A stretch of 64,000 nt of DNA from Bacillota bacterium. Its GTDB lineage: Bacteria > Bacillota > Sulfobacillia > Sulfobacillales > Sulfobacillaceae. The notes beneath the pieces are model-generated. The model was not told the DNA's origin. It did not search any database and saw only the letters and a program-made list of their open reading frames with translations. The translations under genes were made by a program, and so were the position numbers. Every line of letters starts with the position of its first letter. Positions within the stretch are counted from its first letter, which is position 1. The stretch is from NCBI GenBank assembly GCA_021784595.1, contig JAJYHT010000047.1, positions 1-64,000 of the forward strand, given 5' to 3'. Positions 1-64,000 of this stretch are shown here, piece by piece.

Positions 1-96
1 TATCATAGCGGGTCGCTCCGGTGTCTTTTGAGCGTGCAACCGCAAGTATTCGTGCAGGGGCCGCTCGCCCCAATTGTAGGAAATATCCGATGCCAC
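1..96 (-). CDS. AMP-dependent acyl-CoA synthetase, N-terminal fragment (runs off window)
   Basis: Reading leftwards off the edge, a GTG start at 94-96 is preceded at 7 nt by AGGAGG (complement of 104-109) and opens 32 codons. The peptide begins VASDISYNWGERPLHEYLR and continues through a KTPERPAM motif. This is the usual N-terminus of fatty-acyl/aryl-CoA ligases, where a segment like 'HA.KTPERPA' precedes the first core motif. It lies 19 nt downstream of the carboxyltransferase gene and probably shares its transcript. If correct it is the third acyl-CoA synthetase of this catabolic block. Only 32 residues are visible, so substrate and length cannot be judged. Confidence 0.7.
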   Translation of the reverse strand, partial: MASDISYNWGERPLHEYLRLHAQKTPERPAMI

Positions 97-115
97 GGCT
101 TTACCTCCTCTTAAC

Positions 116-1660
116 TTAAAATCCGGTGGGCCAATTGGCCAGTCTGCGTGCGCTCTTATATCGCCCGCTGTCCCAAGCGGCGCTGAGCACGCGCACCAGG
201 AACTGTCTGGTGGTGCGAGGCTCGATGACATCATGAATCAGATACTTGCCTGCCGCGGGAAAGGGGCTCACTTCGAACTCCCATTGCGCCAAAAGCTCTT
301 GCCGCAGCGCCTCGGGGTTGGAAGCTTCACTTAACGCCTTTTTGTAAACCACATTAATACCCACTTCCGCGCCCGTGAAACTGATTTCCGCGCTAGGCCA
401 GGCCACCACTAAGTCCGCTCCCATGCCAGGACCTGCCATATTGCTGTAAGCAGCACCGATGCTCTTTCTTATCACCACCGAGACTTTGGGCACAGTTGAC
501 CAAGCCAGCGCCTGGTTCCACACCATAATCTTGGTGGGCATTTTCTGACGTTCCGCAACGCTGCCCACCCGAAAGCCTGGAATGTCATGCAGAAATATCA
601 AAGGAATATGGTAGGAATCACACAAGCATATGAATTCGGTGGCCTTGTCCGCTTCATCGGGGCCAGCCGATCCCGCTTGGTACAGCGGCTGGCTCGCGAT
701 GAGCCCCACCACATGACCGTCTAGCCGAGCAAACGCCGTAATCAAAGCGCGACCAAATCCTGCCCGCAGTTCAAATACGCTATCCAAATCACATATCGCC
801 CGAATTAGTTTCTTCATGTCGTATGGTCGGGTGCGCTCGGTCGGCACCAGGTTGACCGCATCGTCGAGCATCCGATCCGGCGTATCGGTGGGCGGCAGGT
901 ACAAAGGAGCAGACTCCGCATTTTGCGGCAGGTAGCTAAATACCCGGCGCAAGGCATCTAAACTTTCGTCCACGGTTTGACCCACATGGTCAATTTGTCC
1001 GGTGATTTCTCCCTGAATTTTGACTCCGCCCAATTCTTGCGCGCTGATCTTTTCGCCGGTGGCGATTTCCAGCATCCGCGGTCCCACCGCCGCCATCGCG
1101 GTCCCGCTGACTTGGGTGACAAAGTCAGAGGACACGGCCACCCAAGTAGGGCCCCCGAAACTGTCCCCTAAAATCGCCGTTAACAACGGCACCTGTCGTC
1201 CATGCTGCAGAAGATGCATGGGCATCATGCTTTGGCTAATCCCATCAGACCCCATCCCATCGGGAATCCTTAGTCCCCCGCCTTCTCCTAGGTGAAATAT
1301 GGGCAGGCCGCGCCGGATGGCAAACTCGTGTAAATGCTGCCACTTTCGCAAGTGGACGCGCCCCTCGGTTCCTGCCAAGACATTGCGGTCAATGGCCACC
1401 ACCACCACTGGCCGTCCTCCCACCCGCGCCAAACCGCCAATCATCCCATCTGCCGGGGAACGGTCCTTCATTTCAACAACGTCCGAATGGCTGAGCAAGC
1501 CAAATTCCTGAAAACTATCCTCGTCCACCAGACGGCCAAGGCATTGCCGTGCGTTAAGGTCTAGGCCTTTGCTTTCTTGGCGATCCTGTTCTTTGCTTTG
1601 CCCTTTAAAAGCCAATGCTCGCTGCTTGCGCTTATCCAGATCATTAATCAACTCTCGCAT
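116..1660 (-). CDS. Acyl-CoA carboxylase carboxyltransferase (beta) subunit
   Basis: This 514-residue protein has the normal length and two-lobed crotonase-like fold pattern of biotin-dependent carboxyltransferase subunits (PccB, MccB, AccD5 families). It would move CO2 from biotin to an acyl-CoA such as propionyl-, 3-methylcrotonyl- or geranyl-CoA. Visible family features are the N-terminal acyl-CoA-binding lobe with GGGLRIPDG and GGPTWVAVSSDF, and the biotin lobe with FLHDIPGFRVG, GAAYSNMAGPGMGADLVVAWP and a C-terminal VIEPRTTRQFLV. The partner biotin carboxylase/BCCP subunit is not in this window. The gene has its own promoter and a copy of the putative TetR operator upstream, so it appears co-regulated with the operon on its right. 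The exact acyl substrate cannot be read from the sequence. An MccB-like role would fit the isovaleryl-type acyl-CoA dehydrogenase nearby. Confidence 0.9.
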   Translation of the reverse strand: MRELINDLDKRKQRALAFKGQSKEQDRQESKGLDLNARQCLGRLVDEDSFQEFGLLSHSDVVEMKDRSPADGMIGGLARVGGRPVVVVAIDRNVLAGTEGRVHLRKWQHLHEFAIRRGLPIFHLGEGGGLRIPDGMGSDGISQSMMPMHLLQHGRQVPLLTAILGDSFGGPTWVAVSSDFVTQVSGTAMAAVGPRMLEIATGEKISAQELGGVKIQGEITGQIDHVGQTVDESLDALRRVFSYLPQNAESAPLYLPPTDTPDRMLDDAVNLVPTERTRPYDMKKLIRAICDLDSVFELRAGFGRALITAFARLDGHVVGLIASQPLYQAGSAGPDEADKATEFICLCDSYHIPLIFLHDIPGFRVGSVAERQKMPTKIMVWNQALAWSTVPKVSVVIRKSIGAAYSNMAGPGMGADLVVAWPSAEISFTGAEVGINVVYKKALSEASNPEALRQELLAQWEFEVSPFPAAGKYLIHDVIEPRTTRQFLVRVLSAAWDSGRYKSARRLANWPTGF

Positions 1661-1803
1661 CTTGTTAAAGGCCCCGCTTTCCCTATCGTCAACCGTTTCC
1701 CCTTATCTTAGTCCAGACCATTATGCTCGCCTGGCTCCTCCGCCCTGGCGGCAGTTGTCGCCATTTTTACACGCTGCTGCACCCTTTGGCATCTTTGTCT
1801 TCC

Positions 1804-1833
1804 TTCAACCTACTATCCGGTCGGTACGTTGTC
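1804..1833. promoter_or_regulatory. Putative TetR operator, copy 2 (upstream of carboxyltransferase gene)
   Basis: This 30-bp site aligns without gaps to the palindrome at 19413-19442, and 24 of its last 28 positions are identical. The shared core is ATCCGGT.GGTA.GTTGTC. The right half is nearly intact and the left half (caacctacta) is more degenerate. It starts directly downstream of the -10 element of the carboxyltransferase promoter, where a repressor would block transcription. Binding by the TetR protein at 19590-20168 is inferred. Confidence 0.65.
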
Positions 1834-1839
1834 TAGGAA

Positions 1840-1868
1840 AATTTAAGCTTTCGAGAAAAAACAGGCAA
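1840..1868 (-). promoter_or_regulatory. Sigma-A type promoter for carboxyltransferase gene
   Basis: On the minus strand a TTGCCT -35 (1863-1868) and a TAAATT -10 (1840-1845) are separated by exactly 17 bp. Transcription would start inside the adjacent TetR-like operator and give a leader of about 170 nt before the ATG at 1660. No small ORF or riboswitch fold was recognised in that leader. Confidence 0.5.
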
Positions 1869-1903
1869 TTGTTTAGCATGCCCACAGTTTAAGCGCTCTG
1901 ACC

Positions 1904-2686
1904 TCACTCATCTCGAAACATCGGATGGCGCTTGCTCAAAAAAGCATCAATCCCTTCATGCATATCATGAGATTGACTGATTTGAACTAACTTCTCGGCC
2001 GTGTAGTCTATGGCTGAGGCCAAGTCAAGGTTTTGTCCAGTTACCAGCGCATCTTTAAGTGCGCGCAGCGCCAGCAGCGGTTTCTTGGACAGTTTGTGGG
2101 CAAATTCCATGGCCTGGTCGCGCACGGTGCCATCGGCACAGAGGGCGTCCACCAGGCCCAGCGACAGCGCCTCACCAGCATTAATCGCATCTCCGGTCAA
2201 GAGCAGCTTCCAGGCCGCCGCGCGAGGAATCAGGCGCGGCAACCGCGGTGTTCCTCCCGCCCCCGGAATCAGTCCTAAATTGATCTCGGGCAACCCCAAC
2301 ACCGCAGACGAATCGGCGTAGCGGAAAGTGCACGCCAAAGCCAACTCCAATCCCCCACCCAATGCGGGCCCGTTAATGGCCGCAATGCTCGGATGCGGCA
2401 TCGTCTCCACCCGATTAAAGAGATCAATCAATCGTTGGTTGTATTGTGCATTTTCCCCAGGGGTGCGGTCGCGCAGCTGACGCAGGTCGGCGCCTACTAA
2501 GAACATCTTGCCAACACCCGTAATAATGACGACGCGCACCTGACGATCGTTGGCAATGCGGTCTATGGAGCCAGCGAATTGCGAAAGCAACTCTTCGCGC
2601 AGTGTGGTGACCGCCCCCTCGCCCGGCCGCAATTCTACAACCACCACGCCGTCATGATTGGTTTCTTCGATATATCTTGCCTCCAT
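1904..2686 (-). CDS. Enoyl-CoA hydratase/isomerase (crotonase family)
   Basis: This 260-residue crotonase-fold protein would hydrate a trans-2-enoyl-CoA in the cytoplasm. The oxyanion-hole segments GADLRQL and NGPALGGGLELALA are present. Both glutamates used by classical enoyl-CoA hydratase are conserved: one in GGLELAL and one in LPEINLGLIPGAGGT. It is therefore likely a true hydratase, not one of the dehalogenase or isomerase branches. The start at 2686 is chosen because AGGAGG lies 7 nt upstream; an ATG two codons earlier would overlap the ribosome binding site. It is the last gene of the long operon, 39 nt after the lipoyl/octanoyl transferase gene. With the acyl-CoA dehydrogenase and carboxyltransferase it could form a leucine-type (3-methylglutaconyl-CoA) or beta-oxidation-type segment. 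Confidence 0.92.
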   Translation of the reverse strand: MEARYIEETNHDGVVVVELRPGEGAVTTLREELLSQFAGSIDRIANDRQVRVVIITGVGKMFLVGADLRQLRDRTPGENAQYNQRLIDLFNRVETMPHPSIAAINGPALGGGLELALACTFRYADSSAVLGLPEINLGLIPGAGGTPRLPRLIPRAAAWKLLLTGDAINAGEALSLGLVDALCADGTVRDQAMEFAHKLSKKPLLALRALKDALVTGQNLDLASAIDYTAEKLVQISQSHDMHEGIDAFLSKRHPMFRDE

Positions 2687-2725
2687 GCTCATTCCTCCTA
2701 TCTCAATTGGCCATCCGACCGGGGA

Positions 2726-3538
2726 CTAGCAGGCCATCACCCATCTTTTCAATGCGGTCACAAGTTGGTGGCGCACCTCAGCCACCAAGGAGCGAGCCGG
2801 CATCAGTGCTCTGCATTGTTTCTGCACCGTGGTCAACGTGTCTGCGTGATAGTGCGCCTGTCCGCCAGCATAACCATAGAATTGGTTGGTCACTTCCGTC
2901 AGATTGACATCAAAGCACGCCACAAACAGCACGAGATGGCCCAGAATATAACGATGGAGCGCACCTTCATCCCTAATCGAGCGCCAAGCCTGCGCGGTTC
3001 CCGCTATTTTTTGCGACCCCACCAGCAAATTGTAGCGTCCGTCACAAATCGAGCCTGGCACGGCGCCTGGCCGAGTCAATATGCCCATACTGTGGAGCGC
3101 CTGTTGCACCGGCGTCATCAGAGCGTGAAACACCTCATCGGATGTTAGGTCGCCGGGTTCGGGCCAGATTAAGGACAGATTGATGATCCCCGGCCCTTGG
3201 GGAACGGCCGTGCCTCCAGTCTGGCGCACAGATACCGGCCATCCTGCCCGCGCCATTTTTCCCAATGCCTCTGCCCAGCCAGTGAGCTTTAGATCGGACT
3301 GTCCCACGACCAATCCGGGATCCGATTGCCAGATTCGGAGCACTGCGGTGCCCTGCTCAACGGCGCTCCGAGCTAGCACTTCGTCGCACTGCAGATGCAT
3401 GCTGGCCTGCCCGGGCTGATGGTCGTCCACCAAAAGCCAATTGCGGTAGCGCTGTGGCCCGGAGATTGACCCCATGCGCTCATGACCTTTTTGCCCCGCC
3501 TGGCCCATGGCACTTCTCGGATTCTCTAGGATACTCAC
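2726..3538 (-). CDS. Lipoyl/octanoyl transferase, LipL/LipM-like (LplA superfamily)
   Basis: This 270-residue protein of the biotin/lipoate protein ligase superfamily should attach or transfer a lipoyl or octanoyl group to the lipoyl domain of the E2 encoded just upstream. The family signature RQTGGTAVPQGPGIINLS (about 105-122) and the lysine of SQKIAGTAQ (K177) are present. A cysteine in GSICDGRYNLLVG (C165) sits where Bacillus LipL and LipM carry their acyl-thioester cysteine. ATP-dependent LplA ligases lack it, so a transferase or amidotransferase is more likely than a ligase. The GTG start overlaps the E2 stop (GTGA), which suggests translational coupling. A dedicated modifying enzyme inside a 2-oxoacid dehydrogenase operon suggests specificity for this E2. 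Confidence 0.85.
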   Translation of the reverse strand: MSILENPRSAMGQAGQKGHERMGSISGPQRYRNWLLVDDHQPGQASMHLQCDEVLARSAVEQGTAVLRIWQSDPGLVVGQSDLKLTGWAEALGKMARAGWPVSVRQTGGTAVPQGPGIINLSLIWPEPGDLTSDEVFHALMTPVQQALHSMGILTRPGAVPGSICDGRYNLLVGSQKIAGTAQAWRSIRDEGALHRYILGHLVLFVACFDVNLTEVTNQFYGYAGGQAHYHADTLTTVQKQCRALMPARSLVAEVRHQLVTALKRWVMAC

Positions 3539-4818
3539 ATCAACCGAGTCGGGCGCGCGATCATTTCCTTTAACGTTTTGACGAAGCTCCCCGCTACCGC
3601 TCCATCAATCGCCCGATGATCAACCGTTAAGCTATAGGGCATCCTATAGCCCACCACAATATGGTCGTCTTGATCAACGATGGGATGTTTTTCCATAGCG
3701 CCTATGCCTAAGAGTCCGGATTGCCCGCGATGAAGTATCGGAGTGCCCCATTCCCCGCCGAAACTTCCAAAGTTGCTTAACGTCACGGTGCCTCCATTCA
3801 TGTCATCGGGACTCAAGCGTCCTTCACGGGCTTGAATAGCCAAAAAAGCCGCTTCGCGGTGAATCGCCACGAGCGACTTTTGATCAGCTTGACGAATCAC
3901 CGGCACCAACAGCCCTCGGTCGGTCGCCACCGCCAGGCCGATATTGACAGCGTCCCACTGCACCCATTCGTGATCGGTCAAAAAGCCGTTGAGCACCGGA
4001 TTGGCGGTCAAGGAGACGGCCAGCACGCGCACGAATATGGCGGACCAGGAGGGCGACACGCCTAAATACTCGTGGTCTTCTTGCAATGCTTGATATAGGG
4101 TGAGCAAGGCGCCGACATCAAACCACCCCATGAGCGTCATTTGAGCGGTTTCGGCCAAACTTTGCACCAAATTGCGAGCAATCGCCTGTCGAATGGGTGG
4201 GAGCGAACGCCGTTGCCCAAGACGCTGATCAGAACCCAAAGATTGATGTTCCGAAGACGTGCCGGCGGCCGCCTCTGCCCGGCGGACATCGTCGGCCAGC
4301 ACGGCATGGTCAGGACCGCTTCCCTCAATGGTGGACAAATCAAGCGCCCATTGCCGTGATAGCTCACGAGCCAAGGGTGTGGCTCTTATGAATGAATCGG
4401 TCCCCGGGTCCACAGTCTTGGCCTTTTTAGGTCCAAGATTCAGCACATCCTGACGAGTCACGCGAGCATGGGCGCTGTCGGCAGCAATGTCCGACAGTTC
4501 AACGCCCATCGAGCGAGCCAGGCGTCTAACCGAAGGCGCGGCGCGCCGAGTTTGTTCATTGTCTGGCGCAGCCAAAGGCTTCTCTTGCTGAGGATTGCGC
4601 ACAAATCCAATGACCTCGGTCATCCGTGCTCTTTGTCCCTCGGCCACCACGATTTCGAGCACCCCGTCGCCTGGCGACGCTAGATCGTTTACCACTTTAT
4701 CCGTTTCTAAGATTGCAATAATCTCATCTTTTTGGACAAATGATCCCGCCAGCTTGGTCCAACCTTGAATGAGCACATCCCCATCCTCTACACCAATTTT
4801 GGGAATCCGAATTTCCAT
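3535..4818 (-). CDS. 2-oxoacid dehydrogenase E2, dihydrolipoamide acyltransferase
   Basis: E2 core subunit of a 2-oxoacid dehydrogenase complex (branched-chain, acetoin or pyruvate type), 427 residues. The N-terminal lipoyl domain carries the lipoylated lysine in ETDKVVND (K41). A first E3/E1-binding domain follows (SVRRLARSMGVELSDI, about 95-125), then what reads as a second one (PLARELSRQWALDLSTI, about 150-185). The catalytic domain ends with the HxxxDG motif DHRAIDGA. Two binding domains in one E2 are unusual. The ATG at 4818 is preferred because GGAGG lies 7 nt upstream; a TTG one codon earlier is possible. E1beta ends 3 nt before it. No E3 (lipoamide dehydrogenase) is in the operon, so a shared E3 must come from elsewhere. 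Confidence 0.93.
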   Translation of the reverse strand: MEIRIPKIGVEDGDVLIQGWTKLAGSFVQKDEIIAILETDKVVNDLASPGDGVLEIVVAEGQRARMTEVIGFVRNPQQEKPLAAPDNEQTRRAAPSVRRLARSMGVELSDIAADSAHARVTRQDVLNLGPKKAKTVDPGTDSFIRATPLARELSRQWALDLSTIEGSGPDHAVLADDVRRAEAAAGTSSEHQSLGSDQRLGQRRSLPPIRQAIARNLVQSLAETAQMTLMGWFDVGALLTLYQALQEDHEYLGVSPSWSAIFVRVLAVSLTANPVLNGFLTDHEWVQWDAVNIGLAVATDRGLLVPVIRQADQKSLVAIHREAAFLAIQAREGRLSPDDMNGGTVTLSNFGSFGGEWGTPILHRGQSGLLGIGAMEKHPIVDQDDHIVVGYRMPYSLTVDHRAIDGAVAGSFVKTLKEMIARPTRLM

Positions 4819-4821
4819 CAA

Positions 4822-5799
4822 CTATCCTCCCTTCAGGGAACGATGCACCGCATCCACAATATCTTTGGCTCCCGGCAAAATATAGTCTTCGCTACGTCCG
4901 ACCGGCACCGGGGTAAACTGGCTGGTCACGCGAATTATGGGCGCATCCAGGTAATAGAGAGCCTTTTCTGCTATTAAAGCCGCGATCTCCGCGCCAAAGC
5001 CAAACGGCGCTGGCGCTTCGTGCGCCACAATCAGCCGATGGGTCTTTTTGACCGATGCCAAGATCGTCTCGCTGTCAATGGGCATGGCCGTTCGAGCGTC
5101 CACCACTTCGACCTCTATCCCCTCTTTAAAAAGTTCTTCGGCTGCCAAACGCGCGTGCTGTACCATAATCCCAATCGCTACCACGGTCACATCAGATCCC
5201 GGCCGCTGGACATGGGCCAGGCCTAAGGGAATCAGATACTCGTCATCGGGAACCGAGACTTTTGCCCCTAAAAGAGATTTTTGCTCCATAAAGATGACCG
5301 GATTAGGATCCCGTATGCTCGACTTCAATAAGCCTTTGGCTTCGTAGGCATCCGATGGCATCACCACCTTCAGTCCTGGAATATGGCCAAAAAGGCTTTC
5401 CAGACTTTGGGAATGATGCATTCCGGCCCGAAACCCGCCACCGCTGAGGGTGCGCACGACCAAAGGAATTTGCACCTGGCCGCCATACATGTAGCGCATT
5501 TTCGCCGCGTGATTAGCGATTTGGTCCATGGCCAAATACATGAAATCCATAAACATGATTTCCACAATGGGTCGCAATCCTAGTGCCGCCGCTCCTACCC
5601 CCAACCCCACAATGGCCTCTTCACTTATGGGCGTGTCCCGCACCCGCCGATCGCCATAGCGCGCTAGAAGACCGCGGGTTAATCCAAATGCTCCCCCGCT
5701 CTCGGCAACATCTTCCCCGATCAGGAAGACATCGGGATTGCGCGCCATCTCTTCGTCAATGGCCTGGGTAATCGCCCGTCGATAGCTCAACTGACTCAT
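4822..5799 (-). CDS. 2-oxoacid dehydrogenase E1 beta subunit
   Basis: This 325-residue transketolase-like subunit forms the alpha2beta2 thiamine-diphosphate E1 with the product of the next gene upstream. It has the family pattern: SYRRAITQAIDEEMARNP at the N-terminus, GEDVAESGGAFGLTRGL, DTPISEEAIVGLGVGAAALG, and the C-terminal transketolase domain with VVDARTAMPID and VAHEAPAPFGFGAEIAA. Length is standard for the family. The ATG at 5799 is used because GGAGGG lies 10 nt upstream and the homology begins there. An upstream in-frame GTG has no spaced ribosome binding site. PdhB, BkdB and AcoB are hard to tell apart from sequence alone. Confidence 0.93.
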   Translation of the reverse strand: MSQLSYRRAITQAIDEEMARNPDVFLIGEDVAESGGAFGLTRGLLARYGDRRVRDTPISEEAIVGLGVGAAALGLRPIVEIMFMDFMYLAMDQIANHAAKMRYMYGGQVQIPLVVRTLSGGGFRAGMHHSQSLESLFGHIPGLKVVMPSDAYEAKGLLKSSIRDPNPVIFMEQKSLLGAKVSVPDDEYLIPLGLAHVQRPGSDVTVVAIGIMVQHARLAAEELFKEGIEVEVVDARTAMPIDSETILASVKKTHRLIVAHEAPAPFGFGAEIAALIAEKALYYLDAPIIRVTSQFTPVPVGRSEDYILPGAKDIVDAVHRSLKGG

Positions 5800-5835
5800 G
5801 CCTGAAAATCCCTCCACTCCCTCAACTGTATGGAA

Positions 5836-6822
5836 TTACATCGAACCTTCTTGTGCGTAAACGTTGATTAGGAGATTTTCACGCGTGGGAAAAGGGCTCG
5901 CTTTGGCGCTCGCTACCGCCTGGCTCAACAGCTCTTCAATGTCTTTCTCCGACTGATCCAAATTAAACGCATCAAGAATACCCTCGTCTTGAATACGCTG
6001 GCGAAGCACCGGCAAAGGATCGCGTTTTTGCCAGGAGTCTACTTCCCCTTTATCACGGTATTCTTCTGGGTCTCCCTCATAGTGGCCATGCCAGCGATAG
6101 GTCTTAACCTCCACTAAGCTCGGCCCTTGACCGCTTCGGGCGCGGACAAACGCCTCTTGAAGGGCTCTGTAAGTTGTGTCCAGGTCATAGCCATCCACGG
6201 CTACTCCCGGCATGCCATAGGCGTCAGCCTTCTTGGCAATACGGGTTTCTTTCATTTCTTTTCTCAAGGGCGTCATTTCTGAGTACAAGTTATTTTCGCA
6301 AATGAAAACCAAGGGCAAGTTCCACAATGCGGCCAGGTTCATGCACTCGTGAAACGAGCCTCGCGTGGTAGCCCCATCGCCAAATCCACAAACCGCAATC
6401 CCCTCAGTCGCCTGATAAAATTGCTTGAAGGCTGCCCCCAATGCGAGCGGGAATCCGGCTCCTATCACGCCTGTACTGCCAAAGATTCCACGACTCACAT
6501 CAGCGGCGTGGGCTTCGCCACCCACGCCCCCGCAAAGACCCGATTGACGTCCCAAAATTTCCGCAATGAGCGCATGCGGTGGGACGCCCCGGGACAGGAA
6601 TGTGGCTTTGGAACGGTGATACGGCACAATATAGTCTTGCGATGTTAAAGCCACCCCTAATATCGATCCCACCAACTCTTGCCCAATACCCGAGTGAAGC
6701 CATCCATCAATCTCGCCCCGCCGAAACATATCGGACAGGATTTCCTCAAATCGTCGAGCGAGATAAAAATTGCGATAGATTTCGGTCAGGGTGTTCCCAT
6801 CAATCGCGTGAATTTCGCTCAT
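5836..6822 (-). CDS. 2-oxoacid dehydrogenase E1 alpha subunit
   Basis: This 328-residue alpha subunit decarboxylates a 2-oxoacid, or cleaves acetoin, with thiamine diphosphate and Mg2+. The ThDP motif runs from GDG (148-150) to NN (177-178) with the normal spacing, and a GGEAHAADVS segment precedes GSTGVIGAGFPLALG. The latter resembles acetoin dehydrogenase E1 chains, while the rest is compatible with branched-chain or pyruvate enzymes. GGGGGA stands 6 nt before the ATG. It is the first gene of the E1alpha-E1beta-E2-LipL set and lies about 60 nt after the acyl-CoA dehydrogenase. That neighbour favours a branched-chain 2-oxoacid role, in which the acyl-CoA product would pass straight to the dehydrogenase. 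Confidence 0.93.
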   Translation of the reverse strand: MSEIHAIDGNTLTEIYRNFYLARRFEEILSDMFRRGEIDGWLHSGIGQELVGSILGVALTSQDYIVPYHRSKATFLSRGVPPHALIAEILGRQSGLCGGVGGEAHAADVSRGIFGSTGVIGAGFPLALGAAFKQFYQATEGIAVCGFGDGATTRGSFHECMNLAALWNLPLVFICENNLYSEMTPLRKEMKETRIAKKADAYGMPGVAVDGYDLDTTYRALQEAFVRARSGQGPSLVEVKTYRWHGHYEGDPEEYRDKGEVDSWQKRDPLPVLRQRIQDEGILDAFNLDQSEKDIEELLSQAVASAKASPFPTRENLLINVYAQEGSM

Positions 6823-6879
6823 AACTAGTCCCCCTACAAGGTGATGTCAAGATATCTGAGCCTGCACTGTTGCCATGAA

Positions 6880-8031
6880 TCATGCGTTGAGCATTTCTCG
6901 CGCAATGATGTGACGCTGAATCTCTGAAGTTCCGCCGCCGATTTCAAACAGCTTGGCATCGCGCATGAAACGTTCAACCGGAAATTCCTTGATATAGCCA
7001 TACCCGCCCAAAATCTGGACTGCCTGAGTGGTCGCCCGCATGGCCACCTCCGAGCTATAGACCTTGCAGGCGGCCGAAACCAGGGTTGCATCACCGAGCC
7101 TTCCCCTATCACACAGATAGGCGGCTTTTAGCACCAACAAGCGGGTGGCCTCAATTTCGATCAGCATGTTGGCCAGCTTCTCTTGGATCATCTGGAATTG
7201 GCTTATCGATCGGCCGAATTGCTTTCGTTCCTTGGCATACTGCATGCTAACATCCAAGGCTCCCTGGGCCAGGCCCAGCGCCGATGCTCCCATAATCACC
7301 CGCTCGCTGTTTAACCCAGCCATGAGGACTTGCATGCCGCGATTCTCGCCACCCACCACATGGGTGGCGGGCACCCGGCAGTCTTGGAAAATCAGTTCAC
7401 CCGTTGGCGACCCCCGCCACCCCATCTTTTCGAACTTCTTGCCCTTGGTAAACCCGGCCGACGGATAGTCCACCAAAATGAGGCTGATCCCTCCTCGCCT
7501 ATCATTGGGATCGGTACGCGCATAAACCATCGCCAAATCGGCGTCAGGTCCGTTGGTAATAAAGACCTTGGATCCATTCAGCACATACTCTGGGCCTTGC
7601 TTATCCGCCACAAGACTCATGGAAATCACGTCGGATCCAGCGCCGGGCTCGGTCATCGCCAAACAGCCTACGATTTTTCCCGAACACAGGTCTGGCAGGT
7701 ACTGTTGCTGCTGGTCCGGGGTGCCACTGCGCACCAAATTGTCAATCACCAGACAGGCCTGGTGCAGGATAGTGGCCGCCGTGGATACGCACACCCGAGA
7801 AAGCTCTTCCGCCACGATCGCCATTTCCAGCACGCCGAGGCCCGAACCGCCAAATTTTTCCGGTGCAGTGATTCCCAAAAGGCCCATGTCGGCGGCCCGC
7901 TGCCAGCTCTCGCGTGGGAATCTCTCGTCCCGATCAATTTCATATGCCAGAGGCGCTACCTCCTTTTGGGCAAAATTTCGTACGGTTTCCTGCAACATCT
8001 TTTGCTCTGGGGTCAACTCGAAATCCAACAT
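6880..8031 (-). CDS. Acyl-CoA dehydrogenase (isovaleryl/long-chain type base placement)
   Basis: FAD flavoprotein of 383 residues that oxidises an acyl-CoA to the 2-enoyl-CoA and passes electrons to ETF. Signature MTEPGAGSD and the C-terminal QILGGYGYIKEFPVER and RDAKLFEIGGGTSEIQRHI are present. The usual short/medium-chain catalytic glutamate (YEGTS) is a glycine here (IGGGTS). A glutamate in GLNSERVIM (E243) occupies the alternative site used by isovaleryl-CoA and long-chain enzymes. This suggests a branched or long acyl substrate. The start at 8031 has GGAGGG 5 nt upstream; the 13 codons before it lack family similarity. The alcohol dehydrogenase gene precedes it by 48 nt. Confidence 0.93.
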   Translation of the reverse strand: MLDFELTPEQKMLQETVRNFAQKEVAPLAYEIDRDERFPRESWQRAADMGLLGITAPEKFGGSGLGVLEMAIVAEELSRVCVSTAATILHQACLVIDNLVRSGTPDQQQQYLPDLCSGKIVGCLAMTEPGAGSDVISMSLVADKQGPEYVLNGSKVFITNGPDADLAMVYARTDPNDRRGGISLILVDYPSAGFTKGKKFEKMGWRGSPTGELIFQDCRVPATHVVGGENRGMQVLMAGLNSERVIMGASALGLAQGALDVSMQYAKERKQFGRSISQFQMIQEKLANMLIEIEATRLLVLKAAYLCDRGRLGDATLVSAACKVYSSEVAMRATTQAVQILGGYGYIKEFPVERFMRDAKLFEIGGGTSEIQRHIIAREMLNA

Positions 8032-8079
8032 TTTGTCCCTCCTATGTGGTGTGCTGCGCACTGTGCCCATCTCCCCGCC

Positions 8080-9132
8080 TTAGTCAGGGAACAACATGAC
8101 TCTCATCGCCTGAGGTTCTTCGATAAGCGTTTTAAAGGCCCGGTCCGCATCGCGCAGAGAAAATCGATGGGTCACTAAGTGCGAGGTATGCACTGCATGG
8201 CGTTCCAAATATTCCAAGCCCCGGGGAATCATGGAGCCTAAAACGCCCATCACACGAATATCTTTCAAAATAATGCGGCTGACGTTCACCTCCGATGGCC
8301 GTTCGGGTAATCCGACCAGTGCCACAGTTCCCCCTGACCGCACAAATCCCAAGCTGTCATTAAATGTCTCCCGGGCTCCCGCGGTATCGTACACAATATC
8401 TGCCATACCGCCCTTTCCAAAGTGATGAAGGCCAATGCCGGTCACCGACTGCACCGCAGCCAGCAGATCGTCGGTTTCTCGGGGATTGATCACCACATCG
8501 GCCCCGGCACTGCGCGCCCACTCGGACCGGCTGGCAGACACCTCGCTTGCGATGATCTGTTTGACCGGTATCGTCTTTAGCACTTGAATAATCAAATTGC
8601 CAATCATGCCCGCCCCGATGACAATGGCCACATCGTCACCGCTGGGCTTGGTGCGCGCCACTGCGTACAATGCCGTTCCCAAGGGTTCTGCGGTGGCGCC
8701 CTCTTCATCTGATAAGGTGGGCGGAATGACAAATAAATTCTCGCCAACCACGGCATTGTCAATCTTCACATACTCCGCCATCGCTCCCGCCCGTCCGTAG
8801 CCAGTGTAGGTCTCGAACAAATGTGGGCAGAGTCGGAATTGCCGGTGACGGCACCAGTAGCACTCACCGCAAAAACTCGCCGAAAAGCCTGTGGCTCGTT
8901 GCCCCAACCCAATTCCGGTCACCGCTGGCCCAATTTCCACCACCTCTGCGCAAAACTCATGTCCCATAATTTGGCTAGGAAATGCATACAGTCCGCTACG
9001 ATAAGTATGCAGGTCAGATCCGCAAATACCCACCGCCTTAACTTTGAGCAGTACGTCTTGCGGCCCAATCTGGGGTTGCGCAATGTCTTTAATTTGAATG
9101 TTGCCTGGCCCCGCAAACACAGCAGCTTTCAA
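8080..9132 (-). CDS. Zinc-dependent alcohol dehydrogenase (MDR family)
   Basis: This 350-residue medium-chain dehydrogenase oxidises a secondary or polyol-type alcohol with NAD(P). The catalytic-zinc segment GICGSDLHTY and GHEFCAEVVEIG, the four structural-zinc cysteines in CGECYWCRHRQFRLC, and the Rossmann GAGMIGN are all visible. It resembles sorbitol, butanediol and threonine dehydrogenases. The natural start is a TTG at 9132 (LKAAVFAGPGN), 8 nt after an AGGAGG; the longer reading adds 12 residues without similarity. It follows the acyl-CoA synthetase by 65 nt. In this operon it could make the ketone or aldehyde that feeds the carboxylase or the CoA ligases. Confidence 0.92.
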   Translation of the reverse strand: MKAAVFAGPGNIQIKDIAQPQIGPQDVLLKVKAVGICGSDLHTYRSGLYAFPSQIMGHEFCAEVVEIGPAVTGIGLGQRATGFSASFCGECYWCRHRQFRLCPHLFETYTGYGRAGAMAEYVKIDNAVVGENLFVIPPTLSDEEGATAEPLGTALYAVARTKPSGDDVAIVIGAGMIGNLIIQVLKTIPVKQIIASEVSASRSEWARSAGADVVINPRETDDLLAAVQSVTGIGLHHFGKGGMADIVYDTAGARETFNDSLGFVRSGGTVALVGLPERPSEVNVSRIILKDIRVMGVLGSMIPRGLEYLERHAVHTSHLVTHRFSLRDADRAFKTLIEEPQAMRVMLFPD

Positions 9133-9197
9133 CCCTGTCCCCTCCTTTGCCATCCGTTCCTGAGACATGCCATCTCATTGCCGCCCAGTTTGGCGGG

Positions 9198-10763
9198 TTA
9201 GGGCACCATGGCCCCAGGTTCGTCGGCCCCGCCGGAAAAAATAGTCGGCATCATTTGTTTTCTTAAGGCCTCTTTGAGCACTTTGCCGGTGGCATTGCGC
9301 AACAGATCGTCTACGAACCGCACATAATGGGGTTTTTTGTAGCTGGCTAGGTGCAGGCCGCAATACTGTACAACTTCATCCGCGCTCAGCGAATGTCCCG
9401 GGCGCACAACCACCACAGCCATCACCACTTCGCCCCACCGTTCATCGGGTACCCCAATCACCGCGGCCTCGAGCACGGCGGGGTGGTACGCGAGAAGGTC
9501 TTCTAGCTCTTTGGGGTAAATGTTTTCTCCCCCACTAATAATCATGTTCTTCTTCCGATCGACCAGATATAGAAAACCATCCTCATCCTGGCGTGCCAAA
9601 TCCCCGGTGAGAAACCAGCCGTGGCGAAAGTTGCGCCGGGTCTCATCCGGTAAATTCCAGTAGCCACGCACCACCGTTTTTCCCTTGATGGCAATTTCGC
9701 CAATTTCTCCTGGACGTGCGACCTTCATGGCATCGTTTAACAAGCTAAGCTCGACGTGCATAAACGGTTTGCCAATCGATCCCATTCGGCTAAGTCCCTC
9801 TTCAGACGGCAAAAAAGTCGACACCGAGGTCCCTTCCGTCAAACCATATCCTTGGACAAAATTGGGCGATAGGCGGGCCATGGCATCTTCGATTATGCGG
9901 GTGGGTAAAGGAGCGCCCCCACAGACTATCAGGCGCAAACTGGTGCGGTCATATGCCTCGATGTCGGGCAGCTTCAGCCAATCGTAAATCATGGTGGGTA
10001 CTGTCATCACCGTGGTAATGCGGTGTTCGGCAATCGTCGCCAGCGCTTGCCCAGCATCGAATCGGTTGGCGATAAACACAGTGCCGCCTACATGCAAAAG
10101 GGGAAACGTCAAATCATAGAGTCCAGATACGTGAAACAATGGGCAGACCACCAGCGTGGAATCATGGCGGGTTAGATCCAGGTCAAGAATTTGATTGAAG
10201 GAATTCCACATCGTGTTTTCATGTGTGATTACGGCCCCTTTGGGGGTGCCGGTGGTTCCCGAGGTGTACAGCAGCAGCTGGTCATCGTCTAAATTGAGGG
10301 TCACATCGACCGCCAGTTGGGATGATTCGCCAGCGATTGCCCCTTCGTAAGAAATAAACGGGCAATCGTTGGTGGACCCCACTACCATAATGGTGCGCAA
10401 GGTCGGCAATTGACTCCAAAGCACCGGCATCTCCGGACAGCGGGATTGGTCCACAATCAGTGCGCAGGCGTCGGCATCTTGCAAGACAAAACGAATTTCC
10501 TCATGACCTTGACGCCAATTAACCAGCACCATAATGGCTCCCAATTTGGCCAAGGCAAAATAGATTTCGAGATACTCCACCACATTGGGCAGTAGCACAC
10601 CAACACGATCGCCTTTTTTGATTCCCAGCCGAAAAAGTGCATTAGCCAATTGATTGGCGCGTTGATTGAGCTGGCGGTAGGTCCGCTGTTGCGCTCCGGC
10701 CGCCACGGCGATTTTGTGAGGTCGCGCTTGCGCTTGCCTATCCAATAGTAAACCGACATCCAT
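9198..10763 (-). CDS. AMP-dependent acyl-CoA synthetase (class I adenylate-forming)
   Basis: Activates a carboxylic acid to its CoA thioester through an acyl-AMP intermediate. The protein has 521 residues. The P-loop-like LLYTSGTTGTPKGA, the GYGLTEG motif, the hinge region TGDLARQDEDGFLYLVDRKK, the GGENIYPKELE segment and the catalytic lysine in ATGKVLKEALR are all present. The start at 10763 is decided by a GGAGGG 8 nt upstream; an in-frame ATG 33 codons earlier has no support. Its overall pattern is closest to the medium-chain/aryl-CoA ligase branch. The gene follows the Cys/His-rich unknown by about 100 nt with no visible terminator, so it is likely in the same operon. The acid it uses is unknown. 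Confidence 0.93.
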   Translation of the reverse strand: MDVGLLLDRQAQARPHKIAVAAGAQQRTYRQLNQRANQLANALFRLGIKKGDRVGVLLPNVVEYLEIYFALAKLGAIMVLVNWRQGHEEIRFVLQDADACALIVDQSRCPEMPVLWSQLPTLRTIMVVGSTNDCPFISYEGAIAGESSQLAVDVTLNLDDDQLLLYTSGTTGTPKGAVITHENTMWNSFNQILDLDLTRHDSTLVVCPLFHVSGLYDLTFPLLHVGGTVFIANRFDAGQALATIAEHRITTVMTVPTMIYDWLKLPDIEAYDRTSLRLIVCGGAPLPTRIIEDAMARLSPNFVQGYGLTEGTSVSTFLPSEEGLSRMGSIGKPFMHVELSLLNDAMKVARPGEIGEIAIKGKTVVRGYWNLPDETRRNFRHGWFLTGDLARQDEDGFLYLVDRKKNMIISGGENIYPKELEDLLAYHPAVLEAAVIGVPDERWGEVVMAVVVVRPGHSLSADEVVQYCGLHLASYKKPHYVRFVDDLLRNATGKVLKEALRKQMMPTIFSGGADEPGAMVP

Positions 10764-10862
10764 GCTTGGATCCCTCCTCGCGGCATCGAAATTCTGGCTT
10801 TGATCTCCGTACTCACGGTCTGTCCCACCCGACCTCAACGAGCCGGGGTTGGGTCCACGCAC

Positions 10863-11609
10863 CTAAGACTCATTGGAATCCGTGCCCGATGGCGTGGGCC
10901 GTCGGTGTTTGGCCAACTCTTCGGACTTGTTAAGGCCATAGCGGGTATAGAATCGTTCCGGGACTTGTTCGGGGTCCTTATAAAAGTACCAGGTGCACCA
11001 ATGGTCAGGAGTTTGGGGAGGATCCAATGGATAGAGCGGCGTACCCGTCCACTCAATCGGCATTAACTCGTTCATGAGGGTGCAATGTGAGCAGTAGTAC
11101 GGAAAGTCCTTGCGATTAAAGGACCATTGGTGCGGCTTCTCGGTCAATCCATAGCTTTTCGGCGGATCGTAAAACCCTCGGCGCCACAACCGTTGTCCAC
11201 TGCCGCAGGGCGCCATCGTAAAGGTCAGCTTGTCATCATCTTCTTCCACGCTGAAGGCCCCGGCTTTTGGACCCACACCACTGGTGCTGTGCGCTCTCCA
11301 GGTGGCTGCCAACGCCATCGCAACCTGGCGCCGATCTCTTTTGCCAATTTCATCCACGGCATCTTTCCAAACTTTTTCGGTCATATACCGCAGCGCATCG
11401 CCGACCCGGTCTTCTCCTTCCGCTTGGCCAATGTAAGTTAAGAGGGCTGCCATCGATTCCACCATAAGGTCATGAAGAAAACCCCATTCCCGTTTCATTT
11501 CCCCGCATATCTTTATGGCGTCATCCAACTCGCCAGCTTGGATTTTTTCGATCACGCGGTCCATGGTAGGGCGGCTCATCTGGTTTAACGTCTCTTTATC
11601 AAACCACAT
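10863..11609 (-). CDS. Unrecognised Cys/His-containing protein in catabolic operon
   Basis: I cannot assign a family with confidence. The 248-residue product has a helical N-terminal half rich in charged residues. From residue 130 it carries a cluster of likely ligands: PCGSGQR (C135), YYCSHCTLMNEL (C173, H175, C176) and DHWCTWYFYK (H203, C205). This arrangement could bind a metal or Fe-S cluster, or form a thiol active site. It recalls, without proof, the L-2-amino-thiazoline-4-carboxylate hydrolase-like proteins that sit near acyl-CoA ligases. No signal peptide or membrane segment is seen. The start at 11609 is chosen because AAAGGATGG precedes it; an ATG three codons upstream overlaps that site. 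It lies between a short-chain dehydrogenase and an acyl-CoA synthetase, so a role in the same pathway is likely. Confidence 0.75.
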   Translation of the reverse strand: MWFDKETLNQMSRPTMDRVIEKIQAGELDDAIKICGEMKREWGFLHDLMVESMAALLTYIGQAEGEDRVGDALRYMTEKVWKDAVDEIGKRDRRQVAMALAATWRAHSTSGVGPKAGAFSVEEDDDKLTFTMAPCGSGQRLWRRGFYDPPKSYGLTEKPHQWSFNRKDFPYYCSHCTLMNELMPIEWTGTPLYPLDPPQTPDHWCTWYFYKDPEQVPERFYTRYGLNKSEELAKHRRPTPSGTDSNES

Positions 11610-11646
11610 ACCAACCATCCTTTCACAATCGAGAGTCCCGGGGAAT

Positions 11647-12429
11647 CTACTTGCGTATCTCTGCCAGCGTGATCGGATTCAAATGCGCGCCGCCATCAAT
11701 GGGAATGGCCGCTCCGGTGATGTACCCCGCCTGCTCCGAGGCTAAAAATGCAACCAGGGCTGCGACATCCTCAGGAGTCCCAAAGCTTCCTTTAGGAATG
11801 AGTTTTAATGTCTGTTCTTTCAGTTCGGGGGGTAGGGCCTTGACCGCCGTGGTCCCAATCATTCCCGGCAGCACAGCATTGCAGGTGATGCCCGCGGCCG
11901 CATACTCCAAGGCAATGGTCTGGGTCAGACCCAAGATCCCAGCCTTGGTGGCGGCATACCCCGGTTGACGGTCCAGTCCGCTAATCGCCGCCACCGAGCT
12001 CATATTGATGATGCGCCCCCATCCCTCTTTATGCATGCCCGGTAAAACGGACCGTGCACCGTAAAATACCGACGTTAAATTGACGTCCAGTTCTCTCTGC
12101 CAGCGTTCCAACGACATCATTTCGGTTTTGGCGATATTGTTGGTGATGCCCGCATTGTTGACGAGAATTGCAATGGGCCCCCATTCGCGCTTGGCCCGGG
12201 ACACCGCCTCTTCGAAAAAGGCGTACTGGGAAACGTCTCCCTGCAGAGCCAACACCTTGACCCCGATGGCTTCCAATGCTTGTTGAGTTTTTGTGACTGC
12301 CGGCTCAATATCGGCCAACACCATACGGTACCCATCCGCTCCCAAACGCATCGCGATGGCCCGTCCCAATCCTCTGGCCGCCCCGGTAACCAACGCCACC
12401 CGTGGTTCTTTATCTGCCTGATTTACCAA
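11647..12429 (-). CDS. Short-chain dehydrogenase/reductase (FabG-like)
   Basis: Classical SDR of 260 residues that interconverts an alcohol and a ketone with NAD(P). It has the cofactor motif VTGAARGLGRAIA, the NNAG motif in ILVNNAGIT, and the catalytic Ser/Tyr/Lys (NMSSVAAISG, then YAATKAG). The C-terminal GAAIPIDGGAHLNP is typical of 3-oxoacyl-ACP/CoA reductase-like members. The TTG start at 12429 lies 9 nt after GGAGG and overlaps the preceding SDR gene by 7 nt, which suggests coupled translation. It may reduce a 3-ketoacyl-CoA or oxidise a 3-hydroxyacyl-CoA made by the crotonase; specificity is not readable. Confidence 0.92.
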   Translation of the reverse strand: MVNQADKEPRVALVTGAARGLGRAIAMRLGADGYRMVLADIEPAVTKTQQALEAIGVKVLALQGDVSQYAFFEEAVSRAKREWGPIAILVNNAGITNNIAKTEMMSLERWQRELDVNLTSVFYGARSVLPGMHKEGWGRIINMSSVAAISGLDRQPGYAATKAGILGLTQTIALEYAAAGITCNAVLPGMIGTTAVKALPPELKEQTLKLIPKGSFGTPEDVAALVAFLASEQAGYITGAAIPIDGGAHLNPITLAEIRK

Positions 12430-13181
12430 CGCGAAACGCCTCCATCGATATATAAAGTTTGACCGGTGACATAACTCGCGCCATCTGATGCTAAAAACAC
12501 CACCGCGCCCGCGATTTCATGGGGATTGCCCACACGGCCGAGCGGAGTGCGCTCAAGCACAGGTGCCATGAAGTCCGTATTGCCTTGGACAAAGTTCGCC
12601 ACCCCGACCCCCATGAATCCGGGTGCAATGGCATTTACCCGAATTCCCTTAGGGCCCCATTCTCCGGCCAATTGTTCGGTCAGTTTGATCAAAGCCGCCT
12701 TACTCACCGCATAAGCGCCTAACCCCTCAATGCCTACCGCAGCGGCTGAGGAAGCCATGTTTATGATAGACCCGGCGCCGATAGAAATCATAGCCGGCGC
12801 ACAGACTTGAGCGCATTCCAATGCCCCCACCACATTAACCTCGAACAGCTTTTTCATCCCATCCGCCCGCGTATTCGCCATCGAGGCGGCAAATGGGCTG
12901 ATGCCCGCATTATTGATTAGCACATCAATGTGACCGTACCGGTCCAGCACCCGGTTGGCCATGGCTTCGATGCTTGACCTATCGGTAACGTCCAATGGAC
13001 AGGCAAACACCTCATAGTCGACCATTTCACGGACCACTGCTTCAGAGGCCGACAATTGGCGGCTGGCCACCACGACGCTGGCTCCGGCTTGAGCCAAAGC
13101 GCGCGTGACAATGCGCCCAAGTCCCCCACTGCCCCCGGTGACTATCGCGGTTTTGCCATCTAAATTCAGGTCGTAACCCAT
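12423..13181 (-). CDS. Short-chain dehydrogenase/reductase
   Basis: Second classical SDR of the operon, 252 residues. It has VTGGSGGLGRIV, the NNAG motif (LINNAGISPF), and a catalytic serine in NMASSAAAVG followed by YAVSKAAL. It ends with GQTLYIDGGVSRW, usual for 2-hydroxyacid or 3-hydroxyacyl oxidoreductases of the FabG/gluconate dehydrogenase group. GGAGG stands 7 nt before the ATG, inside the end of the upstream acyl-CoA synthetase gene, so the two are translationally linked. Two SDRs side by side suggest two successive or stereospecific oxidations. Confidence 0.92.
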   Translation of the reverse strand: MGYDLNLDGKTAIVTGGSGGLGRIVTRALAQAGASVVVASRQLSASEAVVREMVDYEVFACPLDVTDRSSIEAMANRVLDRYGHIDVLINNAGISPFAASMANTRADGMKKLFEVNVVGALECAQVCAPAMISIGAGSIINMASSAAAVGIEGLGAYAVSKAALIKLTEQLAGEWGPKGIRVNAIAPGFMGVGVANFVQGNTDFMAPVLERTPLGRVGNPHEIAGAVVFLASDGASYVTGQTLYIDGGVSRW

Positions 13182-13183
13182 GA

Positions 13184-14776
13184 CTAGTCCTCCATCACGC
13201 GCAGCACATCTTTAAGCACCTTGCCTCCCGGATTGCGCGGCAAAACGTCTGTAATTTGAACTGATTCGGGGACCATATAGCGTGCCAGCCGAGACTGACA
13301 AAATTCACGGATTTGCTGAGGACTCTGGGACTGTCCTGGTTTTAGCACCACAAAGGCTTTGACCGTCTCACCCCAGACATCGTCCGGGATTCCCACCACC
13401 GCCCCTTCCAGCACGGCAGGGTGCTGATATAGGACGTTTTCCACCTCGATCGAGTAGATATTTTGCCCACCCCGGATGATCATGTCTTTGATCCGATCCA
13501 TCACGTAGACAAATCCATCATCGTCAATGCGTCCGACGTCGCCGGTCTTGAGCCATCCTTGCCTAAACGTCGCTTCGGTAGCCTCAGGGTTGTTCCAATA
13601 TCCTCTAATCACCGAAGGCCCTTTGACCAGCAGCTCGCCCACTTTGGCATCCTCGTCCAGTGCGTCCACCCGCACCTCCAAGGTAGGTGCCGGCAGGCCT
13701 ACGGAATCCGCCTTGGCCAAGGCGGCCTGATCGGGCAGCATGGTCGTAATCGACGTGCTTTCGGTAAGTCCCCAAACGTTTCCCAAACGGACGTTTGCAA
13801 AGCGCTCCTTTAGCCGGCGAATCAGCGCCACGGGGGCAGGAGAGCCCCCATAGGTGATATAGCGAAGACTCGATAAATCCCGCTCCGCCAGCTGCGGTGA
13901 TTCCAGGAGAAACCAAAACATGGTAGCGACTCCGATGGCGATAGTAATCTTTTCCTTTTCAAGCTGCGCAATAAAGTCGTCAGTCTTGAAATATGGCCGG
14001 ATGACGCTGGTGGCACCGGCATACAGCATGGCCGTCAATTGCGAGTTGATCGCCGTCGCATGGAACAGCGGAGCCACAATGAGGGTGCGATCGTCCACAG
14101 CAACCTCCATTAACCGGGTAGCATTCATGGCATTGGAAATGAGATTCTGATGACTTTGGATAGCACCCTTGGGCATTCCGGTGGTGCCAGAGGTATATAA
14201 CAAGGCGGCCGGTTCCGCTTCATCTATTGATGTCTCTACATACGGCAAGCGTTTGTGACGAAATGTGTCCCACGACAGGACGCCGTTGTCGGTATCATGA
14301 TCCAACACCACGGTTAGCCGCAGTTGAGGAAGCGTTCCGGGGACAAACCCGAGCGTTTGCCAAATTTTATGCTCCACCACCAGCAACTTGGTTCCCGAAT
14401 CCCGCAGCATGAAATCCAGTTTATCCGGCTTCAACCGGGCATTTAGCACGACTGCAATGGCGCCCACCTGTTGGATGGCATAATATCCGACCGCAAATTC
14501 CAGCCTGTTTTCCATGAGCAGTCCGACCCGATCCCCATGATTAATGCCATAGTAGGTAAGCGACTCGGCAGTGGCTCGCACCTCTTGGAAAAACTTTGCA
14601 AATGTCCAGCGGGTTTGATTGAATACCAGGCACTCTCGATGGCCCCATCGCTCTACGCTTTCCCTCAGCACCTGATTGAGCGAGGTGGGTCGGGGATAAT
14701 ACATTTTCATCTCTATCCCGGCCACCGTCTCTAGCCGAATATCTTGGTACGCCCGCATTGGAAACTCATTCATCAT
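13184..14776 (-). CDS. AMP-dependent acyl-CoA synthetase (class I adenylate-forming)
   Basis: Second complete acyl-CoA ligase of the operon, 530 residues. It has LLYTSGTTGMPKGAI, NVWGLTESTS, the hinge KTGDVGRIDDDGFVYVMDR, GGQNIYSIEVE and the catalytic lysine in NPGGKVLKDVLR. It is only distantly similar to its paralogue at 9198-10763, so the two probably activate different acids or act at different steps. GAGGGGGG precedes two consecutive ATGs, either of which could be used. It is separated from the HyuB-like carboxylase gene by 44 nt. In acetophenone-type degradation a CoA ligase acts directly after the carboxylase on the 3-oxoacid, which would fit this position. Confidence 0.93.
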   Translation of the reverse strand: MMNEFPMRAYQDIRLETVAGIEMKMYYPRPTSLNQVLRESVERWGHRECLVFNQTRWTFAKFFQEVRATAESLTYYGINHGDRVGLLMENRLEFAVGYYAIQQVGAIAVVLNARLKPDKLDFMLRDSGTKLLVVEHKIWQTLGFVPGTLPQLRLTVVLDHDTDNGVLSWDTFRHKRLPYVETSIDEAEPAALLYTSGTTGMPKGAIQSHQNLISNAMNATRLMEVAVDDRTLIVAPLFHATAINSQLTAMLYAGATSVIRPYFKTDDFIAQLEKEKITIAIGVATMFWFLLESPQLAERDLSSLRYITYGGSPAPVALIRRLKERFANVRLGNVWGLTESTSITTMLPDQAALAKADSVGLPAPTLEVRVDALDEDAKVGELLVKGPSVIRGYWNNPEATEATFRQGWLKTGDVGRIDDDGFVYVMDRIKDMIIRGGQNIYSIEVENVLYQHPAVLEGAVVGIPDDVWGETVKAFVVLKPGQSQSPQQIREFCQSRLARYMVPESVQITDVLPRNPGGKVLKDVLRVMED

Positions 14777-14820
14777 GCGTCCCCCCTCGTATCATCCTCA
14801 GTGTCTTGTGCGCCAGGCCA

Positions 14821-17127
14821 TTAGTCCAATTCAAATTCTTGGAGCACGGGGTCGCCTTGCCGCGCCACTTCGTTGGCCAGCAAAACAGCACACTCGGGAC
14901 AGTAAAATTCTCGAAATTCCATCGGCACATCCACAAAGCGCGCGGGATCGCCGTAGTAATACCCCGCTTGCGCAATGGGCGCATTCCATCGCGAAAGAAG
15001 CTCTTTCACATTTCCGGTGGCCGGCCCTAACACGGCGTGACACTGATTGCATCCATAGAATTTATCGCCATTAGGTTCAGTGACCAGGACAAGTTGGTCG
15101 CCCAGGATGCGCAGATCCCCACGATCGTAAAACCGGCTGCTAGTGACCAGCGGTTTGGCAGCGCGATCCAGACGCTCCTGGCGGATGGCGCTTCGGCGGT
15201 TCTTGGTTTCTACCGGATCCAGCTCACCGTCCCGTGTCAGTGCCACCCCATAGACTGCCTGGGCAAATGGTTCAGTAATGATGCCTTTTCGCACGTCCTC
15301 CACCACACGCGTGGGGTCGCGCAATATGGGGTCACCAAAGCCAGCGGAGGAACCCCAATTCCATTCCACCACATCAGACAATCCAACCGGGATCGGCAAC
15401 CCTTTATTGGCGCACAATTCGAGTAGCCCGCTCAACTCTTCAAATGACTGCGGCACGCGTCCCTCGGCCATGGTCTGCCGCACCGAACTATTGTGCAGAA
15501 TTCTGCTGGTGTTGCATGACCCAGGATAGCCGCCAGCGATTCCTGACGTCTTCGGCACACCCTCGGCGGTCGCCACCGCTACCGCTAGGTATGATCCATC
15601 GTAAGGCACATATCCCACCAACCCGCCATTGCCTCCGCGGGTTCTTCCGGCACCGCCCGAATTGATATGTTCTCGGCGGTATAAATAGAGAACCGGCCAA
15701 ATCGATTCGTAGTATTCCACGTTTGGTCCCCGTCCTTCCGGAATCCAAAAACTTCCGTCACCAGCCACCCCATCCGTCTTCGGCGTCGCGCCCCGAGTTC
15801 CAATCATTTGATCGGTCAATGTCACAATAGCGGGCTTGCCATATTGGTCCAGACCTGCTAAAAGCGTGCTTCCCCATTGAGCCGGTCCCGTGGTGAGGGC
15901 ATAGTCGTGCAAAGCTTCAGAACAGCTGAGCATTTTGGCCACCAATGCATTGGCCATGGCGATCGCCAATTCTGTGGCATAAATGCCGGCTGGGCTGACA
16001 GCTGCCCCAAAATCAGGACAGGTCATGGTGCCCGGAGTTGGTTCAAATATGCAGTGGCGTGCAACGCCTCCCAAAAATGCGGTAAAACCGCCTAATGCAC
16101 CCATTTGCTCAGGCAGCATGAGTACATTAAGCACACCCAGAATGGCTCCGCGCCAACCTGCAAAGGGGAGATTGGCTGACCCCTTTTGGGGGTCCGTTCC
16201 CTCATTGCGAAAAATGAGTTGGTCACCGCGCTTGGTAAGCGTCATCATCCATTGATATACGCCACGATCCCCCGTGACTGCCACCTCCTGGTAAGCGCGT
16301 TCCCGCCACGTGCCATCGGGAATTAATTCAAGCCGTTGCACCAAAGCCACTTCACTGGCACGGATAATGCGACGCATGACTGCCTTGACCACCGCAGCGC
16401 CATATCGCTCAACGAGCTCTAAAATACGATCCTTACCCACATGATTGCCGGCCACACCCGCCCTAAGATCCAGCGAAAGCGCTACAGGCAACCGCGACTG
16501 ACGTTTGTACAAATCCTCTACTTGTCGCACCACGCGGCCCCGCTCTACGATTTTAATCGGCGGAAAACAAGGCGGATCATGAAACACATCCGTCGCATCG
16601 GGACAAAAACTGCCCGGAGTGGTGCCCCCCACGTCGGCTTGATGCATGGCGTTGGCCACCCAACAGAAAATTTTTCCTTCCACAAACACCGGACATAAAA
16701 GACCCACATCGGGTTGGTGGGCTGTTCCCACCCAGGGGTCGTTTTGCAAAAACATGTCTCCTTCAAAAATTCCAGGGTCCTCGCTGCGATTTTCCAAGGT
16801 CCACTTGACCATCAAATCCATCATTCCCGACATATATTGCAAATGCGGACCAAAAAATACAAAGTCAGCATCCTCCGTCAAGATCACGGTTTGAAAATCA
16901 CGCGTTTCCAACGTGATAGGAGACACCGCCAGCTTTTCAATAGTTTTGCCATGTTCCAAATTGATGTTTTGCAGAGCGTGTCGGATGACTTCGAATGTGA
17001 TCGGGTCTACGTGGTCCGCTTCTTCTGAGTGCAATTGGACGCTTGGGTGGATATACAGCTGATCCCCGGGGATGTAGGAACGCTCCACTCCGTTCCAGTA
17101 TCGCGTTCCGCCAATGACAGTAGCCAT
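14821..17127 (-). CDS. HyuB/acetone carboxylase alpha-like subunit with fused C-terminal Zn-type domain
   Basis: This 768-residue protein belongs to the hydantoinase B/acetone carboxylase alpha family. With the HyuA-like partner it would carry out an ATP-dependent reaction such as ketone carboxylation or hydantoin/oxoproline hydrolysis. Typical segments are DPITFEVIRHALQNIN, GDMFLQNDPWVGTAHQPD and AMHQADVGGTTPGSF. The last 80 residues differ from plain HyuB: they contain YGCNQCHAVLGP and FYCPECAVLLANEV, two CxxC pairs like those in the small gamma subunit of acetone carboxylases and the zinc-binding small subunit of acetophenone carboxylase. This looks like a gene fusion of catalytic and zinc subunits. 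The fusion and the neighbouring CoA ligases favour a ketone carboxylase over an oxoprolinase. Confidence 0.9.
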   Translation of the reverse strand: MATVIGGTRYWNGVERSYIPGDQLYIHPSVQLHSEEADHVDPITFEVIRHALQNINLEHGKTIEKLAVSPITLETRDFQTVILTEDADFVFFGPHLQYMSGMMDLMVKWTLENRSEDPGIFEGDMFLQNDPWVGTAHQPDVGLLCPVFVEGKIFCWVANAMHQADVGGTTPGSFCPDATDVFHDPPCFPPIKIVERGRVVRQVEDLYKRQSRLPVALSLDLRAGVAGNHVGKDRILELVERYGAAVVKAVMRRIIRASEVALVQRLELIPDGTWRERAYQEVAVTGDRGVYQWMMTLTKRGDQLIFRNEGTDPQKGSANLPFAGWRGAILGVLNVLMLPEQMGALGGFTAFLGGVARHCIFEPTPGTMTCPDFGAAVSPAGIYATELAIAMANALVAKMLSCSEALHDYALTTGPAQWGSTLLAGLDQYGKPAIVTLTDQMIGTRGATPKTDGVAGDGSFWIPEGRGPNVEYYESIWPVLYLYRREHINSGGAGRTRGGNGGLVGYVPYDGSYLAVAVATAEGVPKTSGIAGGYPGSCNTSRILHNSSVRQTMAEGRVPQSFEELSGLLELCANKGLPIPVGLSDVVEWNWGSSAGFGDPILRDPTRVVEDVRKGIITEPFAQAVYGVALTRDGELDPVETKNRRSAIRQERLDRAAKPLVTSSRFYDRGDLRILGDQLVLVTEPNGDKFYGCNQCHAVLGPATGNVKELLSRWNAPIAQAGYYYGDPARFVDVPMEFREFYCPECAVLLANEVARQGDPVLQEFELD

Positions 17128-17163
17128 AGTTAAGCGATAACCTCCTTTTTCGTCAGACGACCA

Positions 17164-19257
17164 TTACAACGTAAGAATGAAATTGCCCAGTGGATCACGA
17201 TGAAACGACTGGCCCGGGTGGACCACAATACCAGTATCCGGCAGCTCTACAATACAAGGACCTTCAAAATCCACACCCGGTCCGATTTGCAATCCGTCGA
17301 ACACATCGGTCACCACGAAACGCTGATATTCTTGCCAGTAAACCTCGCGCGCCTTTAGCCGCGCATCCGCCGATGATTTGTGTGCGCCATCAATGCCGCC
17401 CAATGCCAGATTTCGGTTGCCAACAGCCTCTGAGCGCACCGACACCAGTTCAATTCCCACGCCTAACACCTGCGCGCCATGGCCATAGAGCCGAGCGTAA
17501 GAATCCTCAAAGCGCTGAACCCAGGCGCTGACCGCATCGCTAGAAGACAACCCATCCTCGGGCAACGAGACTTCTACTTCATGGGTTTGTCCCTGGTAGC
17601 GAAATTTTCCATAGTTGTGAAAAACTAAATCATCCGCCGCTATCCCTTGTTTCTGCACCACTGCACCCGCCTTTGACTCCAATTCATCAAAAGCTTGATT
17701 CACCGCTTCGTGATCAAAAGGCACCGTCAACAACAACTCGCGCTCTGTAATCTCTTTGAAGTCTGCAAAAGCAGCCCCAAATGCCGACCACACCGAGGCG
17801 GTGTCCCCGCCCGGCACCACCACCCATTGCGCTCCCAGCGCCCTGGCGTAGGACCCTGCATGAAGCGGGCCTGCTCCCCCATAGGAGAAAATAACAAAAT
17901 CCCGCGGGTCATAACCGCGGGCAATGGTTTCTCGATGCAGCAGATCGGCCATGCGTGCGTTGGAAATGGTCAGAATCCCTTGGGCTACCTCGGTCGCCGA
18001 CAGATTCAGTTGGTGTCCCAACTCCGTCAGGACTTGGGCGGCTAGTGCCCGATTGACGGTGATGCTTTCTCCAAAAGTGGCGCCATCTCGAATGTAACCC
18101 AAAAAAACGTTAGCATCAGTGACCGTGGCCTGTGTTCCACCACGGCCGTAGCAAGCAGGGCCTGGAAACGCTCCCGCACTTTGCGGACCCACCCGCAGCG
18201 AGCCACTCGCTCTGTCAACCCATGCCACACTGCCTCCTCCAGACCCAATAGACTCGATGTCTACTTTGGGAATCGTATAATGGAATTGGTTTATGACATT
18301 GACGTTTTTAACAGCTGTCTTGCCATCGGCGATGATGCCCACATCAAATGAGGTTCCGCCCATGTCGGTTGCAATGACATGAGAATGATTTAATTGGCGG
18401 GCAAGAAACTGAGACGCGGTGATACCGGCCACTGGACCTGAATCCAACGTCATCAGCGGAACCACTTGGGCTTGTCCGACCGAGACCGCGCCGCCCCCGC
18501 ATTGCATAATCAAGAGATTAGATTTATAGCCCATGGCGTGTAGTTTATTTTCACATTCAGACAAGTATCGCGAAACCTTGGGTCCGATGTAGGCGTTGAT
18601 GACGGATGCGCTATATCGCTCATACTCACCCATTCTGGGAGAGACCTCGTGAGATGAGGTGACAAATAGATGGGGTGCAATGCCTTGAACAATCTCTTTC
18701 GCGGCAAGTTCATGTTGCGGGTTTTTAAAACTCCACAGAAACGCCACCGCAATGGCTTGGCATCCTCGTCCGACCAACTGCCTGACCGCGTCCTCAACCT
18801 GTGCCTCTTGCAATGGCACCACCACACGTCCCGCATAATCGATCCGCTCGTCAACTTCGACAATCATATTATAATCCACCAGGGGTTCGGGCTTGCGGGT
18901 GGTGGTGACCGCAAACAACTGCTCCACGGGCAGGCCTGCCGTGCGCCCCATGCCGCGTTGCATAAGAAGTCCGTCCTTATGTCCGCGGGTCGTAATCAAT
19001 CCAGTTTTGGCCCCTTGCAATTCAATCATAATATTGGTGGCGATGGTTGTGCTCAACACCATCGTGTCCACTTCGGCCACAAACCCTGGCAGTTCTCGCC
19101 CGAGCTTTTTTGCCAAGATGGCTAATCCCTCGAAAAACCCCTGATTAAAGTCTTTAGGGGTGGTAGGAGCCTTAGCGATCACAAGATTTCCGCCCGAGTC
19201 GATGGCCACGCAATCGGTAAAAGTCCCGCCGATATCAACCCCAACCTGATAACTCAT
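17164..19257 (-). CDS. HyuA/acetone carboxylase beta-like ATPase subunit
   Basis: ATP-binding partner of the HyuB-like subunit, 697 residues, in the actin/ASKHA fold. The N-terminal phosphate loop VDIGGTFTDCVA, a second phosphate loop ATDMGGTSFDVG and adenosine motif YGGAGPLHAGSYARALG are present. In acetone and acetophenone carboxylases this subunit phosphorylates the ketone enol or bicarbonate. The start is the ATG at 19257, 7 nt after GGAGG. It is the promoter-proximal gene of the operon, with a leader of about 150 nt below a TetR-type palindrome. The 36-nt gap to hyuB supports a stoichiometric pair. Oxoprolinase and hydantoinase functions remain possible alternatives. Confidence 0.92.
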   Translation of the reverse strand: MSYQVGVDIGGTFTDCVAIDSGGNLVIAKAPTTPKDFNQGFFEGLAILAKKLGRELPGFVAEVDTMVLSTTIATNIMIELQGAKTGLITTRGHKDGLLMQRGMGRTAGLPVEQLFAVTTTRKPEPLVDYNMIVEVDERIDYAGRVVVPLQEAQVEDAVRQLVGRGCQAIAVAFLWSFKNPQHELAAKEIVQGIAPHLFVTSSHEVSPRMGEYERYSASVINAYIGPKVSRYLSECENKLHAMGYKSNLLIMQCGGGAVSVGQAQVVPLMTLDSGPVAGITASQFLARQLNHSHVIATDMGGTSFDVGIIADGKTAVKNVNVINQFHYTIPKVDIESIGSGGGSVAWVDRASGSLRVGPQSAGAFPGPACYGRGGTQATVTDANVFLGYIRDGATFGESITVNRALAAQVLTELGHQLNLSATEVAQGILTISNARMADLLHRETIARGYDPRDFVIFSYGGAGPLHAGSYARALGAQWVVVPGGDTASVWSAFGAAFADFKEITERELLLTVPFDHEAVNQAFDELESKAGAVVQKQGIAADDLVFHNYGKFRYQGQTHEVEVSLPEDGLSSSDAVSAWVQRFEDSYARLYGHGAQVLGVGIELVSVRSEAVGNRNLALGGIDGAHKSSADARLKAREVYWQEYQRFVVTDVFDGLQIGPGVDFEGPCIVELPDTGIVVHPGQSFHRDPLGNFILTL

Positions 19258-19412
19258 CAAGATTCCTCCCTGTTCTATCTGATCTAGGTGGAACCAAAAC
19301 GGTAGTGCCTAGTGGTTAGCTATCTTTTTTCTCACCATACTGGGCCACCATCGAACTTATCCGGTCCGAAAACCGAGCTGTCGCCACCTCGTTTAGGCAT
19401 ATTGGTAACACA

Positions 19413-19444
19413 GACAACATACCATCCGGTTGGTATGTTGTCAA
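19413..19444 (-). promoter_or_regulatory. hyuA operon promoter covered by putative TetR operator
   Basis: A 30-bp palindrome occupies 19413-19442: the arm GACAACATACCA pairs with TGGTATGTTGTC around the centre tCCGGt, and 14 of 15 base pairs match. On the minus strand a consensus TTGACA -35 (19439-19444) and TATGTT -10 (19416-19421) are spaced by 17 bp, so the operator lies exactly across the core promoter. A bound repressor would exclude RNA polymerase. The adjacent TetR gene makes it the obvious candidate, and a second copy lies at 1804-1833. Confidence 0.8.
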
Positions 19445-19589
19445 CAATGCAATTCTACAGATTGTTCAATTAAATTGGTTTTCAATTGTGGGAGGTGCAA
19501 AAAAGAAGCACGCGTCGACTGGCATCCTCATTACAGTTGACGCAGACTGTCCAGAATGCGTGTAGCATGCAGAGAAGAGGTTAAGCGGG

Positions 19590-20168
19590 TTACGCCTCAA
19601 GGCCCGTTAGAAGCAAGGTGGCAAAGGTTTCTCCTATATCGTGGGATGTCATTGATTCGTTTGGACGATACCACGTATACATCCAATTCGACATTCCCAA
19701 CAATGCGAGCACCGCGAGTCTTGCAGAAATATCCCGGCGAAACACTCCCGTCTCCTGACCTTGGCGGATAACGGTTTCAAAAAAGATTTGATATCGGCTT
19801 CGAATGCCTTTAATTTTGTCAAAGTAATCCGGTTGCAATCGATGCATTTCTCGCAGCGACACCGTGACTTCCTCTCGAAACAGACCAATCGACTCAATGC
19901 CGTCAACGATTAGTGCCCGCAGGGTCTCCTTGGGAGGCATGCCTTGGGCTAAAATGGCTTCCGCATGGGCCGTTTCGTAGCTGACCACCCGTTCATGAAT
20001 GTGGTAAAGAAGATCATCTTTCGAGGCAAAGTAATAATAAAAAGCTCCCTTGGTCACATTGGCGGCGTCAACAATATCCTGCACCGACGTGGCGTCAAAC
20101 CCATGCTGGGCAAACAAAGTTGTCGCATGACGCAACAAACGTTCGGGAATCAACTCGATTTCGGACAT
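19590..20168 (-). CDS. TetR family transcriptional regulator
   Basis: This 192-residue regulator has an N-terminal TetR helix-turn-helix (about 10-55: HGFDATSVQDIVDAANVTKGAFYYYFASKDDLL) and an all-helical ligand domain. The HTH and overall layout resemble regulators of fatty-acid, phenylacetate and branched-chain acid degradation (FadR, PaaR and LiuR groups of Bacillus/Thermus), which sense acyl-CoA esters. An acyl-CoA inducer is an inference. GGGAGG precedes the ATG by 8 nt. The gene reads towards the hyuA operon and ends about 145 nt before its operator. No good copy of the operator lies in its own promoter region, so autoregulation is not evident. Confidence 0.9.
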   Translation of the reverse strand: MSEIELIPERLLRHATTLFAQHGFDATSVQDIVDAANVTKGAFYYYFASKDDLLYHIHERVVSYETAHAEAILAQGMPPKETLRALIVDGIESIGLFREEVTVSLREMHRLQPDYFDKIKGIRSRYQIFFETVIRQGQETGVFRRDISARLAVLALLGMSNWMYTWYRPNESMTSHDIGETFATLLLTGLEA

Positions 20169-20214
20169 GCATTCGCCTCCCTGAACTTTCTAATCCCAAT
20201 TTACGACTTACTAC

Positions 20215-20242
20215 ATGATACGATACCAGAAGAATACGGCAA
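20215..20242 (-). promoter_or_regulatory. Possible promoter of the TetR gene
   Basis: Minus-strand TTGCCG (20237-20242) and TATCAT (20215-20220) are separated by 16 bp, about 50 nt upstream of the ATG. The match is moderate and unproven. Confidence 0.3.
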
Positions 20243-20564
20243 AGACCGCCGCACACCAAAACTGCAGGATAGATTTGCCGGAAAATCATCAGCAAATCAG
20301 ATGGTCACTGCATTGACTTCACTGCACGCGTGACCGGTGCCCAGAGGAAATGGCCAAAAGCTCCCGACCCACTCAGGCGAGGTGGACCGGGCATTAGCGC
20401 AAACGGGAAGGGCCAAACGTTCGATCAATGCATCTGACTAACCAAAGTCCAGACATTGGCGCAACAAATCATCATCACTACACAAAGAATTATTGCAATT
20501 GGTAGGAAAATAAGGAACCAATCGAGAATGATTACGGATAGTATTTCAGAAAGAAGTGGAGGGC
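20243..20564. other. Intergenic stretch with no recognised gene
   Basis: No ORF here has a convincing ribosome binding site or family pattern. The sequence is more A+T-rich towards 20450-20540, consistent with a promoter region for the small plus-strand genes that follow. I did not find a clear -35/-10 pair. Confidence 0.4.
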
Positions 20565-20921
20565 ATGCCCAGAGTAGGAAAACTCAATACCAGGCGAACG
20601 TTGCCATCAAGCAAGAAATGGGAATATACGCGACATGCCGTCAGACGATGGAACCAACGCGGGCCGCGAACAAACATGGAAATTGCCCAGGTTGCGGCGA
20701 GCGCCACCTATGTTGGCCGCTGGGGCACATTTTATGGGTATCAGTGGGACAGCTGGGTGTTCTTGGTGGTGTTTACCGCTAAATCCACCGTTTGTGTTTC
20801 GGTATGGCGACCGCTGTGGTGGGCCCGACGGGTTGGCCCAGACGCGGTATGGCTCGATGACGAAGAATACGCTCTGTGGGAACGTTGGAAAACTTCCAGC
20901 CACACGACACGGCTTCCCTAA
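20565..20921 (+). CDS. Small hypothetical protein
   Basis: A 118-residue plus-strand ORF. It is basic at the N-terminus and contains EYTRHAVRRWNQRG, then hydrophobic WDSWVFLVVFTAKS and VWRPLWWARR, and ends with an acidic DDEEYALWERW. The RHA..RW.QR pattern followed by a beta-rich stretch recalls small DUF4258-like proteins, but this is not secure. A GGAGGG lies only 2 nt before the ATG, and an in-frame GTG at 20556 is an alternative start. The stop is 75 nt before the next gene, so the two could be co-transcribed. It could also be a chance ORF. Confidence 0.4.
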   Translation: MPRVGKLNTRRTLPSSKKWEYTRHAVRRWNQRGPRTNMEIAQVAASATYVGRWGTFYGYQWDSWVFLVVFTAKSTVCVSVWRPLWWARRVGPDAVWLDDEEYALWERWKTSSHTTRLP

Positions 20922-20996
20922 AATGGCGTTGCCAGTGTCGGACCGAATCAAGCACGCCTTTTCTGTTCTGCCAAAATAGTTGTTAAGGAGATGCGC

Positions 20997-21347
20997 ATGA
21001 AGTCTCTATGGGATTGGGTGTTTGTCCTGGTTGTTGGCACTGCTCTGGGCATCCAGGCGATTTATACTGGGAAGTTGGCAACCTATGGAATATGGTTGTT
21101 CGTGTTGATGGTCTCGGTAGCGTGGGTTGCCGTGCGATCGAAAAATGTCCGTCGTGGTCAAATCATCGGCCTTGGGTTGTGGACAGTAGCCTTATTAGTC
21201 TACGAGTGTGTAGTCGGCTGGCGACAGTGGGTACAGTTTTCCATTACCCCAGATTGGGGTTCAATTGCCATTGGAGTTGCCTTAATCGCAGCCGTTGGGT
21301 GGCCAATCACTTGGATTGTGAGTCGATGGGCGTCCCGGCAAAGATAA
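20997..21347 (+). CDS. Small four-helix membrane protein of unknown function
   Basis: A 116-residue protein with four predicted transmembrane segments, roughly at residues 6-23 (WVFVLVVGTALGIQAIY), 29-46 (GIWLFVLMVSVAWVAV), 56-73 (IIGLGLWTVALLVYECV) and 88-108 (SIAIGVALIAAVGWPITWIV). Positive residues (RSKNVRR) lie in the loop after the second helix and at the C-terminus. An AAGGAG 6 nt before the second of two in-frame ATGs fixes the start at 20997. No catalytic or transport motif is recognised. It stands alone with the small ORF upstream. Confidence 0.7.
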   Translation: MKSLWDWVFVLVVGTALGIQAIYTGKLATYGIWLFVLMVSVAWVAVRSKNVRRGQIIGLGLWTVALLVYECVVGWRQWVQFSITPDWGSIAIGVALIAAVGWPITWIVSRWASRQR

Positions 21348-22052
21348 AGCCCAGAGGTTCACTGCCTGACGACGATTTCCATCTGGAAAACACCGACCCA
21401 GTTGTCGCGATTTGTAAACCGCTGGATCTCCCGGTAATGTTAATATAAAAACTGCGGAAATGTGGGCAGAGCACTTTCGATGAAATCCACGTGCAAAGCA
21501 TTTATCCAGAACTTAATCTCATAATCAAGGTCACGCCCGGGATCTTTTCGATGTCATGGCCATAGCGTCCCCCGGAAATCCCACAGCGGCTTGACCTTCA
21601 CCGGCAATGCGCTTGCTTTTCTTATCGCGCTTTACGGCGCGGTCGCCGTTACGGGGCAGCAGTCTTCGTTCAATGACCTGGCTGAGCACTATCGATTACA
21701 GTTGGGGACAGTGAAGTCACGACTGCCCCTGTCCATTCACATGTTGCGCCGATTAATCCCACCAAACCCTCCCATTCCTGATACGCGGCGTATTTGGCTC
21801 ACGCCTGCATAAAATGGGCGGTGGGCAAGAAACCATGCTGCCTTGACAACTGTCAGCAATCAATTGTGGGTGCTCCGGCTACTGACTGGCTCAGCACCAC
21901 GTGGTCGCTGCCTCTGGTGTTCTTATTTTCGGGCTTGTCATGGTTGATATGAGTGTAGGCCTTTTTCGCATGCCCGAGCACTTTTCCACAGATGCTTCGC
22001 TCTAGAACCATATCTATAGAAGAACAGCGATTGCTCGCCTGCTCGAGTTCTC
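21348..22052. other. Long non-coding stretch with possible gene decay
   Basis: About 700 nt without a convincing intact gene before the aminopeptidase. It holds the sigma-factor-like remnant described separately (21591-21812). The rest shows only short, unsupported ORFs, consistent with degraded sequence. Confidence 0.4.
21591..21812 (+). pseudogene. Possible ECF sigma factor region-4 remnant
   Basis: One frame reads FNDLAEHYRLQLGTVKSRL followed by LSIHMLRRL. The GTVKSRL block and its spacing from the preceding LAEHY helix match region 4.2 of ECF sigma factors, where it is the -35-recognition helix-turn-helix. No region 2, no ribosome binding site and no normal start are present, and the reading before it is not sigma-like. 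If real, it is the tail of a decayed sigma gene. Chance similarity is possible. Confidence 0.25.
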
Positions 22053-22081
22053 TTGATGATCTGTTATTCTATGGGTAATGT
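22053..22081 (+). promoter_or_regulatory. Possible promoter of the M1 aminopeptidase gene
   Basis: TTGATG (22053-22058) and TAATGT (22076-22081) are separated by 17 bp, about 100 nt upstream of the ATG. The -10 is weak, so this is tentative. Confidence 0.3.
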
Positions 22082-22183
22082 TAACGCCATTCGATTATGG
22101 CGGTTTTGCAGGAATGGACGCGGCCCACCATCGCCAACACGGTGCGAGCCGCGCATTTAGCCCAGGTAAATAGGAGGAATATA

Positions 22184-24736
22184 ATGGCTGAGAGTCTCTC
22201 ATATCGGCTGCCACGCACCGTGGTGCCCCGCCGTTATCAGTTGGAAATCACACCGGACTTGTCCGCAGGCTTCTTTCAGGGCACAGGGTCGGTGGAAATC
22301 GAGATCCTGGCTGATCTGAACGAAATCGCGCTCAATGCTGTCAATCTCACAATAAAAGAGGTCGTGCTGGCGTCCGCCGATGACACTCGGTTTCACGGCA
22401 CGGCGTCCTACCAGCCCGAAGAAGAGCAGGCCATTGTCACTTTTCCTTCATCCATCGCGCCGGGCAAATGGATGCTCTCGTTCCAATTTGACGGTGTGCT
22501 GGCTAGCGATTTGCGCGGCTTTTACCGTACCACTGTGACTGGCTCGGACGACACTCCGGTTGTTATCGCGTCCACTCAATGTGAGGCGACGGATGCACGA
22601 CGAGTGTTTCCCTGCTGGGATGAACCGGAATTCAAGGCCACATTTGCGATTACTCTGGTCGTCGACCCCAGTCTTACGGCTCTTTCGAATGCTCATGAGA
22701 TTGATAGCCACTTGGATGATGCGGGCAAACGTCGGGTGACTTTCGCGGAAACCATACCGATGTCCACGTATCTGGTGGCCCTGATTGTGGGCCCTTTCGA
22801 GATGACCCCACCCGTGATGGTGGACCAAGTGCCGGTCCGCATCGCGGCACGTCCCGGTTTCAGTCACCTGACGGGCGTGGCCCAGACAGCGGCCGTTCAG
22901 ACTCTGCAATTTTTTCAGCATTACTTCGAGATTCCCTACCCAGCGGACAAAATCGATCACGTCGCGATTCCCGACTTTGCTGCCGGCGCGATGGAGAACC
23001 TAGGCTGTGTCACCTATCGCGAAGAAGCGCTGCTCATTGATCCAGACCGCTCCTCCCCCGTAGAAAAAATGCAGGTCGTCAACACAATCGCACACGAAAC
23101 CGCCCACATGTGGTTTGGCGATCTAGTAACCATGCGGTGGTGGAACGGTATTTGGCTCAACGAGGCTTTTGCCACCTTTATGCAACTTTTGGCCACCGAT
23201 GCCCTTCATCCTGAATGGGATATATGGACCATGTTTGGTCGAGATCGCGCCTATGCTTTTGCCGTGGATGGCCTAGCCGCCACGCGGCCCATTGAGTATC
23301 CAGTAGGACCTCCGATTGAGGCTTGGGCCATGTTCGATGTACTGACCTATCAAAAAGGCGGGTCAGTGCTGCGAATGATGGAACAGTACCTGGGCCGAGA
23401 TATATTTCGCCTAGGGGTTGGCACGTACTTAACGCAGCACCGTTATGGCAATACCGAGACTGGCGACTTGTGGGATGCTTTGGAAGAGGTTTCGGGCCAA
23501 CCCATTCGGGAAGTTATGGATTCCTGGGTGTTTCAGGCAGGCTATCCTCTGGTCAAGGCGGAATGGGAACACCACAGCCAAAAGCTCAAACTATCCCAAA
23601 AACAATTTCGCTACCAAGGTACAGGCAACGGCGTCTGGAAGGTTCCAGTGGTGTTGGGAATAAACCGCACGGATGGCTGCCACGAGACAATCCAAGTCAT
23701 CTTGGGTGGAGAACCCGTTGAGATTTCACTACCTGAAAATACGGGCTGGATCAGGGTGAACCAAGGTGGTTGGGGTTTCTACCGGGTAGCGTACGATGCC
23801 CCCCTGTGGGAGCGCCTGACGGCCGCATTAGGCGAAATGACAGCGCTCGAGCGGCTCAGCCTGGTGGACGACGTGTGGGCCGCAGTGCTCGCTGATGAAG
23901 TCGCTTTGCCCCAGGCCATTCAGCTTTGGCGCACATTTGTCAATGAGCGAGACCCCGACGTTTGGGGAGTCGTATCGAGCAACCTGGCTCTGTTGGATGT
24001 TATGGCGGACCAAGAAGGACGACTTGCTCTTCAAAAACTGGTTCAATCCATAGCGCGGCCGGTCTTTGACGACTTAAAATGGGAGTCCTCGCCCCAAGAG
24101 AATGTGCAACGCGGTCGGCTTCGAGCCGCCATGGTTCGCTTGCTGAGTACTATCGGGGCTGATCAATCGGTGCGCTCCCAAGCCCGTGAACGCCTGATGG
24201 CGCATATCAATGGAACGGGTATTGTAGCGCCCGAACTGCTGAACGCGGTAGTCGAGGTGGTCGCCGATGCGGGTAGCGAGCCGGAGTGGGATCTTATGTA
24301 TCACCAATTCAAACGAGCAGCCACCCCTCAAGACGAATTGCGCTATCTTTATGCCCTCGCGAATTTTCCCGAGCCTCGGTTAGCGCAGCGCACCTTTGAC
24401 CTTTATCTTTCGCCGGAAGTGCGGATTCAAAATGGAGCTCTGGCGATTGGGCGGGCGCTTCGGAATCGCCATGTCCATCAAATGGTATGGAACCTCGTCG
24501 AAGAACACTGGGATGAGATATTGGCGAAATATCCCCCGTTTATGATTCAGCCCATTGTGACCCCGATTGCCGCGTTCGTCGAGGATGACCTGGCGGAACA
24601 GACCGTCGCTTGGCTTAGTGCGCACCCCGTTCCAGAGGCTGCGCGCCAGATTGCTCAAGCGCTCGAATTCCAAGGCATTCATCGGGCAATGGCCCAGCGC
24701 GTTGTTGGCCGATTAGCCCAGTTGCTCGGTTCATAA
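22184..24736 (+). CDS. M1 family zinc aminopeptidase
   Basis: An 850-residue metallo-aminopeptidase (PepN/tricorn-interacting-factor type) that removes N-terminal residues from peptides. The substrate-binding GAMENLG motif precedes the zinc site HETAHMWFGD (HExxH at about 304-308). The third ligand glutamate is in WLNEAFATF (E327), at the standard spacing. A C-terminal ERAP1-like helical domain (about 530-840) is also present. No signal peptide is visible, so it is probably cytoplasmic. The start at 22184 is set by AGGAGG 7 nt upstream; a longer in-frame reading has no support. It is monocistronic, with a strong hairpin after the stop. It could serve peptide use together with the oligopeptide transporter further on. 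Confidence 0.95.
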   Translation: MAESLSYRLPRTVVPRRYQLEITPDLSAGFFQGTGSVEIEILADLNEIALNAVNLTIKEVVLASADDTRFHGTASYQPEEEQAIVTFPSSIAPGKWMLSFQFDGVLASDLRGFYRTTVTGSDDTPVVIASTQCEATDARRVFPCWDEPEFKATFAITLVVDPSLTALSNAHEIDSHLDDAGKRRVTFAETIPMSTYLVALIVGPFEMTPPVMVDQVPVRIAARPGFSHLTGVAQTAAVQTLQFFQHYFEIPYPADKIDHVAIPDFAAGAMENLGCVTYREEALLIDPDRSSPVEKMQVVNTIAHETAHMWFGDLVTMRWWNGIWLNEAFATFMQLLATDALHPEWDIWTMFGRDRAYAFAVDGLAATRPIEYPVGPPIEAWAMFDVLTYQKGGSVLRMMEQYLGRDIFRLGVGTYLTQHRYGNTETGDLWDALEEVSGQPIREVMDSWVFQAGYPLVKAEWEHHSQKLKLSQKQFRYQGTGNGVWKVPVVLGINRTDGCHETIQVILGGEPVEISLPENTGWIRVNQGGWGFYRVAYDAPLWERLTAALGEMTALERLSLVDDVWAAVLADEVALPQAIQLWRTFVNERDPDVWGVVSSNLALLDVMADQEGRLALQKLVQSIARPVFDDLKWESSPQENVQRGRLRAAMVRLLSTIGADQSVRSQARERLMAHINGTGIVAPELLNAVVEVVADAGSEPEWDLMYHQFKRAATPQDELRYLYALANFPEPRLAQRTFDLYLSPEVRIQNGALAIGRALRNRHVHQMVWNLVEEHWDEILAKYPPFMIQPIVTPIAAFVEDDLAEQTVAWLSAHPVPEAARQIAQALEFQGIHRAMAQRVVGRLAQLLGS

Positions 24737-24756
24737 GCGGTCGGCCTCTCAACATT

Positions 24757-24801
24757 CAGCGACAGACGCACACTCAGGGTGCTCGTGTGCGTCTGTCGCT
24801 G
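24757..24801 (+). terminator. Strong hairpin after the aminopeptidase gene
   Basis: A perfect 17-bp stem (arms 24757-24773 and 24785-24801, CAGCGACAGACGCACAC and its complement) encloses an 11-nt loop. It starts 20 nt after the stop codon. No U-tract follows, so it may act as a barrier or mRNA-stability structure as much as a classical intrinsic terminator. The remaining 220 nt to the next promoter holds nothing recognisable. Confidence 0.6.
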
Positions 24802-25027
24802 GCATTCAAATCCACCATCCAAGAACCACGAGCCCGGTGACTTACCGGACACCCTAGTCTCACGACCCGACGCTCTCTTAGAGCATGACGAGCTAGTTAG
24901 CCATCTGAGACATGCTGGCTCAGAGATGCTCTGCGTTCTACTGAATAGATCCTGCCCAACCTACCCTTTGGCAAATCCACCCTAGTACACCAAAAACGTG
25001 TCAACTATGAAACTTTATTCCAATAAT

Positions 25028-25056
25028 TTGCTTATTATTGTGAAACGTGATACCAT
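25028..25056 (+). promoter_or_regulatory. Promoter region of the murR-opp-murQ operon
   Basis: TTGCTT (25028-25033) and TACCAT (25051-25056) are separated by 17 bp. Two direct TGAAAC repeats (25005-25046 region) and a small AATAA/TTATT inverted repeat lie across and just upstream of the -35. They could be where the RpiR/MurR-type protein binds, since such regulators commonly control their own operons. The hexamers are weak matches. Confidence 0.35.
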
Positions 25057-25089
25057 ACTGTTCAGAAGTTTTGGAAAGGATTTGTCTTC

Positions 25090-25953
25090 ATGCCCGTGAC
25101 TGGTGCCATTGAAAGAATTCGACAAAACCTCGATAGATTAACACCCTCAGAAGGACGGGTGGCTGCCTGGATTTTGGCTAATCCAGCGCAATGCATGTCC
25201 TTCAATGTCCGCGAGTTGGCCACAGCCAGTCAAACCTCGCAATCAGCTGTCATTCGCTTTTGTCACACGCTGCAGTTTAAAAGTTTTCCTGACCTCAAAA
25301 TGAGTATTGTGGCTGATCTTAGCCAAGACCAACAAGAAACACCGTTTGCATTTTCTGAGATTAACCCCAGTAGTCCCTTTCATGCGATAAGGATGGACCT
25401 CGAGCATAGCCTGGTCAGTTCAATCCAAAACACTTTGCGCGGGGTTCGCGAAGATACTCTCGATCAGGTCAGCCAGCTGATTGTCCACAGCCAACGCATC
25501 CTGGTGTTTGGCTCGGGAGCGTCCAGCGTAGTAGCCCTAGACATTCAACAAAAACTTCAGCGACTAGGCTACAACGTCTGGGCATCGGCGGACTTTCACA
25601 CGGCGGCCACGCTGGCAGCGCACTTTACGTCCAAGGACTTGTTGATTGCGGTAAGTTATTCCGGCCGCACCACTGATGTATTGGAAATAGCGGAGATCGT
25701 GCACCGGAACCGAGGAGAAGTGGTCGCCATTACGGGCTATGGACTGTCCCCGTTAGGCCAATCGGCTACCGTTTCGTTGCCGATTGCCGCCAGTGAGGTT
25801 TCTGTGCGAGTGGGCGCAACAAGCTCTCTTTTAGCCTCGCTAGCGGTCGTCAATACCTTGTTGCTCTATCTGGTCAATAAATATCCTGAGAGTGCTTTGG
25901 CTTCTCTAAAAAGTACCCGAGATGTGGTTTCGACTCACCTCAAACCATCTTAA
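25090..25953 (+). CDS. murR: MurR/RpiR family transcriptional regulator
   Basis: This 287-residue regulator has an N-terminal HTH_6 domain (about 1-75, with LATASQTSQSAVIRFCHTL as the HTH) and a C-terminal SIS phosphosugar-binding domain (about 120-260). The SIS domain contains VFGSGASSVVALDIQQKL and VSYSGRTTDVLEIAEI. RpiR-type proteins sense sugar phosphates. Here the downstream MurQ, AnmK and amidase-like genes point to N-acetylmuramic acid 6-phosphate as the effector, as for MurR of Escherichia coli and Bacillus. GGAAAGG precedes the ATG. It is the first gene of an eight-gene operon and probably represses it. The symbol rests on context more than on unique sequence features. Confidence 0.88.
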   Translation: MPVTGAIERIRQNLDRLTPSEGRVAAWILANPAQCMSFNVRELATASQTSQSAVIRFCHTLQFKSFPDLKMSIVADLSQDQQETPFAFSEINPSSPFHAIRMDLEHSLVSSIQNTLRGVREDTLDQVSQLIVHSQRILVFGSGASSVVALDIQQKLQRLGYNVWASADFHTAATLAAHFTSKDLLIAVSYSGRTTDVLEIAEIVHRNRGEVVAITGYGLSPLGQSATVSLPIAASEVSVRVGATSSLLASLAVVNTLLLYLVNKYPESALASLKSTRDVVSTHLKPS

Positions 25954-25999
25954 TGTTCAAGCGCTGTCAAGACCAGTCGTTTTAGGAGGAGGAAGTTTT

Positions 26000-27583
26000 A
26001 TGAAAATCACACGATGGCTGGTGGCTGGACTGGCATCACTCTTGCCCATGTCACTCGCCGCCTGCGGAACATCATCTAGTCCATCACAATCCACAGGAAC
26101 CGTTGCCAGTGCCAACACACCGCATGCCGGCGGAACGCTTACCATCGGAATGAAAGGGGATGCATTGACGCTTGACCCCATGTTGACCACTGACGAATAT
26201 TCCAAGCCCGTGGAGTCGTTGTTGTACAACAGTCTAGTGAAAATGGGACCCAACCAGAAAATCGAGCCGGACTTGGCCAAAAGTTGGAGTGTCTCGTCCA
26301 ACGGCTTAGTCTATACCTTCAACTTGCATCGCAACGTGCAGTTCCACCACGGATCCCAGATGACGGCTGCGGACGTCGTGTATAGTTTTAACCGAATTAT
26401 GTCCACCCAACTGGCATCGCCTTGGGGTTCGTTTTTCCAACCGGTAAAATCAGTCCAAGCCCTCAACAACGATACGGTTCAAGTCACGTTAAGCCAGCCT
26501 GACGCCCCATTTTTACCTGTGGTAGCCAGCTTTCTGGTAATTATGGACCCCACGTTTGTTAACCAGCACGGCGGCAATCTGCAGCGCGTGGAAGATGGTA
26601 CAGGCCCCTACATCTTAAGCCAGTGGATTCCCAACCAATCCATCACTTTGGTGCGCAACCCGCACTACTTTGTCCACGGTGAACCGTACTTCAACAAAGT
26701 CGTGTTTCAGATTATTCCATCCACCACAGCGCGCATCGCCGCACTTCAAAGCGGCCAGATTCAATTTGCTGAGTTCTTAGATCCCAAGCATTACGGGCAA
26801 CTTGAAGCGATGGCCAGTGCGCACAAAATTGTGGCCGAAAAATACCTGAGCTCGAATTATCATATGTTTGGCTTCAACACGCAATGGGGTCCGTTTAAAC
26901 ACCAAAAGGTGCGTCTAGCCTTTAGCTACGCCTTGAATCGACCGCAAATCCTGGCTAGCGCAGGATTCAATGAAGGCATGGTCACCGGAATTTTGACGCC
27001 CGCCTTGAGCCGTTGGGCCATCCCTACATCACAATATCCGTCCTACACTCAAAACATCGCGACCGCCAAACGCTTGTTAGCCGAGGCAGGATATCCCCAT
27101 GGCTTCAGCTTTAACATTATGGCTCCCTCCTCCTTCCCGGTCGATCTGTCTTCTGCGGTGATTATTGCCAACCAGTTGCAGGCCATCGGGGTGACAGCCC
27201 ATGTCGTGCCCACCGAATGGGGCACCTACGTCAATAACTGGGTTAAACGCAGCTTTGAAAGCTTCACCGGAGAAAATGGCGACTGGACTGATCCCGATTT
27301 GGCCATGTATGCGGCATTGCACACTGGCGGGTCGACCAATGCCTTCCAGTTCAGCAACAGTCAAGTTGACCAATTGCTACAGCAGGGCCGCCAAAGTCAA
27401 GCATTTCAACAACGCTACCAGACCTACGCGCAACTGCAAAAAGTCGTCGTCCAGCAATCGCCCATGCTCTACACTTTCGCATCCTATAACCTATTTGGCA
27501 TCAGTCCTACGGTAAAAGGATATGTACACGTATCAGGCAGTGCATTTAGCACACTGCAATCGGCCTGGTTTTCCAATCCGTAA
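26000..27583 (+). CDS. Oligopeptide-type ABC transporter substrate-binding lipoprotein (SBP family 5)
   Basis: A 527-residue extracellular binding protein of the OppA/DppA/MppA family. An N-terminal signal peptide ends in the lipobox MSLAACGTS, so the mature protein is anchored by Cys. A Ser/Thr-rich linker follows, then the family pattern GGTLTIGMKGDALTLDPM, a GTGPYILSQW segment and LLAEAGYPHGFSFN. The start at 26000 follows AGGAGGAGG; a longer reading overlaps murR. Family 5 members bind peptides, murein peptides (MppA), nickel or sugars. In this operon a muropeptide or anhydro-muramyl ligand is likely. It is the only solute-binding gene here and is followed by the two permeases. Confidence 0.92.
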   Translation: MKITRWLVAGLASLLPMSLAACGTSSSPSQSTGTVASANTPHAGGTLTIGMKGDALTLDPMLTTDEYSKPVESLLYNSLVKMGPNQKIEPDLAKSWSVSSNGLVYTFNLHRNVQFHHGSQMTAADVVYSFNRIMSTQLASPWGSFFQPVKSVQALNNDTVQVTLSQPDAPFLPVVASFLVIMDPTFVNQHGGNLQRVEDGTGPYILSQWIPNQSITLVRNPHYFVHGEPYFNKVVFQIIPSTTARIAALQSGQIQFAEFLDPKHYGQLEAMASAHKIVAEKYLSSNYHMFGFNTQWGPFKHQKVRLAFSYALNRPQILASAGFNEGMVTGILTPALSRWAIPTSQYPSYTQNIATAKRLLAEAGYPHGFSFNIMAPSSFPVDLSSAVIIANQLQAIGVTAHVVPTEWGTYVNNWVKRSFESFTGENGDWTDPDLAMYAALHTGGSTNAFQFSNSQVDQLLQQGRQSQAFQQRYQTYAQLQKVVVQQSPMLYTFASYNLFGISPTVKGYVHVSGSAFSTLQSAWFSNP

Positions 27584-27597
27584 CTCAAACACTTGCA

Positions 27598-27629
27598 GGG
27601 AAGGGATAGGGCTTGCCTTATCCCTTCCC
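27598..27629 (+). terminator. Intercistronic hairpin between binding protein and permease genes
   Basis: An 11-bp perfect stem (GGGAAGGGATA at 27598-27608 with 27619-27629) encloses a 10-nt loop. It lies 14 nt after the binding-protein stop and 16 nt before the permease start. Such hairpins commonly protect the binding-protein mRNA or partly stop transcription, giving more binding protein than permease. No U-tract follows. Confidence 0.55.
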
Positions 27630-27645
27630 AATTGGAGGGGCTCTC

Positions 27646-28596
27646 ATGCGTCAATATATTGTTCGTCGATTGCTGATTGCTCTGCCGACATTACTTGGTG
27701 TGACGGTTGTGGCCTTTTTAATGATTCATTTAATTCCTGGAAATATCGTTCAAGTAATGCTCGGAACGCGGACTGATATTACTCCGCAGCAACTGCATGA
27801 ATTGTACCGTCTTTACGGATTAAACCAGCCCTTGTATGTGCAATATTGGCATTGGTTGAGTCAATTGTTTCAAGGGAATTTAGGCTTTTCCCTGCGCACC
27901 GGCTTGCCGATTGCCTCTCTCATCAGTCAATCCTTTGGCGTCACCGCGGAACTCGCCATGGGAGCACTCATCTTAGCGGTTATGGTAGCGGTCCCTCTCG
28001 GCATGATCGCGGCGCTCTACCAACGAAGTGCCTGGGATTATCTGGCCCGAGGATTTGCTTTGGTCGGCCTCATCATTCCTAATTTTTGGCTGGGCACCAT
28101 GCTGGTCATGCTCACATCGTTTTATTTACCGGTATTCTCGGTATTTAATTACGTGCCGTTTTTTACTAATCCGCTAGCCAACTTACAGGACATGCTGGTG
28201 CCTATTATTACTTTGGCGCTCTCCTTAATGGCCATTATCACCCGCATGACGCGCGCGGCCGTGTTGGAAACCATTGGGTTAGATCATGTGCGCACGGCGC
28301 GGGCCAAAGGTCTGCGGGAATCAATCGTCAACCTGCGCCATGTGTTGCGAAACAGCCTGATTCCGATTACCACCATTGTTGGTTTGCAATTTGGCTATCT
28401 CTTAGGCGGCGCTATTGTGGTAGAGAATGTATTTTCCTTGCCGGGTATGGGTCGTCTGATCGTAGATGCCATTAATCAACGCGATTATCCTGTAGTGCAA
28501 TCATCGGTATTGTTTGTGTCGGCAGTTTTTGTTCTTATAAACTTGGTGGTGGACATATCCTATGGCTTTATTAATCCGCAAATCCGATATCAGTAG
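27646..28596 (+). CDS. ABC transporter permease, DppB/OppB type
   Basis: A 316-residue inner-membrane permease with six predicted helices. The N-terminus QYIVRRLLIALPTLLGVTVVAFLMIHLIPGN is the standard OppB signature region. The cytoplasmic EAA loop includes DHVRTARAKGLRES, which contacts the ATPase. GGAGGGG lies before the ATG at 27646. It pairs with the DppC-type permease, whose gene overlaps its end by 35 nt. No ATPase gene (dppD/dppF) is in the operon, so the ATPase must be shared from another locus. Confidence 0.92.
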   Translation: MRQYIVRRLLIALPTLLGVTVVAFLMIHLIPGNIVQVMLGTRTDITPQQLHELYRLYGLNQPLYVQYWHWLSQLFQGNLGFSLRTGLPIASLISQSFGVTAELAMGALILAVMVAVPLGMIAALYQRSAWDYLARGFALVGLIIPNFWLGTMLVMLTSFYLPVFSVFNYVPFFTNPLANLQDMLVPIITLALSLMAIITRMTRAAVLETIGLDHVRTARAKGLRESIVNLRHVLRNSLIPITTIVGLQFGYLLGGAIVVENVFSLPGMGRLIVDAINQRDYPVVQSSVLFVSAVFVLINLVVDISYGFINPQIRYQ

Positions 28597-29419
28597 TGAT
28601 GAGCAGTCCAGACCAGTTCGCCGCATCGACGTGGGACTGTGGATTGGCGCAGGCCTGGTTGTGCTTGTGCTCCTATTGGGCGTTCTGGGTCCTGTGATTC
28701 TTCGTCACCCGGACGCTATGACCGATTTTTATCTGGCTCCCCCAGGGGCGCATGGGTTTTTGCTGGGCACCGACCAGTATGGGCGTTCGGAATTGGCCCG
28801 CATTGTTTGGGGTATCCGCACGTCGTTAGAGATTAGTTTTTTATCGATCGGATTAGCATCCATGTTCGGCACCGTGATCGGTTTAATGGCCGCCAAGAGT
28901 CATGCCTTTGATATGATCGTGATGCGCGTAATGGACATTTTAATGGCGTTTCCAGCGATATTGCTGGCTATCGGCATTATGGCCATGGTCGGTCCCGGCG
29001 TCACCGGCGTCATTGAAGCAATTACCATTGTCTATCTTCCTATCTTTGCCCGAGTAAGCCGGGCGCCTGCTTTGGAACAAATGACGCGGGAGTATGTGGA
29101 GGCGGAACGCTCGCTCGGCGCATCGACGGCTCGGATTCTTTTTCGTCACGTGCTGGCCAACATATGGCCCGTGATAATCATTCAATTGTCTTTAGCCATC
29201 TCTGACGCGATCTTAATAGAGGCCGCCTTAAGTTATTTGGGATTAGGAGTGGTTCCTCCCGCCGCCTCGTTGGGCGAATTGCTGCGCAGCGGGCAGTCAT
29301 TGATGTTCACGGCTCCCTGGACGGCGATTTTTCCCGGCATAGCCATTGCCTTGACGGTGCTGGGATTCAATGTCTTGGGCGACGCAGTGCGCGATCATTG
29401 GGCTATTCGCGGTAAATAG
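28562..29419 (+). CDS. ABC transporter permease, DppC/OppC type
   Basis: Second permease, 285 residues. After a short cytoplasmic N-terminus comes the first helix (VGLWIGAGLVVLVLLLGVLGPVI), then the HGFLLGTDQYGRSELARIVWG motif typical of OppC. The EAA loop includes REYVEAERSLGASTARILFRHVLANIWP. The start overlaps the dppB-like gene, which indicates coupled translation. MurQ follows 19 nt after its stop. Confidence 0.92.
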   Translation: MALLIRKSDISSDEQSRPVRRIDVGLWIGAGLVVLVLLLGVLGPVILRHPDAMTDFYLAPPGAHGFLLGTDQYGRSELARIVWGIRTSLEISFLSIGLASMFGTVIGLMAAKSHAFDMIVMRVMDILMAFPAILLAIGIMAMVGPGVTGVIEAITIVYLPIFARVSRAPALEQMTREYVEAERSLGASTARILFRHVLANIWPVIIIQLSLAISDAILIEAALSYLGLGVVPPAASLGELLRSGQSLMFTAPWTAIFPGIAIALTVLGFNVLGDAVRDHWAIRGK

Positions 29420-29438
29420 GTTATTTAGGAGGATTCCT

Positions 29439-30344
29439 TTGTCGAAGATGTACGATACCCATGGTTTAACCACGGAAAGTGGGCAGCAAAAATATGGTGC
29501 CTTGGATACCTTTACCTCCCTCGAAATCGTCCAAGCCTTGAATCAAGAGGACCAAACGGTAGCCGCCCGGGTCGCACAGGTTTTACCAGTAATTGCCCGG
29601 GTTGTCGATGAGGTTGCGCGCAGCCTGGCCGAGGGGGGACGACTCATCTATGTCGGCGCGGGTACCAGCGGCCGGCTCGGAGTCCTAGACGCCGCGGAAT
29701 GCCCACCCACCTTTGGAGTAGACTATGACACCATCATTGCCGTGATTGCGGGCGGAGACAAGGCGGTTCGACAAGCCGTCGAAGATGCCGAAGACGACGC
29801 CCAAAAAGGACGCGCCGATGTGCAAAACCTGGGCCTGAGACCCAAAGATTGTTTGCTGGGCATTTCGGCCAGCGGCCGCACGCCCTATGTTTTGGGAGCA
29901 TTGCACGAAGCGCGCGGCCAAGGCCTGCTGACTATAGCTCTGAGCAACAACCTGAACAGTAAAATCGGCAAAGTCGCAGACATTGCAATCGAAATCGAGA
30001 CAGGACCTGAGGTGTTGTCAGGTTCTACCCGTCTTAAAGCGGGCACCGCCCAAAAATTGGTTCTCAACATGATTAGCACAGCGGTCATGGTGAAACTTGG
30101 CAAAGTTTATCAAAACCTTATGGTGGACATGCGGCCCACCAACGCCAAACTTGTCTATCGCGCCGAACTAATGATTGCCAAGAGCTGCCACTGCAGTTAT
30201 GAAGAAGCTGTACAACTTTTTGAACAAACCCAGGGCAATGTCAAAGCGGCCATCGTGATGCACGAGCGCCATGTGGATTACGAGACGGCGATCGCGCTCT
30301 TAAACACTCATCAAGGCATTGTGCGAAAAGCTTTGGGCAACTGA
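29439..30344 (+). CDS. murQ: N-acetylmuramic acid 6-phosphate etherase
   Basis: Cleaves the D-lactyl ether of MurNAc 6-phosphate, giving GlcNAc 6-phosphate and D-lactate. The 301-residue length is normal. The SIS-fold signature VGAGTSGRLGVLDAAECPPTFG, GDKAVRQAVEDAEDD, GISASGRTPYVLGAL and the C-terminal VDMRPTNAKL are all characteristic. The TTG start at 29439 is preferred because AGGAGG lies 6 nt upstream; the first ATG is three codons later. Its position between the transporter genes and AnmK makes it the central enzyme of the salvage route. The product can enter glycolysis or wall synthesis after NagA/NagB, which are not in this window. Confidence 0.95.
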   Translation: MSKMYDTHGLTTESGQQKYGALDTFTSLEIVQALNQEDQTVAARVAQVLPVIARVVDEVARSLAEGGRLIYVGAGTSGRLGVLDAAECPPTFGVDYDTIIAVIAGGDKAVRQAVEDAEDDAQKGRADVQNLGLRPKDCLLGISASGRTPYVLGALHEARGQGLLTIALSNNLNSKIGKVADIAIEIETGPEVLSGSTRLKAGTAQKLVLNMISTAVMVKLGKVYQNLMVDMRPTNAKLVYRAELMIAKSCHCSYEEAVQLFEQTQGNVKAAIVMHERHVDYETAIALLNTHQGIVRKALGN

Positions 30345-30366
30345 GAGAGAAAAGGAAGGTGGCGTC

Positions 30367-31542
30367 ATGGCGGGGCATTATGCGATTGGTCTCATGTCGG
30401 GCACGTCGGCCGATGGAATCGATGCGGCGTTGGTGCACATCGAAGAGACGGCCGGGTCGGAGTGGCCGACGATTCATTTGAAGCACACCATTTTTGTCCC
30501 CTTTGCATCCAACCAACGTCAGCGCATTTTGGAGCTTTGCACTCCTAATGCACCCCTGTTCAAGGTGGGCAAACTGCATGCGGAATTGGGGCAATGGTTT
30601 GGCCAAGCCTGCCAACGCCTTCTCGATGAGGCGGAGGTGGCACCGAACGAAGTGGCGGTCATCGGATCGCACGGTCAGACGATCGCCCACTATCCGTCTC
30701 GCGATGGCCAAACCCTGGGCTTTACCATTCAAATTGGAGACCCGGCGATAATTGCCGCGATGACAGGTATTGGGGTCGTCTCCCAATTTCGCAATATGGA
30801 TATGGCCGTGGGAGGTCAGGGTGCGCCTCTGGTACCCTATTTTGACTACGCCTTATTGCGTTCGCCAAATGAAGACCGAGTGTTGCTCAATGTGGGCGGC
30901 GTCGCCAATATCACGGTGATTCCCCAATCTTGCGCCATCGAGGACGTCTTGGGATTTGATACCGGTCCCGGCAACATGGTGTTGGATGGATTGGTGGAAC
31001 TAATTTCCCAGGGCGCCTTACATTATGATCAAGACGGTCAGATCGCTGCGCGGGGTGGCGTGGACACCGAATTATTGACTGACTGGCTTTCCCACCCATA
31101 TTTGTCTCTCCTGCCGCCCAAAAGCACGGGCAGAGAAGAATTTGGCCGAGAATACTGCGCGGCCCTATACCAGCAAATGCAGGTCCGCCGTCTGTCCCCA
31201 GAGGATATGTTGAGGACGGCGACCGCCTTTGTCGCACACACTATTGCCCAAGGCATCCACTTAGTGCAAAACCGTCCCTTTGCCTTAATTGCCGCAGGAG
31301 GCGGAGCGCGGAACCCGGTTTTAATGCAAGAATTGACCACGCGCTTGACCCTTTTACGCCCTTGGGAAACCACCAGCCAGCATCAGATTCCCGGCGACGC
31401 CAAAGAAGCCATGGCGTTTGCCTATCTTGCCTGGCAGTTCACCCAAGGGCGGGCCACCAACCTGCCCCGGGTAACGGGCGCTAGGCGCACGGTTTTGCAA
31501 GGGCAGTGGAGCCCTGCTCGTACGGGCGCTCCAATATTTTGA
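30367..31542 (+). CDS. anmK: Anhydro-N-acetylmuramic acid kinase
   Basis: Hydrolyses the 1,6-anhydro ring of anhMurNAc and phosphorylates it to MurNAc 6-phosphate, the MurQ substrate. The protein has 391 residues in the ASKHA fold. Signatures are the N-terminal GLMSGTSADGIDAALV, VIGSHGQTIAHYP, NVGGVANITVIP, GFDTGPGNMVLDGL and the C-terminal AAGGGARNPVLM. An AAGG-rich site precedes the ATG at 30367; a longer reading overlaps murQ. AnmK acts on products of lytic transglycosylases, so its presence suggests uptake or turnover of anhydro-muropeptides rather than plain MurNAc. MurQ and AnmK together form a complete two-step route to GlcNAc 6-phosphate. Confidence 0.95.
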   Translation: MAGHYAIGLMSGTSADGIDAALVHIEETAGSEWPTIHLKHTIFVPFASNQRQRILELCTPNAPLFKVGKLHAELGQWFGQACQRLLDEAEVAPNEVAVIGSHGQTIAHYPSRDGQTLGFTIQIGDPAIIAAMTGIGVVSQFRNMDMAVGGQGAPLVPYFDYALLRSPNEDRVLLNVGGVANITVIPQSCAIEDVLGFDTGPGNMVLDGLVELISQGALHYDQDGQIAARGGVDTELLTDWLSHPYLSLLPPKSTGREEFGREYCAALYQQMQVRRLSPEDMLRTATAFVAHTIAQGIHLVQNRPFALIAAGGGARNPVLMQELTTRLTLLRPWETTSQHQIPGDAKEAMAFAYLAWQFTQGRATNLPRVTGARRTVLQGQWSPARTGAPIF

Positions 31543-31560
31543 GAGGAAGGCGGGAACTCG

Positions 31561-32625
31561 GTGGCACACTTTGACCAAGCGCTCGATCGCATTCAATGGC
31601 TATTAGAGGATGCGGTCGCGGGTGAAAATATTCCGGGGGCGGTGGCCGTCGTGGGCCGTCAGTCAGAAATCTATCGCGTCTTTCAGGCCGGGTTTGCTCA
31701 AACCCAGGGAGGACCCAAGCGTCTAATGAGTCAGGATGCAATCTTTGACATGGCTTCTTTGACCAAAGTCTTCGTAACTCTGCCGCTTATTATGCTGCTG
31801 GCCCAAGCCGGTTTACTCTCATTGCAAGATCGGGTGGTGCAATATTTGCCCGAGTTCGCAGAGAACGACAAGGCCAGCGTAACCATTTCACAGTTGTTAT
31901 CCCACAGTGGCGGTTTGGTGGCCCACCGAGAATATTTCAAGCAGGAACAGGGGTATGAAGCGGTTCTGGCAAAAGCCATGGCCGAACCATTGGAATATCG
32001 ACCGGGGCAGAGTGTCATTTATAGCGATTTGGGATACATGATGCTGGGAGAAATCGTGCGGCGAACGACGGGTCAAACCCTGCAACAAGCAGCCTTTTCT
32101 CGTATATTTTCACCGCTCGCGATGAACGAGACGCAATATCGTCCTGATTCGACGCTTTCCCATCGCATTGCCGCGACCGAAGTCATGCCTAATGGGCGGG
32201 CCAAAGTAGGCATCGTGCATGATGACAACACCGAAGCCATGGGCGGCGAGTCCGGCCATGCGGGTCTTTTTTCCACAGCCCGTGACGCGGCTCGTTATCT
32301 CATGGAGTGGACCAACCCGAGCCCGCAAGCATTATTGTCGCCTGCCATTAAAAAGAGTGCCCTGACACTAAAGACGCCGGATACCGGAGGCGCTCGGGGG
32401 TGGGGCTGGGTGCTCCGAGGCGACCCCCATGATTGCTTGGGTGATTTTTGGCCCGCCAGCGGCATAAACCACACAGGATATACCGGGACTTCGGCGGCAT
32501 TTGACTCAACGAGTCACATTTGGGCCATATTGTTAACCAATCGCGTGCATTTTGGCCGACAGAACGATATTTCCTCATTGCGCCGACGATTTCACAACTT
32601 GGTCATGACGGCCATCCCGTCATGA
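31561..32625 (+). CDS. Serine beta-lactamase/penicillin-binding-protein-like hydrolase (class C fold)
   Basis: A 354-residue serine hydrolase of the AmpC/esterase EstB group. The three active-site elements are visible: SLTK (S66, K69 in MASLTKVF), YSD in SVIYSDLGYMMLGEI and HTG in NHTGYTGTSAAF. No signal peptide is seen, so it may be cytoplasmic. The Bacillus subtilis muropeptide locus (murQ-murR-murP-amiE-nagZ) has a comparable beta-lactamase-like gene, so a role in trimming peptides from muropeptides is plausible. GTG start at 31561 after GAGGAAGG. It is unlikely to be a resistance gene in this setting, although drug hydrolysis cannot be ruled out. Confidence 0.88.
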   Translation: MAHFDQALDRIQWLLEDAVAGENIPGAVAVVGRQSEIYRVFQAGFAQTQGGPKRLMSQDAIFDMASLTKVFVTLPLIMLLAQAGLLSLQDRVVQYLPEFAENDKASVTISQLLSHSGGLVAHREYFKQEQGYEAVLAKAMAEPLEYRPGQSVIYSDLGYMMLGEIVRRTTGQTLQQAAFSRIFSPLAMNETQYRPDSTLSHRIAATEVMPNGRAKVGIVHDDNTEAMGGESGHAGLFSTARDAARYLMEWTNPSPQALLSPAIKKSALTLKTPDTGGARGWGWVLRGDPHDCLGDFWPASGINHTGYTGTSAAFDSTSHIWAILLTNRVHFGRQNDISSLRRRFHNLVMTAIPS

Positions 32626-33110
32626 GCATTATTTTTAGGAAATGGCGCGCAAGCGATATTTCAGCAATCGCGGCACTCATGGCTTCCCACCCGCTGTGGC
32701 AACATTATGGGGTGACGATATCGAGCGCCACCACCCGATTGAATGCCCTATTTACTGCCCACGAATGGGGAATCGTTGCGCAAGCCCAGGAAGAGGGCCT
32801 GGTTGGTTTTGTCCTCTATAATGCGCACACGTTTGGCGATAGCGGATATATCCGGCTGATTGGGGCCGCACCGGGGATGACGGGCCACGGCATTGGCGAA
32901 GGGCTGCTGCATGAGGTGGAACAGGACCTTAGCTCACGTCATGTGAAACGCCTTGTCTTATTATGCACCGACTGGAACCATGGCGCGCGCCGATTTTACG
33001 AACGCCATGGTTTCACGGAAGTAGGCGCGCTGCCCAATTGGGTCCAGGCTGGCACCACAGAAGTGATATATGCCAAACATCTCGAGTCCTTAGAGATCAC
33101 TTCTGACTAA
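32622..33110 (+). CDS. GNAT family N-acetyltransferase
   Basis: A 162-residue acetyl-CoA-dependent acetyltransferase. It has the GNAT fold pattern: an N-terminal FRKWRASDISAIAALMA helix, a central LVGFVLYN strand, the acetyl-CoA loop GMTGHGIGEGLL and a C-terminal NHGARRFYERHGFTEVG. The ATG overlaps the preceding stop (ATGA), so it is translationally coupled and last in the operon. The acceptor is unknown. An amino sugar or a peptide amine from the salvage pathway would fit the context. Confidence 0.85.
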   Translation: MSIIFRKWRASDISAIAALMASHPLWQHYGVTISSATTRLNALFTAHEWGIVAQAQEEGLVGFVLYNAHTFGDSGYIRLIGAAPGMTGHGIGEGLLHEVEQDLSSRHVKRLVLLCTDWNHGARRFYERHGFTEVGALPNWVQAGTTEVIYAKHLESLEITSD

Positions 33111-33140
33111 AAGCCGGGGTGTCATTTGGCCGCCGACCCG

Positions 33141-34379
33141 TCATTGCAGAGTTTGGTCTAATGCTACGAGCGCCTCGGCCAAGACTTCGGCACCTAACAC
33201 CAGATCCTCTGGATGGCTGGCCTCATCGGCGCAATGGCTCTTGCCACCGATGCTGCGCACAAACAGCATGCCGCTAGGCAGTACCCGCGCCATATGGGTG
33301 GCGTCATGGCCGGCTAGAGAATACAGGGATTCGGTCGGCACGCCATGCAGAGTGAGAAGTCCCTCGATAACTTCTCGTATACCGGCATCAAGCGTACTGG
33401 GCGGTTGGTCCAGGATGGGAGCAATCGTCACGGCTACCCCGCGCTCGACGGATAGTTGCTGTAAAAGTCTGTGATAAACGTCAACCCGCTGATGCAAGAC
33501 CTCCCGATCGGGCGAGCGCATTTCCATTACAAAGTGAACGCGGGACGGCACAATGTTGATGGCATTAGGATAAACATCGGCTTGGCCAATAGTGCCCACC
33601 ACCCCGTCTTGGGCTGCTAGAAGTTCTTCAAATTGTCGGGCTGCATCAGCAAAGGCCAATAAGGCGTCGTGTCGGTCCACCAAACGCGTGGTGCCGCCAT
33701 GATTCTGTTCGCCCAAGATGGTGACCCGATCTCGATAGATGGCGGTAATTCCCTGTACGGCAGAAAGCGGTTGGCCGACCCTATCTAACCGTGCCCCTTG
33801 TTCAATATGAGGTTCAATGAACGCAGACAGGACATGCGGATTCAATTGACCGCAGGCGGTCAAATTCCCCCCTACCCGCTCTAGCGCATCGGCTAGAGAA
33901 GTCCCCCGGCCGTCGGTCACTTCCATTAGCTGATCCGCCGCTAGACGACCTGTCAGCAATCGGCTTCCTAGTGTTGACAATTCAAATGGATTGGGTTCTT
34001 CCGCGGTAAAGACCAATACCGCCAGAGGATGGCGATTGGGATAGCCATTCTCTTTCAGTGACTGAATGGCTTCTAAAGCCATCAGTACGCCCGCTGCACC
34101 ATCCAATGCACCTCCATGCGGCACGGTGTCCAAATGCGATCCGGCAGCCACCATCGGCAAGTCCTCTTGTCCGGGATGAATCGCCCACATATTGGCAGCC
34201 GCATCAACTCGCCAAGTTAGCCCGACATCCTGCACCGCTTCCTGTTTGAACCATTCCCGCGCTTGCCGCTCAGCATTGCTGCCAAATGGCCGTGTAATGC
34301 CTCCGGTTGGATCTCGGCCGATCGCGCTAAGCGAATCGATGCGCTGACCTAATCGCATGCCGTTAATTCGTTGATGCAT
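33141..34379 (-). CDS. M20 amidohydrolase, N-carbamoyl-L-amino acid hydrolase/allantoate amidohydrolase type
   Basis: A 412-residue dinuclear-metal hydrolase that removes a carbamoyl or ureido group from N-carbamoyl amino acids, ureidoglycine or beta-ureidopropionate. The metal site is visible in GSHLDTVPHGGALDGAAGVL and FTAEEPNPFE, followed by the NHGGTTRLVDRHDAL dimer-domain segment and a C-terminal LAGHDATHMARVLPSGMLFV. It is convergent with the salvage operon, ending 30 nt from its last stop. It probably has its own promoter in the 900-nt region upstream. Carbamoylase, allantoate amidohydrolase and beta-ureidopropionase cannot be separated by eye. Confidence 0.92.
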   Translation of the reverse strand: MHQRINGMRLGQRIDSLSAIGRDPTGGITRPFGSNAERQAREWFKQEAVQDVGLTWRVDAAANMWAIHPGQEDLPMVAAGSHLDTVPHGGALDGAAGVLMALEAIQSLKENGYPNRHPLAVLVFTAEEPNPFELSTLGSRLLTGRLAADQLMEVTDGRGTSLADALERVGGNLTACGQLNPHVLSAFIEPHIEQGARLDRVGQPLSAVQGITAIYRDRVTILGEQNHGGTTRLVDRHDALLAFADAARQFEELLAAQDGVVGTIGQADVYPNAINIVPSRVHFVMEMRSPDREVLHQRVDVYHRLLQQLSVERGVAVTIAPILDQPPSTLDAGIREVIEGLLTLHGVPTESLYSLAGHDATHMARVLPSGMLFVRSIGGKSHCADEASHPEDLVLGAEVLAEALVALDQTLQ

Positions 34380-35279
34380 CCTATGTCGGCTCCTTTGCTC
34401 GGCGACGTCGGGACCCTACGTTTGCGGACTCTGGTCCCATGCCCCGCACTTCCCTCTTTGCTATGGTATCCAAGTGAGCAGTCCGCGGCAATGATTTTAC
34501 CAATTTTGCAGAATGAAACCTCTTACGTCGCGGGCCATGTATTGTTATGTGACAGCCAATATTATTTGGGCAGGCGCGGATCTTATGATGGTTCTGGCCG
34601 GGATCACTGTATTCGTCACACAAAGGCCAATGAGAATTTTATGATGGCTCAAAGGCCCGATCCTATGAAGGTAAAACCGGATGATGCGATTGATCGAAAA
34701 GAGCTGTAGGTCGATTATCCTCCACATGATTTTCACGCCCGGTTCATTGTCACCCTTACGCCCAAGGAAACTGCTCACTTGCCATCGCTTGAACCTACGC
34801 GGATTCGATAGGTCATCCCGAGCAACCACTAGGCGACAAGAGAATAGGACGCACTAGTCCGGTCCAGGCGCTCTCGGGTTTCTCCTCTATTTAACGATAT
34901 ACAGATTGTCCGCCGCATCCGCCCGTCGGAGCGGATGCTCTTCGTACATGAGGGATAGCACGTACGACAGGTAAAGATGATGTTATCATGGTACCATTGA
35001 AGCCACGTAAAACCCCACGTGTGGCGAATTTGAGAAATGCTCCAAGTGCCCATCCAGCGTCGATTGCCGTGGGATTCTTCCCGTTGAGTTCTAAAAGAAT
35101 ACATCCTCAATTTCCCGCTCTACCACGTACGGAGTCTAAGTTGTAATAGAGGTCGGTCGTTTGCTTTCGATATCCCAGCAGACCAAAAGAAGATCCATGA
35201 GTTCAAAGAACAGGTCTTCATTGTGCCTGAATCTCAACATTTGTTAACGGGGTCCTCCAACGAACACCGTTAGGGTAAC
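34380..35279. other. Non-coding stretch of 900 nt, no convincing gene
   Basis: No ORF here has both a ribosome binding site and recognisable family sequence. One 43-codon reading (34513-34644) contains a hydrophobic stretch (MMVLAGITVFV) but no translation signals. A small hairpin lies at 34915-34938. The composition and broken frames suggest decayed DNA between two functional loci. Confidence 0.45.
34915..34938 (-). terminator. Short GC-rich hairpin
   Basis: An 8-bp perfect stem (GCATCCGC at 34915-34922 with 34931-34938) encloses an 8-nt loop. It is not next to a clear gene end, so its role is open. Confidence 0.3.
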
Positions 35280-36335
35280 TTATTGAGGCAAATGGCTCAA
35301 CAAGTTGTTAGTAGGGTTCCATGCCCCACAAGACCGCCTGATAATTAAGTCGTGTGGCACAATTTGTGATTCAGTAGATCTGCCTGGTCGATTGGCGATT
35401 TGATCAATAAGCATGGTTGTCGCTCCTTCTCCCAATTCGAAAATGTGGACATTCATTGTAGTCAATGGAGGATTGGCAATTTTTGCTAAAGGAATGTCGT
35501 TGAATCCAACAATGGCGAAGTCTTGGGGGATGTGATACCCCAGTTCTCCTGCCGCGCGCATGGCACCGAACGCCAGAACGTCATCGGACGCTATGATGGC
35601 AGATGGTCTCGTGGGTAGCGCTAGCAATTTCATCATTCCTGTGTAGCCGCCTTCTTCCAGAAATTCTTCTGACGTCACGAGTTGCGGATCAAATCGCACG
35701 TTGCCGTCGCTTAAAGCTTGGGCATAGCCAGCCAATCGATCGATGGTTAATATGAGTTCAGGAGACCCACCAATAAAACCTATACGCTGGTGACCCAGTC
35801 TCAATAAATGCATCGTCGCATCATATCCAGCCCTTTTGTTGTCGTTGTTAATCGAAGCAACCATAGATTGGCCGGGAGACCTCCCGATGAGAACGGCAGG
35901 AACATGGGTATCTTGCACATGTTTCAACAGGGGATCATCCAGTTTTACGGTTAACAAGATAACACCGTCAACGCGCTTGCTCTGGACCATTTGGTCTAGC
36001 CGTTCGACATCGTTGAGCCCTTGAGATGCTGTGGACAGAAACAAGTCATAACCCAGCTTTCGCGCCGATTGGGAGATGCCTCGCAACACCTCGGGAAAAA
36101 ATGGGTTAAGAAAAAATTGATCAATTGCGTTTGGTAGGATTAGTCCAAGAGTCCGGGACCGTTGCCTCACTAAGCTACGGGCGATTTCATTGGGGTGGTA
36201 GTTCATCTCTTTAAGCACCATTCGCACGCGCTCACTGGTTTGAGGACTAATGCGGGGGTTGTTGGCAAGCACCCGCGAAACGGTTGACGGACTGACACCG
36301 GCTTTTACTGCGACATCTTTGATACTAATTGGCAT
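35280..36335 (-). CDS. LacI family transcriptional regulator of the maltodextrin locus
   Basis: A 351-residue LacI/GalR regulator. The N-terminal HTH and hinge helix read ISIKDVAVKAGVSPSTVSRVLANNPRI and NEIARSLVRQRSRTLGLILP, and a periplasmic-binding-protein-like sugar domain follows. GAGGAG precedes the ATG, which overlaps the end of the GH13 gene by 11 nt, so it is the third gene of the GH31-GH13-lacI operon. The identical 12-bp operators at 40625-40636 and 40882-40893 are the likely binding sites, and maltose or a maltodextrin is the probable inducer. This is inferred from context. Confidence 0.92.
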   Translation of the reverse strand: MPISIKDVAVKAGVSPSTVSRVLANNPRISPQTSERVRMVLKEMNYHPNEIARSLVRQRSRTLGLILPNAIDQFFLNPFFPEVLRGISQSARKLGYDLFLSTASQGLNDVERLDQMVQSKRVDGVILLTVKLDDPLLKHVQDTHVPAVLIGRSPGQSMVASINNDNKRAGYDATMHLLRLGHQRIGFIGGSPELILTIDRLAGYAQALSDGNVRFDPQLVTSEEFLEEGGYTGMMKLLALPTRPSAIIASDDVLAFGAMRAAGELGYHIPQDFAIVGFNDIPLAKIANPPLTTMNVHIFELGEGATTMLIDQIANRPGRSTESQIVPHDLIIRRSCGAWNPTNNLLSHLPQ

Positions 36336-38157
36336 CTGTGTCTCCTCTTCGAATCAATAGCGTGCCACTTTTGGCGGGGATCGTCAGCGATCGTCCGGTA
36401 CAAACGGCCGGTTGGCGTATGTCTCCATAGATGCATTGATACGTGCCGACCGGGAGTTCCTGATCCGACAACGTTAAGGCAATCGGGTCGATTCCGTTAT
36501 TAATCATGCACAACAGCGGTTGTTGACTCGGATCGCCTTCTGCTACCGGAATACGAATGTAGCTGTATAATTTCGGTGAGATGCCCCTAAGGATTGGTCG
36601 GTAGTTTCCGCTCTTGAGGACGGGGTACTTTTTACGCAGTGCCGATAGATTCCGGTACCGCTCTAGTAACGGGACATTTTGTTGTTGCGGGTCCCACACC
36701 ATAGTGCCCCGACATTCGGGGTCACCTCCTCCGGTTAAGCCGATGTCATCGCCGTAGTACACCATCGGGGAGCCGAAGCAGGTAAATTGAAAAAAAAGTG
36801 CTAATAAGACTTGTTGAGTGTCCAATTCGCATGCACTCATCAGTCGTATGGTGTCATGAGATCCTAAAAGGTTCCAAAGATATGGCAAGCGATCTTCAGG
36901 ATATTGGACGCGAATTTGTTCAATGCGTCGGTCAAACTCGTGCGCATCAATAAGATTTTTGCACAGCCAGTCGTGAACAGCACCGGTAAACGGATAATTC
37001 ATCACGCTGTCAAATTGTTCGCCGTGAAGCCATGGCATGGCCAATTGCCAAACTTCGCCGCAGATTAGCGACTCGGGGTTATTGCGTTTGACGCGTTCCC
37101 GAAAATGGCGCCAATAGGTATGTTCAACCTCATCAGCAACGTCAAGCCGCCATCCATCGATCCCCGTACGTTCCATCCAATAGTCAGCAACATGGATGAG
37201 GTACTGCTCGACCTCTAGGTTGGCAGTTCGCCATTTGGGCATTTTCGGGGTGTATGCAAACGTTTCATAGGTGCGCCGTGTAGGGGTTATGGGCCAGGCG
37301 ATGGGATAAATCCAGTCGGCGTATGATGAGTCGGCGCCATGGGTCACGATATCGCGAAATATGGCGTGATGATCACCCATATGATTGAACACAGCATCCA
37401 AAATCACTCGAATCCCAAGGTCATGACAGGCGTTTACCAGTTGACGCAGATCTTCTTCGGTACCAAAATCCGGATCTATCGCATAGTAATCGATGGTATC
37501 ATATTTGTGGTTGGACCCCGCTTGAAAAATCGGCGTTAAATAGAGTGCATCTACCCCTAACGAGCTAATGTAATCGAGTTTAGCCGTAATACCACGTAAG
37601 TTGCCTCCAAAATAACTGTTGCGGCTAGGCTTAGTGCCCCACTCGGCCAATTTTTTTCGGGGCGACTTGTAGTCTCCGTGGAAAAACCGGTCAGGAAATA
37701 CCTCGTAAAACACCGCTCCCTGAGCCCAAAGAGGAGCGGAGAAATGGTCACGCTCACCCAAGTATGGTACTTCAAAACACCGGTCTGGATGTGGCAGGGT
37801 CATCGACAGACCTTCTCGGCTAAAGTAATATTCGTCAATTCCTTGCAGTATAGAAAAATAATAGCGAAAACGCTTGCTGGGTTGTGACAACAGGGCTTGG
37901 AATATGACGTGTTCTGAACCGTCTAACGCATATGGAGCCGTAATAGTCACTTGCTTTGTCGTTTTAGGCAGGAATTTGTCCCAGTGCACTACTGAGACAT
38001 GTTTTGCCAGATTGCAGCCAATGCGCAATCGGACGACCAAACGGCCATTTGAATTGTAAGCATACGGTTCAACCGATTCGTGAAAGAGGGACAACCGCAA
38101 CAGATATGCGTCGTTGCGGACATCGGCATTGATACCACTGGACTCTGTGCGACTCAA
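36325..38157 (-). CDS. GH13 alpha-glycosidase, neopullulanase/cyclomaltodextrinase type
   Basis: Hydrolyses alpha-1,4 (and some alpha-1,6) bonds in cyclodextrins, maltodextrins or pullulan; about 610 residues. An N-terminal CBM34-like beta domain (about 1-130) precedes the GH13 barrel. The conserved blocks are VILDAVFNHMGDHH, GWRLDVADEVEHT (nucleophile Asp), ICGEVW (acid/base Glu) and LLGSHDTIR (transition-state Asp). No signal peptide, so intracellular. The TTG at 38157 lies 7 nt after AAGGAG; a GTG three codons upstream overlaps that site. It follows the GH31 gene by 13 nt and would act on oligosaccharides imported by the adjacent transporter. Confidence 0.93.
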   Translation of the reverse strand: MSRTESSGINADVRNDAYLLRLSLFHESVEPYAYNSNGRLVVRLRIGCNLAKHVSVVHWDKFLPKTTKQVTITAPYALDGSEHVIFQALLSQPSKRFRYYFSILQGIDEYYFSREGLSMTLPHPDRCFEVPYLGERDHFSAPLWAQGAVFYEVFPDRFFHGDYKSPRKKLAEWGTKPSRNSYFGGNLRGITAKLDYISSLGVDALYLTPIFQAGSNHKYDTIDYYAIDPDFGTEEDLRQLVNACHDLGIRVILDAVFNHMGDHHAIFRDIVTHGADSSYADWIYPIAWPITPTRRTYETFAYTPKMPKWRTANLEVEQYLIHVADYWMERTGIDGWRLDVADEVEHTYWRHFRERVKRNNPESLICGEVWQLAMPWLHGEQFDSVMNYPFTGAVHDWLCKNLIDAHEFDRRIEQIRVQYPEDRLPYLWNLLGSHDTIRLMSACELDTQQVLLALFFQFTCFGSPMVYYGDDIGLTGGGDPECRGTMVWDPQQQNVPLLERYRNLSALRKKYPVLKSGNYRPILRGISPKLYSYIRIPVAEGDPSQQPLLCMINNGIDPIALTLSDQELPVGTYQCIYGDIRQPAVCTGRSLTIPAKSGTLLIRRGDTDAN

Positions 38158-38170
38158 AGACGCCACTCCT

Positions 38171-40567
38171 TCATTCAGAGCTAATATGATACCGGGTATC
38201 TTTTATCAACAAATTAGGCACCTCAACAAATAAGATGTTGTCCCGAAACTGCTGGTTTAGGGCGTAAGGAGCGTTGGATTCGGACACTAACACAGGCTTC
38301 CTCACTCCGTGAATGGCTAGAAATGTCGAGCGATGTGGTGTCGCTTCAAAACCATGGTTAATTATCTTCACAACTAATTCCAAGCCGCCGGTGGAGAAGC
38401 TAAGATTAAATTCCACAACCGTATAGACGCCATCTTGATAATTGAATGTTTCGCCATCATCTTCATAATAACGATAATGACCCTCGCCACCCGTATAGAC
38501 ATGGAATATTAGCGTATCGGCGGCTTGCCCAGTATGTTGAACCACGCCTTGCATAGCAATGATGGATCCCGCTTGCACAAACACGGGAATTTCGTCAATC
38601 GTGGCAGTGGCTAAAATATATTGATTACCCTCAAATCTACGGTTCGTATTTTCCTGATACCAGTCACCTTGTGGCAGATATACGCTACGTACGTTTGTAT
38701 CAGGCCGATAAATAGGGGCGACCAACAGACCTTGCCCTAGCAAAAAACTATCACAGAGATCTCGGGTGTGGGGGTCCCCAGGAAATTCCAGGGCAAGCGG
38801 GCGCATCGGGGGCAACCCACTCAGGCGATGCTCGTAAAACAAACTATAGATGTGGGGCAACAACATGTAGCGGCGTTCAATGGCTTTACGGATTGCCGAT
38901 TCAAACACAGGACCAAATTGCCAAGGTTCTTGGCGGACAGCGTCAATTCCAGAATGATTTCGGAAAAAGGGGGTGTAGGCAGCCATCTGAGTCCACCGCG
39001 TGAGCAATAGGCCATCGGTGTCAAACGCGAATCCTCCGACATCGGCCCCGCAAAACGCTAGGCCCGACAGTCCCATATTCAGCAACATAGGGATGGCTAA
39101 GGCTAAATGTTCCCAGAAACTGCGGTTGTCGCCAGTCCATACGGCCGCATATTTTTGGGTTCCTGCATACCCCGAGCGTGTCAATACAAACGGACGTTTC
39201 CCGTTCAGTAGCTTCTTCATACCCTGGTATGTGGCTTGGTTCATATAATGCCCATAGGCATTATGAAGCGCTTCATGGGCCATTGGATGTCCATTGTTGC
39301 CGTGGATGACTGCCAAATCCATGGTCTTAGTTTCGTTAAAGACCGCTGGCTCATTCATATCATTCCAAATTCCGACAACACCACTATCAACGTAACTGTG
39401 GTGGAGATTGCCCCACCATTCCCGCACATGGGGTTCTGTGAAATCAGGGAAAACGCTCTCGCCGGGCCAAACTTCCCCTAGATATAAACTGCCGTCGGGA
39501 TACGCACAAAATGCGTTCTGGAGTAGGCCGGATCGATAGACATCGTATTCCTCATCTTTTTTCACTCCGGGGTCCACGATAGGAATAACGTGAAATCCTT
39601 CATCTGCTAGGTGGTGGATGGTGTCTCTGCTGGTAGCATAATGCAGAGGATTCCAGGTGAATACTCGATAACTGTCCATATAGTGGATATCTAAGTACAA
39701 CGCATCGCAGGGAATGCGCCGCCGACGAAACTCGGAAGCAACGTCCGCAAGTTGATCTTCCGACTCATAGCTATAGCGGGATTGATGGTATCCTAAGGCG
39801 TAACGTGGTGGCTGAGGGACGCGGCCGGTAAGAACTGTAAACTGATCGACCAACTCTTTTAAAGTTTTACCAAAGAAACAATAATAATCCATATCACCGG
39901 TTGTAGTGCCGAAGGAAACTGACGACAGATCATTAAAGGAAAATGTGGTTTTCCCCGCATTGTTCAAAAATATGCCGTAGGCTATGTCTTGTCCGACCAC
40001 ATAAAACACAGGGATAGACACATAAAGCTCGCGAATTTCAGGTACATGTGGCGCATAGACGTCAGAGTTCCACATAGAATTTTCCGTGTTGGCCTTATTT
40101 AGATAGCCGGTTTTTTCACCCAATCCATAAATAGCCTCTCCTTGATATTGTTTTCGACACGTGATACCCATGGGGGTTTGGCTAACTAAAATGCCTTCTG
40201 GCACATCTTCACAAATCGGAAGCCCGCCTGCAGTTTCTGCCCTGATACCCAATTTAGACTTTTTAATAAATAGAGTAAGACCAGAAGAAGACAGTTGATA
40301 CTCACCGCCTACGTCCTCTAGAACCAGCGGTTTAATAGGCATCGGACACGCTAACGGTACGACATCTTCAGGGGTGGGCATCGTGTGGCTAATCTTGACT
40401 CGGAACATGCTGTTACTTATAGAAATTGCAGCGACAGCCTGGGCGCATATAAAAAAGGCAGTATCCTCACTCAAAAAGGCATTTGTCACAGGCCCTAAAG
40501 GTTCCATTAATTCTATTGTTGACCGCATTACGCTGTCCGGGTGGATTGCTGCACTAGAATCCTTCAC
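38171..40567 (-). CDS. GH31 alpha-glucosidase/alpha-xylosidase family enzyme
   Basis: About 800-residue glycoside hydrolase releasing terminal alpha-linked glucose (or xylose). The N-terminal beta-sandwich includes GEAIYGLGEKTGYLNK. The barrel has the nucleophile motif GIWNDMNEPAVF and the acid region WTGDNRSFWEHL. FCGADVGGF and PFFRNHSGID are also typical. No signal peptide, so cytoplasmic. The start is uncertain: the GTG at 40567 has GAGGG at 8 nt, while an ATG at 40582 and a TTG at 40594 lack good sites. It is the first gene of the minus-strand operon, 50-60 nt downstream of a LacI-type operator. With the GH13 enzyme it completes breakdown of maltodextrins to glucose. Confidence 0.93.
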   Translation of the reverse strand: MKDSSAAIHPDSVMRSTIELMEPLGPVTNAFLSEDTAFFICAQAVAAISISNSMFRVKISHTMPTPEDVVPLACPMPIKPLVLEDVGGEYQLSSSGLTLFIKKSKLGIRAETAGGLPICEDVPEGILVSQTPMGITCRKQYQGEAIYGLGEKTGYLNKANTENSMWNSDVYAPHVPEIRELYVSIPVFYVVGQDIAYGIFLNNAGKTTFSFNDLSSVSFGTTTGDMDYYCFFGKTLKELVDQFTVLTGRVPQPPRYALGYHQSRYSYESEDQLADVASEFRRRRIPCDALYLDIHYMDSYRVFTWNPLHYATSRDTIHHLADEGFHVIPIVDPGVKKDEEYDVYRSGLLQNAFCAYPDGSLYLGEVWPGESVFPDFTEPHVREWWGNLHHSYVDSGVVGIWNDMNEPAVFNETKTMDLAVIHGNNGHPMAHEALHNAYGHYMNQATYQGMKKLLNGKRPFVLTRSGYAGTQKYAAVWTGDNRSFWEHLALAIPMLLNMGLSGLAFCGADVGGFAFDTDGLLLTRWTQMAAYTPFFRNHSGIDAVRQEPWQFGPVFESAIRKAIERRYMLLPHIYSLFYEHRLSGLPPMRPLALEFPGDPHTRDLCDSFLLGQGLLVAPIYRPDTNVRSVYLPQGDWYQENTNRRFEGNQYILATATIDEIPVFVQAGSIIAMQGVVQHTGQAADTLIFHVYTGGEGHYRYYEDDGETFNYQDGVYTVVEFNLSFSTGGLELVVKIINHGFEATPHRSTFLAIHGVRKPVLVSESNAPYALNQQFRDNILFVEVPNLLIKDTRYHISSE

Positions 40568-40624
40568 AACCAAATCCCTCATCTCTAGATACAATCCAGT
40601 TTATCAACGGTCACACACCATAAA

Positions 40625-40636
40625 GCAAACGATTGC
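40625..40636. promoter_or_regulatory. LacI-type operator, GH31 side
   Basis: GCAAACGATTGC is a palindrome with the central CG typical of LacI/GalR family operators. It lies in the leader of the GH31 operon, downstream of a minus-strand TTGACA (40695-40700) that could be its -35. The identical 12-mer recurs at 40882-40893. Confidence 0.7.
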
Positions 40637-40807
40637 GCACGCGGTGAGTTCCATGATGTGCAACCATGGTAACAAGATTTCGCACTTTACGCAATGTCAA
40701 TAGGAAAAATAAATTTTCCGTCAGCAGCTGAGTGGAACCCACGAAACCGTGAATAATAAACGAATTTAATTGATAATCACGTTGTAAGGAAGACGGTAAA
40801 GATCCTC

Positions 40808-40836
40808 TTGTTTTTTCTTTTAACCTGGAATATGAT
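40808..40836 (+). promoter_or_regulatory. Promoter of the maltodextrin transporter operon
   Basis: TTGTTT (40808-40813) and TATGAT (40831-40836) are separated by 17 bp. Transcription would begin near 40843, upstream of the LacI-type operator at 40882-40893, so the repressor would act as a block in the early transcribed region. Confidence 0.5.
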
Positions 40837-40881
40837 GTGGTCCATAGAATATTATGACAAATCGAGCTTTGCTTAAACTGT

Positions 40882-40893
40882 GCAAACGATTGC
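40882..40893. promoter_or_regulatory. LacI-type operator, transporter side
   Basis: Exact copy of the 12-bp palindrome at 40625-40636, 257 bp away. It lies 56 nt before the start of the binding-protein gene. Two identical operators at this distance could also support a DNA loop across the divergent promoters. Confidence 0.7.
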
Positions 40894-40949
40894 CCACATT
40901 TTCGTAATGTTGGTCGTCGATTGGCTGAACATTGAAGGAGGTTTTGGCT

Positions 40950-42194
40950 ATGAACGGTGAAAAACATCGGATGGTATATGGCATGTTGGCGAGTGCGATA
41001 TTAGGGACTTCTTTGGTTGGATGCGGAGCCTCTACCAGCGCTCCCCCTCCAGCCACAACAAGCTTAACGCGAGGTGTACATCTCACGGTTTGGTCATACT
41101 GGGGTATGCCGGAGTTTGCCGTGGTGCAGCAATATGCGCAAAAATGGGCTAAGGCGCACGGGGACACCGTGACAGTGCTTAACGAGAGTGCGGTCACCGG
41201 AAGTTACCAGTTTTACGGTACCGCAGCCCGGGCCGGAAAAGGTCCGGATGTGGTGGTTGCAATGCCTCACGATAACCTAGGGCTATTCCAGGAAGAAGGG
41301 TTACTGGCTCCAATTCCGAACAACATGATGCAGCCACAGGATTATACGGCGACGGAAGTCAAAGCGGTAACATTTGGCGGCGCGGCGTATGCATACCCTA
41401 TGAGCGTTCAAACTACGGCGCTGTTTTACAATAAAAATATGATTAAGACTCCACCTACAACATGGAGCCAATTTGTGAACGATGCCAATCGATTTGGTTT
41501 CGGGTATGCTCAACACAATTTGTATTATGATTTCGCATTCATCGGCGGCATGGGCGGATATATTTTTGGAACCCATAACGGCAAACTCAGTCCCCAAGAT
41601 ATAGGATTGGCCTCACCAGGTGCTATCGCAGGTTTTAAATTGATTCGGGATATGGATGCAACTTATCATTGGATGAATCCCAGTACCACGGGTGCCATTT
41701 CATTGTCAAACTTTACCAGCGGGAAAATTGGGATGATGATTGATGGGCCTTGGGATATAGCCAACGATCAAAAGGCCAAGATAAATCTTGGAGTTGCGCC
41801 GTTGCCAACATTGCCCAACGGAAAACCGGCCACGCCGTTCATCGGGGTTCAAACGGTACTAGTTAACCAAAGAAGTCACAACATTCCGTCAGCCATATCC
41901 TTGGCACAATACTTGGCATCGGTGCCTGAAATGCAGTACTTCCACGTTAATGCAGACCTGCCAGCCTTGGTGAAGCTACAAAATTCTTCGGTGGTGCAAA
42001 GCAACTCCTATGATGCGGCATTTTTGAAGCAAGCGGAGGTGGGGGTACCTATGCCTAACATTCCTCAAATGCAGGCAGTTTGGAGTGCGATGACGGAAAT
42101 TGCCAATATTGTTCGTGGCCAAGTTACCCCTGCGGTAGGGGCTAGAGACTTTGTAAATCAGGTGCAAAAGGGCATTCAAATTCAACAAGGCTAA
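40950..42194 (+). CDS. Sugar ABC transporter substrate-binding lipoprotein (MalE type)
   Basis: A 414-residue extracellular binding protein of SBP family 1. A signal peptide ends in the lipobox SLVGCGAS. The mature protein has the family pattern: LTVWSYWGMPEF, GKGPDVVVAMPHDNLGLFQEEGLLAPI, YAYPMSVQTTALFYNKNMIKTPPTTW and GKIGMMIDGPWDIAN. These match maltose/maltodextrin-binding proteins well. AAGGAGG lies 9 nt before the ATG at 40950; the longer reading would start in front of the ribosome binding site. It heads the transporter operon and lies downstream of a LacI-type operator, so it is probably induced by maltodextrin. Confidence 0.93.
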   Translation: MNGEKHRMVYGMLASAILGTSLVGCGASTSAPPPATTSLTRGVHLTVWSYWGMPEFAVVQQYAQKWAKAHGDTVTVLNESAVTGSYQFYGTAARAGKGPDVVVAMPHDNLGLFQEEGLLAPIPNNMMQPQDYTATEVKAVTFGGAAYAYPMSVQTTALFYNKNMIKTPPTTWSQFVNDANRFGFGYAQHNLYYDFAFIGGMGGYIFGTHNGKLSPQDIGLASPGAIAGFKLIRDMDATYHWMNPSTTGAISLSNFTSGKIGMMIDGPWDIANDQKAKINLGVAPLPTLPNGKPATPFIGVQTVLVNQRSHNIPSAISLAQYLASVPEMQYFHVNADLPALVKLQNSSVVQSNSYDAAFLKQAEVGVPMPNIPQMQAVWSAMTEIANIVRGQVTPAVGARDFVNQVQKGIQIQQG

Positions 42195-42266
42195 TACCCC
42201 CGGAGCAGTTCACGTCTGAGGACTGCTCCCAATGCTCATTTTTGGCTTCGCAGTGGAGGGATTATT

Positions 42267-43226
42267 ATGTTGACTCAGCAAAAAAGGATAAGGCAAGCCA
42301 AAAAACGCCATACCAGATACCGAGTACAATGGTCAGCATATGGCTACTTATCTCCGGCGTTGGTCACCATCGCTGTGCTAAGCGTGATTCCCACGCTATT
42401 AACATTTGCCGTTGCATTTACCAATTCAAGCGCCATTCACTTCACCAATCCCTCTTTCGTAGGGTTAAAGAATTTTGCAGCGCTGTTTAACATGAACGAC
42501 CCGCTAGCTCAAGTCTTCATTCCAACTTTTATCTGGACCGTGGTTTTCGCCTTTGTCACTACGGCGCTGAATTATTTTGTCGGACTGTTCTTAGCGGTTT
42601 TGCTCAATAACAAAAACATGAGAGAGACACGCCTGTACCGTGCCATTTTAATTATTCCCTGGGCGGTTCCGGCACTTATTTCTACTTTAATTTGGCAAGG
42701 ATTACTCAATCAAAGTTATGGTCAAGTCAATGCCGTGCTCCACATGGTAGGGATTCCTGCGATCCCGTGGTTGATTAGCCCTCTTTGGGCTCGGGTTTCG
42801 ATTATCCTTGTGAATTTGTGGCTAAGCTTTCCGTTTATGATGACGGTATGTCTTGGAGGGCTGCAGGCGATTCCCGGAGAATGGTACGAAGCGGCGAGCA
42901 TTGATGGAGCAACGTTCTGGCAACGCTTTCGTTACATCACTCTGCCTTCGATCTGGAAAATTAGCCTGCCTTTAGTCATTCCGTCGTTTGCATTCCAATT
43001 CAACAACTTTAACGCAGTCTATTTATTAACGGGTGGCGGGCCAGCACGAAACTCTACCCAATTTGCGGGATACACCGATATTTTGGCTTCGGCTGCTTAT
43101 AAAATGACGCTTGATTTCAATCGGTATGATTTAGCAGCCACCATTGCTGTCGTGTTATTTGTTCTCGTAGGGTTTTTTAGTTGGATCAATATGCGCGCTA
43201 CGGGTGCGTTTCGGGAGGCGGATTAA
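42267..43226 (+). CDS. Sugar ABC transporter permease, MalF type
   Basis: A 319-residue permease with six or more predicted helices. A basic cytoplasmic start (QQKRIRQAKKRHTRYR) precedes the first helix. The EAA loop EWYEAASIDGATFWQRFRYITLP, which couples to the ATPase, is intact, followed by the MalF-like FNNFNAVYLLTGGGPARNSTQFAG. GGAGGG lies before the ATG. The next permease begins 1 nt after its stop. No MalK/MsmX-type ATPase is in the locus, so a shared one is expected, as in Bacillus. Confidence 0.92.
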   Translation: MLTQQKRIRQAKKRHTRYRVQWSAYGYLSPALVTIAVLSVIPTLLTFAVAFTNSSAIHFTNPSFVGLKNFAALFNMNDPLAQVFIPTFIWTVVFAFVTTALNYFVGLFLAVLLNNKNMRETRLYRAILIIPWAVPALISTLIWQGLLNQSYGQVNAVLHMVGIPAIPWLISPLWARVSIILVNLWLSFPFMMTVCLGGLQAIPGEWYEAASIDGATFWQRFRYITLPSIWKISLPLVIPSFAFQFNNFNAVYLLTGGGPARNSTQFAGYTDILASAAYKMTLDFNRYDLAATIAVVLFVLVGFFSWINMRATGAFREAD

Positions 43227-43227
43227 C

Positions 43228-44076
43228 ATGCCCCAGTTCAAACATAGGCTGTCCGTTAGTGAATGGGTAACGCTATGGCTTTCCCGAGTTGTGATCTGGG
43301 TGGCAATAATTTTGGTCATTGTGCCCATGCTTTATGTGGTGACCGCGTCATTCAATCCCAGCCAAGCCTACTTTTCATCGTCTCTTATTCCCAGTCACCC
43401 TTCGTTGGCCAATTATCGGGCGCTTTTCGCTCAAGGGCAGTTTTTGGTCTGGCTGAAAAATAGCAGCATTGTGGCGCTAAGTTTGGGGTTGGGGCAATTG
43501 GTCATTACGTCAACAGCGGCCTACGCTTTTTCTCGAATGCGTTTTTATGGGCGAAAAAACGGCATTATGATTCTGCTCATTCTTCAAATGTTTCCCAACT
43601 TCCTGACGATATCCGTCATATATTATGGGCTGGCTCAGGTGGGATTATTAGACAATCTGTGGGTATACATTTTAGTTCAACTTGGCGGCAGCGCGTTCAA
43701 CATATGGCTGCTCAAAAACTACTTTGATACGGTACCCCGGGAATTAGACGAGGCCGCGATTATGGACGGCGCAGGGCATCGCCAAATATTTTGGAAAATA
43801 GTATTGCCCTTGGCGCGACCCATGTTAATGGTGATATTTTTCTTCACCCTTATCGGTTCATTTAGCGAGTACATCTTAGCCGGTACCATTATACAATCCG
43901 CGTCTAATTACACTTTGGGCCTGGGATTGTATTCCTTAATCTCGGGGGAATTCGCAAAAAATTGGGGGGAATTTTCGGCAGCGGCACTGCTAAGTGCGGC
44001 GCCCCTGACTATTGGATTTGGCATCATTAACAAATGGATCGCGTCCGGTCTGGTCGCTGGTTCGGTAAAGGGATGA
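43228..44076 (+). CDS. Sugar ABC transporter permease, MalG type
   Basis: A 282-residue partner permease with six predicted helices. The MalG-like FNPSQAYFSSSLIPSHPSLANY segment follows the first helix. The EAA loop PRELDEAAIMDGAGHRQIFWK is intact. GGGAGGCGG before the ATG at 43228 overlaps the end of the malF-like gene. It is the last gene of the transporter operon; an IS66 remnant begins about 30 nt downstream. Confidence 0.92.
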   Translation: MPQFKHRLSVSEWVTLWLSRVVIWVAIILVIVPMLYVVTASFNPSQAYFSSSLIPSHPSLANYRALFAQGQFLVWLKNSSIVALSLGLGQLVITSTAAYAFSRMRFYGRKNGIMILLILQMFPNFLTISVIYYGLAQVGLLDNLWVYILVQLGGSAFNIWLLKNYFDTVPRELDEAAIMDGAGHRQIFWKIVLPLARPMLMVIFFFTLIGSFSEYILAGTIIQSASNYTLGLGLYSLISGEFAKNWGEFSAAALLSAAPLTIGFGIINKWIASGLVAGSVKG

Positions 44077-44109
44077 AACATTCGCTTCCGGTTATGCCCT
44101 GAGCGATCC

Positions 44110-44918
44110 CTAGTCTTTACCATAGAGCAAGGTGGCCAGCAAGCTTTCTCGAGTTTTTGGTGCGTCGGACCCGGCTTCGATCGTGCCGACAAGCTTTCCG
44201 TCCGGCATGAAACCAACAACTGGTGATGGGCCAGTCCTACGAAGCCATGACGGCAACCTCCTGCCTACTATAATGAGTGTTCCACGGATGAACCGAGACT
44301 TGCGGCGGTTTGCTGATAGGGGCGGAGGCAGCGGGGGCTTGGGCGTCTTGGCACCATCCCCCTCTTGCATCATTGGATTTCTCTCCGAATCATCGAGCAA
44401 CCGGAACCTTTCCGGGTAAGAATCTGTGCTGTTCCTGCATGTCTTTGCTGCATGTTCCAGTTGAAAACTTACTGGCACCAGTGCGGCTAAGCCGTCAATC
44501 AATCTCCGCATGCCCGGGCCACCCAAATCGCCGATCATGCCAATGCCCGGACGACGACGGCCCGCAGGAGATCCGAATCGAATCCCGTTTGCACGTCGAT
44601 GACCGCCACCCGACCCGCACCACCAGGATTTCGCGGCCTGCCTCGGTCGCGATCGGCACCGTGAGTCAAGCCGACACGATCGTGTGGGGGCAACTCATGC
44701 CACCAATAATGTAACTGCCTCGCTTTATATCCTCGTGGAGTACACGATTGTGGCCTGCTCAGACCACTAGCCCGAAACTCGTCCACCCGACCGCTCCATA
44801 GACGCCGGATTTCGTTCCGTTCTTGATTGGTCACGATCTTTGAGCCATTTGGCACATTCTAGGGGTATTATGCGGGTTAGAATCACGGACGAGAAGATGG
44901 AGACAGTTGGACGCTTAC
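44110..44918 (-). mobile_element. Degenerate IS66 family insertion sequence
   Basis: The minus strand carries a TnpA-like ORF (44535-44855) whose stop overlaps an ATG (ATGA) opening MIGDLGGPGMRRLIDGLAALV. The second ORF matches IS66 TnpB (MIG....MRKGIDGLAALV) with an internal deletion and soon loses similarity. The right end at 44909-44918 reads GTAAGCGTCC on the complement, the usual start of IS66 terminal repeats. The long transposase (TnpC) and the other terminal repeat are missing, so the element is dead. Its left limit is uncertain. Confidence 0.6.
44535..44855 (-). pseudogene. IS66 accessory protein TnpA (orphaned)
   Basis: About 106 residues beginning near the Asn/Lys-rich NGSKIVTNQERNEIRRLW. 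FRASGLSRPQSCTPRGYKARQLHYWWHEL matches the IS66 TnpA helix-turn-helix pattern (a 'SG.S...FC...G.....Y.WR..L' layout). The C-terminus GFDSDLLRAVVVRAL is also typical. The reading frame is open but the element has lost its transposase. Confidence 0.55.
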
Positions 44919-45193
44919 TTTGAAGAGGCCGAACAGCGATTGGTTGATAACCGAAAGGTCCGTAATTGTCGGTGTCATGTGACCCACTCCCTAAGTTTAT
45001 TGGTAACTTGTGATGCTAGACAATAAACTATACCAAGATCCGTAAATACCGCCCGTCGGATAAAGCGACACGAACGTTATTGTCCCAATCTGCTTGATTT
45101 TTAAGACAACACCAGAGTTTGCCCCATTATGCAACGCTCACTGCTCTCCCTAGCCCTTATAGTTCCCATATGGTTTTGCCTAACACGTGGATA
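44919..45193. other. Intergenic stretch between IS66 remnant and MarR operon
   Basis: No gene with translation signals or family similarity was seen here. The stretch leads into the MarR promoter at 45194. Confidence 0.4.
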
Positions 45194-45232
45194 TTGACAT
45201 GCTCCGCATATAGTAATATTTTGTATATACTA
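45194..45232 (+). promoter_or_regulatory. MarR operon promoter with possible operator
   Basis: A consensus TTGACA (45194-45199) and TATTTT (45217-45222) are separated by 17 bp. A TAGTA...TACTA inverted repeat (45211-45232) spans the -10 and start region. MarR proteins often repress their own operon through such a site, so it is a good candidate. Confidence 0.55.
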
Positions 45233-45248
45233 AAGGTTGGTGTTGGCA

Positions 45249-45716
45249 ATGGATTCGCTTAGTGCAAAAGATGCAACGGATAAACTAGTGTCTATTCAGC
45301 ACCTTTTTCGGGTCATGATGGAACGTAGGCCACGCGGCACGGAACGTCGGCTCACTCGTCTCCAACGTTTCTTGCTGGTTGCGATCGCCCGGCAAGGTCC
45401 TCTCACCATGTCAGAACTGGCCCGTCTCTTGGATGTCGGACAAACCACCATCAGCCAATTTGTTGGTACCTTAGAATCCCAGGGATGGATTACCCGAGCC
45501 TTTGACCCGTTAGACCGACGACGCCATTTGGTAGCCATTACCGAGACAGGCCAGGAGCTGGTCCACAGCATTCAAAGCAGCCAGCATCGATATGTAGAAC
45601 GAATTTTAGAACAACTTAGCGCGCAAGAACGGGCTCAGTTAGTGGCCATTGCTGAACATGTCGCTACAATTTTGGCTGATGCACCTGATTTACTGAAGGA
45701 GGATTCAGGACTATGA
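45249..45716 (+). CDS. MarR family transcriptional regulator
   Basis: A 155-residue winged-helix regulator. The HTH and wing read LTMSELARLLDVGQTTISQFVGTLESQGWITRAFDPLDRRRHLVAIT, the standard MarR layout, flanked by dimerisation helices. It probably represses the ABC exporter genes that follow and responds to a small compound. The ATG at 45249 is used; TTG/GTG codons at 45237-45243 are closer to an AAAGG and could be the real start. Its stop overlaps the ATPase start (ATGA). Confidence 0.88.
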   Translation: MDSLSAKDATDKLVSIQHLFRVMMERRPRGTERRLTRLQRFLLVAIARQGPLTMSELARLLDVGQTTISQFVGTLESQGWITRAFDPLDRRRHLVAITETGQELVHSIQSSQHRYVERILEQLSAQERAQLVAIAEHVATILADAPDLLKEDSGL

Positions 45717-46456
45717 ATGGTGATGCCAGCATTCCCCTGATCGAAACTCACCAACTACAGCGCAAATATGGCCGAGGTGATGCGGCAGTAGCAGGACTGG
45801 CCGGAGTCGACCTTACCATTCATCGCGGTGAAATGGTGGCGCTGATGGGGCCGTCGGGGAGCGGCAAGTCCACGCTGATGCAAATCCTGGGGTTATTAGA
45901 CCGACCCACGTCAGGCAGCTATCGGTTGTCGGGGTCCGATATCAGCACGCTTAGCGGGTCCCAGCAAGCCGAATTACGAGGGCGTCGGATTGGGTTTGTC
46001 TTTCAGGGCATACATTTGCTGCCACGCCTAAGCGCCATCCGCAACGTGGAGTTGCCCATGGCTTATGCACGTTTTCCGGCTTCCGAACGCAAGGCGCTTG
46101 CCATGCATAGTCTTTCCCGAGTAGGGCTCAACCATTTGGCCGATCGCCGCCCCAACCAACTGTCAGGCGGTCAAGCGCAGCGCATTGCGATTGCTCGCGC
46201 GGTGGCGCCGGGACCAGATTTGCTTTTGGCAGACGAACCTACCGGTGCCTTGGACCGAGCGTCGGGACGCGAGGTGCTTGCCTTATTTCAGCACTTGAAC
46301 GCCGACTTAGGGCTGACCATTATCCTGGTCACCCATGATCCCTTTGTGGGACGTCACGCCCAACGCATCGTCGAACTGGAAGACGGCAGGATTATCGGCG
46401 ACCGTGCGGTAGACGACAGAATTCAGCCCGAACAGCCAATGGAGGTCCACGTATGA
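45713..46456 (+). CDS. ABC transporter ATPase, MacB/LolD type
   Basis: A 247-residue nucleotide-binding subunit. Walker A GPSGSGKSTL, the signature LSGGQAQRIAIARA, Walker B LLLADEPTGALD and the H-loop VTHDPF are all intact. The GRRIGFVFQGIHLLPRLSAIRNVELPM Q-loop region is characteristic of the LolD/MacB/YknY group. AAGGAGG precedes the ATG, inside the marR gene. With the next gene it forms an exporter or lipoprotein/antimicrobial-peptide transporter. Confidence 0.93.
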   Translation: MNGDASIPLIETHQLQRKYGRGDAAVAGLAGVDLTIHRGEMVALMGPSGSGKSTLMQILGLLDRPTSGSYRLSGSDISTLSGSQQAELRGRRIGFVFQGIHLLPRLSAIRNVELPMAYARFPASERKALAMHSLSRVGLNHLADRRPNQLSGGQAQRIAIARAVAPGPDLLLADEPTGALDRASGREVLALFQHLNADLGLTIILVTHDPFVGRHAQRIVELEDGRIIGDRAVDDRIQPEQPMEVHV

Positions 46457-47658
46457 ATGCCTTCACCATCGCCTTAGACTCTATCTGGGCTCATAGACTG
46501 CGCAGCGCGCTGACTGCCTTAGGAATTGTGATTGGCGTGTTTGCGGTGGTCACCTTGACTTCGCTTGGCAGTGGGGTGAAATCTTATGTCAGTGGACAGT
46601 TTTCATCGTTCGGCGCCACCCTCATAACGGTATCTCCCTCTTTACCCAGTGCCCATGGCAAACTAGCTCACCATCCCTTCGGCGGTGGGCCCAAACAAAA
46701 CTTTGGCAATATTCCCAGCACCTTAACGCTCGGCGATGCCACCGCGATAGGTGCATTGCACGCCCCTTCCATTGCCCATGTGGCTCCCCTGGTGCTCTTG
46801 CCAATCACGGTCTCCACCAGCAGCACCGGTTCCTCGGGCATCTCCGCTACGGGTACCACCGCTCAATATTTTAGAGCCGAGCAACTGACCTTTTCGCACG
46901 GCTCTTTTAAAGGCCAAGGCGTCGTGTTGGGCGCATCCGCAGCCCACACCTTATTTCCCCAGCTTAAAAATCCCATAGGTCAAAAACTTTATCTGGGGCA
47001 ATCTGCGTTATCCGTTACGGGCGTATTGAATTCTGCATCCGGACTCTTAAGCAAGACCTCCAACGCCTCCGTCTTTGTACCCATTGCCGCCGGGCTGCAG
47101 ATAGCGGGACTGCACAACATCTCCGAGATTATTGTACAAGCGTCTGGCAACAGCCAAGTCAATGCCGCAGGAAACGCCATCACCAAAGTATTGAGCCGAC
47201 GTCATCCTTCAGGCGACTTCTCGGTCACCAAAGATACCCAAATATTGTCCACCATCAACAACACGCTATCGACCATTACCACTTTCTTGAGCGGTCTGGC
47301 GGCCATTTCCTTGTTGGTCGGTGGAATCGGCATTATGAACATCATGCTCGTCACGGTCACTGAACGTTTTCGTGAGATCGGGATTAGAAAAGCGCTGGGT
47401 GCGCGCGATAGCGACATACTGGTTCAATTTTTAGCAGAATCTGTCCTGCTGTCTCTCCTGGGGGGAGCCGTCGGCGTCATTTTATCGGCCATCGCAAGCC
47501 AAATGATTGGTCAATTGGCCGGGTTCTCGGCAGGCCTGACGTTCGATGCGGTGGCGCTAGCGGTCGGGTTTTCTCTTTTAGTCGGCATTGTGTTTGGGGT
47601 GATACCCGCCCTGCGTGCCGCGCGACTGATGCCTGCCGAAGCGCTGCGCACCGAATAG
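46453..47658 (+). CDS. ABC transporter permease, MacB/FtsX type
   Basis: A 401-residue permease with one N-terminal helix (RLRSALTALGIVIGVFAVVTLTS), a large extracytoplasmic MacB-PCD-like domain (about 45-260) and three C-terminal helices. The coupling region ERFREIGIRKALGARDSDIL is diagnostic. ATG overlaps the ATPase stop (ATGA). The adaptor protein (MacA/YknX) that normally accompanies this type is not in the operon. A drug, peptide or lipoprotein substrate is possible. Confidence 0.92.
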   Translation: MNAFTIALDSIWAHRLRSALTALGIVIGVFAVVTLTSLGSGVKSYVSGQFSSFGATLITVSPSLPSAHGKLAHHPFGGGPKQNFGNIPSTLTLGDATAIGALHAPSIAHVAPLVLLPITVSTSSTGSSGISATGTTAQYFRAEQLTFSHGSFKGQGVVLGASAAHTLFPQLKNPIGQKLYLGQSALSVTGVLNSASGLLSKTSNASVFVPIAAGLQIAGLHNISEIIVQASGNSQVNAAGNAITKVLSRRHPSGDFSVTKDTQILSTINNTLSTITTFLSGLAAISLLVGGIGIMNIMLVTVTERFREIGIRKALGARDSDILVQFLAESVLLSLLGGAVGVILSAIASQMIGQLAGFSAGLTFDAVALAVGFSLLVGIVFGVIPALRAARLMPAEALRTE

Positions 47659-47677
47659 CCTATCCCCCTGGCCATGG

Positions 47678-49105
47678 TCATTCCCCTATGTACACGGCCA
47701 CATTTTTAAGCTGGGTATAGTGGTACAGGGCCTCCGTTCCTTTCTCTCGACCGAATCCGCTATGCCCATAGCCGCCAAAAGGCATCTCGACTCCACCTCC
47801 CGCACCGTAGCTGTTGATAAAGACTTGGCCCGTGCGTAATTGTCGGGCAACTCTATGAGCTTGCCCCACATCGTCCGTCCAGATAGCAGCGACCAGACCG
47901 TAGTCCGTCGCATTGGCCAACTGCACCGCATCAAATTCCTCCGCAAAAGGGGTGACCGAGGCCACCGGTCCGAAAATCTCCTCATGGAATATGCGGCTAT
48001 TAACATTCACCCGGTCCAACAACACCGGAGGAACAAAATATCCAGATGCTCCATGAGGTTGCCGACCCATCCATACCGCAGCTCCCTCCTGTTCAGCCAG
48101 TTGAATGTATTCCTCCACTCTGGTTTTTTGACTCATGGAAATAAGCGGGCCCAAATCAGGGTCCGTGAGCCCTTGACCAATCTTTATGTCCTGCAAATAT
48201 TGTTGAAGACGTTGGACCAGCTCATCATGACGCGATTCGTGCACCAAGATGCGAGAGCCCGCAGAACAGGTTTGTCCGGCGTTTTGCAAAAACGACTTTA
48301 CGATGATCGATACCGCGCGGTCCAAGTTCGAGGACGCAAACACAATATGAGGAGACTTGCCTCCAAGTTCTAGTGTCACCGGCACGATATTGCTTGCGGC
48401 CGCTGCCGCCACTTTCCTGCCGACTTCCAATGACCCCGTAAAGGTCAAATGATTTATTGCGGGATGCGCCGCTAGTGGCGCTCCGGCCTGGTCTCCATAT
48501 CCGGTCACAACATTGACCACCCCAGCTGGGACGCCCTCCTCTTGACAGATCTTCGCCAGTGCCAAAACCGATAGCGAGGCCTCTTCCGCCGGTTTAAGCA
48601 CCACCACATTGCCGACTGCCAGGGGGGCTGCGACGGCCCTGGCCCCAATTTGCAGCGGATAGTTCCATGGAATAATGACGGCCACCACGCCAAGCGGCTC
48701 TCTCAAGGTGTAATCCAAAAATGGGCCCGGCACAGGGATGGTGGTTCCCCCAAACTTGTCCGCCCACCCGGAATAAAATTCAAAATAGCGCGCTGCCACC
48801 ACCACGTCCGCCCGCGCTTGGGACAATGGCTTTCCCGTATCTTCCGATTCTAGGACTGCCAACCGCTCCTTTTCCTTCACTAACCGTTTGGCAACCCTGG
48901 CGAGAATGCGGCCTCGCTCAATCCCATCCTCTGCTGCCCATTGGACCGATGCCCGATGGGCAGCCTGCACGGCCCGCTCCACGTCTGGAGCCGTACCCCA
49001 AGCCAGGTGGGCCAACACTTCGCCAGTCGAGGGATTCGTTGTCTCAAACCATTGATTTGAGACGGGGGGAACCCATTGTCCCCCGATATAATGGTGATGG
49101 TTCAT
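47678..49105 (-). CDS. Aldehyde dehydrogenase (NAD(P)-dependent, ALDH superfamily)
   Basis: Oxidises an aldehyde to the acid; 475 residues. The catalytic cysteine is in FLQNAGQTCSAGSRI and the general-base glutamate in VTLELGGKSPHIV. WNYPLQIGARAVAAPLAVGN, FTGSLEVG and EEIFGPVASVTPF are standard. The start at 49105 has GAGGAGG 5 nt upstream. It is the last gene of the ECF-transporter operon, 38 nt after the P1 peptidase. The family resembles betaine-aldehyde and hydroxy-aldehyde dehydrogenases, so a small hydroxylated aldehyde is plausible. In the proposed pantothenate pathway it would convert 4-oxopantoate (aldopantoate) to 3,3-dimethylmalate; this is inference. Confidence 0.93.
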   Translation of the reverse strand: MNHHHYIGGQWVPPVSNQWFETTNPSTGEVLAHLAWGTAPDVERAVQAAHRASVQWAAEDGIERGRILARVAKRLVKEKERLAVLESEDTGKPLSQARADVVVAARYFEFYSGWADKFGGTTIPVPGPFLDYTLREPLGVVAVIIPWNYPLQIGARAVAAPLAVGNVVVLKPAEEASLSVLALAKICQEEGVPAGVVNVVTGYGDQAGAPLAAHPAINHLTFTGSLEVGRKVAAAAASNIVPVTLELGGKSPHIVFASSNLDRAVSIIVKSFLQNAGQTCSAGSRILVHESRHDELVQRLQQYLQDIKIGQGLTDPDLGPLISMSQKTRVEEYIQLAEQEGAAVWMGRQPHGASGYFVPPVLLDRVNVNSRIFHEEIFGPVASVTPFAEEFDAVQLANATDYGLVAAIWTDDVGQAHRVARQLRTGQVFINSYGAGGGVEMPFGGYGHSGFGREKGTEALYHYTQLKNVAVYIGE

Positions 49106-49143
49106 TGTGTCCTCCTCTGTGGCCATGGGCCGCTAGTCACTGG

Positions 49144-50115
49144 TCATTGATTACTTCGGCCTTCTGCCAAGGCTGCCCGAATGGCCCGCCGAATTGCCGT
49201 GGCCACCGCCCTGGCTGCCAACGCCCCCACGCTTGCAGGCGACGCCTCATGATCTCCCACCGATACCGCGAACAGGGTGTCCCCATCCCATGGCGAATGC
49301 ACGGGATCGATGGCTCGCGCCATCCCATCTTGTCCCATCCTGCTCACCCGGGCCAGTTCGGACTTCGACAGACGGCCATTGGTCACCACTGCGCCAATCG
49401 TGGTTGCTCCACCAGCAAACAGCATATTCGGTGCCACACTCCACAGCATGGTGGTATCCAAAATTGTTCCATCATCCTGCTGGGGACCCGCCATAATTTG
49501 ACCGTCTTCATTAAGGATACTGCCCACCGCATTCACCACCATAATGGCACTGACCAGCAGTCCATCCGGTGTACAAAGGGTCACAGCCCCTTGGCCTCCT
49601 TTCATGGCGCGGGAACGCCCTAAGGACTTGCCGACCGTCGCCCCAGTTCCCGCGCCATAAGAACCTTCGGGCACGCTTTGGCTCAATTTTTTTCCGGCCA
49701 TCTGTAACGCTTGGCGTCCATCATCCACCGATGGCGGCTCTGCCTGTCGATAATCCATATCAAATATGGCGGCGCCCACCACAATGGGAATGCGCACTTC
49801 ACCCACACTTACACCGCGGCCATCTTCGCATAGACCCAAAGCCACTCCGTCCGCCGCTTGCAGTCCCAACGCACTACCTCCGCTCAACACGATGGCGTCG
49901 GGCCCGGCCACGAGATTTTCCGGATCGAGCACGGGCGTCTCCCGGGTTGCGGGGGCCCCTCCTCCAATGCTGACACCCCCCACGGCCCCTTGGGGCAGAA
50001 GAATGACGGTGACTCCTGTGCCTTTGAGAGGATCGCTGATCACGCCGATGCTGACGCCAGCAATTGCGACCACACCTGGCAATTCCTCATATCCCGCGGC
50101 GGGGGGATTTTTCAT
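49144..50115 (-). CDS. P1 family N-terminal-nucleophile peptidase (DmpA/NylC type)
   Basis: A 323-residue self-cleaving amidase or aminopeptidase. The fold signatures VLSGGSALGLQAADGV, GSYGAGTGATVGKSL and ATTIGAVVTNGRLSKSE are present, followed by DGMARAIDPVHSPWDGDT. The likely nucleophile is Thr238. The residue before it is Ala, where NylC has Asn and DmpA has Gly. Members include beta-alanyl and D-aminopeptidases and a 6-aminohexanoate-oligomer hydrolase. ATG overlaps the preceding SDR stop (ATGA). It is probably an amide hydrolase of the same pathway; the substrate is unknown. Confidence 0.9.
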   Translation of the reverse strand: MKNPPAAGYEELPGVVAIAGVSIGVISDPLKGTGVTVILLPQGAVGGVSIGGGAPATRETPVLDPENLVAGPDAIVLSGGSALGLQAADGVALGLCEDGRGVSVGEVRIPIVVGAAIFDMDYRQAEPPSVDDGRQALQMAGKKLSQSVPEGSYGAGTGATVGKSLGRSRAMKGGQGAVTLCTPDGLLVSAIMVVNAVGSILNEDGQIMAGPQQDDGTILDTTMLWSVAPNMLFAGGATTIGAVVTNGRLSKSELARVSRMGQDGMARAIDPVHSPWDGDTLFAVSVGDHEASPASVGALAARAVATAIRRAIRAALAEGRSNQ

Positions 50116-50891
50116 ATATTGCGGCCTCCATCAACATCCAAAATAGTTCCGGTCATGAGCCGTGCGCGATCCGATACTAAAAAGCAAACCGCTTGCGCAA
50201 TATCTTCAGGCTGAGCCAACACTCCCAAAGGAACCGTTTGCCGAAACGACTCAAGAATCTCCTTGGGGTCATCCATTACCTTTCCCGCTGCTGCCTTAAA
50301 TAGGGGCAGCATGGGTGTGTCGGTGGCGACCGGCGACACCGCACAAGCTCGCACTCCATAGGGGGCCCACTCCAAAGCCAACGCGCGAACAAAAGCGATA
50401 AGGGCTCCCTTCGTTGCCGAATAGACTTGCAGTCCGGGTCGAGGACGCATTGCAGCAGTAGACGCCGTGGTGACGAAGACGCCTCGGCGTTGCGATTTAA
50501 AAGGCCGAGCAACGGCTCTGGCTAGCGAGACAACGCCTCGCAAGTTAATGGATATCAGTCGGTCAATAACATCCTCGGACATATCCTCCAAGTTGGTCGA
50601 TGCCTGAGCGATTCCAGCGTTGGCATACGCGATGTCAATCCGCCCAAATCGATCCAATGCTTCTTGCACCAATCGCGCATTATCCTCATAGCTGCTGACA
50701 TCCATGCTAAAGGGCACCGCCAAACCGCCCTGGCGTCCGATCTCCGCCGCGACGCGTTCGGCACCGTCCACGTCAATATCTGCCACAATCACTCGCGCGC
50801 CTTCTTGAGCCAAACGATGCGCGCTGGCTTCCCCAATCCCTGATGCTGCACCTGTAATTACTGCCACCCGATCTTGCAACTCGTTGGACAT
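50112..50891 (-). CDS. Short-chain dehydrogenase/reductase
   Basis: A 259-residue classical SDR with ITGAASGIGEASAHRL, an aspartate-bearing cofactor strand VIVADIDVDGA (suggesting NAD preference), a catalytic serine in VTTASTAAMRPRPG followed by YSATKGAL, and the C-terminal GTILDVDGGRNI. The usual NNAG motif is YANAGIA here. GGAGG precedes the ATG, and the gene lies 3 nt after the M20 hydrolase. In the proposed pathway it would oxidise the primary alcohol of pantoate to the aldehyde. SDR substrate cannot be read from sequence, so this is a hypothesis. Confidence 0.91.
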   Translation of the reverse strand: MSNELQDRVAVITGAASGIGEASAHRLAQEGARVIVADIDVDGAERVAAEIGRQGGLAVPFSMDVSSYEDNARLVQEALDRFGRIDIAYANAGIAQASTNLEDMSEDVIDRLISINLRGVVSLARAVARPFKSQRRGVFVTTASTAAMRPRPGLQVYSATKGALIAFVRALALEWAPYGVRACAVSPVATDTPMLPLFKAAAGKVMDDPKEILESFRQTVPLGVLAQPEDIAQAVCFLVSDRARLMTGTILDVDGGRNI

Positions 50892-50894
50892 TTG

Positions 50895-52202
50895 TCATCC
50901 TCCCTGCACTGGCATTTCAGTAAAAGTCAGAAAGCGATAGGCGGCCTGGGCATAAATTTCCGCCGTGTCCATCAATTGGCGTAAACTGACCCATTCATCG
51001 ACTTGATGCGGGACAAACCGGCCGCCCGCTCCGGTGGTGACAATAGGAATGCCGGCCGCCCACAGCCAAGTGCCATCTGTAGCGCCGGGCACCCCAGCAT
51101 ATATGGCAGGTTGGCCCAGGCAGTGCTCCACAGCCCCCGCCACCGACTGTACTAACGGATGGTCGGATGGCGTTCTGGTTACCGGGCGCTCATCAATCAG
51201 GACAACTTTTCCAGAATAGATCCCAGGTTCCACTGGCTCCTCGAGCCGACTGCGCAAGTCTTTTACATGTCCGCTCTTCAAATCTTCATTGGCATTCTCT
51301 ATTATTTGGTCAAGTCGACTTTGCAGCCTGTGCAGCAACTCCGCATGAGACTGGTCGCCCACCGTACGTATATCCAAGCTGACCGCCACTGCATCCGGAA
51401 CCACATTAAATCCCGAGGGGCCGTTGAGGGGAGCCCTGATCTCTGTCGGCGTAATACTGGGCCAGCCCAAATACCGGTCAAATCCTACCTGCTTTTGCTG
51501 GACCAACTCCTCTTCCTGCACCGCGGCCAAAAACCGTGCCATTAACGGCAACGGATTATTTCCTGTCAACGGCATGGCTCCATGAGCCATCTTGCCGTAA
51601 ATTTCGACGCGCACCCGCAACGCGCCCTTTTGACTCACACAAATCTGAAGATCTTCGGGCTCGCAGCATATGGCTGCGTCGATATCCACAGCCCGGCCCG
51701 TTGCAATGAAGTGCCGTATCCCGCTCATCATTCCCTCTTCATCCACCGGCACCAGAAAACGGATAGTTCCCGGAAAATCTCCTCTGGTCGCAGCACGAAA
51801 GGCACGAATCCCGAGGTACGCCGCCACCAGATTTCCCTTGGTATCGGCCGTGCCACGTCCATAAAGCCGATCGCCCTCTACGGTTAATTGGAATGGGCTG
51901 TGTGTCCAGGCGGATGGGTCGCCGGCCGTAACCGTATCCGAATGCGCTTCGAACAGCAAAACAGGTCCAGGATGGCTGCCTTGGAATTCGAGTAGAACAT
52001 TGGGGCGGCCTCCCGACACCTCGATCACTTCGGGCACAAACCCGTCCAAGCGGCACCAGGTAAGAATTTCCTCTACGACCAATGATTCTGTATGACCGTT
52101 TTCCACGACGCTTTCAATGGCGATCAGACGCCCCAACTTCTCCTTCATCTCTTGCGGGTCAAGCCACGATTTGATATCAAGATTGGCACTAGAACTGGAA
52201 AT
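50895..52202 (-). CDS. M20 family N-acyl amino acid hydrolase/peptidase (ArgE/DapE-like)
   Basis: A zinc hydrolase of about 435 residues that splits an amide bond to a free amino-acid-type product. The metal site is visible in LLFEAHSDTVTAGDP (His, Asp), YGRGTADTKGN (bridging Asp) and FLVPVDEEGMM (catalytic and ligand Glu). The dimer-domain segment ALRVRVEIYGKMAHGAMP is also present. The start is odd: the only well-placed ribosome binding site (GGGAGGG) precedes an ATT at 52202 by about 6 nt. No ATG, GTG or TTG lies within a usable distance; the next ATG is at codon 19 from there and has no site. Pantothenate is N-pantoyl-beta-alanine, a fitting M20 substrate, but acetylornithine-type substrates are equally possible. 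Confidence 0.9.
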   Translation of the reverse strand: MSSSSANLDIKSWLDPQEMKEKLGRLIAIESVVENGHTESLVVEEILTWCRLDGFVPEVIEVSGGRPNVLLEFQGSHPGPVLLFEAHSDTVTAGDPSAWTHSPFQLTVEGDRLYGRGTADTKGNLVAAYLGIRAFRAATRGDFPGTIRFLVPVDEEGMMSGIRHFIATGRAVDIDAAICCEPEDLQICVSQKGALRVRVEIYGKMAHGAMPLTGNNPLPLMARFLAAVQEEELVQQKQVGFDRYLGWPSITPTEIRAPLNGPSGFNVVPDAVAVSLDIRTVGDQSHAELLHRLQSRLDQIIENANEDLKSGHVKDLRSRLEEPVEPGIYSGKVVLIDERPVTRTPSDHPLVQSVAGAVEHCLGQPAIYAGVPGATDGTWLWAAGIPIVTTGAGGRFVPHQVDEWVSLRQLMDTAEIYAQAAYRFLTFTEMPVQGG

Positions 52203-52238
52203 GGTAAACCCTCCCTGCCGTTTTGAATAAAGATTATG

Positions 52239-52277
52239 AGAGCCAAGGCTCAAAGGCTTCTTTGGAGCCTTGGCTCT
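52239..52277 (-). terminator. Hairpin between ECF S-component and M20 hydrolase genes
   Basis: A perfect 13-bp stem (AGAGCCAAGGCTC at 52239-52251 with 52265-52277) encloses a 13-nt loop. It begins 6 nt after the S-component stop. Without a strong U-tract it may tune relative expression of transporter and enzyme genes rather than fully stop transcription. Confidence 0.55.
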
Positions 52278-52282
52278 GTAGA

Positions 52283-52831
52283 CTAATCGGTGACGTTGGA
52301 TATCTTTGAGCGGCCACTGCCGATTTGGACCCGGTTCCAGGCCGCACACACCGCCACCGTCAAGATGACCGATAAGATGGCTTCGGCAATAGCTTGCGGA
52401 ATAACGACCAGCATTTGATGAAATGTAAAATAGCCTCGTAAAATAATCGCCCCTACCACAAATACCGTATTGGATACCGAACCCACCAAACCTGCTAGAC
52501 CGTACGCCAGAATTTCATTTTTCTTGCGTACTGCGATATATGCCAGATATGGGGTAATACCAATCAAAAGGCGGGGTAAAATCGAGACGATAGGGTCTTT
52601 AAACATAGGAACGGTCGCGCCCAAGAACGACGAGAGACCAAAGATGAATCCCAAGATCAGTCCCACCGGCCAACCTTCGAGCACTGCGCCAATGTAAACC
52701 GGAACCCCCATGATGGTGGCATTGCCTGCCACATTGGGCACCGGGATATATCCTAGACGGGTTACCCCCAGAAGAATGGAAATGGCGGCCAATACTGCAG
52801 TAATCACGATCTTTCGCGTGGTTAATTTCAT
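52283..52831 (-). CDS. ECF transporter substrate-binding S component
   Basis: A 182-residue membrane protein with six predicted helices, normal for an ECF S component. KIVITAVLAAISILLGV opens the first helix, followed by the extracytoplasmic loop GYIPVPNVAGNATIMGVPVYIG, then LEGWPVGLILGFIFGLSSFLGA and PMFKDPIVSILPRLLIGI. This is the layout of the S-component group that includes folate and pantothenate binders. The ligand cannot be fixed by eye. GGAGG precedes the ATG. It is followed 25 nt upstream by EcfT and ATPase genes, so the operon encodes a complete, dedicated (group I) transporter. Confidence 0.9.
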   Translation of the reverse strand: MKLTTRKIVITAVLAAISILLGVTRLGYIPVPNVAGNATIMGVPVYIGAVLEGWPVGLILGFIFGLSSFLGATVPMFKDPIVSILPRLLIGITPYLAYIAVRKKNEILAYGLAGLVGSVSNTVFVVGAIILRGYFTFHQMLVVIPQAIAEAILSVILTVAVCAAWNRVQIGSGRSKISNVTD

Positions 52832-52856
52832 ATCTTCCTCCCCTTTCTCTTACAGA

Positions 52857-53678
52857 CTAGATTAGAATCAGTCCAGCCGACACTACAACCACCACAGCTA
52901 GCGCAACCCAATCGCGCACCGCCAGGTGATACTCCCGATACATGGTGCGCTTCTGATTGGGAACGTAGCCACGGGATTCCATGGCTACCACTAAATCTTC
53001 CGCGCGCCTCAGAGCGATCAGAAACAACGGTATCACCAGTGGAAGTCGGGCGCGGGCCTGTGCCACGATGTTCCACTTCGCCACCTTGGTCAATCCCCCA
53101 CCTCGCGAAGCCTGAGCTTTCATTAAGCGCTCCATTTCCATTGCAAACGTCGGCACGAAGCGCAGCGCAATGGTCATGATGAGGGCTAATTCGCGGGTGG
53201 GAATCTTTAAATATTGCAATGGTTTGGAAACCCGTTCCATGGCGCGGGTCACGTCATTGGTACGCGTCGTTAAGGTAAAGACGCTGATTAGCAGGATAAA
53301 ATCGATAAGTCTCAAGAGTGACGTGACGGTCAGCCGCAGAGAATACTGGCTTATATGCAGAAAACTATAGGACCACAACACCACACCTTTGACGGGAGAA
53401 AATAGCAGTTCCAATATCAGCAAAGCAAATATAAACCAAATGGCTGGCCGCAGTCCTGACAATCCATAACCTATGGGTACGCCCGATAATGCGACTAAAC
53501 CTAAGATCAGCACGAATGCAGTGATATTAGGCAGATAGGCATTCAAGAATGCGACGGTAAGAATGACGATGATGGCACTTAACAACTTTACCGCCGGGTC
53601 TAGCCGGTGAACAATAGATTCTCCCGGCAAATATTGGCCAATCGTGATATAACGCAGCAGTTCGAAATCCTCAGCCAT
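52857..53678 (-). CDS. ecfT: ECF transporter T component (EcfT)
   Basis: A 273-residue transmembrane coupling protein. Helices flank the conserved cytoplasmic coupling motifs ASRGGG and MESRGYVP, the two Ala/Glu-Arg-Gly type motifs that dock to the ATPases. ERVSKPLQYLKIPTRELALIMTIALRFVPTF is the typical central segment. The ATG at 53678 overlaps the ATPase stop by one base (TGATG) and lies 6 nt after GAGGAGGG. It joins the S component to the fused ATPase. Confidence 0.93.
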   Translation of the reverse strand: MAEDFELLRYITIGQYLPGESIVHRLDPAVKLLSAIIVILTVAFLNAYLPNITAFVLILGLVALSGVPIGYGLSGLRPAIWFIFALLILELLFSPVKGVVLWSYSFLHISQYSLRLTVTSLLRLIDFILLISVFTLTTRTNDVTRAMERVSKPLQYLKIPTRELALIMTIALRFVPTFAMEMERLMKAQASRGGGLTKVAKWNIVAQARARLPLVIPLFLIALRRAEDLVVAMESRGYVPNQKRTMYREYHLAVRDWVALAVVVVVSAGLILI

Positions 53679-55459
53679 CACAGGCCCTCCTCTGCTAGAA
53701 CGTCCGCATCCTTAGGGGAGGCAAGTCCCAACGACTGTAAAATCATGTCACTGACCTCGTCTGGGGTGCGGCCAAATACACTGCCAAAACCTTGTTCACG
53801 CAGCATTTGCTGCAGAACTAAAATTGGGGGCGCTTCAAATCCGTGGTCAAGCAACAAGGAGGGGCCGTCCATGATTTGCTCAATCGAATAAGTGCCTTTT
53901 GTCTGCCCGTCATGCATAATGATCACCCGGTCTGCGAGATTAAGCACTTCTTCAATATTGTGCGTCACAAACACAATAGAAACGTCTTCCTCTTTTTTCA
54001 AATGGCGTAATCGGTCCAATAGGTCACTGGCTGATCGGGGATCCAATCCCGCCGTCGGTTCGTCTAAGACCAACACTTTTGGCCTTAATGCCAACACGCC
54101 GGCCAGAGCCGCTCTTCGCTTTTCTCCTCCTGACAATGCAAACACTGGGCGGTCTTTGAAGGTATCAAAGTCCAAACCAACCATTTCCAGTGCCCATCTT
54201 ACCCGACGGCGCACTTCTTTCAGATCCATCCGCATCTGCAATGGACCATAGGCCACGTCATCCCCCACAAGTTGCTCAAACAGTTGATCCTCGGGATTTT
54301 GAAATAACATCCCTATCTCTTGCCGCACTTTAGCAATATTCGCGTGGGGAGAACCCAAATCAACATCCACGGCCCACACGGTTCCCCGTTGGGGGCGATA
54401 GATGCCATTGAGATGTTGCATCACCGTTGACTTTCCACTGCCGGTGGCACCGACAATGGCGAGCGCTTCTCCGCTTCGCAGCGTAAGATCAGCACGACGC
54501 AATGCGTGATGCTCCAGAGGTGTGCCCTGCAAATATACGTGACTGACATCCTGCATTTGGATTATCTCGTCGTTCGCTGTCGGATCATCATCGCAAAGGT
54601 CCGTATTCGACGCGGCCTTGCCATGGTTTGGCCGGGTGGACAAGGCTGCCAAATCCGTCATCAGTTCTTCAGGCGTGATCGCATCGGCAGACACTGCTGG
54701 CAAAACTTCATGCAGCTTTGCAGACACTTGTGCGATGGCCGGAACATCCAAATTGAGTTGTCTAAGGCGCCGGCTATTTCGGAAAATTTCACGGGGCGTT
54801 CCCGTCATCACGACCATTCCCTGATTTAGGACCACAACCTGGTCCGCCTCCAATACTTCTTCCATATGATGGGTCACGGTAATAATCGTGGTGCCGTTTT
54901 GGTGAAGGTGACGCACCATCTGCAAGACATCATCCCGGCCCTTAGCATCGAGCATGCTGGTCGCTTCATCAAGCACCAAAACTTGCTGCTGCATGGCCAG
55001 GGCACCTGCAATGGCTAGTCGTTGTTTTTGCCCACCCGACAGGAGATGAGGAGGGCGCTTTCTCACCGCTGACAACCCGGTTTCGCGCAAAGCCCAGGTG
55101 ACCCGCTCCTCAATAACTTTGGGGGCTACATTAAAGTTTTCCAATCCAAACGCGACATCATCTTCGACCGTAGTCGCCACAATTTGGTTATCTGGATGCT
55201 GAAACACCATTCCGACCAGTTTCCTGATTTCCATTTTCTTCGCATCGTCTTGGGTATCCATGCCTGCCACCTGGACTCGCCCGGATTTGGGCACCAATAT
55301 GCCATTCACATGCCGAGCCAAGGTGGACTTGCCAGAGCCGTTGGCTCCCAGCAACGCAACGTAGGAACCCTTGGCAATGTCTAAGGACACGTCTTTAAGC
55401 ACCAGATTTCCGTCAAGATATTCAAACGCTAACTCCTCAATGCTGATGATGGATTCCAT
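53678..55459 (-). CDS. ECF transporter ATPase, fused EcfA1-EcfA2
   Basis: A 593-residue protein with two complete ABC ATPase domains. Domain 1 (about 1-270) has GANGSGKSTLA, LLSGGQKQRLAIAGAL, LVLDEATSMLD and VTHHMEE. Domain 2 (about 300-560) has GATGSGKSTVM, LSGGEKRRAALAGVL, LVLDEPTAGLD and VTHNIEE. Most Firmicutes encode these as two genes; a fusion is seen in some dedicated modules such as YkoD. An acidic linker (DLCDDDPTANDE) separates the halves. GGAGGG lies 5 nt before the ATG. It is 81 nt downstream of the malate/tartrate-type dehydrogenase gene. Confidence 0.94.
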   Translation of the reverse strand: MESIISIEELAFEYLDGNLVLKDVSLDIAKGSYVALLGANGSGKSTLARHVNGILVPKSGRVQVAGMDTQDDAKKMEIRKLVGMVFQHPDNQIVATTVEDDVAFGLENFNVAPKVIEERVTWALRETGLSAVRKRPPHLLSGGQKQRLAIAGALAMQQQVLVLDEATSMLDAKGRDDVLQMVRHLHQNGTTIITVTHHMEEVLEADQVVVLNQGMVVMTGTPREIFRNSRRLRQLNLDVPAIAQVSAKLHEVLPAVSADAITPEELMTDLAALSTRPNHGKAASNTDLCDDDPTANDEIIQMQDVSHVYLQGTPLEHHALRRADLTLRSGEALAIVGATGSGKSTVMQHLNGIYRPQRGTVWAVDVDLGSPHANIAKVRQEIGMLFQNPEDQLFEQLVGDDVAYGPLQMRMDLKEVRRRVRWALEMVGLDFDTFKDRPVFALSGGEKRRAALAGVLALRPKVLVLDEPTAGLDPRSASDLLDRLRHLKKEEDVSIVFVTHNIEEVLNLADRVIIMHDGQTKGTYSIEQIMDGPSLLLDHGFEAPPILVLQQMLREQGFGSVFGRTPDEVSDMILQSLGLASPKDADVLAEEGL

Positions 55460-55540
55460 ATTCCCTCCGGATACTTTTTAAATGGTTCCATACTAACAAA
55501 TCTCGGCACCAATACTGTGTAAAATTTCAATGCCAAGATT

Positions 55541-56644
55541 TTACATATTTCCATTCCCGTCTTCTAAAGCACGCAGCACAGCGTCGCCCACTTGGTCGGT
55601 GCTGGCATCCCCACCTAAGTCTCTTGGATGATGGCGGATGTCGGTCAAGGCTCTGGAGACTGCTTGGAAAATGCGATCTTCCCAATCGCCGTAGCCGAGA
55701 TAACCCAACATCATGGCCGACGACAGTATGGCACTAATGGGATTGGCCACGGAGCGGCCGGCAATATCGGGCGCGGAACCATGGACTGGTTCAAACAATG
55801 CAGGACTTTCGTGATTAGGATTAAAATTGGCACTTGGGGCCAGCCCTAAGCCTCCTATCAACCCAGCCCCCAAATCACTCAGAATATCCCCGAATAAATT
55901 GCTTGTGACAACCACTTGAAACCGTTCGGGACTAGTTACCATATAGAGAGCCGCAGCATCGACCAGGATTGAGTGACTTGTCACATCCGGATATTCATGA
56001 GCAATTTCATCAAAAATTTCATCCCAAAATACTCCCGAATAGTTGAGAGCATTGGACTTGGTGACACTAGTGCAACTCATCCCCAATTTTCGTGCGAGTT
56101 CGAACCCGTATCTTATAATTCGACTGACCCCATCGCGTGAATACACCGAAATCTGCAGTGCCGTATCCTTCACAGTGCCAGGAAACAATCTGGCGCCTTG
56201 TCCGATATATTCGCCTTCCGTGTTTTCTCTTACCATAAGTATATTGACATGGCGCCCATTGCCCACTGGCGTACTCACGCCCGCCATCGAGTTCATGGGT
56301 CTTAAATTGACGAACTGTTGAAATGACTGACGGATTGGCAAGATTAATCCCCACACCGGAACATGCAAGGGAAGTGCCGGATCGCCCACCGCCCCAAAGT
56401 AAATAGCATCGTACTTCTTTAAAATCTCGATAGCGTCCGAAGGCATCATCGCGCCGCAATCGCGATAATAGTCGCTACCCCAGGGAAATTCATCCATTGA
56501 CAGCCTCACACCGGGGTCCCGTAGGGTTACTTCCTCTAGAATGCGCCGCCCAACCCCAATGACCTCCGGTCCGATGCCATCCCCGGGTATTACCGCGATG
56601 CGCTTGGTGCTGTTGGAATTCTTATAGTTTCCATACCAAAACAA
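55541..56644 (-). CDS. Beta-decarboxylating 3-hydroxyacid dehydrogenase (tartrate/D-malate/isopropylmalate family)
   Basis: NAD-dependent oxidative decarboxylase of 367 residues in the isocitrate/isopropylmalate dehydrogenase superfamily. IAVIPGDGIGPEVI, VRENTEGEYIGQG (the TDH/DmlA-like substrate loop), the catalytic-lysine region TSVTKSNALNYS and VTSNLFGDILSDLGAGLIGGLG are present. The pattern is closer to tartrate/D-malate dehydrogenase than to LeuB. Such enzymes act on D-malate and its 3-alkyl derivatives. In the proposed pathway it would convert 3,3-dimethylmalate to 2-oxoisovalerate plus CO2. The TTG start at 56644 is 7 nt after GGAGG. It heads the eight-gene operon. Confidence 0.92.
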   Translation of the reverse strand: MFWYGNYKNSNSTKRIAVIPGDGIGPEVIGVGRRILEEVTLRDPGVRLSMDEFPWGSDYYRDCGAMMPSDAIEILKKYDAIYFGAVGDPALPLHVPVWGLILPIRQSFQQFVNLRPMNSMAGVSTPVGNGRHVNILMVRENTEGEYIGQGARLFPGTVKDTALQISVYSRDGVSRIIRYGFELARKLGMSCTSVTKSNALNYSGVFWDEIFDEIAHEYPDVTSHSILVDAAALYMVTSPERFQVVVTSNLFGDILSDLGAGLIGGLGLAPSANFNPNHESPALFEPVHGSAPDIAGRSVANPISAILSSAMMLGYLGYGDWEDRIFQAVSRALTDIRHHPRDLGGDASTDQVGDAVLRALEDGNGNM

Positions 56645-57019
56645 AAAAACGCCTCCTTATTGTCCAACAGTGCTCGGGGCCGGTGAATAAATGAATTGCG
56701 CCAAAGATTTAGACAGGAAATACTTCTCGAATCACGAATCTATCAGGAGGACGATTATACAAATAATATACCAAAGTGTTCTGGTGATCGGAAGACTATA
56801 AAGCATAACTTTTGCAATTATTTGCTCATGGCGGACAATCGGAAAAATCTTTCGCGGAGTGATTGAGTGGGTAGAACGCGATGCGCAGCCGGACGCCATT
56901 AACTCAGCTGGTAACGCATTTGGAGTCGCATGGAAAACTTATGGCGACGCGCAGTAGCCCCCGCCGGTCTGGGAAAGCAATTGCATCGGTGTGAGGAATA
57001 AAGTACTGGAGGGACGCGC
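56645..57019. other. Intergenic region upstream of the dehydrogenase-ECF operon
   Basis: This 375-nt region separates the minus-strand operon from a plus-strand lipoprotein gene. A minus-strand TATAAT lies at 56754-56759, about 110 nt before the operon start, but no fitting -35 was found. No riboswitch fold was recognised, which is notable because many vitamin ECF operons carry one. Confidence 0.4.
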
Positions 57020-57388
57020 ATGAGACATCATTGGATGCCTGTCGCTATCCTAGCCCTCGGCACAACGGCCTGTGGGTCTACCCTTGGAACGGCCATTCCG
57101 CAACCGCTATGGCCATCGACCCAACGATGGGTCGATGGCCACGCTCATCCAGCGGCGCAAGTCGTTTTTATCGGCACGTCCAATCATCCATCCGCTCCCG
57201 GATTCCACGGCACATCGGTCTTTAATACCGACACTGCGGTCGAGTTCAGCGTGAATAGTACGCACGTGCGGGTACCACGCTATGCGATGGTCGACGTGAC
57301 GGTCAGCCCCACATCGCCCCACGGGGTTGTTGAGGTTTCCTATGAATTGCTACACAGTCACGTATGGCATACCATCTTCCGCAAATAG
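57020..57388 (+). CDS. Small predicted lipoprotein of unknown function
   Basis: A 122-residue protein with a short signal peptide (MRHHWMPVAILALGTTACGS) ending in a lipobox-like TTAC, so Cys18 would be lipidated. The mature part is rich in His, Ser, Thr and Val and looks all-beta (VEFSVNSTHVRVPRYAMVDVTVS), resembling small cupredoxin- or Ig-like domains without identifiable metal ligands. GGAGGG precedes the ATG. It is alone, between the operon promoter region and an IS remnant, and I cannot name its function. Confidence 0.7.
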   Translation: MRHHWMPVAILALGTTACGSTLGTAIPQPLWPSTQRWVDGHAHPAAQVVFIGTSNHPSAPGFHGTSVFNTDTAVEFSVNSTHVRVPRYAMVDVTVSPTSPHGVVEVSYELLHSHVWHTIFRK

Positions 57389-57459
57389 GTAGCCTAGGAT
57401 GTAGCTCACCAACCGGACGTCACCATCTCGCTGCCAAGTGGAAATCTCTACGGCTCTGA

Positions 57460-57888
57460 CGGAGCGAGAGCAGCAAGCCCTTCGTCGTTAACGGGGGCGT
57501 TCGTATCCCGCCCGCCGGCGCCTGAAACGCTTAGGACGGCGCAAAGACGCTGTTCGTCCTGGAATCTGACGGGGATTCGAGAAGCCACGGAGCGGGTCCG
57601 GCAACGGGATCGGTATACGTCCGTGTCGTGGGCATTTTACCAATTCCGCCAGATAAAGCCAGGTTGTATCAAGCGGCGACGGTTGCGGTGGATCCGCGCT
57701 ATACCTCGCAAACCTGTCCCAAATGTGGGCACGTGGCCCGAGGCAATCGTGATAAGGGCCGACACCGCTGCGAGTGCCAACAATGCCATTTCCGATCCAA
57801 CGACGATCGGATTGGCGCCATGAACCTGCACCGTCAGGGAATTGAGTTTCGGGTGACAGGTGTGATTGCGGCAGGCCCGCGGTCGTGA
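57460..57888 (+). pseudogene. Decayed IS200/IS605-type TnpB (RuvC/zinc-ribbon nuclease)
   Basis: Fragments of TnpB appear in successive frames. First come KPFVVNGG and RRRLKRLGRRKDA, then LTGIREATERVRQRDRYTS with SWAFYQFRQ. After another frameshift come VDPRYTSQTCPKCGHVARGN and CQQCHFRSNDDRIGAMN. The last part contains the complete zinc ribbon (CPKC...CQQC) and the terminal RuvC region. The N-terminal half and about 25 residues of the middle are missing, so no active nuclease can be made. TnpB is the RNA-guided ancestor of Cas12. Confidence 0.8.
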
Positions 57889-58003
57889 GGGCGACGTCAA
57901 CCGTCCTACGATGCGACCCCAACACAAGGAAGGAGATGACGTTCAGCCATCGGACGCACTTCCGGGGAGTCAAAAGCTCCGGCCTAGACCGGGGTAGTTG
58001 ACA
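57889..58003 (+). ncRNA. Remnant IS605-type right end / omega RNA scaffold
   Basis: Directly after the TnpB remnant is a hairpin (CTCCGG at 57978-57983 with CCGGGG at 57990-57995, loop of 6 nt) followed by TAGTTGAC ending at 58003. This is the layout of IS200/IS605 right ends, where the 3' part of the omega RNA ends and the adjoining flank serves as guide. The right end looks intact although the gene is broken. Transcription is not shown. Confidence 0.45.
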
Positions 58004-58022
58004 TCATCTCTATTCGCTCAAG

Positions 58023-58772
58023 TTATAAATTTTTCGGTGGGGTTTTAGGTACCCCGTTGATCAATGGTTTGACGTTCATGTCTAGCTTGGGTTCAATAGC
58101 CCAGGCTTCTGGAACTAAAATTTTTAACCGTTGGGCGGTATCGTTTAGATGGTCGTACATAAATTGCGTGGCCCGCAGACTATCTTTTTCCATAATCGCG
58201 TTATAAAGATCCAAATGTTTGTGATACAGCGTACTATGGGTTCCGGCAATGGCGCGCGACAATTTCATAGTTTCCTGCATCAAAGGGGCCAACGATTGAA
58301 TCACATCTTGCAACACCGCGTTCTGGGTAGCTTCGCCAATCATCAGATGAAACCTCAAGTCCGCCTTCATGCCCTCTTCCTTCTCCGCGGTGTGCATGGC
58401 CTCCAAGGATTGCTTTAACAGAACCAGATGGTCTGCCGTACGATTTTGCGCGGCCAACTTAGCTGCCGGCACTTCAAGTAAAATTCGGACAAACAACACT
58501 TCCCCCAGATCTCTTACCAGTATGGGTTCTTGAGATGGTGCCGCATTTTGTTTAATAAAATATCCCTTGCCGTGCCGCACATCAATCAGGTCTTGCGCCA
58601 CCAAAGCCGCTAAGGCCTCGCGGATTGTTGACTTGCTGACTTTCAACAATGCGGCCATCTCTTGCAATGAAGGAAGCTTGTCCCCAGGACGATACACATT
58701 TTGGGTGATTAGCGATTCCAAATATTCAGCGACTTGATTCGAACGTTTGGCCACAAACGGCTTGGTTATCAC
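58023..58772 (-). CDS. GntR family regulator with FCD effector domain
   Basis: A 249-residue regulator. The winged HTH (about 12-75) reads YRPGDKLPSLQEMAALLKVSKSTIREALAALVAQDLIDVRHGKGYF. The C-terminal helical FCD domain (about 95-225) senses organic acids such as lactate, glycolate, malate or gluconate in relatives. The GTG start at 58772 lies 6 nt after GGGAGG; the longer reading has no support. A CATTGT/ACAATG palindrome lies just upstream. It may regulate the MFS gene or the dehydrogenase-ECF operon, but no shared operator was found. Confidence 0.9.
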   Translation of the reverse strand: MITKPFVAKRSNQVAEYLESLITQNVYRPGDKLPSLQEMAALLKVSKSTIREALAALVAQDLIDVRHGKGYFIKQNAAPSQEPILVRDLGEVLFVRILLEVPAAKLAAQNRTADHLVLLKQSLEAMHTAEKEEGMKADLRFHLMIGEATQNAVLQDVIQSLAPLMQETMKLSRAIAGTHSTLYHKHLDLYNAIMEKDSLRATQFMYDHLNDTAQRLKILVPEAWAIEPKLDMNVKPLINGVPKTPPKNL

Positions 58773-58795
58773 AAAATACCTCCCTTCTTGCTTCT

Positions 58796-58814
58796 CATTG
58801 TAATGAAGACAATG
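58796..58814. promoter_or_regulatory. Possible GntR operator
   Basis: CATTGT (58796-58801) and ACAATG (58809-58814) form a 6-bp inverted repeat with a 7-bp spacer, 24 nt upstream of the GTG start. GntR/FCD proteins often bind such short palindromes in their own promoters. No second copy was noticed. Confidence 0.35.
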
Positions 58815-59026
58815 TTCTCTGTAAAACCATAACCTAGACAAAAGCTATCATCCGATAATCTCTACTGGCTTATCTTATCTCAAGCATCTGCTCGCGCGCA
58901 GTTTGTGACCCGATGCGTCTGTGACCGCAACGGACAGGCCGTCAATCAGCGACTGGGCTGGTCGACTCTATACATCACGAATTCGTCAGATTTTGGGATC
59001 CGCTGTCCGCCTATCTCATAAAAACC

Positions 59027-60232
59027 TTAATCTGCTGCGTTCATTTTGTGGGCGGGACTGAGGGCCGCCGTGCCCATAATGCCAATCACCGCAAATGGAA
59101 TCACTACGGCTAATTCTACGCGGCTGGACTGGTGCAACGACAGCGCCAGTCCCATTAAGAACGGCACCAACACGGCCGACAAAAACCCCGCCGTGTTAGC
59201 GACTCCGGAGGCAAGTCCTACTGAAGGTACCGCATAGCGCTCTCGCACCGCGGCAAAGGTCAGGACGCTGGCACCATTGGCCATGCCCAGAACAGCAAAC
59301 ACTAAGGCTAGTAATATCGGAGACAGGTCCATCGGCCAGATTACGATGGTAGTCCAGGCAGCCAAATTTAACATACTAATTGCGCGATATGGCCTAGCTA
59401 CCCCAAAACGATCCGCCAAAAAGCCCCCCATCGGCCCCCCGACTAAAGAACCCAGTAGCCCAAAGGCTAAAAACGTCCCCGCCGACACTTCAGAAAAGTG
59501 ATAGTTTTGGCGCAGATAGGGAACCGCCAAGAGACTGACAAACCCCAAAAAAGGGCCCATCAGGCCAAAGTGCGCCAGACACACCGAGATAATCTGGCGC
59601 CCTGATAAAAAGACCCGCGCCCAGGGCACATCGGGTCGTTTTACCCCCAAGTCCGGATGCGCAGGTGTCAATCGTCCAAAGATAAGAGCGGCGGCCACAG
59701 CCAAGACAATAAGGGCGGCACCCATCACTCCAAAGGGCAAGCGCCAGCCCGACGCGTCAATCCACAACGCGAGCGGCACGGTGGCAATAATGGCACCGAT
59801 ATTGCCCGCCATGGCGGTAATCCCCAACACTCGGCCAAAGACGCCGTAACTGAACCATCGGGCCAACACCGACACAATATTTAGCCATATCAGAGCATCA
59901 CCCACCCCGACCACCACCCGAGACGCAATAATCATGGCAAAGCTATGGCTCTCGGCAAACATCACCGTGCCCAATCCGTCCGCCACAGCCCCGATAACCA
60001 GCAGCCGTTCTGGACGAAATCGGGCTCCACCGACCGCCACCGGAATCTGCAACGCGGCATAAACCATGTACTGTCCCATGGTCATCAAGGAGAGAACAGC
60101 CGGAGAAATATGAAACAAGACCAATAATTCGGGGGTTACCAGCCCCGGAGCGGTCCGTTCCATAAAAATCAAACCATAGATGGCTGCCACAGTGGACAGA
60201 ATAATCAATGCATGTGTTCGCGAACGTTCCAT
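59027..60232 (-). CDS. Major facilitator superfamily transporter
   Basis: A 401-residue permease with 12 predicted helices. The N-terminus (TVAAIYGLIFMERTAPGLV) and the loop ARWFSYGVFGRVLGITAMAGNIGAIIATVPLALWI resemble anion/organic-acid symporters and NarK/NreB-like exporters of the MFS. A GGPMGGFLADRFG motif between helices 8 and 9 is typical. No binding-residue pattern identifies the substrate. It reads in the same direction as the GntR gene, 185 nt downstream-to-upstream, so either could be separate units. A role in organic acid uptake is a guess. Confidence 0.9.
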   Translation of the reverse strand: MERSRTHALIILSTVAAIYGLIFMERTAPGLVTPELLVLFHISPAVLSLMTMGQYMVYAALQIPVAVGGARFRPERLLVIGAVADGLGTVMFAESHSFAMIIASRVVVGVGDALIWLNIVSVLARWFSYGVFGRVLGITAMAGNIGAIIATVPLALWIDASGWRLPFGVMGAALIVLAVAAALIFGRLTPAHPDLGVKRPDVPWARVFLSGRQIISVCLAHFGLMGPFLGFVSLLAVPYLRQNYHFSEVSAGTFLAFGLLGSLVGGPMGGFLADRFGVARPYRAISMLNLAAWTTIVIWPMDLSPILLALVFAVLGMANGASVLTFAAVRERYAVPSVGLASGVANTAGFLSAVLVPFLMGLALSLHQSSRVELAVVIPFAVIGIMGTAALSPAHKMNAAD

Positions 60233-60392
60233 ATACCTAGCATATCCTAGCGCAAGCGAATACCTTCAATAGGCAAAAGATTCGAACGGTATCCCCGATG
60301 AAAAGCTCATGCCCCGAGATGCGATCAAAAAGACCAGTGCCCGCGTCTTTATAGCCTAACGGCCTCTTTTACTCCATGTGCTTGCCATAACC

Positions 60393-60422
60393 TTAGACAT
60401 CCTGCCTCATCCTCGGTATACT
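60393..60422 (+). promoter_or_regulatory. Possible methyltransferase gene promoter
   Basis: TTAGAC (60393-60398) and TATACT (60417-60422) are separated by 18 bp, about 40 nt upstream of the ATG. The -10 is good and the -35 weak. Confidence 0.4.
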
Positions 60423-60460
60423 GACAATTATTAAAAAAAATACATAGGGGATGGGCCCGA

Positions 60461-61267
60461 ATGGCGGACATCGATCCACAAGGGAAAATATTTGCGGATT
60501 CCAATCAACTGGTGCAAAAGCAATTCTCCACCCAAGCCGATGGCTATAAAACTTCAGCCGTACACGCTCGCGGGCAAGATTTAGGATGGCTGGTCGGGCA
60601 AGCTGCCCTGACGGGACAAGAACGCATCCTCGACGTGGGAACTGGCGCAGGCCACACAGCCTTCGCGTTCGCTCAAGCGTCTCGAGAAGTCGTTGGCCTT
60701 GATTTGACCGCCCGCATGGTTCATAACGCCACCGAATTAGCCAGCCAGCGGGGATTAACCAATGTAAGCTTTATCGTCGGCGATGCGGTGTCCATGCCAT
60801 TTCCCAACAGCTATTTTGATGTGGCAACCTGCAGGTATGCCGCCCATCACTTCGTGGACCCCGAAGGCGCCATTCAAGAGATATCTCGGGTGCTGAAGCC
60901 GCACGGCTTGGTGCTCATGGTCGATCACATCGCGCCTTTGGATCCCCTGCTCGACCATTACATCAACCATGTAGACCGGATGCGCGATCCCTCCCACGTT
61001 CGGGAATGGACGGCCGACGAGTGGCATCAACGGTTTCAAAAGTATGACATTTCTTCTCGCATCACCTACGAATGGGATCTTCATCTGGAAGTGGCTTGGT
61101 GGTTAATCCAAGCCGGAGTCCCCGAAGACCGTCGAGTAGAGATTAAGCGCTATTTTAAGAGCGCCGATGCCAATACCCGCCATACCTTTAACATTCAGTT
61201 CGATGATCAGGGTGAACCATTGTCGTTTGCGCTAAAGTGCGCATTGTTTAATGGACGCAAAACCTAA
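60461..61267 (+). CDS. Class I SAM-dependent methyltransferase (UbiE-like)
   Basis: A 268-residue methyltransferase. Motif I ILDVGTGAGHTAFAFA, the acidic residue at the end of strand 2 in VVGLDLT, motif II-like NVSFIVGDAVSMPFPNSYFDVATC and a later ISRVLKPHGLVLMVDH define the fold. QKQFSTQADGYKTSAVHARG at the N-terminus is typical of the UbiE/YcgJ/small-molecule group. ATG after a weak GGGG site. It stands alone, so its acceptor is unknown. Confidence is high for the family and low for the function. Confidence 0.92.
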   Translation: MADIDPQGKIFADSNQLVQKQFSTQADGYKTSAVHARGQDLGWLVGQAALTGQERILDVGTGAGHTAFAFAQASREVVGLDLTARMVHNATELASQRGLTNVSFIVGDAVSMPFPNSYFDVATCRYAAHHFVDPEGAIQEISRVLKPHGLVLMVDHIAPLDPLLDHYINHVDRMRDPSHVREWTADEWHQRFQKYDISSRITYEWDLHLEVAWWLIQAGVPEDRRVEIKRYFKSADANTRHTFNIQFDDQGEPLSFALKCALFNGRKT

Positions 61268-61377
61268 AGAAATTCATGGCCAGCGGATTCGAGCCATATC
61301 GTAATTTCTCGACGAGACGGACTGGACACCAATGATGATATATGAGCCAGCGAGTAGGCTAGACTTATTATTCTTCT

Positions 61378-61401
61378 GGGGGGAGCACCCATGCTTCCCC
61401 C
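61378..61401 (+). terminator. GC-rich hairpin after methyltransferase gene
   Basis: A 9-bp stem with one G-U pair (GGGGGGAGC with GCTTCCCCC) and a 6-nt loop, 110 nt after the stop codon. No U-tract follows. The rest of the 300-nt gap holds no gene. Confidence 0.35.
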
Positions 61402-61568
61402 GGATAAAATCATACCCATGAGCTATATCTCTTCTTGATATTCCCCGTGTAACATGATTCATTAGTATAGTTAATTCATAATGGAAAGTAATTATGTACT
61501 GACCGTGAGCGTTGAAATCCGTCATCACACATGTAATGAAAAAATGAAGCGAGGCGAGAAATACCATT

Positions 61569-62801
61569 ATGACGTATCCAGATAACTCTGCATGGATGCC
61601 TCCCGCCTTTTGGGTGGAGGACGAGGGTCAGCGTCTGTTGAATTCCCTGAGCGAGGGCGTTTTGACCCTAGGCCGCGACGGCTTGATTCGCTGGGCAAGT
61701 CACCCGCTGCTGAAGATGTTCGACCTTACTGCGCATGATTTGCTCAATCGCCACCCGCATACGGTTTTTCATCAACCACAAATCCTCCAAAGTCAATGCC
61801 CAGACTGTCAGGCGTTCGAGGCGGGCGCTGTGCGGATGAGCACAGCCTTTTTATCTTCATCGGGACAAATGCTGCCAGTCCGAGTTTCGGTTGTCCCATC
61901 CGGCGGCAACCGCAACGGAACAAGTCTGGTTATCGAAGCCATTACAGATGAAACCGAGCGGGCCCAGTCATTGCAGCACTTGTTTGATCAGATACCGGCC
62001 GCCATCTATCTGTATCAAGAGACGTTTGTTTATGCCAATGCCTATTTTTTAGACGTTATGGGGTATACCTTAGATGAATTAAGGGAGCACAGCATCTTTG
62101 ACACTGGTGTGTACCCGGAATCGCAACGAGATACCATCTTAGCGACCGTTCGGCGTCGTCTGCGGGGAGAGCAATTCACGGCCAAATATTTACTGGAGAT
62201 GAAGAAAAAAACCGGAGAGACCTTTTGGACCCAGCAGGTTTCCAATACCATCTTCTATCAACACCAATGGATGGGACTAGGCATTTGGATCGACAACCCC
62301 GAAATTGTTCAGTACCGGGAGTTGGCCGAAACTGACAGCTTACTGGCAATCCCTAATCGCAGAGCATTTGACGGAGCACTCGTCTACCACATTCAAAACG
62401 CGCAACGGTCAAACAAGCTGTTTTCATTGGTGATGTTTGACATCGACCATTTCAAAACCATCAATGACACCTATGGACATGCAGTGGGTGACCGCGTCCT
62501 GCAGGAGTTGGTGTCGGTCATACAACAAAAACTGCGCGTCGAAGACATTTTGGCCCGCTTCGGGGGTGAAGAGTTTATGCTGATACTGCCCGGGACAACC
62601 ATAGAGGGGGCCCTAACCCAGGCGCAGCGACTCTGCGATCACATCGCGTCCCATCACTTTACCCTCAATTACCAACTGACCTGCAGTTTTGGCGTAGGTA
62701 TGTGGAGTCCGGGTCAATCCCCCCAGCATTTTCTACGTCGAGTGGACGCCGCCTTGTATCGAGCCAAAGCTCGGGGTCGCAACCGGGTGGAGCGCAGCTA
62801 A
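61569..62801 (+). CDS. PAS-domain diguanylate cyclase (GGDEF)
   Basis: A 410-residue protein that makes cyclic di-GMP. The N-terminal half holds two PAS-like domains (about 20-125 and 135-245). The first contains a CxxC pair in SQCPDCQAFEAG (C77, C80), which could bind a metal or act as a redox switch. The GGDEF domain (about 255-410) has SLLAIPNRRAFD, VMFDIDHFKTINDTYGHAVGD and an active-site GGEEF (332-336). An RxxD inhibitory site (RVED, 323-326) is at the normal spacing, so it is catalytically competent and product-inhibited. No membrane segment, so cytosolic sensing. Confidence 0.93.
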   Translation: MTYPDNSAWMPPAFWVEDEGQRLLNSLSEGVLTLGRDGLIRWASHPLLKMFDLTAHDLLNRHPHTVFHQPQILQSQCPDCQAFEAGAVRMSTAFLSSSGQMLPVRVSVVPSGGNRNGTSLVIEAITDETERAQSLQHLFDQIPAAIYLYQETFVYANAYFLDVMGYTLDELREHSIFDTGVYPESQRDTILATVRRRLRGEQFTAKYLLEMKKKTGETFWTQQVSNTIFYQHQWMGLGIWIDNPEIVQYRELAETDSLLAIPNRRAFDGALVYHIQNAQRSNKLFSLVMFDIDHFKTINDTYGHAVGDRVLQELVSVIQQKLRVEDILARFGGEEFMLILPGTTIEGALTQAQRLCDHIASHHFTLNYQLTCSFGVGMWSPGQSPQHFLRRVDAALYRAKARGRNRVERS

Positions 62802-63078
62802 ACTTTAAGGAATCTCCGCTACCGTTTGCTCAAAGAACGTTGACCCGTTATTGCCCCATCTTGAAAAAACGAATGGCACCACGGATGGTTAACCGGGGAC
62901 GCGTTTAGGGTTGTCACAAATTTCATCCAGCAAAACTGCTCCGAGGAGACTTCTCGCAGCCGGTCGATTCCGTGCGCAGTCCACTTTACCAAAAAACGAC
63001 ATCGTCGAGTCACCTTTTGGCTGGATATTCATACCATTTATTGTTGAAAACAATTTGTGGTGAAAGGATGGCCCTATC

Positions 63079-63837
63079 ATGAGTCAACCCGCATTTCATA
63101 CCCCGCGCATTCTGGCTTCGGGAAACCATGCCGCCGAACCATTTGGGTGGACTTCTTACAACTGGTCAGGATACGCTATCACGGATAATGAGGGTACTGT
63201 GACTCAGGTCATGGGAGAATGGTCGGTTCCCACCGTGCGCCCGTCTCACTTGTCTTCATCCTATTCCGCCTGCTGGGTCGGCATTGATGGATTTAACAAT
63301 TCCTCATTGATTCAGGCCGGCACCGAACAAGATGCCTCATTATGCAGTGAATCCTATTACGCGTGGTGGGAAATTCTTCCCAACCCGTCTCAACCTATCG
63401 ATCCCAACACCTATCCGGTATTCCCAGATGACCGCGTTTCGGTTTCCATTACACGCGGCGCTGACGGGCGCTGGACCATCAGTATTCAAAACCACACCCA
63501 ATCATGGGCGTTTACCCAGTCAAACCTGTCTTATGCAGGTCCTTCGAGCTCAGCCGAATGGATTGTTGAGGCGCCTCTGGTCAATGGCCGAATCGCCCGC
63601 TTGGCCCATTACAGTCAGATCCCCTTCAGCACCTGCCAGATCAATGGCCACAGCCCCGAGTTGGTGATGAGCGACGGCGGCGTGTTGATTCAATGCAACC
63701 GACAAGTGTCGACTCCCTCTGCTCCCAACCCCAATGGTGACGGGTTTAACATGGCCTATGGGTCCCGTCAGCCTTCAGCTCCCTCTTCCCAAGTCGCGTC
63801 TATCCCATCACCAACGACCTCGTCTCCTGCCCCCTAA
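63079..63837 (+). CDS. G1 family glutamic peptidase (eqolisin)
   Basis: A 252-residue acid endopeptidase. SYNWSGYAI, the GEWSVPTV strand and CWVGIDGFNNSSLIQAG are typical. The catalytic pair is Gln79 in SSLIQAG and Glu160 in SSAEWIVE, matching Gln and Glu of scytalidoglutamic peptidase. The enzyme family works at very low pH and suits an acidophile. No signal peptide is visible; the N-terminus is MSQPAFHTPRILASG. The last 45 residues are rich in Ser, Pro and Thr, like a linker or wall-associated tail. GAAAGG precedes the ATG at about 11 nt. Confidence 0.92.
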   Translation: MSQPAFHTPRILASGNHAAEPFGWTSYNWSGYAITDNEGTVTQVMGEWSVPTVRPSHLSSSYSACWVGIDGFNNSSLIQAGTEQDASLCSESYYAWWEILPNPSQPIDPNTYPVFPDDRVSVSITRGADGRWTISIQNHTQSWAFTQSNLSYAGPSSSAEWIVEAPLVNGRIARLAHYSQIPFSTCQINGHSPELVMSDGGVLIQCNRQVSTPSAPNPNGDGFNMAYGSRQPSAPSSQVASIPSPTTSSPAP

Positions 63838-63859
63838 GTGCATTACACGAACGGCATCC

Positions 63860-64000
63860 CTAATCGGGTGCCACCAGGTCCATTTCCGGCAGCAGGGCCG
63901 CTGTCTCAGCAACTGGTATGGCCTCGACGGTACGGAGTTTTCGCTCAATAGCGCGCGAGCGCGTAGCAGCCTGGTCAATCGTATTGCTGGCTTCTTGCAG
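63860..64000 (-). CDS. rmuC: RmuC family DNA recombination protein, C-terminal fragment (runs off window)
   Basis: The last 46 codons of a minus-strand gene are visible before a TAG stop at 63860-63862. ASNTIDQAATRSRAIERKLRTVEAI matches the C-terminus of RmuC, a coiled-coil and nuclease-domain protein that limits inversions and works with recombination repair. The rest lies outside the window. The 22-nt convergent gap to the G1 peptidase holds no terminator that I can see. Confidence 0.7.
   Translation of the reverse strand: MQEASNTIDQAATRSRAIERKLRTVEAIPVAETAALLPEMDLVAPD

Follow-up and report, generated by a model that had tools for sequence, protein, structure and literature searches.

What does a protein do that carries a cluster of cysteines, resembles no common enzyme family and is encoded in the middle of a run of catabolic genes? 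The question is raised by a gene of a Bacillota bacterium of the Sulfobacillaceae (assembly GCA_021784595.1), hereafter gene X, which lies in the 64,000-nucleotide stretch of contig JAJYHT010000047.1 that we analyzed as a whole and call the window. A first-pass annotation had singled out the motifs PCGSG, CSHC and HWCTW of the encoded protein as a sign of metal or thiol chemistry. All three are present (C138 in the first; C176, H178, and C179 in the second; H206 and C208 in the third), contributing six Cys/His residues and not the five that had been counted; the total number of cysteines in X is five. The minus-strand open reading frame of X covers 10863-11618 and encodes 251 residues, and this form is used for residue numbering throughout. 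The start at 11609 chosen in the first-pass annotation is nevertheless the preferable one, because AAAGGA lies 8 nt ahead of its ATG, whereas the same AAAGGA leaves no spacing before the ATG at 11618 or even runs across it.

Gene X belongs to a minus-strand run that extends from a TetR-type regulator to an acyl-CoA carboxylase carboxyltransferase subunit (Table 1). The HyuB-like protein of this run continues for ~170 residues beyond its Hydantoinase_B match, and the CxxC motifs CNQC and CPEC were seen by eye in this extension, which is perhaps a fused zinc domain.

Table 1. Genes of the minus-strand run around gene X, in gene order, with their positions in the window.
Feature	Position	Strand	Remarks
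TetR/AcrR-type regulator	19590..20168	minus	31% identity to RHA1_RS42990, annotated TetR/AcrR
HyuA-like subunit (hyuA)	17164..19260	minus	best NCBIfam match caprolactamase alpha, second best acetophenone carboxylase gamma; each scores far short of its cut-off
HyuB-like subunit (hyuB), Cys-rich C-terminal extension	14821..17127	minus	Hydantoinase_B; ApcD/CapB-like below cut-off
AMP-forming CoA ligase 1	13184..14776	minus	43% identity to pRHL3 ligase
SDR 1	12423..13181	minus	
SDR 2, FabG-like	11647..12429	minus	directly upstream of X
Gene X	10863..11609	minus	248 aa; 251 aa with upstream ATG at 11618
AMP-forming CoA ligase 2	9198..10862	minus	true start probably downstream of 10862
Zn-dependent alcohol dehydrogenase (ADH)	8080..9168	minus	threonine-dehydrogenase-like, below cut-off
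Acyl-CoA dehydrogenase	6880..8070	minus	59% identity to pRHL3
TPP-dependent dehydrogenase E1 alpha	5836..6822	minus	
TPP-dependent dehydrogenase E1 beta	4822..5817	minus	
E2 acyltransferase	3535..4821	minus	lipoyl and E3-binding domains
Lipoate-protein ligase-like protein	2726..3538	minus	
Enoyl-CoA hydratase/isomerase (ECH)	1904..2692	minus	
Acyl-CoA carboxylase carboxyltransferase subunit	116..1660	minus	

Searches against curated families bore out the earlier remark that no common enzyme family is evident. Pfam returned zero families for X, including V4R (PF02830), ATC_hydrolase (PF14196), and any DNA-binding domain, and its matches in seven homologues were below the cut-off or absent; TPR models reached E values of 0.1 and 0.11 in two of the seven, and PF14196 matched in none of them. 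Likewise, no PF14196 match was found in the window's own genome. NCBIfam provided no model at its cut-off for X or for four homologues, and no clear hit to a known non-enzymatic family emerged from these scans. Literature searches covering the pRHL3 locus described below, related Rhodococcus clusters, ATC hydrolase, DUF1116, and V4R listed no title or opening of an abstract that concerns X. The X family has no curated model in either database and is most likely a variant within a known superfamily.

The closest homologues of X, with 82, 70, and 71% identity (L001, L003, and L002, respectively), all come from Bacillota bacterium MAGs. The next one is encoded on plasmid pRHL3 of Rhodococcus jostii RHA1 (RHA1_RS42950, WP_011600302.1, annotated as "hypothetical protein"; 55% identity), and three other Rhodococcus plasmids carry homologues of near 31%. 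Two of these plasmid proteins, WP_065493512.1 and WP_226949923.1 (about 30-31%), share the same four cysteines with X but have a longer N terminus. More distant relatives are found in L010 (33%), L021 and L022 (27% each; 25 and 27% by blastp), and L042. In the class of the host, a profile search detected X in 5 of 154 genomes; it is present in three of 398 genomes sampled from the host phylum, host included, and in 1 of 63 and 2 of 59 genomes of the classes to which two carriers belong. Plasmid records, through which alone the other phyla were sampled, contained it in 4 of 72,556 cases. Viral contigs gave 19 pattern matches with no relative among them. Weak X-like hits in the host's own genome (L005 and L006) and in its relatives (L011 and L012) were rejected, as the visible reading frames look unrelated by eye, and those in G131 and G081 were dropped when the whole-class profile search did not repeat them. 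In L022, a stretch of 863 bp is present as an exact tandem duplication (8035-8897 and 9380-10242). X is therefore found there twice, without a single difference over 723 bp, but the SnoaL-like gene that comes next is not the same behind the two copies; these paralogues are identical at 90 of 161 positions, stop included.

An alignment of 10 family members, the window protein included, was built from Bacillota MAGs, other genomes of the host phylum, and Rhodococcus, with identities as low as about 25-27%. Thirteen of its columns are invariant: H49, D50, C138, S140, G141, Y175, C176, C179, G192, C208, Y213, K214, and P220. X comprises a predicted helical N-terminal part with the invariant pair H49-D50 and a C-terminal part with C138, C176, C179, and C208. 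H49 and each of these four cysteines are found in 10/10 members; further histidines and the fifth cysteine are less well kept (H110, 9/10; H178, 8/10; H163, 7/10; H206, 3/10; C38, 3/10). The occurrence of four of the five cysteines of X among the 13 invariant columns has a hypergeometric P of 2e-5, a value that ignores the relatedness of the sequences. The clustered residues highlighted in the first-pass annotation are thus conserved as far as the four cysteines are concerned, with none of the 10 aligned members lacking them, but not in the case of H206. Substitution patterns show that X is under purifying selection: synonymous differences are high (pS 0.78, saturated, against L001; 0.80 against L002; 0.76 against the pRHL3 homologue), whereas the corresponding pN values are 0.13, 0.20, and 0.31. 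The four invariant cysteines probably hold a metal, and their pattern suggests that C138, C176, C179, and C208 bind one zinc.

To what extent is X tied to its neighbors? In L001 and L002, the gene order of the window is kept as far as their DNA reaches, apart from the ECH in L001 and the lipoate ligase in L002, which were not found. Two contig ends that overlap inside X make up the locus of G127, where the order is TetR, CoA ligase 1, SDR 1, SDR 2, X, and ADH, and where CoA ligase 2 does not lie between X and ADH. On pRHL3, the matching module reads acyl-CoA dehydrogenase, E1 alpha, E1 beta, E2, ADH, IS3-family element, X, lpdA (E3), SDR, and AMP ligase; it differs from the window in the insertion element between ADH and X, in lpdA after X, and in the lack of HyuAB in the stretch. 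The element is ISRhosp5 (16677-17908 of L014), and it may break the transcript between ADH and X. Besides the acyl-CoA dehydrogenase and CoA ligase 1 (Table 1), the products shared by the window and pRHL3 are identical by 58% (E1 beta), 55% (ADH and X), 48% (ECH, over 198 aligned residues), 42% (E1 alpha), 38% (CoA ligase 2), 36% (SDR 2), 33% (E2), and 30% (SDR 1); in this comparison both SDRs of the window match one pRHL3 SDR, and both ligases match one ligase. A position between an SDR on one side and a CoA ligase on the other, which had been described as fixed, is therefore not general for X. It is true of three of the five module loci (window, L001, and L002); in G127, X is followed by ADH, and in RHA1 it sits between the IS3 element, which comes after ADH, and lpdA.

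Among the 34 genomes of the host family, ADH (E at most 1e-60) occurs in four, G000, G127, G129, and G146, and a whole-class search with the X profile (E at most 0.001) matches, within the family, the same four alone. E1 beta homologues are present in 34/34 genomes, but identities of at least 77% are confined to these four, the next best being 55%. By hand calculation, the chance that two sets of four coincide among 34 is about 2e-5, a figure to be read with the physical linkage of the genes in mind. Because the genes are physically linked, the co-occurrence of X and ADH speaks for inheritance as a block. Together, these data show that X is inherited with the catabolic module as a block, which for linked genes is no demonstration of a shared reaction. 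The placing of X in a catabolic operon by the first-pass annotation is supported by its co-inheritance with ADH and E1 beta in 4/34 family genomes and by the presence of the module on pRHL3.

Outside the module, distant homologues of X belong to other catabolic clusters, where they have quite different partners. It follows a Gfo/Idh-type dehydrogenase in L010/L023 and L021 (identified by Pfam in L021 and by eye in L023); in L021, the genes after X encode a protein that is Cgl0159-like and a member of the M24 peptidase family, with M20-like peptidases seen by eye farther on. In L015 and L016, X, there represented by the two Rhodococcus plasmid proteins named above, is flanked by an SDR on one side and by two genes of the glutamine-synthetase family on the other; these clusters also include DUF1116, glutaminase, and alpha/beta hydrolase genes. 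Each X copy of L022 is followed by a SnoaL-like gene (the first is SnoaL_4 by Pfam), upstream of genes that look ETF-like by eye and of an acyl-CoA dehydrogenase-like gene, 30% identical to that of the window; no alcohol dehydrogenase adjoins X. In the loci of the module, as well as in both Gfo/Idh loci and in the two Rhodococcus SDR/glutamine-synthetase-like clusters, a dehydrogenase gene adjoins X or is one gene or insertion element away. Given the L022 locus, a dehydrogenase beside X is common but not universal. Regulators that look AcoR-like were noticed near X in two unrelated lineages (8077-9987 of L014, annotated as GAF domain-containing, and 5445-7397 of L022, by eye), and they might hint at a ketone or a hydroxyketone as the inducer. 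Contig C59 of G393 (L021 and L073) carries, in addition to X (6403-7074), a gene of the PF14196 ATC-hydrolase family at 49532-49939, ~42 kb away.

The L-2-amino-thiazoline-4-carboxylate (ATC) hydrolase family, which had been suggested as a lead, gives nothing by Pfam, as described above; by profile comparison it is the nearest candidate relative, at a level below certainty. When X (nine rows) was first compared with PF14196, represented by six sequences, the result was null (P 0.39). With 18 sequences, the unique ones kept from 32 extracted by their Cys pattern, the score was 24.9 (P 0.005), a value obtained again in repeat runs, compared with 17.7 for the best of 150 column shuffles, 19.4 for the best of a second, cleaner set of 200 of which 199 gave a score, and 14.8 for the reversed alignment. 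The best of 23 decoy chunks reached 18.8; another decoy, at 18.3, was an ATC-hydrolase group that had slipped the filter. Exchanging the roles of the two profiles gave 22.8 (P 0.012) against 19.1 for the best of 60 shuffles. Because selection by the Cys pattern could favor a match, the test was repeated without it: 28 sequences picked by profile scored 27.6 (P 0.0015; best of the 197 out of 200 shuffles that gave a score, 20.6), in an alignment of 97 columns that runs from the helical part to C138. Global alignment yielded a P of 0.03, dropping single rows gave P values from 0.003 to 0.042, and a P of 7e-6 obtained with the hhalign option -corr 0.4 was set aside as non-default. Since the hhalign probabilities are only 7 and 17%, we grade the placement of X near the ATC-hydrolase family as suggestive. 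In a full-length alignment of low confidence, C138, C176, and C208 pair with the three cysteines of the ATC-hydrolase row L032.

The equivalent comparison of X with V4R (21 of 25 extracted sequences, four having been dropped as wrong reading frames or partial) was null, with a P of 0.28 that lies within the shuffles; with the two profiles exchanged, one shuffle out of 60 reached 31.3. ATC hydrolase and V4R, compared with each other, gave a P of 5e-4. According to PMC5847659, the two share a cluster of three conserved cysteines and are grouped with HNOB. The Cys pattern and the weak profile similarity suggest that X is remotely related to the ATC-hydrolase family, and through it to the V4R superfamily.

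Structure prediction added little to this picture. AlphaFold2 models were built from four close sequences each, for the whole protein and for residues 95-232, and their mean pLDDT values of 54.5 and 49.9, respectively, denote low confidence. Foldseek and VIA-align searches with these models returned nothing meaningful, with no V4R or ATC-hydrolase structure among the rows listed; the rows comprised histidine kinases, pyruvate dehydrogenase kinases, and EMC and TPR proteins, and we did not use them for function. TPR proteins also appeared among the VIA-align rows for the helical part of the low-confidence model, where EMC subunits, of which EMC2 is a TPR protein, had Z scores up to 6.4. The model is predicted to be helical to about residue 112, followed by a beta-beta-alpha-beta-beta arrangement in which C138 lies just after strand 2, C176 just before the helix, C179 in the first turn of the helix, and C208 at the start of the last strand. 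By eye, ATC-hydrolase sequences have a similar order of Cys motifs. Going by the low-confidence models of X, the two would have in common a helical N-terminal part with subsequent strands, and cysteines at a strand end, at a helix start, and before the last strand. X differs from them in the missing Pfam hit, in having CGSG and CxHC motifs as well as the invariant H49-D50, and in a longer insert separating the first cysteine from the second.

Taking these observations together, we favor, at a probability of roughly 40%, a reading in which X is a metal-binding enzyme, the metal most likely being zinc, that resembles ATC hydrolase, belongs to a mobile catabolic module, and uses as its substrate the carbonyl compound made by the dehydrogenase encoded next to it. 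The gene context suggests how such an enzyme could operate. The neighboring dehydrogenase (ADH or SDR in the window; Gfo/Idh or SDR elsewhere) would generate this carbonyl compound, and X would break a bond in it, most likely in a hydrolytic or lytic reaction. The resulting 2-oxo acid or alpha-hydroxyketone would then be taken by the TPP-dependent E1 component.

A different role is conceivable for a protein with such relatives, namely that of a zinc-binding sensor or allosteric partner, a V4R-like ligand binder that regulates the dehydrogenase complex and catalyzes nothing. We consider this unlikely, without being negligible. Like the predicted C-terminal part of X, the V4R/XylR_N domain of the sensors MopR, PoxR, and CapR has a Cys-rich beta-alpha-beta core, but X has no significant profile match to it and, by eye, lacks the V4R signature E-x2-C-x7-C. 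PMC2253512 presents V4R as a predicted hydrocarbon-binding domain that occurs alone or fused mainly to regulatory or signaling domains, and a predominant association with transcription-regulation and signaling domains is also what PMC10715001 conveys; that V4R proteins are known chiefly from such roles and not as enzymes speaks against the favored reading. According to PMC10715001, three cysteines and one glutamate of the V4R phenol sensors coordinate zinc for structural integrity, whereas a histidine and a tryptophan anchor the phenol. As the zinc of these sensors is called structural, a zinc in X would not by itself show catalysis. A sensor of this type would have to act on a protein partner, because Pfam shows no DNA-binding domain in X. 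The module, however, already has its TetR-type regulator, and X is found inside runs of enzyme genes, where it shares 4 or 8 bp with a neighbor (in RHA1 and in R. opacus 1CP), and in the company of quite different partners elsewhere; these features argue against a regulatory role.

Of similarly low probability is the explanation that X, while an enzyme, has a fold unrelated to these families and perhaps new, in which the four cysteines form a structural zinc site and H49-D50 and H110, in the helical part, are the catalytic residues. The invariance of H49-D50 and the near invariance of H110 would fit this, as would the null V4R comparison and the lack of a significant match to X in the PDB sequence search. 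Against it stand the PF14196 profile scores, which exceed all of the 150, 199, and 197 shuffles and the 23 decoys.

The gene run that X shares with HyuA and HyuB raises the further option of an accessory subunit of the enzyme that these two constitute. Acetone and acetophenone carboxylases have small subunits. HyuA/HyuB gave no match, however, in the stretches around X of G127 (its X contigs), pRHL3, L021, L022, and L015, nor do they occur in the annotation of L016. The existence of X in stretches without HyuAB disfavors this proposal, which we regard as improbable. Least credible of all is the idea that X opens rings as an amidohydrolase related to AtzD and barbiturase: the sole NCBIfam match of X, to TIGR02714 (E 0.0076), scores at chance level (15.3 bits, with the cut-off at 153.1), spans only residues 57-133/137 without the conserved cysteines, and recurs in 0/4 homologues scanned, and barbiturase, the only entry returned by the PDB sequence search (E 0.15), is absent from the PDB profile searches.

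The metal-binding, ATC-hydrolase-like enzyme acting downstream of a dehydrogenase is thus the reading that we retain, and X probably represents an unrecognized step of the breakdown pathway encoded by the module, as the first-pass annotation, whose interpretation is partly borne out, had surmised. More tentatively, and with doubt prevailing, X could found a new family of zinc-dependent enzymes that split or hydrolyze a carbonyl compound supplied by a neighboring dehydrogenase; this would be a reaction without an assigned gene, carried by a module that is present in Bacillota and Rhodococcus, and the enzyme would have been reused in other catabolic clusters. Conserved, equipped with a probable metal site, and bound to one ADH/TPP-dehydrogenase module in the host family and again on pRHL3 of R. 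jostii RHA1, an actinomycete much studied in the laboratory, X is a tractable candidate for an unassigned catabolic reaction.
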